Positions 1 through 40,352 of a DNA stretch of 40,352 nucleotides are shown here, in pieces. The stretch comes from Opitutales bacterium (lineage in GTDB: Bacteria; Verrucomicrobiota; Verrucomicrobiia; Opitutales; Oceanipulchritudinaceae). Location of the stretch: contig JAFIGE010000031.1 in the NCBI GenBank assembly GCA_020831585.1, positions 1 to 40,352 on the forward strand, read 5' to 3'. How positions within the stretch are numbered: position 1 is the stretch's first letter; every line of letters begins with the position of its first letter. Both the position numbers and the translations under genes were made by a program. The notes beneath the pieces are model-generated. The model did no database searches, was not told where the DNA came from, and saw only the letters and a program-made list of their open reading frames with translations.

Positions 1-117
1 CTCCCCCTTCCAAGTCGGGTCCGCGCTTTGGCAAGCGCAGCTACGGGTGCGGTGAAGCGCAGAAATTTGGTCTCCGCCGGGAGCCCGTGCGAGACGGACG
101 TTACTCCGGGCCAGCCG
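1..117. other. Edge segment with no recognisable gene
   Basis: This stretch lies beyond the stop of the minus-strand gene that ends at 118. No reading frame in it resembles a protein family and I see no clear terminator. The window edge cuts it. Confidence 0.4.
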
Positions 118-2115
118 TCAGGGCTGATTGACTTGAAGGAAGTAGAGGGCGCGGGCACCCGGCTCCAGCGGGGTGACCTCCACGCCCATGCGGCCATCCG
201 GAAGAGCGCTTTCGGCGGCGGCGGCGCTGGCGGTGGGGGTGAAGGGTTGACCGTTCAGGCTCTCGCCGAGGAGGGTTGGGGTCTCCTCAAAGGATGACTG
301 TGTGTAGAGCCGAAGAAGGATATCGCTCGCGTTGGTGTTTCTCGGGAAACGCAGACGGTGGGGCGCGCCATCTTCCGAAATGATCTCCAGGGGGGAGAAC
401 GAAGAAGGCGCGTGCGGGTCGATCCCGGTGGCATAGGCGAGCAGGTTGGCCAGGCCGCTGCCGTTGATGTCGGCGGCGGGGTCGGCGCGGCCTTGGGCGA
501 TTTCTTCGGGGGTGAAGTGCAGGGCCTGCCAGGCGGGCCAGGTTTGCGGTGCTTCGCTCGCCGAGAGGGTCAGTGTAACCGTTTTCGTATCGGGATTAGC
601 CGACAGCTGGGCGGTCATTCCGAGTGCCTCCGCGTTGACCGATCCGGCCAGGCTTCCAAATACGCCGTAGGAAAAGAGCGTATACGTTCCCGGAACGAGC
701 GGATCTCCGGAGCCCGCTTGGAGGAGGATCGTGCCCGCGAGGTCGAGGGTGCCGCCGACCGCAATGAGCGGCGCGCCGTCGGCAGAAAGGCCACCGGGGT
801 GGAGCCGCAGGGTGGAGCCTTCGCCGAGGACGAGATCGTGGGTCAGGTGCAGGTGCCCGCCGACCAGGCGAACTTCGGACGTATCGATCAACTCAATACT
901 TTGCAGGGAGTAGGTTTCCTCCGGCTCCGGAAAGAAGGCTGCTTGCCCGCTCTCTTCGAGGTGCAGGGAGAGGTAGGGACCGACGTTGGCGTCGGCGTTG
1001 GGATGATCGCCGCTGTAGTCGGGATTTGTGTGAAACTCGATCACTCCCTCTTCAATGATGTAGCGGCTGCCGGGCGGTTAGGCATGGTTTCCGCGAAGGA
1101 TGAGGCGGGCCGGGCCGGTTTTGCGAAGTGTCGTGTCAACCGTGTTGCCCCAGTTCGGTCCCCAGCCGTCGTCGAGGTTGGTTTCGAAGCGGCCCTCCTC
1201 GGTATGGGTGAGGTCGACCTGTGTATCGAGGATCCAATCACTGATCCAGGCGACGCCCCCGTCGAAATACTGCGGCTCGCCCGCGACGCGCCAGACAGCG
1301 GTGTCGCCGCCCCAGATTTTTAATCCGCCGTGGTGCTTGATGCCGCCGGCCGCGCCCTTCCAGATCTGCGGAAGGTTTTGGGAGGCGTGGGTGGTGATGG
1401 TCGTGTCGATCATGCGGAAGACGGAGAACCCGCCGACCGGGTCTGTTTCGGTGCCCCCCATGTCCGCGTCAAAGGCGGGATCAAAATGGAAGCCGCCCGT
1501 GCCGTCCCCGAGAAGGCGGAAATCGCGGGCGTTCCAATCCGGTAGTTGATTGTTCACGACAGCCTGCGGGCCGAAAATGAAAACCGCGCCCTCAAGGGCA
1601 TTGATGTAGGCGCGGTTTCCGCCGCCGGTGTGGTCGAAGAATCCGTTGTAGGTCACCTCCGCCCCTTCCCCCCGCACGGTCACGAGGAGGGTGCGGTTGA
1701 AGGCCGAGTGTCCGCGAATCGTCCAATCCACCGATATGGCCCCGGGCGGGGTGAGGACGAGGCCGCGACCGGTTGTCTGCGCTCCGCCGAACTCCATGCG
1801 CAGTTCGCCCGCGCCGGAGGGGGTTCCCTGCACGATGAGTTCCGCAGTCTGGATACGCACGGTGCCGTGCAGGGCCAGATCGGCCACGCTCACGGTGGAA
1901 GGGACGCGCACTTCGCTGCCCGCCGGTATGGTTGCGCTGGATCCGGGAATCCAGTTGACGTTGTTCTCGCCGTCCCACCAGACGCCGGGAGCATTCCAAG
2001 CGGCGGCACCGGTTTGCACGCCGGGCGTTGAGGGGTCGGCATCAAAGATGAGGGCGCTCGCCGCAACTGTCGTCGAGGCGAGCGCCCACCCAAAGGCAAT
2101 GCGAAGAAGGATCAT
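118..2115 (-). pseudogene. Secreted autotransporter-repeat-like protein, interrupted by an in-frame TAA
   Basis: The first part (1078-2115, 345 residues) starts with a signal peptide (MILLRIAFGWALASTTVAAS) and reads as a beta-helix protein ending in a motif like the passenger-associated transport repeat (L-R-K-T-G-P-A-R-L-I-L-R-G-N). The stop at 1078-1080 is TAA, and the same frame stays open beyond it to 118. The downstream part continues with P-P-G-S-R-Y-I-I-E-E-G-V-I-E-F, as expected for the rest of such a repeat. The last 140 or so residues are the tail module (A-D-I-N-G-S-G-L-A-N-L-L-A-Y-A-T-G-I-D-P) also found in three other secreted proteins here. The gene overlaps the upstream 1374-residue gene by 4 bp (ATGA), so the two are co-translated. 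A GTG at 1042-1044 could in principle restart translation, but without a signal peptide. A substitution in a former Tyr codon is the simplest explanation; a sequencing error is possible. Confidence 0.7.
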
Positions 2116-5100
2116 TCCGCCACAGAGTTAACGGATACACGAACGAATTGCGGCGCGTCGCTGGCAAGCGCCGGGTTGACGCGGGCCACCACTTCGTCGA
2201 CCTCACCGTTCGGGGTGACGGTGAGGTGGCTGAGGGTGGCCGGAGACCAATCGATCAAGTCATTTGAAAACTCGACGACGTAAACGAGGTCGGCGACGGT
2301 GTAGCTGGCTCCATTGGCAACGCCGCCGGGGAGGCGATGGTAGGTCACGGTGAGGTGTGCGGCGCCGCCCACGGGCGTGCTCTCAACCACGGGCATGAAG
2401 GCGGAGTTGGGCTGATAGGGATTTCCGCCAAAAGCGCGTTCGAGGCGGTTGGGAATGCCATCCTTGTCCGGGTCCATGTCATCCGCCCCATCGCCGGTAT
2501 TGGCGGGCGAGCCAAAAAAGGTCTGACGCCACTGCTCGGCCGGGGTGAGGGGCGTACCCTCGCCGTCGACGGTCACTTCAATCTCTCCGAAGGTTTGCAC
2601 TTCCCCGTCGTCCGCAAGGAGGCGGAGGCGGTGCGTGCCGGGGGTGTCGAAGGTCACCGTGGTCGAGAGAGCGCCGACATCGCCGAAGGCGGCCAAGCCG
2701 GGACCGGCGAAGTGTATCCATTCGGTCACGACCATTCCGATGTCCGCGGGGAGGCCATCGTCGTCGGCCGAACCGGTGAGGGAGACGGGTGTACTCACCT
2801 GGGCGGCGACCACATCTGCGCCGGCGTCGGCGGCCGGGCCAATGTTACCCAGATCGCCAAAGCCGCTGACATTGGAGAAGTCGACCGTGGTGAGGAAGTT
2901 GTTCCGGTGACTCGTCACGGCGAGGCCGATGTAGATTTCCTCGGGCATGACAACGGTGTTGGAGCCGAGCTGGACCCAAGTTACTCCGTCGACGCTGCTG
3001 AAGCCGGTGAAGGTGTTTCCGGAGCGAACGAGACGAACCCAGGGGCGGTTGCCGCTGCCGGAGCTGGAAGTGCTCGCACCGGTGGCGGTACGGAACTGCG
3101 CCCGGTTGCCATTTGAGGCGGAGCGGTGGACCATGACGTTACGGGAGTTGGCATCGAGGGTCTCCCGCATCATGACGCCGGCTTTGGCCCACGGATCGCC
3201 TCCGGGGTTGGCCACGTAGTTGACCTGCGCGATAATTTCGCCGTCGCCGACGAGGGTCGAGTAGGCGAAGTGGAAGGCGTCGTTGGAGCCCCAGATATCC
3301 GCACCGGAACCCAGCAGGGTGAAGACGCCGTCTTCCTCGCTGGCGCTTCCGGCGGGGTTGGTGTTGCCGATGTCGGTGGAGAGGAAAACGCCCGGCTCAA
3401 TGCCGACGAGAACCTGCACCTCCTGCGTCGACTGGGCATACCCGTCGTCGGCCGTGAGGCGAAGGGTGTAACTGCCGTCTTCGGAGAACCGCACCCCGGT
3501 GACGGGGGCATCGGCGGCATCCCACAGAACTGGCTGCGGACCGGAAACCAGCTCCCATGTCGTTGTCACCGGGCCGGGCGTCATGCCGTCATCGGTGACC
3601 GTGGTATCGAGCATGAGCCCGACACCCGAAGGCACCGCCACACGGTCGGAGCGCGGCAGGTTCAGGGTGATCGCGGGCGGCTCATTCGTTTCATTGTCGA
3701 TGATTGTTACCGTGGTGGTGGACGGTTCGCCCAAGAGGGCACCGCCAGCAACGTCGGAAAGGGTGATCTGAAAGGTGACGTCGCCGAGGGCGAACTCGTC
3801 GTCGATGATGGTGACAACGATCTGGCGGGCGGAGCCATCCCCGTCGGCCCATTCGAGCGTTCCGCTCACGGCCACGTAGTCCTCACCGGCAACTGCGGTG
3901 CCGTCGCCGGTTGCATAGGCCACGGAAACGGATCGTTCGGACCCGCCGCGCACAACTTCCACGCTGACCGTGCCCGCATCTTCATCGACGGAAACGGCAT
4001 CGCTCGAAAAACGGATGACCCCGGCGGGGTTGTATTCGAGATTTTCGACGACGACAAACTGGTGTGTTGAAGCGCTGTAGCCGTCTTCGTTGGTGACGGT
4101 CAATCCGACCAGGTAGGTGCCGGTGGCGATATATTCGTGGGTCGGTTCCGGGCCGGTGGCGGTGGAGCCGTCGCCAAAGGTCCAACGGTATTCGGTGATC
4201 GCGGAAGCGCTGGTGGAATCGGTTGCATCAAGGAAGAGGCGACCGCCGTTCTCGACTGCGGCGAATGCGGGCACGGGGCGTCCTTCGTCGAACGGCATGA
4301 GCCCGAAAACGGCGGTGATGCCGTTGTAGCTCTCTTCACCCCAGGCAGGCACGTTGGCCGTGGGGATGTTGTTGCCGGAAGCGGAGGTGCCGGCTCCGTT
4401 GCTGTGCTGACCAACGACAAGGAGGCCGCCGCTGATCGGCCAGACACCCTGGAGGACGGTGTTGCTTGCGCCAACGGGCTCGGCGTCGATATTGCCATCG
4501 GGGTAGGTCCATGTGCCCATGAGCGCGCTCGAATAGGCGAGGGCGTCGAGGTTCGGCTCGTAGGCGCGGACCCAATTGCTCCAGGGACTTGTGCCCTCAT
4601 TGAGGACGGGGTTGTTGTGCCCGAGTCGGCGGGGCAGCTTTTGGTGGGCGTTGCTTGTTGTGACCATGCGCGGTCCCACGCCGACCATGTAGACGCGGCC
4701 GTCCGGACCGACGCGGGCGGAGTTCTTCGTTACGCCTGTTGTCGTGAGGTCGGGCCAACCGGCATTGTGGTTTGGCCAGCCATCGTGAATGGGCTCGGGG
4801 TAGGGCTGGGTCGGCCATTGGCCCTTGCCGCTGATGATCCGGCGAAAGAACCCGGCGACGTAGGTGGCGGCGAGGAGGTCGCCCTGGTCAGCTTGGAGGC
4901 GCGCAATGTAGGAGATGTGAATGTTCCCCTCGGTGCCCGTGAAGCGGTTCTGGAAGCCGCTTGCGCCGGGCCGGGCAGCAATGGCGTTGCCCGCCCAGAA
5001 ATTGGAGACGTTGTTTCCGTGGCACCGGGCGACGACAACGACGTTGCCCCCTTCGGACAGGGGTATGGAGTAGTCGATGTCCATGCCGTCGATGTATTGG

Positions 5101-6236
5101 TCGGGCTCGGAGCGCCAGGTTGTGTCGATGAGGCCGTCGCCGGTGGTGTCGGCGGCTTCACGGTAGAGGCGGTTCCACCACTTCATGTTGCCCTCGGCGT
5201 CGTAGCCGATGACGGCGGGCTCGAAGTCGGGGTTCTCCCCGTGGCCACTGCCGGGAGCGAGGATCGATTTGATGTTGTAGCCGAAATAAAAGTGGTTGTT
5301 GCGGCGGTCGACGGAGATGGCCCCGATCCAGTGGCGCCCTTCCGCGCGGTAGCCGTTGTAGCCGTAGGCTGTGCCGTTGATCACGCGCACCGGTTCGCCG
5401 GTATCAAAAGAAAAACGGATCATGATATCGATGGGCCAGGTGCCCTGGCGAATGCCGCCGTTGCCATCGGGCGTGATGGCAAAGAGTTCTTCGTCGGTCC
5501 AGGACTGGTTGTCCGTGGGGAGGCGAATGGCGCTGTGGACGGCGTCGGGGAATTCCGCGCCGATGCCGCGCACGTAACTGCCGTTGACCCAGTGGCTCGC
5601 GCGAAGGGCCGGGAGGGAGGTGCGCGCACCGGTGGGATCGAGAAACCCAACCGTGGCACTCCATTCGCCCCCTTCGGCGAAGACGACGCGGCCGTCGTTG
5701 CCGACGTCCCAAAGTTGCTCGATTTCGTGGCCGTTGGCGGCCGAGACGGCATAGGTCCAGGCGAACCCGGTGGGGCGGCCATCGACAAAGTTGTTGTTCA
5801 GCGGGGCGATGAAGTAGCCACCGGGGATCTGGCCGGAGACGTAGAGCGTGCCCGTGGGTTCGCCGGGGATTTCGGTCGAACGCATCCAGCGCAGATTGAT
5901 CACGGAGCCGTGGGGGAGGTGGGCCACCTCAAGAATGGAGCCTGCGTCGCCGGAGATGCGGAGGAGGAAGGCCGTCCGCGCCGAGTTAGCGTTGGGCAGG
6001 CCGTTCGGGACCAGTTCGGTGCGCGGTACGGAGGCATCGATCCAGTCGAGGTTATTGGTGATGCCGAGGACGAGCAAAGTGCCGTCGGAAAGTTCACGCA
6101 CATCATGGAAGCGCGTGTTTGCCCCGCCACCGGCATAGTGGACGATGGGACCGGAAACACTCGCAGCAAGGAGCGCCGGAAAGAGAAACAGGCAGACGCT
6201 CAAAAGGCGCCCTGCGGAGAAGGGGATTCTTTTCAT
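2112..6236 (-). CDS. Large secreted protein with PKD, Calx-beta and DUF1349-like domains
   Basis: A 1374-residue exported protein with a signal peptide (MKRIPFSAGRLLSVCLFLFP, then A-L-L-A-A-S). Residues 30-650 are a repetitive beta-rich region, possibly a propeller, with no family I can name. A PKD domain follows at about 655-735 (Y-R-W-T-F-G-D-G-S), then a Calx-beta domain at about 740-846 (V-A-G-E-D-Y; E-W-A-D-G-D), an Ig-like segment, and a lectin-like segment at about 952-1120 (K-A-G-V-M-M-R-E; V-D-G-V-T-W) resembling DUF1349-type domains. The shared tail module starts near 1229 with D-P-D-K-D-G-I-P-N-R-L-E. These domains usually mediate surface adhesion or glycan binding; an enzymatic role is not evident. 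The start codon abuts an IS4-family insertion that removed the native upstream region, so expression is probably altered. The 3' end overlaps the next gene by 4 bp. Confidence 0.85.
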   Translation of the reverse strand: MKRIPFSAGRLLSVCLFLFPALLAASVSGPIVHYAGGGANTRFHDVRELSDGTLLVLGITNNLDWIDASVPRTELVPNGLPNANSARTAFLLRISGDAGSILEVAHLPHGSVINLRWMRSTEIPGEPTGTLYVSGQIPGGYFIAPLNNNFVDGRPTGFAWTYAVSAANGHEIEQLWDVGNDGRVVFAEGGEWSATVGFLDPTGARTSLPALRASHWVNGSYVRGIGAEFPDAVHSAIRLPTDNQSWTDEELFAITPDGNGGIRQGTWPIDIMIRFSFDTGEPVRVINGTAYGYNGYRAEGRHWIGAISVDRRNNHFYFGYNIKSILAPGSGHGENPDFEPAVIGYDAEGNMKWWNRLYREAADTTGDGLIDTTWRSEPDQYIDGMDIDYSIPLSEGGNVVVVARCHGNNVSNFWAGNAIAARPGASGFQNRFTGTEGNIHISYIARLQADQGDLLAATYVAGFFRRIISGKGQWPTQPYPEPIHDGWPNHNAGWPDLTTTGVTKNSARVGPDGRVYMVGVGPRMVTTSNAHQKLPRRLGHNNPVLNEGTSPWSNWVRAYEPNLDALAYSSALMGTWTYPDGNIDAEPVGASNTVLQGVWPISGGLLVVGQHSNGAGTSASGNNIPTANVPAWGEESYNGITAVFGLMPFDEGRPVPAFAAVENGGRLFLDATDSTSASAITEYRWTFGDGSTATGPEPTHEYIATGTYLVGLTVTNEDGYSASTHQFVVVENLEYNPAGVIRFSSDAVSVDEDAGTVSVEVVRGGSERSVSVAYATGDGTAVAGEDYVAVSGTLEWADGDGSARQIVVTIIDDEFALGDVTFQITLSDVAGGALLGEPSTTTVTIIDNETNEPPAITLNLPRSDRVAVPSGVGLMLDTTVTDDGMTPGPVTTTWELVSGPQPVLWDAADAPVTGVRFSEDGSYTLRLTADDGYAQSTQEVQVLVGIEPGVFLSTDIGNTNPAGSASEEDGVFTLLGSGADIWGSNDAFHFAYSTLVGDGEIIAQVNYVANPGGDPWAKAGVMMRETLDANSRNVMVHRSASNGNRAQFRTATGASTSSSGSGNRPWVRLVRSGNTFTGFSSVDGVTWVQLGSNTVVMPEEIYIGLAVTSHRNNFLTTVDFSNVSGFGDLGNIGPAADAGADVVAAQVSTPVSLTGSADDDGLPADIGMVVTEWIHFAGPGLAAFGDVGALSTTVTFDTPGTHRLRLLADDGEVQTFGEIEVTVDGEGTPLTPAEQWRQTFFGSPANTGDGADDMDPDKDGIPNRLERAFGGNPYQPNSAFMPVVESTPVGGAAHLTVTYHRLPGGVANGASYTVADLVYVVEFSNDLIDWSPATLSHLTVTPNGEVDEVVARVNPALASDAPQFVRVSVNSVAE

Positions 6237-6241
6237 TTAGG
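6235..6241. repeat. Target-site duplication, left copy (ATTTAGG)
   Basis: Seven bases identical to 7716-7722, immediately outside the left inverted repeat of the IS4-family element. They include two bases of the start codon of the 2112-6236 gene. Confidence 0.85.
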
Positions 6242-6268
6242 GCAGTAGTGTTCGGCAAGGTGCGTGCT
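6242..6268. repeat. Left terminal inverted repeat of the IS4-family element
   Basis: 27 bp, matching the reverse complement of 7689-7715 at 26 of 27 positions. Confidence 0.9.
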
Positions 6269-6404
6269 ATGGGTGGGGGTGTTTTCAGTTCTGTGCGTTT
6301 TTGTTTGTTTGGGTGATCGTAGCCGTGAGGTTCATGCTGGATCAAGGGCGTGACGCGTACAGGGGCTTGGGTCGCGTCCGCGGGCCGGACGCGGTGGCGC
6401 GTTT

Positions 6405-7619
6405 TCAGGACTTCTTTGTTTTTTGCAGGGACAGGGCGGCGGCCAGTTCGTCTTCCGTCATCCAGCCCATGAGGTAGAGTTGGATGGCTTCCATTTGCCG
6501 CTTGTTGGGGCGCGTGCCGGTGAAGGCGGCGAGCATAAGCGCCATAATCAGGGCAATGTAAAGTTGGGCGGTGATCCCGTTGCGGCTCTCGGCGAGGAAG
6601 CCGCGTGTGCCGAGGATGCATTTGAGCCACTTGAAGAAGGTCTCGATCTCCCAGCGGTAGCGGTAGAGCATGCACAGTTCGACCGCGTCGCTTTCGGTCA
6701 AAGTGGTGACCAGGCGGATGAGTTTTCCGTCGCGGCGCAAGGTGATCATGCGCACGGCCTGGCCTTTTTGCGGATCAGGACCGAGGATCACCGTCTGATC
6801 GGCCACGACACCGTAGGCGCGGGCCTCATCGCTGAGGGCGTGTTCTTCGAGCACGGTGTGTTCGGGTTGGTCGCGCACGCGCATGAGCGCGTCGGCCTGT
6901 CCATTGCGCACGAGCGTGAAGTAGCTGTAATCCAGCCCGTAGTAACGGTCGCCGCAGTAAAGCCGTCCGGGCTCAATGCGCGGAGCGAGGACTTTGCGCT
7001 CGCAACAGGCCCCCGGCGTGATGGCGGCGTCTTCAATGGTGCCGTCGAGGACGTTGAAGAGCAGGTGCAGGCGCACCCGTTTGGTCGCTGTCTGCCTGCG
7101 GTAGACGGCCCAGGAAATACGGTCCAGTGCGGCGAAGAAACTGCTGTCAACGGCGATCATTCGCTTGACGAAGTCTACCAGACGCGCGTCGGTCCCGGTT
7201 TGTCCGGGAGCGCGCAGCCGACCGCGCAGGGAGCGTATGAGGCCGCGCAGCAGGTTTGCATCGAAGAGATGCTGTGCCTCGGAGAAAGATCCCAGACTCA
7301 AGGGGACATCGCTGCCGAGTGCTTTGCGCACCGTCGCCGAATCCTTGGAGGCCGCGATAATGGCGCGCGCACTCTTGAGCACGGGGTTGTAAAAGACCAA
7401 CAGCAGAGCGGAGAAGTAGTTGCTGGCAAAGAGGGTGCGGCGGGGATCGTCTTCGCTGGGGTGGATCTGTTCGCGTCGACGACTTTCCAGTTGCTTGTGG
7501 AGTAATTTGCGGAAGGTCTCGAGCAAGCGCAGTCCGCGCAGTTGCCCGGCTGCAAAAGGGTCGCTGTCGATGTCCTCGGCCACGGCGGAAGTTATCGCAC
7601 AAAACCGTACCTTGTACAA
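6405..7619 (-). CDS. IS4-family transposase (DDE, YREK signature)
   Basis: A 404-residue transposase that would cut and join the ends of its own element. The DDE catalytic region is visible: the first Asp in I-A-V-D-S-S-F-F, the second in Y-C-G-D-R-Y-Y-G-L-D, and the Glu within Y-R-Y-R-W-E-I-E-T-F-F-K-W-L-K. The last segment fits the IS4 signature Y-x2-R-x3-E-x6-K exactly. No frameshift or internal stop is present, so it is probably functional. It lies inside well-formed terminal inverted repeats. The C-terminal region (after F-L-A-E-S-R-N-G-I-T-A-Q) is hydrophobic and helical, as usual for the family. Confidence 0.93.
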   Translation of the reverse strand: MYKVRFCAITSAVAEDIDSDPFAAGQLRGLRLLETFRKLLHKQLESRRREQIHPSEDDPRRTLFASNYFSALLLVFYNPVLKSARAIIAASKDSATVRKALGSDVPLSLGSFSEAQHLFDANLLRGLIRSLRGRLRAPGQTGTDARLVDFVKRMIAVDSSFFAALDRISWAVYRRQTATKRVRLHLLFNVLDGTIEDAAITPGACCERKVLAPRIEPGRLYCGDRYYGLDYSYFTLVRNGQADALMRVRDQPEHTVLEEHALSDEARAYGVVADQTVILGPDPQKGQAVRMITLRRDGKLIRLVTTLTESDAVELCMLYRYRWEIETFFKWLKCILGTRGFLAESRNGITAQLYIALIMALMLAAFTGTRPNKRQMEAIQLYLMGWMTEDELAAALSLQKTKKS

Positions 7620-7688
7620 GTTACATTTGCGTTACAAATGTTGCGGGGGTGTCACATTTATCCCTTTCCCCCAATCAAGCGGAACAAG

Positions 7689-7715
7689 AGCACGCACCCT
7701 GCCGAACACTACTGC
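7689..7715. repeat. Right terminal inverted repeat of the IS4-family element
   Basis: 27 bp, inverted relative to 6242-6268 with one mismatch. It is followed directly by the second copy of the target duplication at 7716-7722. Confidence 0.9.
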
Positions 7716-7722
7716 ATTTAGG
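7716..7722. repeat. Target-site duplication, right copy (ATTTAGG)
   Basis: Identical to 6235-6241. The bases that follow (GATAATTTAAGG) are the displaced native upstream region of the 1374-residue gene. They match the sequence before the FAD gene at 9312-9330. Confidence 0.85.
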
Positions 7723-7815
7723 GATAATTTAAGGGGGGGATTGGAATCTCAATAAGGGCCGCCCCCCGTTAGAGAGGCAAGCAAAATACGGTGTCTTCGT
7801 GGGGGCGATACCAGG

Positions 7816-7864
7816 GTTTTCAGAAGCGGGTATCAGGAGGGCAAGAGGCGCTGGGCGGCGCGGA
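7816..7864. repeat. Direct repeat A', copy at the 3' end of the FAD gene
   Basis: About 49 bp, nearly identical to 9595-9643 with a few substitutions and a 1-bp length difference. Both copies contain the stop codon and the last codons (R-A-A-Q-R-L-L-x-S) of their gene, although the two genes are otherwise unrelated. Confidence 0.85.
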
Positions 7865-9311
7865 TCTCATTTTGCGGGCAATTTGCACTTACCGAGGCTT
7901 GATGACAGGGATTTGAATCGGGCAAATAGGCTCCGTAATCCTGAAGACGGGAACGCAACCGATCCGATTCCAGGGAGTGAACATCCGGGCGGGGCGTGAA
8001 GGCTGTCAAGGCGGCGGCGAGTCCGGCGGCCTCTCCCATGGCCAGGCAGCTCGGCATCACCCGAACACTTCCCTGTACCAGGCGTTCGGTCGAAATGCAG
8101 CGTCCGGCCACGAGTACATTCGCCAAACCTTTGGGGGTGAGGCAGCGATAGGGGATGCCGTGCGATTCCCCGGGGCCGTATTTCGCCTTTAATTTTCGCC
8201 GATCCTTCTCTCTTTCCTCCTCCGACGCGGGTTGATCCGGTTTCGATAATTGATGAATGTCGATATAGTAACAGTTGCGACTAATCTCGTCGGGAAAACT
8301 TCGGCGCTGCAAGTAGTCATCGAGCGTGAGGACATAGTCCCCCATGACCCTGCGGGTTTCCCGGACGCCCATGAGCGAACCGGTGAGAACGAGGTAGGCA
8401 TTGCCGAAGGCGGCCGGAAAGAATTCCGCCAGCGCATCTCTGTAGGCCTTCGCCAGTTTTCTGCCCACGGGAAGCCCTTGGGAAACACTCCGTGGATCGG
8501 TGTTGTCGTAATCGTATACATGACCGGCGTTGAATCCGACGGTACTGGGGCCAATCAGATTGGAGCAAACATGGGTATCGGGAATCCGGGGATAGCGCCC
8601 GGATTTGATGATGGCGTAAATCGGGCTTTCCGGGTTGTCGGGATGCAAATTCGGCCCGTCCCGGTAGGCGGCTTCATTCACATTGGCCAGCACGAAACAG
8701 TGCGTGGCAGCCATTAAAGGCTCGTTGCCCCCATCACCTTTTACGGTTTCGGCCCCGGCCATAAAACAGAGATCCGCGTCTCCGGTGCAATCGATATACA
8801 CTTTGGACCGGAGGGCGGAAAGGCCGCCTTTGTTGACCACAAGGATCGCGTCCACCTCATCGTTTTCCCGTTTTTCCACGGCGGCCAGCGAGGTGTGAAA
8901 CAAAATTTCCGCTCCGGCTTCCAGAACCATTTCTTCGTAGATACGTTTTAGATCCTCGGGACTGATGGGCACCCAGTCCACTTTTTCTTCGGGCACATGC
9001 GGGGTGGACCGCTTCGAGGCACGGAGAATGCGCTCCGCCAGTCCTCCGTAAATGACTCTTTTTTTGTCGGAAAAGGGACACCAGGCTGGAACCAGGGCGT
9101 TGGTCCCCATTCCGCCGAGCGCGCCGGTTCCTTCAATCAGAAGGGTGCGGGCTCCTTCACGGGCGGCGGCCGTGGCGGCGGTGCTGCCGGAAGGGCCACC
9201 GCCCACCACGATCACATCCCAGGTATCATCCATGGGCAGGTTTCTTGAGGACAGGGTGTAGGTTTTCATTTCGCTCAAAATGCGCCTTGTGGAGAGGGGG
9301 ATTCTTTTCAT
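7833..9311 (-). CDS. FAD-dependent oxidoreductase
   Basis: A 492-residue flavoprotein of the FAD_oxidored type. The dinucleotide fold is at residues 31-56: D-V-I-V-V-G-G-G-P-S-G, with the acidic E in L-L-I-E-G. A second FAD contact region is Y-I-D-C-T-G-D-A-D near 175. The C-terminal FAD-binding stretch is V-A-G-R-C-I-S-T-E and then M-G-E-A-A-G-L-A-A. Such enzymes often occur in glycan-use clusters of this phylum, but the substrate cannot be read from sequence. The first 14 residues come from a repeated leader also found at the start of the 1374-residue gene, so the true start may be Met15 (9269) or Met27 (9233). The last residues lie in a repeat shared with the GH31 gene. No signal peptide is apparent, so it is probably cytoplasmic. 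Confidence 0.85.
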   Translation of the reverse strand: MKRIPLSTRRILSEMKTYTLSSRNLPMDDTWDVIVVGGGPSGSTAATAAAREGARTLLIEGTGALGGMGTNALVPAWCPFSDKKRVIYGGLAERILRASKRSTPHVPEEKVDWVPISPEDLKRIYEEMVLEAGAEILFHTSLAAVEKRENDEVDAILVVNKGGLSALRSKVYIDCTGDADLCFMAGAETVKGDGGNEPLMAATHCFVLANVNEAAYRDGPNLHPDNPESPIYAIIKSGRYPRIPDTHVCSNLIGPSTVGFNAGHVYDYDNTDPRSVSQGLPVGRKLAKAYRDALAEFFPAAFGNAYLVLTGSLMGVRETRRVMGDYVLTLDDYLQRRSFPDEISRNCYYIDIHQLSKPDQPASEEEREKDRRKLKAKYGPGESHGIPYRCLTPKGLANVLVAGRCISTERLVQGSVRVMPSCLAMGEAAGLAAALTAFTPRPDVHSLESDRLRSRLQDYGAYLPDSNPCHQASVSANCPQNEIRAAQRLLPS

Positions 9312-9336
9312 TTAGAGATACTTTAAGAGGGGGGTA
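9270..9336. repeat. Leader repeat B, upstream and start of the FAD gene
   Basis: On the minus strand this reads a C-run, TTAAAGTATCTCTAA, then ATGAAAAGAATCCCC and TTTTGAGCG. The start of the 1374-residue gene has the same sequence at roughly 85 percent identity (6197-6241, continuing at 7716-7740 beyond the IS insertion). It is a duplicated gene leader. Confidence 0.75.
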
Positions 9337-9438
9337 AACACGAAGTTTGCCAGCGATCGGGAAACACGCGTTGCCTGGGGTTGCCATGGTAGACTGGGGT
9401 ATGCGCAAGCGGTCCGGCCCCTAACACGCTTCCGGCGG

Positions 9439-9517
9439 AAAGCGGCGCGAAGCGCGCGCACTCCAAAGAGCATTGGACGGGCGGAGGTTTTTGGAGTGCG
9501 GCGCTGTGCGCCGCTTT
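9439..9517. repeat. REP-like inverted repeat between the GH31 and FAD genes
   Basis: The left arm (9439-9467) and right arm (9490-9517) are complementary over about 28 bp with a few mismatches. The right arm contains its own hairpin (GCGGCGC-TGT-GCGCCGC). This looks like an extragenic palindromic repeat. There is no T tract to make it a standard terminator. The rest of 9312-9611 holds no gene. Confidence 0.6.
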
Positions 9518-9594
9518 GGATTCGGTGAGTAGGCGGAGACGTTGGCATTATGGGAATCAGGACAAACCCCGCGAGTACAACCGGGGGGGCGAGG

Positions 9595-9643
9595 TTTTTC
9601 AGAAGCGGGTATCAGGAGGACAACAGGCGCTGGGCGGCGCGGA
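9595..9643. repeat. Direct repeat A, copy at the 3' end of the GH31 gene
   Basis: Partner of 7816-7864. It spans the stop codon and last codons of the GH31 gene. Together the two copies bracket the FAD gene plus its leader, a unit of about 1.78 kb. Confidence 0.85.
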
Positions 9644-12119
9644 GGAGTTTGGGGGCGCGGGTGAGGGCGGCGGTTTCGAGGGCGGCGCGTTTGGCCTTGG
9701 GGTTTACCTTGGGCCGGGCGCGTTTGCAGGCTTGGGCAAGCCGGTTGATGCCTGTTCGCAATTGCTGGAGTTCGTCGGCGGTTGTTTCGGGATGGGCGGC
9801 GATGCGGTGAGCGGTGAGGGCGAGGCGCCCGGCCGGGCGGAGCAACTCGTGGCAACTGGAGCGCAGGAGGTCAAAGGCGAGGTGGCAGCGGTGGAGCGCA
9901 CCGGTGAGCCCGGCGGCGGCTTCGGGGGCGTGTTCCGCTTCCCAGCGGATGTGGAGGTGCTGGGGCTGGTCGTGGTCGACTTCGGGAAGTTGAAGGACGG
10001 TGGCGAGGCTCTCTCCGCACCAGTGCCATTGATCGCGGGGCAGGGGTTGGCCGTCGCGCGTGATTTTAGCGGGCGGCAGGGTGTGGGGAATGCGAAGGGT
10101 CACGGGGCGGCGTTTGCGAACGCCCTCGAAGGCCCCTTCAATGGGGTCGAAGGTGACAGATAGGGTGGTGCGGGTGGCGTGGCTGTGCAGGGGCAGTTCG
10201 GAAAAGGCGTTTTGCTCGTAGGCGGTGCTGACCCCGTCGTCCTCGTAAAGGCGGTAGTGATCGTCGCCGCCGGGAAAGACGGTGATGTCGAGTTCGGGGT
10301 ATCCGGCGGCGGCGAGGCGTTTGACCGGTCCCTGACCGGGGAGGATACAGCCCGGGCGTACGAAGACGGGGGTTTCGCCGAGGGCATAGCGCTGGCGGTG
10401 GCGTCCGCCGGCCAGGGCCATCCCGGTGGCGGCATCGGTCCAGGTTCCATCCGGCAACCAGAAGGAGACGGGGGCGAGCCCGTCGTTGCCGACCGCGCAG
10501 GTGACGGGGGCAACGAGCATGCGGGAGCCGAAGCCGTATTCCTGGGGAAAGGCATAGGCATCCGGCTCAGAGGGTGTGCGATGGTAGAGCGGGTGGCAGA
10601 GCGATTCGGGTCCCGTGGCCATGCGGCGGCATTCGGTGTAGATGTAGGGAATCAGTCGATACCGGTTGCGCAGGGCGTCGGCCATGAGCGAGCCATGGGG
10701 TTCGCCCCAGAGCCGAAACCGCCGGTCCCCGGCCGCATCGCGGGCGCAATGGGTGCGGAAAATCGGTTGAAAGACGGTGGCCTGCACCCAGCGCAGATAG
10801 AGTTCGCCGCTGGTTTGGCCTTCCCACGGGCTACAGAAAAATCCGCCGGTGTCGTGGCTCCAGTAGCCGAAGAGGCTGTTGGCGCTCTCGGCGGTGAGAC
10901 GGAGGAGGTATTGGAGGCTGCGCCAGGAGCTTTCGATGTCGCCGGAGAAGCCGATAGGGGTGCGCCCGGCACCGGGTCCGCCGTAGCGGGAGAAGAGGAG
11001 GGGTCGCCGACCGGGGTTCCGCTCTTGTTGGTCCTGCCAATGCAGGTGATTGAGCCAGGGTAAGGGATCGAGTCCGGGAAGGGCACTTTTCCTGCCCTGT
11101 TGCCAGTCGAGCCACCACACGTCCACGCCGATGTCCTCATGGGGATGGAGGCATTCCTGAAACATGGCTCGCATGTAGGCGGGGTCGGTGCAGTCGAAGG
11201 GGACCCGTTCGGCATTTGCGGGCAGGCCGAGGGCCTTGGCCATGGCGGGAAACTGACTGTGGTCGTGGGCCACGCCCTGGCTGGGGTGCAGATTGCAGGC
11301 GACCTTCAACCCCTTTGCGCGCATGCCGCGGAGGAAGCTGGCGGGATCGGGAAAAAGGTCCCGCTCCCAATCGTAACCGCCCCAGCCTTTGGTGTGCCAC
11401 TCCATGTCGAGGACGAGCACATCGATGGGCAGGTCCTGGTGCTCGAATTCCGTCACCAGGGCCTCCAGTTCGGGTGCCGTGTAGGCCCACCAGCGGCTCC
11501 ACCAGTAGCCGAGGACCCAGCGGGGCACGAGGGGCTGGGAGCCGAAGAGGCGGGCGGCATCCCGAATGGCATCGAGATAGTCGGTGCCGTGGAAAAAGAG
11601 ATACGTATCGGAAATGTCAGCACGGCGGGCCTCCGGCCATTGGCCGCCGGGGGCATCGGGTCGCGGAATCAATACCGGTGTTTCAGAATCATCGAACCGC
11701 ACCCAGCCATCCCGCGAACAGAAGCCCGGTTCGTTGCCAGCGGAGACCATACGCTTACCGTTCCAGAGGAGGTTGCCGTGATGGGAGTCGACGGTGCGTT
11801 TGGCCCCGTGGAGGTTGCCTTTGTCCTTCATCTCCGGATGCCATTCGCGGAGTTCGCCATTCAGGCTGAATTGCACGGAGAGGTTGCCCGCGTGCGGTGC
11901 GCGACCGTCCTCGACATAGCGGATCTGCACGGAGCCGGTATCGAGAACCATGGCCGGGTCCTCCCGCGTGATCCGGAAGTCGCCTTGCGCTTCCGGGCGT
12001 TTGACGACGGTGAGCGTGGGGCGATCTTCAAACTGACCGTCCGCCGCATACTCGATGCGGATCAGGCGGTGAGAAAGGGCGGTAAAGCGAACGGTGGAAA
12101 AGGAAATGGAAACAGGCAT
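9612..12119 (-). CDS. GH31-family alpha-glycosidase
   Basis: An 835-residue glycoside hydrolase with the GH31 layout: an N-terminal beta-sandwich (about 1-200), a catalytic barrel (about 200-560) and C-terminal beta domains including a DUF5110-like part near 616 (V-F-P-G-G-D-D-H-Y-R-L-Y-E-D-D-G). In the barrel, V-L-D-M-E-W-H-T is the early active-site strand. D-V-W-W-L-D-W-Q-Q-G near 331-340 carries the nucleophile Asp, and F-S-G-D-I-E-S-S-W near 395 carries the acid/base Asp. The last 120 residues are helical and rich in Ala and Arg. No signal peptide is visible, so it probably acts in the cytoplasm on imported oligosaccharides. It lies 84 bp downstream of the secreted pectate-lyase-like gene on the same strand. 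The family covers alpha-glucosidases, alpha-xylosidases and others, and I cannot set the specificity. Confidence 0.9.
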   Translation of the reverse strand: MPVSISFSTVRFTALSHRLIRIEYAADGQFEDRPTLTVVKRPEAQGDFRITREDPAMVLDTGSVQIRYVEDGRAPHAGNLSVQFSLNGELREWHPEMKDKGNLHGAKRTVDSHHGNLLWNGKRMVSAGNEPGFCSRDGWVRFDDSETPVLIPRPDAPGGQWPEARRADISDTYLFFHGTDYLDAIRDAARLFGSQPLVPRWVLGYWWSRWWAYTAPELEALVTEFEHQDLPIDVLVLDMEWHTKGWGGYDWERDLFPDPASFLRGMRAKGLKVACNLHPSQGVAHDHSQFPAMAKALGLPANAERVPFDCTDPAYMRAMFQECLHPHEDIGVDVWWLDWQQGRKSALPGLDPLPWLNHLHWQDQQERNPGRRPLLFSRYGGPGAGRTPIGFSGDIESSWRSLQYLLRLTAESANSLFGYWSHDTGGFFCSPWEGQTSGELYLRWVQATVFQPIFRTHCARDAAGDRRFRLWGEPHGSLMADALRNRYRLIPYIYTECRRMATGPESLCHPLYHRTPSEPDAYAFPQEYGFGSRMLVAPVTCAVGNDGLAPVSFWLPDGTWTDAATGMALAGGRHRQRYALGETPVFVRPGCILPGQGPVKRLAAAGYPELDITVFPGGDDHYRLYEDDGVSTAYEQNAFSELPLHSHATRTTLSVTFDPIEGAFEGVRKRRPVTLRIPHTLPPAKITRDGQPLPRDQWHWCGESLATVLQLPEVDHDQPQHLHIRWEAEHAPEAAAGLTGALHRCHLAFDLLRSSCHELLRPAGRLALTAHRIAAHPETTADELQQLRTGINRLAQACKRARPKVNPKAKRAALETAALTRAPKLLRAAQRLLSS

Positions 12120-12149
12120 TTGGGAATCGGGGAAAGTGGGATTAAACCC

Positions 12150-12184
12150 CGCCCCCCCCGAACCAAGCGGACGAGGGGCGGGAT
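12150..12184 (-). terminator. Possible hairpin between the lyase-like and GH31 genes
   Basis: CCCGCCCC and GGGGCGGG form a stem, and on the minus strand it is followed by GTTTAATC, a weak T-rich run. It could attenuate transcription between two genes of one operon. It may equally be a chance GC-rich palindrome. Confidence 0.35.
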
Positions 12185-12203
12185 CGTCATTTGGCCGAAA
12201 TGC

Positions 12204-15200
12204 CTAGGGCAACCGCGTGACCCGCAGGCGCACGAAGGCACGGCTGCCGGTGGCGGAGGGGAAAAGGGAAACCCGCACATGATCGCGCACGACGCCGGGC
12301 CGCCCGGTCACCTCCGGCATTCCCCATGGCTCAAGGGTGCCGGGGAAGTTGCCCCACTCCTGCAAATCGAGGGAGGCTTCCGCTTCAATGAGAACATCCG
12401 CCGCTGCTTCGTTGCGGAGGAATCCGATGACGAGGTAGTCGGTTCCGCCGTCGGTGTATTGGGAGAGGACAGGCCGCGCCGGGGCGGGGGATTCAACGGC
12501 GTTGAGGCCGAAGGCATAGCGCTCAAGATTGGTCATGCCCTGTCCGGTCGGGTCGGCGGCCGGTCCGCTGACCAGGGGATTGGCCTGTTCGGAGGGTGTG
12601 AAATGGTCATTGAGCCATCCGTCGAAACCGCCGGGGGCGGCGGCGGGCTGCCCCGTGTGCACAACTATGTCCTTGATCGTAAACCCGGTCCCGGAGGTCT
12701 GCAAAAAGGCGAGCTGGTTGAAGCTGTATGTTGGCACATTGCCGGCGGAGACTTCGGCGACCATCCCGAAAATTCGACGGTCCTGGTCGCGGACCTGCAT
12801 GTGCACCTCCAGCCGGCCATCGCCCAGGCGTGAAATGCGGAAGACGGCCTCGCGGTTGCCGACGTTGCCGGGCAAGAGTTCCGCGAGGTTGGAGAGGCCG
12901 CTGCCGGAGAGGCCGTTGGAGGATATGCCACGGGCGAGAATGGGGGCGGTGCCCGCTCCCTGGCGCATCAGGTTGGACCGGCGGCCGTTTTCGGTGGGGC
13001 GGGCACCTAGCGCGGCGAAGAATCCGACCGAGCCATCGGTGACGTTGGAGAAATCCGCCGTGACCGGTTGACCGCTATCATGAAATAAACCGAAGCGCAG
13101 CAGGTATTGGGCATTTCCGGCTTGATTCACGCCTTCGGTGGCAAAGGTGAGTTCAACAAAATCGCCTTCTTCGGCCAGTTCGATGGTTTGGTTCAGGGCC
13201 GCAACCATTCCCCGGGTGCCGCTTGTGCCCTCGACCGTTACGCGGGTCGGCGTGTTTTTCGTCACGCTTCCGGTGGAATCGGTCGCCTGGACAAACCAGT
13301 TTTGCGGAAGGGCGCTGGGCGTGATCGCGAGGCCGCCGTCCGGCGAAGCCGTGATGAGCGCGGAGACTCCGGCGATGCCACTGCTGTTGACGGCGCGGAT
13401 GCGGTATTCGTAATCGAGGCCGGGGTCCGTATCCAGATCGATGAAGGAGCGCAGATTGCCCCGCAGGGTCGTGAGGACCCGCCATGGGGCGATGCCGATG
13501 CGGCGCTCAATACGGAATCCGGTGGCACCGCCGCCGTGTTGCCACGAGAGATCGATCCGGGTAGCGCTTTTCGATACTGCCTGGAGGGCCGAGGGCGTGG
13601 CGGGGACGCCGGCATCGCTGGCGGTGGTCACCGAAGCGACATTGCCGGGGGCGGATTCGCCCGAATCGTTGAAGGCAACCACGCGGTAAAGATACGATGT
13701 GAGCGGGGAGAGCCCTGTATCGGTGAACTGGCTATAGCCGGCGAGGACGTTTGCCACGACGGACCACGTAGCGCCACCATCACTGCTGCGCTCTACGCGG
13801 GTGCCGTCTTCATTGGGAGAAACACGGTTCCAGGCGAGGTCGACTTCCGTCCAAGATGTGGAGGTGGCCGTGAGGTTTGCCGGAGGGAGGGGGATGCCGG
13901 GGGCACCGTTACCACCCTCGGTTGAATCCACCACCAGGTGATCGATGATGAGGTTGTTCGTCGTGGTCTCCAACCGGAGGGTGTACCAGCCTTCCGGGAG
14001 TTCGCTGGAATCCCACCCGACGAGGTCGAATTCTCCGCCGCCACTGCCGACCGTCGGATTGGCCACCGGAATGCCATTCAGGGAAGCCACGACCGTCTGG
14101 CCCTGGTTTGTGCGCTGCGTGATCCAACGCACACGCGTGCCATGAAAGGCGTATTCCACCGCGCCGCTGCCGCTGAGCTGGCGGGCACGGCCGGACGAGT
14201 AAAGCGAATGGGTGAGCACGGTGCCCGGCGCATTGAAGTGCAGATCGGGCGCGTCCTCTTCAACGATGCGCCGCGTGCCGAAAACAACTTGGCGCGGAAC
14301 GGAGGAGGTTACGCCCCCGAGCGAATCCTCCATTTCGAGGGTCAACTCATGGCGACCGGGATAAGCGCCCTGCCAGACAAAGGCATAGGGGGCTTCCGAC
14401 ACCGCGCCCACAAAATAGCCATTGATATAAAAACGCACTTCGGCAACGTCCGTGCCCGCCGGTGGATTGGCCGAAGCGGCGAGGATCGGATGGTCCAGGC
14501 TGACGAAGGCCGTCGTGGAAGCCGCCGGAATGACCCACGGCTCCATCGACTTGCGCAGCTCCACCTGCGCATCAAAGAGATTGGCCGGTTCGGGAACGCT
14601 GCCAATATCCCCGATGAGCATGTTTTTGTCACCGGGAGGCATCGACCACGGGTTCCCCTCGTTAGCCGTGTACATGGGCGCTCCGCGGATGCCAATCTGC
14701 GCGCCCCAGGTGTATTGGACCGGATGGAAAACCCATTCGCCACGGGTCGAGAGCGGACGGTCGGAGGTGTCCAGAAGTTCGACGTTCCAGTGCACGCCCC
14801 GCCGGCCCGTGAACGGCCCGGCCTTGACGTCGCCGCCGGGCCGGGAGGCCGCCGGATTGTTCAGACGGATGTCGGTGCGGAGAAAATCGAAGGAAAGGAA
14901 GCGGTGGTTGTCGAAGGTCCCGCGCTCCATGTAACCGCGCGTCCACACGTTGCCCGTGGAGAGAAACTCGGTGTTGATGCCGTTGTTGATGAGAACGGAG
15001 TTGTGCACATCAAAGCCGTCGTAGAGGACGTCGTGCGACTGTACCCGGTTGGTGAAAACGTATTTGGACTGAACATTGTTTTCGATGACGATATCGAGCA
15101 CCGAAACGTTCTTGGAGGAGGACAGGTGCAGGGGGTGTTCGGCGTTGATGATTTCAACGTTGCGGGCCCAGCAATTGAAGGCGCGGTTGAAGAAGATGCC

Positions 15201-16235
15201 GTTCCAGCCGACCCCGTTGTTGTAGTTGTAGGTTTCCCGCGTGTTCGGCATCAGAAGGGTCAGGTCCTCCACGCCCGCCTCGCGCACATGCGGGCCGATC
15301 CGGCGCACCTGCACCGTGTATTCCGGTAAAATCGCGGCCCGCGTCGGCTGAGGCATGTGGAGGTTGTTGCCCTCCACCGCCAAGACTTCAACCGGCCAGG
15401 CGAAATACGGTGTGTCCCCCAGCCATTCACGGAAATTGTAGTTGCCCCCAAAGGCTTCGTCTTTGGCAAACTCCTTCCACAGGGCATCGCCCGGCGGGTT
15501 GATCCAGGTCATGAGGACAAGGTCGCCGGCCTTGATGCCCGAGGCATCGGCCACCGTCACCACACGGGTCCCGGGGGCATGGGTTGAGGTCACATCGGTG
15601 AGGATGCCCTGGTGGTGCCACGGTTCCCAGTTGCTCGCATTGATGTTGTGCTCGGGTGCGGCGGTACTGCTGCGGCTCCAGCGGCCATTGGCTTGCAAAG
15701 AAAATTTGTCCCGCGGCCCCATCCAGAGCAAACCGCCCGTCCAATTCCAGTGCTGGGTGCCATGTCCCGTGCTCCCGAGGGCATTGAAGAGCGGCTCCGC
15801 GAAGGTCAGGATAGTCTGCCCCGTGCCCGCGCCGCGAAGGACGACGCCATCGCGGTGCAGCAGGATAATCTGGTCGATCCGGTAGGTCCCCGCCGGAATG
15901 TAGACGGCTCCGCCACCGGCCGCCCAGGCGGCATCAATGGCTTCGCGGAAGGCATTCGTGTTGTCGGCCGAACCGTCGGCGACGGCCCCGAAATCCATCA
16001 CATTCACCACCACCGGGACGTCCGGTATCGCCACTTCTCCACGGCGATAGCCGGCGTAGGAGGCGTTCGGAATGTGCGAATGATGGTCCGGGTCGGCCGC
16101 GTATTCGGCCCAGAGAGCGGCCGACGTGGTCGTCGTCTGCGCAGAGCCAGTGGAGGGAAAGGCCATGGTTGCCATGAGCAATACAGGGGTGAGCGGGAGT
16201 ATCGTCCGCGCGGAAGTCAGGAGCGATTTATTCAT
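12204..16235 (-). CDS. Secreted pectate-lyase-superfamily protein with two FN3 domains
   Basis: I place the start at 16235, giving 1343 residues, because MNKSLLTSARTILPLTPVLL begins a clear signal peptide ending near S-T-G-S-A-Q. The frame stays open 18 codons further upstream to 16289. The N-terminal half is a parallel beta-helix of the Pectate_lyase_3 type: V-M-D-F-G-A-V-A-D-G-S-A-D-N-T, then Y-I-P-A-G-T-Y-R-I and V-V-L-R-G-A-G. Two FN3 domains follow (P-P-A-N-L-T-A-T and P-S-A-L-Q-A-V starts). A lectin-like region and the tail module (D-P-T-G-Q-G-M-T-N-L-E-R-Y-A-F-G-L) close the protein, which ends in F-V-R-L-R-V. It is probably a secreted glycan-active enzyme that heads the minus-strand cluster. 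The LacI-type regulator is divergent from it. Confidence 0.87.
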   Translation of the reverse strand: MNKSLLTSARTILPLTPVLLMATMAFPSTGSAQTTTTSAALWAEYAADPDHHSHIPNASYAGYRRGEVAIPDVPVVVNVMDFGAVADGSADNTNAFREAIDAAWAAGGGAVYIPAGTYRIDQIILLHRDGVVLRGAGTGQTILTFAEPLFNALGSTGHGTQHWNWTGGLLWMGPRDKFSLQANGRWSRSSTAAPEHNINASNWEPWHHQGILTDVTSTHAPGTRVVTVADASGIKAGDLVLMTWINPPGDALWKEFAKDEAFGGNYNFREWLGDTPYFAWPVEVLAVEGNNLHMPQPTRAAILPEYTVQVRRIGPHVREAGVEDLTLLMPNTRETYNYNNGVGWNGIFFNRAFNCWARNVEIINAEHPLHLSSSKNVSVLDIVIENNVQSKYVFTNRVQSHDVLYDGFDVHNSVLINNGINTEFLSTGNVWTRGYMERGTFDNHRFLSFDFLRTDIRLNNPAASRPGGDVKAGPFTGRRGVHWNVELLDTSDRPLSTRGEWVFHPVQYTWGAQIGIRGAPMYTANEGNPWSMPPGDKNMLIGDIGSVPEPANLFDAQVELRKSMEPWVIPAASTTAFVSLDHPILAASANPPAGTDVAEVRFYINGYFVGAVSEAPYAFVWQGAYPGRHELTLEMEDSLGGVTSSVPRQVVFGTRRIVEEDAPDLHFNAPGTVLTHSLYSSGRARQLSGSGAVEYAFHGTRVRWITQRTNQGQTVVASLNGIPVANPTVGSGGGEFDLVGWDSSELPEGWYTLRLETTTNNLIIDHLVVDSTEGGNGAPGIPLPPANLTATSTSWTEVDLAWNRVSPNEDGTRVERSSDGGATWSVVANVLAGYSQFTDTGLSPLTSYLYRVVAFNDSGESAPGNVASVTTASDAGVPATPSALQAVSKSATRIDLSWQHGGGATGFRIERRIGIAPWRVLTTLRGNLRSFIDLDTDPGLDYEYRIRAVNSSGIAGVSALITASPDGGLAITPSALPQNWFVQATDSTGSVTKNTPTRVTVEGTSGTRGMVAALNQTIELAEEGDFVELTFATEGVNQAGNAQYLLRFGLFHDSGQPVTADFSNVTDGSVGFFAALGARPTENGRRSNLMRQGAGTAPILARGISSNGLSGSGLSNLAELLPGNVGNREAVFRISRLGDGRLEVHMQVRDQDRRIFGMVAEVSAGNVPTYSFNQLAFLQTSGTGFTIKDIVVHTGQPAAAPGGFDGWLNDHFTPSEQANPLVSGPAADPTGQGMTNLERYAFGLNAVESPAPARPVLSQYTDGGTDYLVIGFLRNEAAADVLIEAEASLDLQEWGNFPGTLEPWGMPEVTGRPGVVRDHVRVSLFPSATGSRAFVRLRVTRLP

Positions 16236-16304
16236 GTTGGGGTGGTTGGAGTTGATGTTCAAACGGACCCTGTCGCACCCTCCCCCCATCTTTCAATGCT
16301 TGCC

Positions 16305-16324
16305 TTGCTGATACATATCAGCAA
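16305..16324. promoter_or_regulatory. Probable LacI-type operator, perfect palindrome
   Basis: TTGCTGATA-CA-TATCAGCAA is a perfect 9-bp inverted repeat with a 2-bp centre. It lies between the start of the regulator (16339) and the divergent lyase-like gene (16235). Position and symmetry fit a LacI-family site that controls both directions. Confidence 0.75.
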
Positions 16325-16338
16325 AGTGGATTGTTTCG

Positions 16339-17343
16339 ATGAAGGAGCGCATCACGCAAAAGGACCTGGCGGTCCACCTGGGCTTGTCGCAGTCGGGGAT
16401 TTCCATGGCGCTGCGGGGCGATCCGCGCATTGGAAAAGCGACCCAGGCGAAGGTGCGGGCGGCGGCGGAGGCCATGGGTTACCGGCCGGATCCGGTGATG
16501 GGGGCCTTGGCGGGGTATCGGGCGGCGAAGTCGGCCAAGCGCTACGTGGGCACCTTGGCCTTGCTCCTCCCCTGCCGGGTGGAGGCGGATTACCTGAACT
16601 CACCCTTTGCGGCCGGCTTGGTTGGGGGCGTGCGCGAAGCGAGCGAAGAGATGGGCTACCGCTGCGAGACCTTTGTCCTTGGGCAGAGGCCGTTTGCCCG
16701 CACGCTGTCGATTTTGCGCTCGCGGGGCATCCGCGGCATGGTTGTCGGTCCGGTGGGCAAAGACGCGCCCGTGGCCCCGGCCATAGAGGGGCTCACCATT
16801 GTGCAAGTGGGTCGGGGCTGGGGCCAAACCGGGCACCACCGCGTAACGACCAATCACTTCGATAACCTTCGCCTCGCCTGGAACGTGCTGCGGGAGCGGG
16901 GTTATGAGCGCATCGGGCTCTTTCTGCGGGCGGGCAACGACAACCTCACGGATGGTCGCTGGGTCGCGGCTTATCTCTACATGCAGGCCCGCGCGGGTAT
17001 TCCGCCCCTGCCAGTTGGCGACAACACGCAAGACCTGGCGGAGTGGTTTCGGGCGTGCCACCCGGATGCGATCATTGCTTCAGATCAATGGCTGCGCGCG
17101 CGCCTGGAAGAGACCATGGGTGTGCGCGCCCCCGCCGATATCGGATTTGCGGCGCTGGGAGTGCCCGGCGGCACAGAGCCCACCTCCGGTGTTTTCCAGC
17201 GTCCGCATGAGATTGGCCGGGTGGCGGCGCAGCTCCTCGATCTGTCCTTGCGCAGCTATGAGGACAAGCCCACGGCCGTGCCGATCATCAACGTCATCAA
17301 TGGCGAGTGGCACGAAGGCGATTCGCTGCGCCCGCCGCGCTGA
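16339..17343 (+). CDS. LacI-family transcriptional regulator
   Basis: A 334-residue repressor-type protein. Residues 1-50 form the helix-turn-helix and hinge: I-T-Q-K-D-L-A-V-H-L-G-L-S-Q-S-G-I-S-M-A-L-R-G, then A-A-E-A-M-G-Y-R-P-D. Residues 65-325 are the periplasmic-binding-like sensor (V-G-T-L-A-L-L-L-P; A-D-I-G-F-A-A-L-G). It is divergent from the secreted lyase-like gene and has a palindromic operator candidate 14 bp before its start, so it probably controls the whole minus-strand cluster in response to a sugar. Pieces similar to its C-terminus recur as relics at 17976-18025 and 28740-28921. Confidence 0.92.
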   Translation: MKERITQKDLAVHLGLSQSGISMALRGDPRIGKATQAKVRAAAEAMGYRPDPVMGALAGYRAAKSAKRYVGTLALLLPCRVEADYLNSPFAAGLVGGVREASEEMGYRCETFVLGQRPFARTLSILRSRGIRGMVVGPVGKDAPVAPAIEGLTIVQVGRGWGQTGHHRVTTNHFDNLRLAWNVLRERGYERIGLFLRAGNDNLTDGRWVAAYLYMQARAGIPPLPVGDNTQDLAEWFRACHPDAIIASDQWLRARLEETMGVRAPADIGFAALGVPGGTEPTSGVFQRPHEIGRVAAQLLDLSLRSYEDKPTAVPIINVINGEWHEGDSLRPPR

Positions 17344-17345
17344 GA

Positions 17346-17518
17346 ATGCATTGCCCGCCGGAAAACCCAACCGCCTTCAAATCCCACCGACCAGTTAACG
17401 AAGAGTTTCCGCGGAAGAACCCGACCCCCTTCAAATTCACCATCGCCAAACCGGCAATGACGGAGCATTGCCCTCCAGGCAACCACCTCCAAATCCCGTC
17501 GGTCGATAAACGAAGAAG
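17346..17518. repeat. Degenerate ~58-bp repeat units after the LacI gene
   Basis: Three imperfect units are visible, at 17346-17404, about 17408-17462 and 17464-17518. Units 1 and 3 share GCATTGCCC, CAAATCCC, and AACGAAG. Unit 2 shares the C-run and CAAATTCACC. No gene is encoded. A copy of part of this block recurs at 26268-26323 beyond the restriction-modification operon. Confidence 0.55.
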
Positions 17519-17643
17519 CTGGAGGGAAACGCGTCGCCTGCCCCGCGCCCGCGGGGTCGTTTCCGCTCGCGCTTCCCCGGCAAAAGCGCGGGGCTCCGTT
17601 GCGCGGGGCTCCGGGAGTGGCGTGCTTTAGCCGCCGGATGCGG
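17425..17643. repeat. Left flanking repeats of the restriction-modification island
   Basis: Two blocks, about 17425-17480 and 17568-17643, recur in the same order and orientation at 26268-26323 and 26426-26500. Identity is roughly 85-88 percent by eye. The second block contains GTGCTTTAGCCGCCGGATGC, identical in both copies. Confidence 0.8.
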
Positions 17644-17687
17644 TGGTTTGGCTGACGGGGCTCCATTCTTGACTCAGTGTGGGGGTA

Positions 17688-17922
17688 ATGAAGGTGGAAT
17701 CACCATTGGCTGAGATGAGCGTTGATGAGAAGTTGCACGCGATGGAAGCCCCTCTGGGCGGACCTTAGGCAAAGTGCGCCGGAGAGGGTATTGCCCGAAT
17801 GGCATCTGCGGATTCTTGAGGACCGGGAGCGCCGGTTGGCGGCAGGCGAGGAAGAAGTCCTTGATTGGGAGGAGGCGAAACGACGTCTCCGGGAAGATCT
17901 CCATGAAGGTGCGGATTCTTGA
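17688..17922 (+). pseudogene. Frameshifted antitoxin (addiction-module component type)
   Basis: The frame from ATG 17688 reads M-K-V-E-S-P-L-A-E-M-S-V-D-E-K-L-H-A-M-E-A and then hits a stop at 17766. Removing one C from the CCCC run at 17749-17752 lets it continue as L-W-A-D-L-R-Q to 17922, giving about 77 residues. The restored protein ends with L-D-W-E-E-A-K-R-R-L, the pattern of the TIGR02574-type putative addiction-module component that normally precedes a ParE-like toxin. A truncated ParE start overlaps its 3' end. The pair is almost certainly dead. Confidence 0.72.
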
Positions 17923-17962
17923 GTCCGCGCGGGTGGATCTGCGGGAAGGCTTCAGGCTTTCC
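17903..17962 (+). pseudogene. Truncated ParE/RelE-type toxin, N-terminus only
   Basis: MKVRILESARVDLREGFR matches the usual first 18 residues of ParE toxins paired with this antitoxin type. The similarity then stops where a LacI-tail-like sequence begins. The start overlaps the antitoxin 3' end, as in functional modules. The frame stays open through to hsdR. Confidence 0.68.
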
Positions 17963-17975
17963 CGAAACTCGAAAA

Positions 17976-18025
17976 AGCGGCCAGTGCCACGAGGGCGATT
18001 CGCTGTGCCCGCTGCGCTGGGAATG
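17976..18025 (+). pseudogene. LacI C-terminal relic
   Basis: One frame reads G-Q-C-H-E-G-D-S-L-C-P-L-R-W-E, matching G-E-W-H-E-G-D-S-L-R-P-P-R at the end of the intact regulator (17308-17341). The DNA similarity continues past that gene's stop (GCGCTGGGAATGCA against GCGCTGAGAATGCA). It marks a recombination junction with the truncated toxin. From here to 18208 I see no other gene. Confidence 0.6.
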
Positions 18026-18208
18026 CAACCCCATCCCGAAAGACCCGCCCCGCCCCTGGAGGGAAACGCTGAAAAGAGTTGTCGCAAGCCAACGCAGGCT
18101 TACGAATCATTGCTATGGCTGTTGTTCGCGCGCTCATTTTTTACGCCCCATTTCTCCATCGGGAGCCCAAGCCCCTGCGCGATTTTTGTCACCCACGTTC
18201 CGCCCACC

Positions 18209-20626
18209 ATGAATGAAGCCGATACCTGCCGGAAATACGTTGTGCCGGGACTCCAGTCCTCCGGCTGGGATGCCGAGCCCCATTGCCTTACGGAACAGAG
18301 GACCTTCACGAACCCCAAGGGACGCATCCGGATCGTGGGGGGAAAGATCGTCCGGGGCGAACCGAAGCGGGCCGATTACCTTCTCGGTTACCGCCGCGAC
18401 TTTCCCATGGCGGTTGTTGAGGCCAAGGCCGACTACATGACCCCTGGAGCGGGGCTTGGTCAGGCCAAGGGGTATGCGGAGATCCTGGGCCTCAAGTTCG
18501 CCTATTCCACCAATGGAACGGGTATTGTGGAGTTTGATTTCACGACGGGAATTGAACGCTCCCTGGATGCTTTCCCCACGCCGGAGGAGCTGTGGGCGCG
18601 GCTGAACGGCGAAAATCCGCTCCCGGCAGAAGCCAAGGCCAAGCTGCTCACCCCGAACTATATCGATCCGGACCGCCCGCCAAGGTATTATCAACAGATC
18701 GCCATAAACCGGGCGGTCGAGGCCGTTATGCGCGGAAAGCGGCGCATCCTCATCACCATGGCCACGGGCACAGGAAAAACGGTCGTGGCCTTTCAGGTCT
18801 GCTACAAACTTTGGACGGCACGGTGGAACTGTTCGAACGATCCGGTTAAGCGCCCAAAAATCCTCTTTCTGGCCGACCGGAACATTTTGGTCGACGACCC
18901 GAAGGACAAGACCTTCGTTCCCTTTGGCGACGCCCGCCACAAGATCGAAAACGGCGAAGTTGTGAAAAGCCGGGAGATGTATTTCGCCATTTACCAGGCC
19001 ATTTCCGAAGATGAGCGGCGCCCCGGGCTCTACCGGGAATTCGCGCCTGATTTTTTCGACCTGATTGTTATCGATGAATGTCACCGGGGGAGCGCGCGGA
19101 GCGACAGCAACTGGCGCGAGATTCTGGAATATTTTCAGCCTGCCGTGCAGCTCGGAATGACCGCCACCCCGCTGCGCAAGGACAACACGGCGACCTACCG
19201 CTACTTCGGAAACCCGATCTACCAATACAGCCTCCGACAGGGCCTTGACGATGGGTTTCTCGCCCCCTACCGCGTGCACCGTGTGGTCACGTCGGTGGAC
19301 GCGACCGGCTGGCGGCCGACCAAAGGCGAGCGGGACAAGCTGGACCGCGAAATCCCGGACGACGAATACCACACACCCGAGTTCGAGCGGCGGCTCTCCC
19401 TGCGCCCGCGCTCGGAGGCCATCGCGAAGCACCTGACGGATTTCCTCAAAGGAACCAACCGCTTCGACAAGACGATTATCTTTTGCGTCGACCAGGAGCA
19501 CGCCGAGGAGATGCGCGGGCTCCTCAACAACCTCAATGCCGACCTCGTGAAGACGCACCCAAACTACGTCTGCCGGGTTACCTCAGACGAGGGCAACACC
19601 GGCAAGGGGCACCTCAGCACCTTTCAGGAGCTGGAGTCCGAGACGCCGGTCATCCTCACCACCTCGCAGCTTCTGAGCACCGGCGTGGATGCTCCGATGG
19701 TCAAAAACGTCGTCCTCATTCGCCTCATCGGAACCATGACCGAGTTCAAACAGATCATTGGCCGGGGAACGCGCCTGAGGGAGGACTACGGCAAGTATTT
19801 CTTCAACATCATCGACTACACCGGCACGGCCACGCGGCACTTCGCCGACCCGGAGTTTGACGGTGATCCCGAGTTTGTCAGCGAGGAAGAGATTGATGAC
19901 GACGGGAACACCACGACAACCACGGTTGTCGATCCGGAGGATGACGAGGACGGAGACGACGAGGAAGGCGGCGGCGGCGGAGGGGAAACTGTGGAGGAGC
20001 CTCGGCCCGGCCCCGGACCGGTCATTATCGATCCGCCCGAACCGCCGAATGAGCCGCGCAAGTTTTATGTGCAATCAGGGAAAGTGCGCATCGCCACCCA
20101 CCTCACCCAGGACCTCGCGTCCGACGGCAAACAGCTCCGCGTCAGTGAATTCCGCGACTACACGGGAGAAGTCATCCGCTCCATCTTCACCGACATGGCG
20201 GAGTTCCGGCATGATTGGATCAATCCCGACCGCCGGGCGGAGGTGAGCGCTCTGCTGGCCGGGAAAGGCATCGAGGTGGAGCGGGCCGGGGAGATTTTTG
20301 AAAACCCGGAGGCCGATCCCTTCGATCTGCTCTGCCATATCGCCTGGAACGCCCCGGTCATGACCCGCTCCCAGCGGGCCACACGGGTTCGCGAGGAGCA
20401 GACAGCCTTTTTTGAAGAGCACGGCGAAGACGCCCGCAGGATTCTCGATGCCCTTCTGACCAAATATGCCGATCACGGGCCGACCGAGTTTTCCATCCCC
20501 GATTCCCTCAAAGTGCCGCCCATCTCCGAACTCGGGAATGTCTCCGAGATCATCAAGCGGTTTGGCGGGGCGGAAAATTTCCGCGAATCGGTCGCCCGTC
20601 TTCAGCAACTTGTTTACGCCGCCTGA
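18209..20626 (+). CDS. hsdR: Type I restriction enzyme, R subunit (HsdR, EcoEI-like)
   Basis: An 805-residue motor and nuclease subunit that translocates and cuts unmodified DNA. I chose ATG 18209 because M-N-E-A-D-T-C-R-K-Y-V-V-P-G-L matches the usual N-terminus. The frame is open upstream to the toxin relic at 17903. The nuclease domain shows R-A-D-Y-L-L and E-A-K near 54-72. The helicase motor has Walker A (M-A-T-G-T-G-K-T, near 183-190), D-E-C-H near 288, G-M-T-A-T-P near 316 and I-G-R-G-T-R near 517. An acidic, Gly-rich linker at about 559-595 leads to the EcoEI_R_C-type C-terminal domain that contacts the methylase. It is the first gene of the operon, with hsdM 39 bp downstream. Confidence 0.95.
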   Translation: MNEADTCRKYVVPGLQSSGWDAEPHCLTEQRTFTNPKGRIRIVGGKIVRGEPKRADYLLGYRRDFPMAVVEAKADYMTPGAGLGQAKGYAEILGLKFAYSTNGTGIVEFDFTTGIERSLDAFPTPEELWARLNGENPLPAEAKAKLLTPNYIDPDRPPRYYQQIAINRAVEAVMRGKRRILITMATGTGKTVVAFQVCYKLWTARWNCSNDPVKRPKILFLADRNILVDDPKDKTFVPFGDARHKIENGEVVKSREMYFAIYQAISEDERRPGLYREFAPDFFDLIVIDECHRGSARSDSNWREILEYFQPAVQLGMTATPLRKDNTATYRYFGNPIYQYSLRQGLDDGFLAPYRVHRVVTSVDATGWRPTKGERDKLDREIPDDEYHTPEFERRLSLRPRSEAIAKHLTDFLKGTNRFDKTIIFCVDQEHAEEMRGLLNNLNADLVKTHPNYVCRVTSDEGNTGKGHLSTFQELESETPVILTTSQLLSTGVDAPMVKNVVLIRLIGTMTEFKQIIGRGTRLREDYGKYFFNIIDYTGTATRHFADPEFDGDPEFVSEEEIDDDGNTTTTTVVDPEDDEDGDDEEGGGGGGETVEEPRPGPGPVIIDPPEPPNEPRKFYVQSGKVRIATHLTQDLASDGKQLRVSEFRDYTGEVIRSIFTDMAEFRHDWINPDRRAEVSALLAGKGIEVERAGEIFENPEADPFDLLCHIAWNAPVMTRSQRATRVREEQTAFFEEHGEDARRILDALLTKYADHGPTEFSIPDSLKVPPISELGNVSEIIKRFGGAENFRESVARLQQLVYAA

Positions 20627-20665
20627 TCCTTCCTCTCTTTCCGCGTCTCGCTTCACCCATTTTCC

Positions 20666-22447
20666 ATGCCCGCCAAGAAAACCACCCGTCAAAAAAAGAC
20701 CTCCCAGCCTCTCACCACCGCCCAGCGCCTCGGGGGACTCATCAAGTCCGCCCGCCAGATCATGCGCAAGGACAAGGGGCTCAACGGCGACCTCGACCGC
20801 CTCCCGCTCTTCACCTGGATTCTCTTCCTCAAGTTCCTCGACGATATGGAGACCGCCGCTGGAGAAGAGGCGGTCGTGGCCGGTCAAACCTATGAGCCCG
20901 TTATCGAGCCCCCTTACCGCTGGCGCGACTGGGCCAGCCGGGCCGACGGCATCACCGGCGATGAGCTTTTGAAATTTATCAATCAGGATGAGGCCCTCCT
21001 TCCCGATGGCAGCAAGGGACCGGGCCTCTTTGCCTACCTGCGCAACCTCCGTTCCGAGAGCGGGCGCAGCCGCCGCGATGTCATCGCCGACGTCTTCCGG
21101 GGCGTGACCAACCGCATGGAATCCGGCTACCTCCTGCGGGATGTGATCAACAAGGTCGACGCCATCCACTTCACCTCCAGCGAGGAGATGCACACCCTCA
21201 GCCGCCTCTACGAGAACATGCTCCGGGAAATGCGCGACGCCGCCGGCGACAGTGGCGAGTTTTACACGCCCCGCCCGGTCGTCCGCTTCATGGTCGAAGC
21301 CACCAACCCGCAACTCGGCGAGACCATCCTCGACCCCGCCTGCGGAACCGGTGGCTTTCTCGTCGAGGCCTACGATCACCTCGCCACCCTCTGCAAGAGC
21401 GTGGAAGACCGCCGCGTTCTTCAGCACGAGTCGCTCTTCGGGCAGGAAGCCAAATCACTGCCCTACATGCTCGTGCAGATGAACCTCCTCCTCCACGGGA
21501 TGGAGTTTCCCAACATCAAATACGGCAACACGCTCGCCCAGAAGGTCACGGAGATCGGCGATTCCGAACGGGTCGACCTCATTCTCACGAACCCGCCCTT
21601 CGGCGGCGAAGAGGAGCGCGGCATCCTCAACAACTTTCCCGCCGACAAGCAGACGGCGGAGACAGCCCTCCTCTTCCTCCAGCTCATCATGCGCAAGCTC
21701 AAGCGCCTCTCCTCGGGCAGGGCGGGGCGCGCCGCTGTCGTCGTCCCTAACGGAATGCTTTTCGGTGACGGGGTCTGCGCCCGCATCAAGGAAGACCTGC
21801 TCAAAAACTTCAACCTCCACACCGTCGTCCGGCTCCCCGAGGGCACCTTCGCCCCCTACACCGACATCCCGGCCAACCTGCTCTTCTTCGACCGCACCGG
21901 ACCGACGCAGACCATCTGGTATTACCAGGTGCCGCTTCCCGAAGGCCGCAAAAAATACACCAAGACGATGCCCATGCAGCCGGAGGATATGACCGCCTGC
22001 AAAGAGTGGTTTTCCGCGGACAAGCGCGTGGAGAACGAACAGGCCTGGCCCATTCCCTTCAAAAAAATCCACGACGGGGCCGTCGCCGCCGCGACCCCGC
22101 ATTGGGAAGCCTCCCGCGAAGCCGCCGCCCGCGCGCTCAAGCTGGAGCGGCAGGCCAAAGAGCTTCAGGCCGGAATCCGCGCAAACGGCAAAACGAGCGC
22201 AAAGAAGACCAGGCTCGATGAGCTGACCGCCGCCGCCGCCAACGAGCGCCGCCTTCAGGCCGAAGAACAGGCCGCCGGTGACGCCCTCTACTGGCCCATC
22301 TACAACCTCGACCACAAAAACCCCAACAGCGCCGACGCTCTCGAACACCTCCCCCCGGAGAAGCTGGTCGCGGGCATCCTCCAAAAAGAGCGTGAGATCC
22401 TCCGCCTCATGGAGGAAGTGAAGTTGGAAGTGGAGGCCCTGGGATGA
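20666..22447 (+). CDS. hsdM: Type I restriction-modification methylase subunit (HsdM)
   Basis: A 593-residue N6-adenine methyltransferase that modifies the host copy of the recognition site and forms the core of the complex. The N-terminal HsdM_N helical domain spans about 15-160 (Y-R-W-R-D-W). The SAM-binding motif I is L-D-P-A-C-G-T-G-G-F near 222-231, and the catalytic motif IV is N-P-P-F near 309. The C-terminal 100 residues are Ala-, Lys- and Glu-rich and probably coiled-coil, as expected for contact with HsdS. All motifs are intact. The stop overlaps the rhuM-like start by 4 bp (ATGA), which implies translational coupling. Confidence 0.96.
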   Translation: MPAKKTTRQKKTSQPLTTAQRLGGLIKSARQIMRKDKGLNGDLDRLPLFTWILFLKFLDDMETAAGEEAVVAGQTYEPVIEPPYRWRDWASRADGITGDELLKFINQDEALLPDGSKGPGLFAYLRNLRSESGRSRRDVIADVFRGVTNRMESGYLLRDVINKVDAIHFTSSEEMHTLSRLYENMLREMRDAAGDSGEFYTPRPVVRFMVEATNPQLGETILDPACGTGGFLVEAYDHLATLCKSVEDRRVLQHESLFGQEAKSLPYMLVQMNLLLHGMEFPNIKYGNTLAQKVTEIGDSERVDLILTNPPFGGEEERGILNNFPADKQTAETALLFLQLIMRKLKRLSSGRAGRAAVVVPNGMLFGDGVCARIKEDLLKNFNLHTVVRLPEGTFAPYTDIPANLLFFDRTGPTQTIWYYQVPLPEGRKKYTKTMPMQPEDMTACKEWFSADKRVENEQAWPIPFKKIHDGAVAAATPHWEASREAAARALKLERQAKELQAGIRANGKTSAKKTRLDELTAAAANERRLQAEEQAAGDALYWPIYNLDHKNPNSADALEHLPPEKLVAGILQKEREILRLMEEVKLEVEALG

Positions 22448-23562
22448 AAAAGAAACCCCGCAAAAAGGAAGCCTCCATCACGCGCTCGTCCGCCGTCGAA
22501 TACCTCACCTTCGTCGCCGCGCAGGGCGAGGGCGGCGTCGAGGCCGTCTATGCCGATGAGGACATCTGGCTGACGCAGAGGATGATGGGCCTGCTCTACG
22601 AGGTCAAAACCCACACCATCAACTATCACCTCAAAAAGATTTTCTCCGACAATGAACTTCAGGAGGACTCAGTTATTCGAAAATTTCGAATAACTGCCCC
22701 CGACGGCAAATCCTACGAAACCCAGCACTACAACCTCTCCGCTATCATCGCCGTCGGCTACAAGGTGAACTCCGAGCGGGCCGTGCAGTTCCGCAAATGG
22801 GCGACGGCCGTGGTCAGGGAATACACCGTCAAGGGCTTTGCCATGGACGACGAGCGCCTGAAGGAAGGCGGCACCGTCCTCACCCAACGGTATTTCGAAG
22901 AACAGCTTCAGCGCGTCCGCGAAATCCGCCTCAGCGAGCGCAAATTCTACCAGAAAATCACTGACATCTACGCCACCTCCCTCGACTACGATGTGAGCGC
23001 CACGGCCACCAAACGCTTCTTCGCCACCGTGCAGAACAAACTGCACTGGGCCATCCACGGGCAAACCGCCGCCGAGTTGATTGTCGACCGGGCCGACGCC
23101 GAAAAACAACACATGGGCCTGACCACGTGGAAAGACGCCCCGCATGGGAAAATTCAAAAGTTCGATGTCAGCGTCGCCAAAAATTACCTCACCGGGCCCG
23201 AAATGGCTCAGCTCTCCCGGTTGGTGAATGCCTATCTCGATGTTGCCGAGGACATGGCCCTCCGGCAAATCCCCATGACCATGCAGGACTGGGAAACCCG
23301 CCTCAACCGCTTCATTGAGGCGACCGACCGCGAAATCCTCCAGGACGCGGGCCGCGTCACGGCCGAGATTGCCAAAGCCCACGCTGAATCGGAATTCGAA
23401 AAATACCGCATCGTTCAGGACCGCTTGTTTGAGTCGGACTTCGACAAATTTATCGAAGAACAAGCTGCACCGTATTCGGCTCGCGCGGAGACGCGGAGGC
23501 GCGGAGAGAACAATGCTGAACTTGATCCGATCCCAGAAACCCCGAGGAAGGAGCGGACATGA
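22444..23562 (+). CDS. RhuM-family protein inside the hsd operon
   Basis: A 372-residue member of the Virulence_RhuM family. The conserved core is visible: W-L-T-Q-R-M-M-G-L-L-Y, S-V-I-R-K-F-R-I-T-A, D-G-K-S-Y-E-T-Q-H-Y-N-L, I-I-A-V-G-Y-K-V-N-S-E-R-A and Q-F-R-K-W-A. Genes of this family are often found between hsdM and hsdS, but their role is unknown; a regulatory or anti-phage helper role is inference. The last 35 or so residues (A-R-A-E-T-R-R-R-G-E-N) fall in a repetitive GCGGAGACGCGGAGG sequence and look like an added tail. It overlaps both neighbours by 4 bp. A perfect 27-nt palindrome lies inside the coding region at 22670-22696. Confidence 0.9.
   Translation: MKKKPRKKEASITRSSAVEYLTFVAAQGEGGVEAVYADEDIWLTQRMMGLLYEVKTHTINYHLKKIFSDNELQEDSVIRKFRITAPDGKSYETQHYNLSAIIAVGYKVNSERAVQFRKWATAVVREYTVKGFAMDDERLKEGGTVLTQRYFEEQLQRVREIRLSERKFYQKITDIYATSLDYDVSATATKRFFATVQNKLHWAIHGQTAAELIVDRADAEKQHMGLTTWKDAPHGKIQKFDVSVAKNYLTGPEMAQLSRLVNAYLDVAEDMALRQIPMTMQDWETRLNRFIEATDREILQDAGRVTAEIAKAHAESEFEKYRIVQDRLFESDFDKFIEEQAAPYSARAETRRRGENNAELDPIPETPRKERT
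22670..22696. repeat. Palindrome within the RhuM gene
   Basis: Thirteen bases (CAGTTATTCGAAA), one A, then the exact complement. It encodes S-V-I-R-K-F-R-I-T. A diverged but still symmetric copy lies at 26357-26383. Confidence 0.9.
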
Positions 23563-24707
23563 AAAAGGGCTGGACCGAAGTCGCGCTGGGGGAAGTTTTC
23601 GACATCGATTTGGATGCTGTAAACGTGGATCCATCTGTTTCTTACGAGATGGTCGGCGTGTTGAGTTTTGGACGGGGACTTTTTCACCGACCTCCCGTGG
23701 CAGGGGGAGAAACCAGCTACAAAACTTTCTATCGGCTTCGGGAAAGACAGATCGTCCTCTCACAGTTATTCGGATGGGAGGGTGCTATCGCCCCGGTTAC
23801 TGAAGAATTTGTCGGGAAGTATGTATCCAGCCAATTTCCTACTTTTCGGGCTAAGCCATGCCTCAATCTGGGATTCGCAAAATGGATTATAAGGCTTCCA
23901 TCAATTTGGGATCAGCTCAAGAGCAACGCAAAAGGAATGGGAGATCGTCGCAAAACCTTGAGTCCTGAAATCTTTTTCAAAATCCGCAGCTGTTTGCCCC
24001 CCCTCGCCGAGCAGGAGCGCATCGTCGCCCGGCTCGACGCCATCGAGCAACGCCTCAACCGCATCCGGAAGCTCCGGGAGGAGGCGGAGAAGGAGTTGCA
24101 GGCACTAATTCGTTCATGCCTTAACGAGGAACATTGTGAAGGCATTCGCCATGTGCGCATGAGCGAACTGGTTGAATGGCGGCCACTCGACACAGCGGTG
24201 ATCGAGTCGGAAAGCTACACCTTCGCAGGCGTCTATTCATTTGGACGAGGCGTCTTCCGGAAAGAGGCCAAGACTGGAATGGACTTTGCCTATGATCGGC
24301 TCACGCAACTGAAAGCAAATGAGTTCACCTATCCGAAGCTTATGGCCTGGGAGGGTGCTCTCGGTGTTGTTCCAGAGAGTTGTGACGGATGCTATGTCTC
24401 ACCCGAGTTTCCCGTTTTCACGATCAACACCGACAAGGTTCTCCCGGAGATTGTCGATATTCACTTCAAGACCCCGACCGTGTGGACCGAGCTTGCTCAC
24501 TTGAGCACCGGCACAAACCTTCGCCGCCGAAGATTGAACCCAAGTGCCTTCCTCAAATACCGTTTCCCCTTGCCACCAATGGCTGTCCAAAAACGGATTG
24601 CGGCATTATCCCTCAGGGCCAAGGAAAAAGCGGGCCTTGCTGATCAATCATCGGCACAACAGCAGGCCCTCCTTCCCTCCCTTCTAGACCGCGTCTTCAA
24701 CCAATAG
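23559..24707 (+). CDS. hsdS: Type I restriction specificity subunit (HsdS)
   Basis: A 382-residue subunit that reads the DNA target for both HsdM and HsdR. It has the usual two-fold layout. Target-recognition domain 1 spans about 1-147. The first conserved helical spacer begins with P-L-A-E-Q-E-R-I-V-A-R-L-D-A-I-E near 148. Target-recognition domain 2 spans about 195-335, and the second spacer begins P-M-A-V-Q-K-R-I near 340. Both recognition domains carry similar S-F-G-R-G and W-E-G-A patterns (G-W-E-G-A-I and A-W-E-G-A-L), so they may recognise related half-sites. The start overlaps rhuM by 4 bp. The next gene begins 3 bp after the stop. Confidence 0.94.
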   Translation: MKKGWTEVALGEVFDIDLDAVNVDPSVSYEMVGVLSFGRGLFHRPPVAGGETSYKTFYRLRERQIVLSQLFGWEGAIAPVTEEFVGKYVSSQFPTFRAKPCLNLGFAKWIIRLPSIWDQLKSNAKGMGDRRKTLSPEIFFKIRSCLPPLAEQERIVARLDAIEQRLNRIRKLREEAEKELQALIRSCLNEEHCEGIRHVRMSELVEWRPLDTAVIESESYTFAGVYSFGRGVFRKEAKTGMDFAYDRLTQLKANEFTYPKLMAWEGALGVVPESCDGCYVSPEFPVFTINTDKVLPEIVDIHFKTPTVWTELAHLSTGTNLRRRRLNPSAFLKYRFPLPPMAVQKRIAALSLRAKEKAGLADQSSAQQQALLPSLLDRVFNQ

Positions 24708-24710
24708 CCC

Positions 24711-25688
24711 ATGCGACACAGCAAGTCCAAACAGTTCTCCTTCTGGACGGCCCGTTTTACTCCGGAACCGTATGCAAAGACCATGCAGCAACTATTGCGG
24801 AGTGCCTTCGAGAAGACGACGGTTCAGGACCGCCTCCATTCCACGAACCCGGACGACAACTACTTCACCTTCATCAACTACAAGGCAGAGCGCAGAGGTT
24901 TCTTTTGCGGGGACTTTTTTGGCTACGAAGAGGGACGCATCGGGCAGGTGATCAAGGAGGCGTTCCATCAGGAGCAGATCGATCCGCGCGCGCTCCCGGC
25001 ACCAAAGGCGGCTGACGGCACGAATCAGCAGTTTCTCGACGGCAAGCTCTACTTTGTCTGCAACGGCGACCACCTGATCATCGCGCAGGATCTGCACATG
25101 AAAGCGCAGCATCTGGAGCGCTATCTGCAAAAGATGATTCGACACCGAAGCCAGCCATTCCCGGACGAACAGCAATTCACCCTGGAGCGCTCAATTTCCC
25201 AAAAAGCGCGCAAGGCAATTCACGGAGCCAAGAAGATCCACCTTTCGGCCCCCTTGGAATATGAGCAGAAGAGGGTCGGGAAAGGCGATTCCGGAAAACG
25301 GGAGACCGGTGGCTTCATCAGCGTTCCGGCGGGTAACGCCTGGGAGGCCATCAAAGGGCTGATTGGAGACAAACTTGATCTCACTCAATTCACCACAGAT
25401 GGGTTTGCCGATCCGCAGGATATTGAGGTCACCATTTCGCTGGCTTGGAAAAAGCAGCGGGGACAAACGGTTTCGAATCAATTGGATACCCTGGCCAACA
25501 CCTTTCGTCACGTCGAAGACGAACTGGATTTTGAGCTGGAAACACACTCGGGCCGGATGAAAAAGGACGAGCTGCGGCTCAGCCATCCGTTCAGCGTGCA
25601 GCACGAGGATGACATGCCGGACCGGGACGACATATTTGAAAAGATGATTAACTGGTATGGACACCTTGTTCAGACCGGCGATGTCTGA
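24711..25688 (+). CDS. Unrecognised 325-residue protein of the hsd operon
   Basis: I do not recognise a family. The protein is soluble and mixed alpha/beta, without a signal peptide or membrane segment. The N-terminal third contains F-W-T-A-R-F-T-P-E-P-Y and D-D-N-Y-F-T-F-I-N-Y. The middle has a strand-turn-strand pattern, Y-F-V-C-N-G-D-H-L-I-I-A-Q-D, followed by a helix (H-L-E-R-Y-L-Q-K-M-I). The C-terminal part is charged. No nuclease or nucleotide-binding motif stands out. It starts 3 bp after hsdS and is followed 9 bp later by a small membrane-protein gene, so the two are almost certainly co-expressed with the restriction-modification system. A sensor or effector partner role is inference from position only. 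Confidence 0.8.
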   Translation: MRHSKSKQFSFWTARFTPEPYAKTMQQLLRSAFEKTTVQDRLHSTNPDDNYFTFINYKAERRGFFCGDFFGYEEGRIGQVIKEAFHQEQIDPRALPAPKAADGTNQQFLDGKLYFVCNGDHLIIAQDLHMKAQHLERYLQKMIRHRSQPFPDEQQFTLERSISQKARKAIHGAKKIHLSAPLEYEQKRVGKGDSGKRETGGFISVPAGNAWEAIKGLIGDKLDLTQFTTDGFADPQDIEVTISLAWKKQRGQTVSNQLDTLANTFRHVEDELDFELETHSGRMKKDELRLSHPFSVQHEDDMPDRDDIFEKMINWYGHLVQTGDV

Positions 25689-25697
25689 TCTCTGCCC

Positions 25698-26225
25698 ATG
25701 GATTTGATGAGGAAATTGGCTTGGCAAGCTCTTCTCTTCGGAATCACCGGAGGGGTTGCCGGTTGTTTTCTCGGGCCTTTTCTGCCCCCGCTGACGGCAG
25801 CGGAGCTTATCCTGGCATTGGGAGGCATTTCCGCGATATCCGGCAGTCTTTTGGGTTGGAGTATCGGTTGGCTCTCGCAAAGCCGGTCACTCATCAAAGA
25901 AATCGACTATGAAGCCGCGCGCCACCTCTTCCGGCAACTCGGCGATCTTCAGCGGGAACTGATTTGGCGATGGGGAGTTGTCTTCGCCTCTTCCGTTGCC
26001 GTGATCACGTGTGCAATCACCTTAAAGATTCCGGACCTTGCTCCCGGTGCATTTCGTTGGCTGATGGCAGGGGGATCGGCCTTACTGATGATCGCCCTGG
26101 GGTTCGTTCTATACCTGTTTCAGCGTATGCTCGCCCTTTCCGCCCTGAAGACCAGCCTCGATGAGTTTGAACACGACGAACTCAGGAAGAAGCGCCTCTG
26201 GGCCTCCTCCGCGATGGGCGAATAG
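25698..26225 (+). CDS. Small membrane protein (about four TM segments), end of the hsd operon
   Basis: A 175-residue protein with hydrophobic segments at about 7-29, 32-58, 92-112 and 118-142. The two hairpins are separated by a charged stretch of about 30 residues (E-I-D-Y-E-A-A-R-H-L-F-R-Q-L). The C-terminal end is a charged helix (S-L-D-E-F-E-H-D-E-L-R-K-K-R). I recognise no family. Gly-rich faces in the first hairpin suggest tight helix packing. The soluble unknown gene lies 9 bp upstream. A membrane component next to a defence operon may be an effector that acts on the membrane, as known for several multi-gene anti-phage systems, but that is inference. Confidence 0.78.
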   Translation: MDLMRKLAWQALLFGITGGVAGCFLGPFLPPLTAAELILALGGISAISGSLLGWSIGWLSQSRSLIKEIDYEAARHLFRQLGDLQRELIWRWGVVFASSVAVITCAITLKIPDLAPGAFRWLMAGGSALLMIALGFVLYLFQRMLALSALKTSLDEFEHDELRKKRLWASSAMGE

Positions 26226-26267
26226 GGGAATGTACCCCGTCATCGTCAATGCACCGAAATACCCAAT

Positions 26268-26500
26268 CACCCCCAAATTCACCGCCGCCAACCCGGCAAT
26301 GACCGGAGCATTGCCCTCCAGGCCTAAACTGAATGAAGCCGACACCAGCCAGGATTCAGTTATCCGAGAATTTCGGATAACTGCCGCCGCTGGATGCGGT
26401 GGGTGTTATCGGAAGTCGTGGGTTGGCGCTTCCCCGGCTGAAGCACGGGGCTCCTTGCGCGGGCCCTCCGGGAGCGGCGTGCTTTAGCCGCCGGATGCGG
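26268..26500. repeat. Right flanking repeats of the restriction-modification island
   Basis: Blocks 26268-26323 and 26426-26500 match 17425-17480 and 17568-17643 in the same orientation. Between them lies a mosaic relic (26330-26392). No gene is recognised in 26226-26510. Confidence 0.8.
26330..26392 (+). pseudogene. Mosaic relic: hsdR-start-like plus rhuM-like piece
   Basis: TGAATGAAGCCGACACCAGCC matches the first codons of hsdR (18210-18230) at 19 of 21 positions. The next bases encode Q-D-S-V-I-R-E-F-R-I-T-A, matching E-D-S-V-I-R-K-F-R-I-T-A of the RhuM gene. The palindrome of that gene is retained. No stop-free gene exists around it. Confidence 0.6.
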
Positions 26501-26510
26501 AAGCTTGGTC

Positions 26511-27650
26511 CTATGAATGCATGGCCCGCCGGTAGGCGTGTGGTGTTCGCCCGAAGCGCTCGCGAAAGAGGCTGATGAAGCGCTTGGTATCCGCCAATCC
26601 AATACGTTCGGAGACCTGCCCGACGGTCAGGTTGGTCTCCTCGACGAGGCCGCGCGCGCGCTCCATGCGGTGGATGTGGATTTCGTCGAAAGCGGTGTGC
26701 CCTCTGGCCGCGCGAAACCGTTTCTCGAGGACGCGGCGGGAAACATGCAGTTCATTCGCCAGCTCCCCCACGGACAAAGGGTCCTCCCGCGGCATGCGGA
26801 TGTGCTGGATGGCCCGGCGAATGAGGTCATCCTCGACGGCGAGATAGTCCGTTGAGAGCCGAATCTCGATATGAGAGGGAGGGATCACCTGGGTCTGCGG
26901 GGCCATATCCACGCCGCGCATCATGTTGTCGAGGCGAAGGGCGGCCTGACGCCCCAGCTCTTCCGACCGCAGGGCAATGCTGCTGAGGGGAATGCGGGTC
27001 AGCTCGCATTCAAAGGGATCGTTGTCCACACCGAGAACAGCCAGATCAGACGGAACGGACATGCCGAGGCGGGCGGCGGCGTCGCAGATTTTGCGCGCGG
27101 GCGAATCGCTCGCGCAAAAAATGGCGGCGGGCAATTTAAGAGAGGAGAGCCAATCCGGAAAATTGACCCGGCTACCAAGAAAGACCGCCTCGCTCACTTC
27201 GCAGCCGACCTCCGCCAGGCTGGCGCTGAACCCGGCCAACCGCTGGTGCGAAAGCAGGTGATCCCCCAGTCCGAAGAAATAAAAATGGCGGCGTCCCAGC
27301 CTGCGTAAGTGATCGCCGCCCATTCGCCCAATGGCGACATTGTCGTGCGTCACCGTGGTGACGCCCTCGGGCGGGTCCAGTCCAGCTAGATTGACTGCGG
27401 GGATGGAGCGCTCCCGCAGGAGGCGGGTCATCTCCATCTCGCTTGTATAGAGGTGCCCGATGAATCCGGCGGGCCGCTCCGAGTCCTCGGTGAGAATCTC
27501 CAGCACTTCTTCCGGCGGATAGTATACCATGTAGAAGTTGGTGTGATTGCGGATGTGCTGCGCGATGCCGGGCAAGACCGTGTGCGCCCAATGCTGCTTT
27601 CGGTGCAGGGAAAGGTAGATTTTGTTGCTCGTCCGCTCAGCTGTTCGCAT
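26511..27650 (-). CDS. XylR-like regulator (LacI-type sensor plus AraC DNA-binding domain)
   Basis: A 379-residue regulator. Residues 10-265 form a periplasmic-binding-like sugar sensor (G-F-I-G-H-L; H-D-N-V-A-I-G-R-M-G-G-D-H-L; L-A-V-L-G-V-D-N-D-P-F). Residues 275-379 are an AraC-type pair of helix-turn-helix motifs (L-S-V-G-E-L-A-N-E-L-H-V-S-R-R-V-L-E-K-R-F and V-S-E-R-I-G-L-A-D-T-K-R-F). This arrangement matches the xylose activator XylR; the inducer here is unknown. The gene is divergent from a PEP-CTERM gene only 66 bp away and probably controls it. Confidence 0.92.
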   Translation of the reverse strand: MRTAERTSNKIYLSLHRKQHWAHTVLPGIAQHIRNHTNFYMVYYPPEEVLEILTEDSERPAGFIGHLYTSEMEMTRLLRERSIPAVNLAGLDPPEGVTTVTHDNVAIGRMGGDHLRRLGRRHFYFFGLGDHLLSHQRLAGFSASLAEVGCEVSEAVFLGSRVNFPDWLSSLKLPAAIFCASDSPARKICDAAARLGMSVPSDLAVLGVDNDPFECELTRIPLSSIALRSEELGRQAALRLDNMMRGVDMAPQTQVIPPSHIEIRLSTDYLAVEDDLIRRAIQHIRMPREDPLSVGELANELHVSRRVLEKRFRAARGHTAFDEIHIHRMERARGLVEETNLTVGQVSERIGLADTKRFISLFRERFGRTPHAYRRAMHS

Positions 27651-27667
27651 AATACCCCCTTATGTGA

Positions 27668-27685
27668 CGTAAATCTCGGTTTACG
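27668..27685. promoter_or_regulatory. Possible regulator site in the 66-bp divergent intergenic region
   Basis: CGTAAA and TTTACG form a 6-bp inverted repeat with a 6-bp centre, midway between the XylR-like gene and the PEP-CTERM gene. The arms are short, so chance is possible. Confidence 0.35.
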
Positions 27686-27716
27686 GGCAAGTCCAAACCC
27701 CGTAAGGTGAGGGAGT

Positions 27717-28607
27717 ATGAAAAAACACCTTACTTCACTATCCCTCCTCGCCTCGGTCTCCCTTTCTCTTGCGGTGCCGGCCGGGGCCACCCTCCTCGCC
27801 TTCGACCAGTTCATCACTGGACCGAGCGGTTACACCACCGGCAATATCTACAACCAGACGCCCTCCACCGGCAGCCTCGGCTTTACCGGTGCCTGGGGCA
27901 ACACGAACAACGCCAACACGACGCACATTCAGGCGGAGGCCACCGGCCTGACGCACTCCCTGGCCGTGAATCCAAATGCCGACGGCAACCTCTTTATCCG
28001 TCCGCAGTCGAACAACGACGGTCGCCGGGTGACCCGGGCCTTCAACGCCGCAACGTTGACGGCAATCGAGGACACCTCGACCCTCTTTTATTCGGGTCTG
28101 TTCCGCACGGCCGAAAATCCGGCCATCAATGCGGGGCCGGTCTGGTTTGGCATCGGCACGAACACCAACGCTAACCAAAATCCGGCGAATGGGGTTTATT
28201 TCACCCACAATGGTGCCAGCGGCTTCAGCATCTGGAACAACGGCAGCGTGGAAAGCCTCTCGCTCACGCCAGCGGTGAACACCACCTACCTCTTTGTTGT
28301 CGGAATCGATTTTGCCGCCAACAGCGTCTCCTACAGTGTTTATGCGGACGGGGACACCCTCGGCTCACCGGCGGCCACGGGCTCGTTCACGACCACCATC
28401 ACCACGGCAAACCTGACCCACCTGTTGGCCGGACACCAGTCGAACAACTCGGGCTATTCGGGCGAATCGGCCACACCGCGCTTCGACGAGTTCATGCTCG
28501 GAACAACCATGGACGCCGTCGTCATCCCCGAACCGCGCACCTACGCGGCCATCTTCGGCCTCCTTGCCCTCGGCGTCATCCTTATGCGCCGTCGCCAGCG
28601 TTCCTGA
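27717..28607 (+). CDS. PEP-CTERM secreted protein
   Basis: A 296-residue exported protein. The signal peptide is M-K-K-H-L-T-S-L-S-L-L-A-S-V-S-L-S-L-A-V, cut near P-A-G-A. The mature part is Asn-, Thr- and Gly-rich with a beta-sandwich look. The C-terminus is a standard sorting tag: V-I-P-E-P-R-T-Y-A-A-I-F-G-L, a hydrophobic stretch, and R-R-R-Q-R-S. Exosortase systems recognise such tags and leave the protein at the cell surface or in exopolymer. The ligand is unknown. It is divergent from a XylR-like regulator and followed by a strong terminator. Confidence 0.9.
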   Translation: MKKHLTSLSLLASVSLSLAVPAGATLLAFDQFITGPSGYTTGNIYNQTPSTGSLGFTGAWGNTNNANTTHIQAEATGLTHSLAVNPNADGNLFIRPQSNNDGRRVTRAFNAATLTAIEDTSTLFYSGLFRTAENPAINAGPVWFGIGTNTNANQNPANGVYFTHNGASGFSIWNNGSVESLSLTPAVNTTYLFVVGIDFAANSVSYSVYADGDTLGSPAATGSFTTTITTANLTHLLAGHQSNNSGYSGESATPRFDEFMLGTTMDAVVIPEPRTYAAIFGLLALGVILMRRRQRS

Positions 28608-28636
28608 GCCGTCAATCCAATCCTTTGACAAAGAGA

Positions 28637-28666
28637 GGCCATCCGGACATCCGGATGGCCTTTTTT
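28637..28666. terminator. Rho-independent terminator of the PEP-CTERM gene
   Basis: GGCCATCCGG-ACAT-CCGGATGGCC forms a perfect 10-bp stem with a 4-base loop, followed by six T. It lies 30 bp after the stop codon. Confidence 0.92.
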
Positions 28667-28739
28667 GCTAAGAGTGGGCGGTGCTCGGTACTCGGTGCGC
28701 GCATTGGCGGCTGGCTCTTTGGTTTGCTGAGCATTTCCG

Positions 28740-28921
28740 TGGGCAACGAATGGGTCGGGGTCCTTATAGCTGCGCACGGCCCGATCGAGGAGTTGTGCCG
28801 CCACCCCGCCGACATCGACTTCGCCGCGCTTGGCGTAGCCGGTGGGGCGGACCCCACCTCCGGCATCTTTCAGCGCCCGGTGGAAATCGGTCGGGTCGCG
28901 GCCCGGATCCTCGATCTAATC
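28740..28921. pseudogene. Inverted pair of LacI C-terminal relics
   Basis: On the plus strand, 28802-28921 encodes P-A-D-I-D-F-A-A-L-G-V-A-G-G and then T-S-G-I-F-Q-R-P-V-E-I-G-R-V-A-A, close to the same part of the regulator at 16339-17343. On the minus strand, 28805-28740 encodes V-A-A-Q-L-L-D-R-A-V-R-S-Y-K-D, matching the segment just after it. The two pieces are head to head, so at least one inversion occurred. Neither has an intact gene around it. Confidence 0.75.
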
Positions 28922-28957
28922 CAGTGCAAACTGACGACTTGGAGGCTGGTTGCGGGC

Positions 28958-30166
28958 TCAGGCTTCGGAAAGGAGGGGGCGGGTGGCACCGCAGCCGGTG
29001 AGGCTCCACCCTTCGAGGCGGAGGCCACGCACGTTGACTGCGATGACCTGGGTCGGTTCGCGCTCGTAGGCGGGGCGCGCGGGATCGAGGATCACGCGCG
29101 CACTCCCCAGGGGCTTGGGCAACGGGTTTTCCGGAAGCGGCTCGTCCATCGACCAGTCAATGGTGGACAGGCGGATGTTCTCCAGCGGGGCATCCGCTGA
29201 TCCTTCCAGCCAAACGCGCCCGTTCCCCCGCACGACACAATGGCTTAGCTGCACATTGCGGATGGTCCCGGCGGGCAGGCCACTCCGGTAGTCGCGCGGC
29301 ATCGCATCAATGAGGATGGGAAAGGGAGCCGTCGTATCCATAATCAGGTGACTTCCCGTGATGTTTTCCATGATACCCCCATCCTTCATATAGAGGGAAA
29401 AACAGACATCGCCGCGCATTACACAGTTGCTGATGGCGATGTTGCGGAAGGGACCCCGGCTCTCCGTTCCCAGCTTGAAACAAGCTTTCTCCGTTTCGAG
29501 AATACAGTTGGTCACGACGATGTTTTCGCAGGGATCGCCCTGCGTGCTTTTGGCCACAATACAATCGTCCCCGCAGAGCAGATCGCAATCACTGATAATG
29601 ACATTGCGGCATCCATCCGGGTCAATGCCGTCGCTGTTGGGCCAGTTGGAGCGGATGCGCACACCGCGGATGCGCACGCCGTCACAGCGCCGCAGGTGCA
29701 AAGTCCACCACTTGGACCCGACGATGCGAATGCCCGTGAAGTCGACATCGCGGCAATTTTCAAAGTAGCTCACCGCCGGCCGGAAGATGCCTTGGGCGGT
29801 TTGCCAATCGGGCGCGGCGTCCCACTCCCCTCCCCCGTCGAGCGTGCCGCTGCCGGTAATGGCGATGTCCTCGGCGCCCCGTGCCTGTAAGAGTGCCCCG
29901 GACCGCGCATTGGCGGTGAGTTTCTCATCGTGGTCCGCAAGGGCCGGAAAAAGGGTCGGATCATCGGCGGCCACCAGGCGGCTGCCGTGCGCCAGATGGA
30001 GCGTGACGCCCGACGGCATCGTAAGGGAACCGCTCAGGTAACGGCCGGCCTGCAGCGTGACGGTGCCCCCGCCCTGCCTGTGGTAGGTGTCGAGCGCTCG
30101 TTGGATGGATGCGGTGGTCGCGGCGGCGGTTTCCCCATTTGCCGGGGGGTCGAGAGAAATCTGCAT
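28958..30166 (-). CDS. GH28-family (polygalacturonase-like) glycosidase, no signal peptide
   Basis: A 402-residue parallel beta-helix protein. Typical GH28 features are present: Y-L-S-G-S-L near the N-terminus, S-K-W-W-T-L-H near 150, N-S-D-G-I-D near 177 and G-D-D-C-I near 197, which supply three conserved Asp residues. The usual Gly-His-Gly segment that follows is replaced by E-K-A-C-F-K-L-G-T-E-S-R-G, so the conserved His appears to be missing. The family hydrolyses pectic polymers or oligomers. Without a signal peptide it probably acts in the cytoplasm on short oligosaccharides. A terminator separates it from the PEP-CTERM gene upstream on the same strand. Confidence 0.87.
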   Translation of the reverse strand: MQISLDPPANGETAAATTASIQRALDTYHRQGGGTVTLQAGRYLSGSLTMPSGVTLHLAHGSRLVAADDPTLFPALADHDEKLTANARSGALLQARGAEDIAITGSGTLDGGGEWDAAPDWQTAQGIFRPAVSYFENCRDVDFTGIRIVGSKWWTLHLRRCDGVRIRGVRIRSNWPNSDGIDPDGCRNVIISDCDLLCGDDCIVAKSTQGDPCENIVVTNCILETEKACFKLGTESRGPFRNIAISNCVMRGDVCFSLYMKDGGIMENITGSHLIMDTTAPFPILIDAMPRDYRSGLPAGTIRNVQLSHCVVRGNGRVWLEGSADAPLENIRLSTIDWSMDEPLPENPLPKPLGSARVILDPARPAYEREPTQVIAVNVRGLRLEGWSLTGCGATRPLLSEA

Positions 30167-30247
30167 AGAGAAAAGAATTGAGGATCAGAAATGAAAAGCG
30201 CAAGCGAGCGACCAGCTACCCCAACGAATGGGCTGGCCAGATCAGAA

Positions 30248-30281
30248 AAAAGGCCGTCCGGGGCCAGCGGACGGCCTTTCA
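30248..30281 (-). terminator. Rho-independent terminator of the PEP-CTERM gene at 30309-31130
   Basis: On the minus strand a 12-bp stem (AAAGGCCGTCCG with CGGACGGCCTTT) has a 7-base loop and runs into more T residues. It lies 28 bp after the stop. Confidence 0.9.
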
Positions 30282-30308
30282 GAAAAGGACCGGTGCAGAA
30301 TGATTCAC

Positions 30309-31130
30309 CTAGCGGCGGAAGCGCCGCAGCACGATCAGCGCGAGAGCGCCGAGGCCAAAGAGCGCCGCATAAGTCGAAGGCTCGGGGATGGCGACAATCT
30401 GGATCGAAGAGATGGCCGATTCACTCACACCAAAAGCACCGCCGATCACGTAGAGATACTGTGCGGGATCGGTGATCGTGACTTGCACCAGGGCGAAGTT
30501 CTCGTTCACGACCCAGGCATTGGTCGGGGGATTGGCCGGAAGGTTGACCTGGGTGAGGCGGTTATCCGTCCAGGAAAGCGCGGTCGCGCTCGAGGTCGGC
30601 GGCGCTTCGTTGAGCACCCCGATGCCGACATTGTTGGCCGAGGTGAGGCTATCGGGATTGTGCAGGACAACGAAGACATCGTAGATACCGGCCGGAAGAC
30701 CATCGAAAGCAAATCCCACATTGCGCCCGTCGCCATCCTGGCGCCCGCGGATATAATTCCCTGTGAGGCTTGTGCTGAAAACACCCGGACCCGCCGCCGT
30801 GGAGGCCTGGTTGGTCTTCGCCAGGCTGAAATCCACACCCGCATTGAGGGCATTGTTGTGAGAGCGACCATAGTTCCAATTGATCGTGAGATCGCCGAAG
30901 ACAGCGGCTCCCGAGCCGGAGGAAATGCGGCGCCAGTCCGTGTTGGTGCTATCGACGTAGGGGCTTGTGTGCCCCGGGCTGTTGTTCCCAGTGTAAATCG
31001 CCGCCGTCGTATGAACCGCATCGAACATGAAGACGTTCGCGTGGCCGGTGACTGCACCGAGAATGAATGGAAAGGCGACGGCCGTGGCCGTGACCGCTTT
31101 CGAGAGGTAGGTTTTTATGTGTGTTTTCAT
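30309..31130 (-). CDS. PEP-CTERM secreted protein
   Basis: A 273-residue exported protein. The signal peptide ends near T-G-H-A. The mature part is beta-rich (G-I-Y-D-V-F-V-V-L-H-N-P). The C-terminal tag is A-I-P-E-P-S-T-Y-A-A-L-F-G-L followed by a hydrophobic helix and R-R-F-R-R, the standard exosortase target. No catalytic motif is visible. It is divergent from a frameshifted XylR-like regulator, the same arrangement as at 26.5-28.6 kb. Confidence 0.88.
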   Translation of the reverse strand: MKTHIKTYLSKAVTATAVAFPFILGAVTGHANVFMFDAVHTTAAIYTGNNSPGHTSPYVDSTNTDWRRISSGSGAAVFGDLTINWNYGRSHNNALNAGVDFSLAKTNQASTAAGPGVFSTSLTGNYIRGRQDGDGRNVGFAFDGLPAGIYDVFVVLHNPDSLTSANNVGIGVLNEAPPTSSATALSWTDNRLTQVNLPANPPTNAWVVNENFALVQVTITDPAQYLYVIGGAFGVSESAISSIQIVAIPEPSTYAALFGLGALALIVLRRFRR

Positions 31131-31202
31131 AGAGTATGGGGGTTCGTAATTAGACTAACCGGGAGTAAGCTAACAGGAAGCAAGCGGACCGACCAATAGA
31201 GT

Positions 31203-31232
31203 ATTTGCCGCTTGCGATTAGGAATTTGTCGC
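31203..31232. promoter_or_regulatory. Possible XylR/AraC-type operator, tandem half-sites
   Basis: ATTTGCCGC (31203-31211) and ATTTGTCGC (31224-31232) are direct repeats spaced exactly 21 bp, two helical turns. They lie between the divergent regulator and PEP-CTERM genes. AraC-type proteins often bind such tandem sites. Confidence 0.5.
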
Positions 31233-31248
31233 ATTACCTCTAATTTCC

Positions 31249-32443
31249 ATGCCCTGCTCCAACCCGCGCACCCCTGAGGATTCCCTCTGGATAGGGACGA
31301 ATTTGCCCGTCGGTTTCGCTCTCTATGACCGTATTCGTCACGCGCTCGCCAAGGCGGGGCCGCATGATCCTCCCGTTCATTTCCTGCCCACTTCGCCAAA
31401 CCGGCCGTTTCTTCCGTGGGAAACACCCTCCGTGGGGGGCGTTATCGGTTTTTACACGGACCCTTCCCTCCTGCCTCCGGGCCGTCGGGATCTGCCGCAC
31501 CTGCTCACCTCAAACACGCATGCCGCACCGGGGTTTCCCCGTGTTGTGAGCGACGACCGGCTCATCGGCCGCCTCGCCGCAGAGCACCTCGCGGAAGTCG
31601 GCGCGACAAACCTGGTGTTTGTGGAGTGGGTAGCGCACCATCACTACAGTCACCTTCGTTTCGAGGGATTCGCCGCCGCGGCCAAAGACAGTGGACTTCC
31701 CCTGCTCGATTCACAACCTGGCCCCCGTTACCAAAATGGAGCCCTTTGATTACTTTGCGCACATGCGGGATCGCCTGAGCGAAAGTATCCGTAGCCTTCC
31801 CCCGGCTTGCGGCGTCTTTTTGCCCAGCGACGACCGCCTCGCTCTCTTCCTTGAGGCTGCCAGGCATGCCGGCAAAACGTGCCCCGAGGATTTCCTCCTT
31901 GTCGGCGTGGACAACCAGGGAGGCGAGGCGGGCCATCCTCTGAGCGACGTCAGTAGCGTGGATGTGGATGCCCACGCCATCGGTCGAACCGCACGGGAGG
32001 TCATGATCCGCTGGATTCAAAGCGGTGTGCCCCCGCAGGAGGATATCCTCGTCCCCCCGACAGGGGTGGTTGGGCGGGCCTCGACCAGAATTCCGCTCAA
32101 AGCGTCGCCTCTCGTCCACCGCGCCCTGCAATATATCCAAAGCCAGGATCGTTGCACCGATTCCGTGGACTCCCTGGCCTCCATTTTAGCCGTCAGCCGA
32201 GCCACCCTGCACCGGCAATTCCGTGAACATCTCGGACTCAGCCCGAAACAGATGCTCCAGCAACACCGGATGGAGCGGGCGCACCGGCTCCTCACCACGA
32301 CTGATCTGCCCCTCGAAGACATTGCCGTGACCTGTGGATTCGCCCATGCCTCATCCTTCGTGCACGCTTTCCGGCAAGTGCATGGCTGCACGCCGGGTGA
32401 GTTCAGACGGCAACATCCCGCCCCACCCCATACGACCCGGTAA
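31249..32443 (+). pseudogene. XylR-like regulator, frameshifted
   Basis: Two overlapping frames make up one regulator of about 397 residues. The first (31249-31749) carries the N-terminal sensor half, including V-S-D-D-R-L-I-G-R-L-A-A-E-H-L. The second (31691-32443, +1 frame) carries the rest of the sensor (L-L-V-G-V-D-N-Q) and an intact AraC domain (L-A-S-I-L-A-V-S-R-A-T-L-H-R-Q-F; I-A-V-T-C-G-F-A-H-A-S-S-F). The break lies near the CCCCC run at 31724-31728; one base fewer joins the frames as P-G-P-V-T-K-M-E-P-F-D. It is divergent from a PEP-CTERM gene. It is either inactivated or a sequencing error at a homopolymer. Confidence 0.75.
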
Positions 32444-32603
32444 CGCTGACCCCTGCGGCCGACCGGTCGGTTCCCCTGTGTCGTGGAAGCCGGTGTGGGC
32501 CCCCGCTCCGGCGGCGGACACCATCAAGCTGAGGAAAGGGAGCTTCGGGCCGCCCCGAGGCGGGACAGGGAGAAACGGATTGCTTCGGCCGCCGAAGGGT
32601 GCC

Positions 32604-35022
32604 TCATGGCAGCTCGACACGCAGGCGGAGGAAGCGCTTGCCGGGCGAGGGCGCGCCGGGCGCAGCGACGGCTACCTCAACAACGTCGCCCGCCACGGTC
32701 TCGAGAATCCCGGCGGACCCGCTCCATTCGGGGGCTCCCGCTTCAAGGGTCGCCAAGCTGCTCCAATCGGAGGCTTCGAGGGTCTCGCTGCTTTCGACAA
32801 GGATGCGGACGGCGGCTCCGGGACGGCGGGTGAAGCGGAGAGCACCGGTATCGTCCAAGACGGGCAAACCGGCGCGCGGATCGCCCCCAAGGATGTCAAG
32901 ACCGAGGGCAAACTCCAAAAGGTTGGCGTAGCCGCGGCCGGAACCGTCGGCACCGGGCGCGCTCTCCGGGTTTTCCGGGTTGGCGAAACGGGTGAGGCTC
33001 CATTCGGCGTAGGTCAGCCCCCCGGCCTGAGAGACGACGCGAAAAGCAAACGCCTGCATACCCCAGTTCCAGAGTCCGTTCATGTCCACAGCACGCGTAA
33101 AGACATGGTGGCGTTCGCCTGCCTCCAGATCGGCGAGTTCGAGGGTAAAGGGGGCCTCGGTGACGGTACCCAGTAACTGGCCGTTGGACCAGAACTCCAC
33201 CCGATCGATGGCCAGCGGGTGAATCACCTCCGCGCTGAGCAATACGGAACCGCCTTCGGCAACAAGCGCCCCATCGGATACCGATGCCGCCGGCAGGACA
33301 CGCGGACGCGGTTGAAAAACACCGGGTGCGTTGAACGGGGTGGTTACCGCAAAGGCGTTATTGACCGAGGTGACGCCGGGGGTGAAGCGGAAGTTGTTGC
33401 CAACGCTGTGATCCCGGACAACGACGTTGTCGACACCGCCCGTTCCCTGCACGGTGACATCGTCCTGCGTCGTGAGCACGTTATCGGCGATGAGCACGTT
33501 GCGCAAGTAGCGGTGGGGGGCGTTGTTCACATCCGCGACCACGTAGATGTTTTCATAAATATTCCGCCGGGTGAAGGAGCCAGAGCGGATACGGTTGCCG
33601 ATGACTTCAATGTCCTCGGAATCCCCCGTCTTGTAGATCCCGATGTATCCGCGAACGTAGTTATTATTCACATACGCGCCGCGAACAATGGTGGTGGTGT
33701 GCGCCTGATTGAGGATACCCTCGCCATCGACCGCACTGCCAATGAAGGGCGAGCTCTGACCGGCGAGATAGAGCCGATGGGAATGCACGTCGAGATCATT
33801 GCCCTCCACGCGCACGTTGAATCCGGAGAAGTCGACACCGCGGTTTTCATTGGTCTGCGGACCGGTGGGCTGGCCAGTGCCCTGAGGGTTGAGACCAGAC
33901 CACTTGCCCGGCTCATCCACCTTCACGTTGTCAATGATGATAAGCTCCTGACCGGAGATGTGGTAGCCCACCCGCATGGTGTTAAACAGCCAGTTGTCGC
34001 GCACGACGATTCCCCGCCGGAGGGTTTCGGGATAGGCATTCGGGGTGAGGCTGGAGGGAGCCCCCCCCGCTGTATTGATTGAACCGGTTGACCACGATCC
34101 CGTAGAGGTCGGTGTATTTGAAAGTGACGGACTCCCCCGGCGGCGTGCCCGCGAAAGATCCATTCGAGAGCCGGTAACCGGGCATTTCGAAGTTGCCCGA
34201 AACGTCATCATTCAACCGGTTGTTGGCAATGAGCAGGTTCTCATAGACCGCCAGGTTTATGTTGGCCGACCCCCGGGCCGGATAGCGCTGCGCCGCTTCC
34301 TGGCTACCCGACGGCACCGCCGGGTCCGGCCGCGCCATGTGGTTGCCCCGCAAACCGAAAATGACGACGTTGCGCTGGTCGAACTCCGGGTGGAAATTCA
34401 AGTTCGTCTGCTCGAAGGCCGAGTTCGGTGTGACATTCGGGAAATTGATGATGCGCGCGTGATTCGTGTCTAGGTGGACAAGACCCCAGTTACTGGCCCG
34501 CAGCGGATCGTCCACCGTGATGATGCGGAAAGCCGTGTCGTTGGCCTGGGGGGAAAACGGATTGTAGACATATTCCGGAAAGACCAGCTTGGAGGGCGGT
34601 GCATAGTCCGCAAGTTGCGCTGGTGCGCCCAGCGGAGTACCGTCCCCGCGCTCGTGCGCAGGTGCCGCGACCGGAGTTGGCGGGGGAGCGCCGCGCAAGA
34701 CCACACCGTCCGACAGGACCAAATTATCCGACAAGTGATATGTGCCCGGAGGAAAGTAAACCACGCCGCCACCGGCAGCACTCACGGCGGCAATGGCGGC
34801 GTGGATGGCCGGGTGATCATCCAGCCCGTCGTCGGCGACCGCCCCGAACTCGGTCACATCGACGACCCGTTCCCAGCCGATTTCGTCCGTCCACGCATAG
34901 GTGCCCGGCCCGTAAAAGGCCTGAATCGGGTTGTCGGTGGGCAAGGCGCCGTGAACAAGCGGGCTCAGAAGGAGGGAAGTCAGCAAGGGTGCCAACCGGG
35001 GAAGAAAGCGCAAATTCATCAT
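32604..35022 (-). pseudogene. Secreted pectate-lyase-superfamily protein, frameshifted at a G8 tract
   Basis: The N-terminal part (from 35022) has a signal peptide (L-A-P-L-L-T-S-L-L-L-S-P-L-V-H-G) and a Pectate_lyase_3 start (V-T-E-F-G-A-V-A-D-D-G-L-D-D-H; Y-F-P-P-G-T-Y-H). The frame fails after F-N-Q-Y-S-G-G. The run of eight C at 34051-34058 (G on the coding strand) is one base too long. With seven, the protein continues as G-A-P-S-S-L-T-P-N-A-Y-P-E-T-L into the second frame and ends at 32604, giving about 805 residues. The C-terminus carries the shared tail module (G-R-G-Y-A-N-L-L-E-F-A-L-G-L-D) and ends in F-L-R-L-R-V. It is probably a beta-helix polysaccharide enzyme. The tract could also be phase-variable. 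Confidence 0.8.
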
Positions 35023-35148
35023 AATCTTTCAGGGATGGTGGGGTGAATAGAAATAAGGGAAATCAGTCCAAGATTACCGAATCCTGCCCGATAAAGGAAC
35101 CTCTCTTTGCGGAGGAATGACTCTCCTTTTGCGACAACCGCTGGGGGC

Positions 35149-36297
35149 TTAATTGCGGAAGCCCGCGCGGTATTGGTTGGGCGAGAGGCCAAACTGGCGG
35201 CGAAAAGCTCGGTAAAGCGATTTCACCTCTGGGAAGCCGCAGCGCTGGCCGATCTCCGCAACGGTGAGCTGACTCTCGGCGAGAAGAAGTTGCACTTGCT
35301 GCAAACGCTGACGAAGGAGTTCCTCGAGGGGCGAACAGCCCAGTGTCGCGCGGAATCGGCGTTCCATGAGTCTGCGGGAAACGCCGCACAGCCGTGCCAG
35401 AGCCTCCATATCCGGGGGTTCTTCCATGCGCGCGCGGTAATGCTGAATAGCCGAACCGACGATGGGGTCGTCAATCGCGAGGACGTCACTGGAGCGCCGG
35501 GTAATGACCCCGATGGGCGGAATTGTGAAGGGGCCGGGCTCTTCTCCGTCCAGGGCCCGCCTAAGGGCGGCGGCGGCGGCCATGCCCACCGCCTGAAAAG
35601 GCATCCCCACACTGGAAATGGGCAAGGGGGAAACGGCCCCCTCGAAGTCATCGTTGTCCACCCCGAGAATGGCGATTTGGCGGGGACAGGCAATGCCCTC
35701 CCGCTCGCAAAGCTCGATGGCGAGCCGGGCCAGGCCGTCGCTTGCGGCAAAGAGAGCGATGGGACGGGGAAGCTGGCGTATCCAGTCTTCCGTTTCCGCA
35801 CTGAGGGACTGGTCGAGGTAGGTCTCGCCGAGAGCGACCTCATTCGTATACACGGGGGCGGCGTTTCCCGCCCTCCGCAAGGCGGAGACAAAGCCGTGAA
35901 GACGATCTCCGGCATACGCCGCGCCGCGCACACCGAGAAAAGCAAAATGGACGAAGCGACGCTCCAAAAAGTGCGAGGCGGCCAAACCGCCCACGGCAAT
36001 ATTGTCCACCGTAATCTGCGGCCCCCGGTCTTTCAGGAAAGCAGACACGTTTACCCGTGCGGCCGCCCGTGCGTCGATGCGGGCGAGCAGGCCGGAATCC
36101 TGCGCGTGCACAATCACGGCCGGGTTTTCCGCCTCCTCGAAATCCGTCCACGCCTGCGCGACGGGGTTGAGGCATAGGCGAAAACGCCAACCCAGCTGCG
36201 GGTGTGCCCGGGCGAAGGCCAGCACACCGCGAAAGACAGAGCGTCCCATGGAATTGGCCACCGGCAAAAAAAGAAAGACTCGGCGACCCTCAGGCAT
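35149..36297 (-). CDS. XylR-like regulator (LacI-type sensor plus AraC DNA-binding domain)
   Basis: A 382-residue regulator. The sensor half spans about 5-265 (I-T-V-D-N-I-A-V-G-G-L-A-A-S-H-F; I-A-I-L-G-V-D-N-D-D-F). The AraC-type C-terminus spans about 280-382 (A-L-A-R-L-C-G-V-S-R-R-L-M-E-R-R-F; I-G-Q-R-C-G-F-P-E-V-K-S-L). It lies 126 bp upstream of the broken pectate-lyase-like gene on the same strand, and divergent from the outer-membrane barrel gene. It probably controls one or both, and the inducer is unknown. Confidence 0.92.
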   Translation of the reverse strand: MPEGRRVFLFLPVANSMGRSVFRGVLAFARAHPQLGWRFRLCLNPVAQAWTDFEEAENPAVIVHAQDSGLLARIDARAAARVNVSAFLKDRGPQITVDNIAVGGLAASHFLERRFVHFAFLGVRGAAYAGDRLHGFVSALRRAGNAAPVYTNEVALGETYLDQSLSAETEDWIRQLPRPIALFAASDGLARLAIELCEREGIACPRQIAILGVDNDDFEGAVSPLPISSVGMPFQAVGMAAAAALRRALDGEEPGPFTIPPIGVITRRSSDVLAIDDPIVGSAIQHYRARMEEPPDMEALARLCGVSRRLMERRFRATLGCSPLEELLRQRLQQVQLLLAESQLTVAEIGQRCGFPEVKSLYRAFRRQFGLSPNQYRAGFRN

Positions 36298-36448
36298 GTT
36301 TGCTCATCAACAAGACTAGCGCACCGCAACCATGGCAAGAGGTCCGGGATATAAATTGAGGGGATTTTGTTGGAGCAAGTTCCGGCCTTCGGTTATCCCG
36401 ACGCCACGGTTCTGCGTGGGCGGCGGGAAGCGGGACCGCGTGAACGCG

Positions 36449-36506
36449 GAACTCCAACGCATACAAGCCGCCGATGCAGACCGCGCACTTGTTTTCATCA
36501 CACCCC
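36449..36506. repeat. Inverted repeat, left copy, before the barrel gene
   Basis: About 57 bp, matching the reverse complement of 37788-37842 at roughly 80 percent. Both share CCGCCGATGCAGA. The rest of 36298-36587 holds no gene I recognise. Confidence 0.7.
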
Positions 36507-36587
36507 ATGGCAAGATCCCTTGCACCACCCCGCATCCGTTTTCCACGCTTGCGCAGACGTCGCGAATCCAACGAAATCCACCCCCGA

Positions 36588-37712
36588 ATGATACAATTCG
36601 GAAACAAAACAGGGGGACGCCCCGGCGCTTGGGCGGGCGTATGGCTTTGCTTGCTGGCGCTCCCCGCGTGGGGACAGATCCCATTGGCCGAAGACGGGCA
36701 GCTTTCTGTATCGGGGTCTTCCACCTTCCGCTACGAATATCAGGATAGCACAGTAGCCGGAGCCTTCAAGCAGGAGCGTCTGCGCCTCTCCGCCCGCGTG
36801 GACGGGCGTTGGGAGGTGCGTGAAAACTGGACCTTTTCCTCGGGTGTGCGCACGGGATCCCTCGAAAACCAGCAAACCCCGACCGTGACCATCAAGACCC
36901 TGGACAGCCGCTCGGGCTACGGCTCCCGCGCAGTTTACGTGGACCGGTGGGAGGCCGGGTGGCAACAGGCAAACAACCGCGTTCTCATCGGTCGGACAAT
37001 GTGGCCCTTTTGGGCGGCCACGGACGCGGTATGGGACCGAGACGCCCACCCGGCGGGCCTTTTCGCTTCCCACCGGCACCCCTCGGGCGAGGCCGCTCAC
37101 ACCTTCGCAGCGGCCTATTATTGGCTCCCGGACGGCGGATTGCGCTTCACCGGACGCATGGCCACCGTGCAGCTCCGCAGGGAGGAACCCCTCGGAAAGG
37201 GACGCCTCTCCTACGCCCTGCAGTGGTTGCACATGGAGGGCGAGCCCCACGCGCGCCACGCCCGCGCCCGAGCCAACGAGCGCGACTACCGCATTGCTCA
37301 AGTGAGCCTGACCTACGCAGTGAAATGGGTGGGCCAACCGGCCGTCTTTGGCCTCGATGTCTTCCACAATTTCAAAACCTACCCCGCCGATGGTTTGGAT
37401 ACCTTCGCGGCGGCCTTCCGCGACGAACGCACGGGCTTCGCCCTCGCCTTCAGCATCGGGCGTAACCGCACACGCGGCGACTGGCGCTTCCGCTACCACT
37501 ATGTCTACCAGGCCGCCCTCTCGGTGAATCCGGCCCTGAACGCAGACACCCGTTTCCACGTGCGCACGAGCAACTACCGGGGGCACGACCTGCGCTTCAC
37601 CTACTCTCTGTCTGACCGATGGACCCTCTCGCCCCGCGCCCTCTTCGCAAAGGAGATTGTCGGCAATATTCGCGGGCAGCGGTATCGCCTCGACCTGAGT
37701 TTTGTCTTTTAA
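36588..37712 (+). CDS. Probable outer-membrane beta-barrel protein
   Basis: I place the start at ATG 36588, giving 374 residues, because M-I-Q-F-G-N-K-T-G-G is followed by a hydrophobic signal (G-V-W-L-C-L-L-A-L-P-A-W-G-Q). The frame is open further upstream to 36474, but that part lies in a repeat. The mature protein is made of alternating amphipathic strands rich in aromatic residues (W-R-F-R-Y-H-Y-V-Y-Q) and ends in a C-terminal Phe (L-D-L-S-F-V-F), typical of barrels inserted by the Bam machinery. The family resembles putative porins, and passage of oligosaccharides is a reasonable inference from context. It is divergent from a XylR-like regulator. Confidence 0.75.
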   Translation: MIQFGNKTGGRPGAWAGVWLCLLALPAWGQIPLAEDGQLSVSGSSTFRYEYQDSTVAGAFKQERLRLSARVDGRWEVRENWTFSSGVRTGSLENQQTPTVTIKTLDSRSGYGSRAVYVDRWEAGWQQANNRVLIGRTMWPFWAATDAVWDRDAHPAGLFASHRHPSGEAAHTFAAAYYWLPDGGLRFTGRMATVQLRREEPLGKGRLSYALQWLHMEGEPHARHARARANERDYRIAQVSLTYAVKWVGQPAVFGLDVFHNFKTYPADGLDTFAAAFRDERTGFALAFSIGRNRTRGDWRFRYHYVYQAALSVNPALNADTRFHVRTSNYRGHDLRFTYSLSDRWTLSPRALFAKEIVGNIRGQRYRLDLSFVF

Positions 37713-37787
37713 TTCCGGGACTGCGGGCCGCCGCTTCGATGGGAAACGGATGCCACCAATCAGCCTCCCAATGCAGGATGACAGCGA

Positions 37788-37842
37788 GGGGTGAGATGAA
37801 AAGCGCGGAGTCTGCATCGGCGGTTTGTAGGCGGTGGAGTCC
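37788..37842. repeat. Inverted repeat, right copy, after the barrel gene
   Basis: Complement of 36449-36506 with scattered differences. The rest of 37713-38027 contains no recognised gene. Confidence 0.7.
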
Positions 37843-38027
37843 CGGCCTCCCACAAAATCCCGCACTCTTCATCACACCAAAAGAACCGCGCGGGCCTGGC
37901 TGTGCGTTGACAAAGTCGGGCAAAACAGTTTGGGTTCATCTGCTGTAGTGAGGCGGCTTTTGCTCCGGCGGCCCGCTGCATGATACCGTCTATATCAGCT
38001 TCCTCTCACTCTAACCCCATAAGAAGT

Positions 38028-39044
38028 ATGAAAGGTTTACCCAAAAAAAGAATTCACCTGTGCGGTCTACTCCTCCACCTGCTCGCCGGGGCGCTGCTCA
38101 CAACGCCAGCCCTTCACGGCGTCATCGTCGCCGGTCTAAATGGTGGCGGCGACAACCTCAACAACACCACCCAGGCTGAGCTGGAGGCGCTTCCCGGTGT
38201 CTCCGACGGAGCTTTTTTTAACAACGTCTTCCGCATCGGCGCGGGGAATGCCGTTTACATCGGGTATCGCCCGGACCCGTCCGGACCCGTCGCCTACGCC
38301 CTCTCCGGGATGCACATCGGCACTTTCTCCACAGCTGTCATCGGCGGCGTGACTTATCAGGTGACCCAACAAATCGCCCTCGACGACTCCGATCTTGCCC
38401 TCCTCGTCCTCACCCAGGCCGACAACATCATGCCCACGCTCCAGGCGCTCACCCTCTCGTCTTCCACGCCGACGAACAACACCCCCGTCATCATGATCGG
38501 CGCAGGCCGCAACCGGGTGCAGGCCGCAACCAGCGACGCCAACACCTCGGATGCGGTTTCTGTGACGGGCGGAACCGGCTACACCACCACGACCCCCCCG
38601 ACCCGTCTCAAGCGGTGGGGAACGAACACAACCCTCAACTTCACAGGGGGCGGTCCTCCGAGTCCCACAGACATCGAGGACGTCCTCGGCAGAGATACGG
38701 TGGTCTTTCAAACCAGCTTCGACGAACCCGCCTCCGGCGAATGGCTCACCACCAACCAGGCTCAAGGCGTCCTCAATGATTCCGGAGGCGGTGTCTTTAC
38801 TTTCGACGGCATCCTCCAAGGCATCATGGTCGCGGTAACCGGCTTCAGCACCACCGAGGCGCGCTTTGGCGACACCACCCTCATGGCAAACATCGCCACT
38901 TACAAAGACGACATCGACGCCATCACCGGCGGGGCCCTCATCCCCGAACCATCCGGCGTAGCCTTTCTCTTTTTTGCGGCGGCCAGCGCGGCGGGTGCGC
39001 TCTTCATCAAGCGGAGACCTTCACGGGAAGCACCGGCGAACTGA
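38028..39044 (+). CDS. PEP-CTERM protein resembling a trypsin-fold serine protease
   Basis: I place the start at ATG 38028, giving 338 residues, because M-K-G-L-P-K-K-R-I-H-L begins a signal peptide ending near L-H-G. All three positions of a serine-protease triad can be placed: His in Y-A-L-S-G-M-H-I, Asp in D-D-S-D-L-A-L-L-V-L and Ser in N-D-S-G-G-G-V-F, followed by the usual G-I-M-V-A-V-T strand. I-M-I-G-A-G-R-N-R also fits surface proteases of this phylum. The C-terminus is a PEP-CTERM tag (L-I-P-E-P-S-G-V-A-F-L-F, a helix, K-R-R-P) with eight extra residues. It is probably a surface-exposed peptidase; the substrate is unknown. Confidence 0.78.
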   Translation: MKGLPKKRIHLCGLLLHLLAGALLTTPALHGVIVAGLNGGGDNLNNTTQAELEALPGVSDGAFFNNVFRIGAGNAVYIGYRPDPSGPVAYALSGMHIGTFSTAVIGGVTYQVTQQIALDDSDLALLVLTQADNIMPTLQALTLSSSTPTNNTPVIMIGAGRNRVQAATSDANTSDAVSVTGGTGYTTTTPPTRLKRWGTNTTLNFTGGGPPSPTDIEDVLGRDTVVFQTSFDEPASGEWLTTNQAQGVLNDSGGGVFTFDGILQGIMVAVTGFSTTEARFGDTTLMANIATYKDDIDAITGGALIPEPSGVAFLFFAAASAAGALFIKRRPSREAPAN

Positions 39045-39406
39045 ATCTCTGCCATGCCCGCCTCCTGCCCCTGTGGCTCGGCGCATGGACCACATAGCCG
39101 GGGTAACCCGCAGCCCGCATCCCACCGGAAGCAAAGTAGTCTGGCCGATTCATCGCCAGACCACCACGGAGAGACCCCTGCGAACCTCCGCCCGCCCCAC
39201 GCGACGATGCCACCGGGCGAAGGGCCGGTTGACCGCCTCCGCCCCTCCCGACCGATGAAATCCGGCGGCTACGCACGCACCCCGTTTCCCACAGCGGACA
39301 GCGAAATCGGAAACAGGATCCAACACCGTTCCCATGCATCGGAAGATCGCCCGATGCCGGGAAAACTTCGCTTGGGATACGGTTGCGAAAGCGAAGGGTA
39401 GCCCCC
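39045..39406. other. Intergenic region without a recognised gene
   Basis: The region lies between two convergent genes. I see no family match in any frame and no clear T-tailed hairpin. It is rich in short inverted GC segments that look like intergenic repeat debris. Confidence 0.4.
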
Positions 39407-40297
39407 TCAAGGAGCCCCTGGGGTCAGCCCCCATTGCAACTCCTCCATGCCGTAACGCTCAATGACTTGATCGCGCAGGCGGGTGCGCTGACGTTGAAAA
39501 TAGGAATCAACCGCCAAGCGGGGCGTGATCTCCAAAGGTATGTCGACCTCAACAACCGGACGATCGACATGGAATGTGCGGATGCCCGCCGCCTGCGGGA
39601 CGCGGTTTCCCGACGAACACTGCGCACCCGAGGGAACGGCGGTTTGCTGGATCTCAAAAACATTGGCCGCATCAAAGAAAACATTCCGCGTGCGCGGCCT
39701 TTCGAGAACATCGTAATCACTCCAGTTCCCAAACTCCACAAGCGCGCCCGTGGAGGTCCTTCCCGCGAAGCGACAACCCAAAAAGAAAGCCCCGTTCACC
39801 CCGCCCTTGATCGTCACCGCACGATCACCGCGCGAAATGAACTCCACGTTGCGAAAGACATAATTCTCGCCCCGCACTATATCCAGCGCATCCTCGGAGC
39901 CGCCCTCCAAAATGACATTTTCCACGAGGACAAAACGACAAGCGGAAAACTTCAGCGCCTCCTGAGAAGCATCCGCGCGGATGTGGAGATTCCGCACGAT
40001 GAGATAATCGACTTTCGCGAACGCGAGTACATGGCTGTCGCCGCGAGTGCGCGCGACCGTTTCCGGTGCCTCTGTCCGCACAACGCCCTGCCCCTCCACG
40101 AAGCGCCAGCGCCCGTCCCGCGTGTCGCTGATTTCGCGGGGCACACCCCCCCGTCCCCCCTCGACCACGATCGTGCGGGGGTGGTTTTCGATCAGGGCGA
40201 TGAGGGCCCGCGCCTCCTCAGCAGGAGCCCGCGCCTCCCCAACAGAAACAAACGAGAGGGCCCCCCACGACAGGAAAAACGACATCATCCACCGCAT
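39407..40297 (-). CDS. Secreted right-handed beta-helix protein
   Basis: A 296-residue exported protein with a signal peptide (M-R-W-M-M-S-F-F-L-S-W-G-A-L, cut near G-E-A-R-A). The mature part has repeating short strands typical of a parallel beta-helix (Y-L-I-V-R-N-L-H-I-R-A-D; F-V-L-V-E-N-V-I-L-E-G-G; Y-V-F-R-N-V-E-F-I-S-R-G). This fold is shared by pectate lyases, alginate lyases and related enzymes. I see no diagnostic catalytic set, so the substrate is open. It faces the protease gene in convergent orientation. The next 55 bases run to the window end. Confidence 0.75.
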   Translation of the reverse strand: MRWMMSFFLSWGALSFVSVGEARAPAEEARALIALIENHPRTIVVEGGRGGVPREISDTRDGRWRFVEGQGVVRTEAPETVARTRGDSHVLAFAKVDYLIVRNLHIRADASQEALKFSACRFVLVENVILEGGSEDALDIVRGENYVFRNVEFISRGDRAVTIKGGVNGAFFLGCRFAGRTSTGALVEFGNWSDYDVLERPRTRNVFFDAANVFEIQQTAVPSGAQCSSGNRVPQAAGIRTFHVDRPVVEVDIPLEITPRLAVDSYFQRQRTRLRDQVIERYGMEELQWGLTPGAP

Positions 40298-40352
40298 GGG
40301 TGTGTGACCGCAAAGTAACCTGATCCTGTGGAAGGCTTGAAATGAATTGTGT

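Follow-up and report, generated by a model that had tools for sequence, protein, structure and literature searches.

An IS4-family insertion sequence at the start codon of an intact 1374-codon gene in an Opitutales bacterium

The locus, its genes and the inserted element

The window, meaning the whole stretch of 40,352 nucleotides analysed here, corresponds to one entire contig (C180) of a 5.28-Mb draft genome comprising 262 contigs. The features considered, given by position in the window and strand, are as follows:

118-2115, minus strand: downstream partner gene, one 665-codon frame with an in-frame stop TAA at codon 346 (1078-1080)
2112-6236, minus strand: gene for a 1374-aa multidomain protein, probably exported (PKD, Calx-beta), its start codon hit and its frame intact
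6234-6242, no strand: target duplication copy 1, CATTTAGGG, holding the ATG of the gene (6236-6234, minus) and the preceding in-frame TAA
6243-7714, minus strand: complete insertion sequence (IS), IS4 family with IS4Sa-like ends, 1472 bp
6243-6268, plus strand: terminal inverted repeat nearest the 1374-aa gene, 26 bp, with 25 positions shared with the opposite end
6405-7583, minus strand: transposase gene, probable GTG start at 7583, 392 aa (NF033592, YREK)
7591-7619, minus strand: candidate promoter of the transposase, TTGTAC-17-GATAAC, located 7 nt upstream of the GTG
7689-7714, minus strand: terminal inverted repeat at the transposase 5' end, pairing with 6243-6268
7715-7723, no strand: target duplication copy 2, whose ATG (7717-7715) now reads ATG-CAG-TAG into the element
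7724-7752, minus strand: candidate native promoter, TTGAGA-17-AATTAT; the -10 hexamer directly adjoins the duplication and stops 6 nt short of the duplicated ATG
9272-9333, minus strand: uninterrupted paralogous gene-start module at the start of an FAD oxidoreductase gene, matching the joined flanks in register

The element, its ends, the 9-bp duplication, the transposase, the orientation, the intact frame of the large gene and the interruption of its partner can be read directly from the sequence.

The 1374-residue protein opens with a signal-peptide-like segment, recognised by eye, and comprises (i) an N-terminal module of ~730 residues that has three close paralogues within this genome, at 65-71% identity, (ii) PKD and Calx-beta domains, and (iii) a C-terminal region that recurs in relatives. 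The original prediction spoke of a surface-protein gene, a description backed only indirectly, through the signal-peptide-like start and the PKD and Calx-beta domains, and the protein is here regarded as probably exported. In a tree of the N-terminal module (9 rows), the branch of the interrupted gene measures 0.19 against a median of 0.16, which is not unusually long and thus gives no sign of long-standing decay in the 1374-codon gene. Eight homologous starts of this module were inspected and three were dropped, two at contig edges (G013 C355 and G004 C31) and one, on contig C23 of the same genome, as an internal domain; the 260 nt upstream of the remaining five (G002 C173, G009 C306, G004 C4, and C37 and C70 of the same genome) contain no copy of the element (0 of 5).

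The partner gene overlaps the end of the large gene by 4 bp, in keeping with the coupling proposed earlier, but the segment 1078-2115 then taken for the whole partner is merely the first half of a 665-codon frame, which resumes after the stop. Homologues in genomes G002 (668 codons) and G009 (674 codons) are open and align across the stop, and the homologue in G013 is split into two frames, with no element copy found in that genome. Decay of the partner family therefore needs no IS, and the partner was set aside as proof of silencing. Its stop could be an assembly consensus error, or could be older than the insertion; the interruption would also fit decay after silencing.

Directly upstream of the large gene, the element spans 1,472 bp on the minus strand and ends in inverted repeats identical at 25 of 26 bp, with one mismatch, within the 10-40 bp stated for the IS4 family in PMC2266710. 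An element with inverted ends and an intact transposase separates the 1374-codon gene from its upstream DNA, and the complete IS of the original prediction accordingly stands, with its edges corrected to 6243-7714. The transposase occupies a single frame without stops, as in the IS4 family, matches NF033592 with 158 bits (cut-off 115) as well as Pfam DDE_Tnp_1, and displays the Y-(2)-R-(3)-E-(6)-K signature, as defined for the family in PMC2266710, in the form YRYRWEIETFFKWLK at residue 319 of the listed open reading frame (ORF). A search for similar solved structures returned none at E 0.1. The ORF lister extends the frame to 6405-7619, with a TTG start that coincides with the likely -35 of the transposase promoter; the match to the nearest transposase relative, L042 (Verrucomicrobia bacterium isolate GSL.Bin9, 67% identical), starts at residue 13 of the listed ORF, which bears on the GTG start. 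The next relatives are about 30% identical, in a genome scan from which the genome of the window itself may be missing.

The IS4Sa subgroup is described in "IS4 family goes genomic" (PMC2266710) as having ends CA------T, a size of 1150-1750 bp and a duplication of 8-10 bp. The window element resembles it in its 1472 bp, CAGTAGTGT at both ends, YREK and a 9-bp duplication, and by these ends, size, motif and duplication it may be assigned to the subgroup; one end of the L042 relative, by comparison, opens with TA and not CA. Both elements carry a duplication of 9 bp, compared with about 10 bp for the IS4 family. From these features the window element is placed in that family, with putative cut-and-paste transposition.

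The assembly contains only one full copy of the element, together with two remnants, one of 235 bp on contig C3, internally deleted, and one of 77 bp on C254, neither at a contig end. A family search of the same genome gave four more, weaker IS4-type matches, all below the cut-off. Matches to the element occur in 3 of 89 genomes, namely its own, G016 (48 bp) and G029 (43 bp), and no full copy was found among the 88 related genomes, none of which belongs to the genus of the window and for each of which the best four candidates at most were scored. Plasmid records gave no match, and in viral contigs three stretches matched a pattern, with none confirmed.

The target duplication and an uninterrupted counterpart of the site

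A perfect 9-bp direct repeat, CATTTAGGG, flanks the element at 6234-6242 and 7715-7723. The duplication was initially put at 7 bp, including the first two bases of the ATG, a version that assigns the outer G/C pair to the element ends. It is contradicted by the decayed copies on C254 and C3, which start at CAG with T and C as the preceding bases, where the window has G, and by L042, in which a 9-bp duplication, CACAACGGT, lies on both sides of the ends TAGTAG...CTACTG; together with the fit to the 8-10 bp range of IS4Sa, these observations decide for 9 bp. The co-occurrence of inverted ends, a 9/9 direct repeat outside them and an intact transposase makes chance no issue for the insertion. Moreover, the perfect duplication and the intact transposase suggest that the insertion is apparently young.

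The start codon of the 1374-codon gene does lie within the duplication, as its landing place was originally described, with all three bases of the ATG present and an in-frame TAA directly before it in both copies. Because the duplication contains the whole ATG and this TAA, the start codon survives automatically and without fusion; a fusion of the gene to codons of the IS was considered and rejected on the same ground. The intact ATG on either side of the element is thus a by-product of the duplication, not luck, and the reading frame of 1374 codons did survive the insertion, as first reported.

When the flanks are joined without the element and one copy of the repeat, they match the uninterrupted module at 9272-9333, a gene start 3 kb away, over 62 ungapped bp, 55 of them identical, and the flank on the far side of the element agrees with it in register at 14 of 16 nt. 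Taken alone, without the duplication or the register, the upstream flank matches the paralogous start no better than 8 of 500 shuffles, so that the register is what counts. A third good copy of the gene-start module is absent from the genome, the next match having E 0.24, and the paralogous start keeps only the -10-like hexamer, the -35 not being conserved. This comparison indicates that what precedes the ATG is native to that place. It also bears on whether the element was misjoined here during assembly, as might happen in a draft of so many contigs; the perfect 9-bp duplication, the in-register match of the joined flanks and the single full copy in the assembly, which leaves no multi-copy repeat visible to misjoin, make such an artefact extremely unlikely.

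Upstream signals and transcription through the element

The native leader TTAAATTATCC was originally placed 1.47 kb away from the gene. The upstream DNA has indeed been displaced, but the last bases of that leader lie inside the duplication; the displaced part is the DNA from 7724 on, and the shift amounts to 1,481 bp, the element plus one copy of the duplication. The displaced DNA includes TTGAGA-17-AATTAT, the sole promoter-like site reported in a consensus scan of 6000-8000, in which shuffled sequences gave a mean of 0.7 (sd 0.9). With one site against 0.7 expected, the find is near chance and only its position is telling: the candidate -10 hexamer starts at -12, and RNA synthesis would start at the A of the ATG or at a neighbouring base. 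In a leaderless gene the -10 box is expected to end 6-7 nt upstream of the start codon, which agrees with the place of this hexamer.

The position was compared with a context set of 248 starts drawn from 911 ORF-called genes of at least 150 codons in 1.41 Mb of the same genome, the starts chosen being those whose first possible start is ATG, with at least 60 nt clear of called genes upstream. Hexamers with A2 and T6 peak at -12, in 29 of 248 starts against 6-23 at 30 other offsets, and TAnnnT peaks there as well (9/248, at most 6 at 54 other offsets). Both hexamers at 8/12 or better occur at -12 in 3 of 248 starts and at -13 in 2, 28 other offsets averaging 0.36 and never exceeding 2. Stricter definitions give no such excess, both hexamers at 9/12 occurring at -12 once in 248, equal to four offsets beyond -14, and a 4/6 hexamer with A2 and T6 displaying no peak (5/248 at -12, up to 7 elsewhere). 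A minority of genes in this genome may thus be leaderless, and the 1374-codon gene would fit among them. We infer that the native core promoter ended at the insertion site and that the mRNA had little or no leader. A literature search for leaderless genes together with IS insertion found no such case, though one may well have been published.

The native promoter-like site, the transposase and the 1374-codon gene all lie on the minus strand, with 168 nt between the transposase stop and the ATG of the gene. Scanning gave no minus-strand terminator-like site either within the IS or between the transposase stop and the ATG; the sole minus-strand hit, at 6212-6194, lies inside the gene just past its start and could reduce expression whether or not the element is present, the two hits found overall comparing with 2.8 expected by chance. 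Rfam reported nothing at the gathering score over 5900-9700, and the RNA folding of the junction is unremarkable (z -1.15). The initial proposal that the gene relies on IS-borne transcription or is silent is therefore too narrow, the native promoter site, transposase and gene being co-oriented with no terminator-like site between them, and the gene could be reached by read-through starting at the displaced native promoter, in the upstream gene or at the transposase promoter. The one certain loss is that the start codon no longer adjoins its native upstream DNA.

The same co-orientation and lack of minus-strand terminator-like sites, together with the intact 1374-codon frame, would allow the element to do little, read-through and initiation independent of a Shine-Dalgarno (SD) sequence at the preserved ATG keeping the gene expressed. 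In the context set, SD-like tetramers are only mildly enriched (13-15 of 248 at -14 to -12 and at -9 to -7, compared with 5-10 at -30 to -15), so that a start without an SD sequence may work anyway, and some Verrucomicrobia are listed as SD-scarce in PMC10783764. This little-effect alternative is nevertheless unlikely in our estimate, with the interrupted partner as weak evidence against it. Moreover, a 168-nt untranslated gap and the loss of a 5'-proximal start normally lower expression.

The element might instead activate the gene, a promoter carried by the IS or formed by fusion raising or deregulating its expression. The candidate transposase promoter points at the gene and is kept in two elements, its hexamers and spacing being identical in L042, although the consensus scan of 6000-8000 did not report it; activation by an upstream IS is documented for IS5 at the fucAO operon of Escherichia coli (PMC11894529). 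On the other hand, the scan reported no promoter-like site directed outward close to the left end, and the interruption of the partner is weak evidence against selection for stronger expression. From this analysis, activation appears very unlikely.

Expected consequences and comparison with a known system

The preferred reading, which we hold to be reasonably probable though far from secure, is that the IS4-family insertion split the native promoter from the start codon and left expression strongly reduced, not necessarily at zero. The element would have inserted into a 9-bp site consisting of the start codon and the 6 nt that precede it, putting 1.48 kb between the native promoter and the gene. 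RNA from the native promoter would now open with ATG-CAG-TAG and enter the transposase gene in the sense direction, and the target gene would keep its ATG while turning into a distal cistron that starts 168 nt after the transposase stop and lacks an SD-like sequence directly upstream. Its expression would require both read-through, from the native or the transposase promoter, and internal initiation, and the most likely outcome would be that both the gene and its partner, itself already interrupted, are expressed at a strongly reduced level.

A more specific version of events, which we regard as distinctly unlikely, is a promoter swap in which a leaderless gene is disabled in two ways, the insertion separating the -10 box from the 5'-terminal AUG and also duplicating that AUG; the partner may then decay. 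Should this be true, the transposase would come under a host promoter, and an intact host gene would lose the 5'-end start that its translation needs; should the element favour such sites, leaderless starts would be a preferred, self-serving target. If the leaderless reading is right, the preserved ATG does not preserve expression, and annotation alone would miss the inactivation; if it is wrong, this is an ordinary IS insertion. In either case the locus offers a clear, apparently young example of a coding frame left untouched yet severed from its likely promoter, and the landing of an IS in this way is an already known, ordinary kind of event.

The closest comparison is with IS5 at the fucAO operon of E. 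coli, where, as described in PMC11894529, an element likewise lies between upstream control DNA and a gene and is able to alter its expression. The two cases differ in that the native promoter next to the fucAO operon stays usable and a fusion promoter was shown there by experiment (PMC11894529), whereas in the window the likely core promoter would be severed.

Transposase start and element remnant

The putative promoter of the transposase occupies the following position.

7591-7619: promoter candidate, its -35 box coinciding with the TTG start given by the ORF lister

The same candidate is present in L042, a relative with a 67% identical transposase, and the real transposase start is probably the GTG at 7583. 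In the window's own genome, sequence L008 carries at 2645-2879 a remnant of the element, internally deleted at several places and with one end alone recognised.

Genes near the insertion

The gene downstream of the 1374-residue gene comprises a single frame.

118-2115 (-): downstream partner, 665 codons, of which codon 346 is an in-frame stop

Its homologues are intact in the related genomes G002 and G009 (668 and 674 codons, respectively); that of G013 is split into two frames.

The FAD-oxidoreductase gene displays duplicated gene edges on both sides, comprising (i) 7813-7864 and 9592-9643 (52 bp, 94%) and (ii) 6197-6240 and 9272-9315 (44 bp, 91%). A search of the genome disclosed no third good copy of these edges. 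The arrangement may have been left behind when a segment was duplicated locally, or a cassette inserted, at some earlier time. Because codons 1-14 of the gene resemble the signal-peptide-like start of the neighbouring gene, its true start may be the inner ATG.

Restriction-modification genes

A type I restriction-modification set lies elsewhere in the window.

17774-24707: HsdR, HsdM, a RhuM-family gene and HsdS, all on the same strand

Its HsdR is of the EcoAI/FtnUII type.
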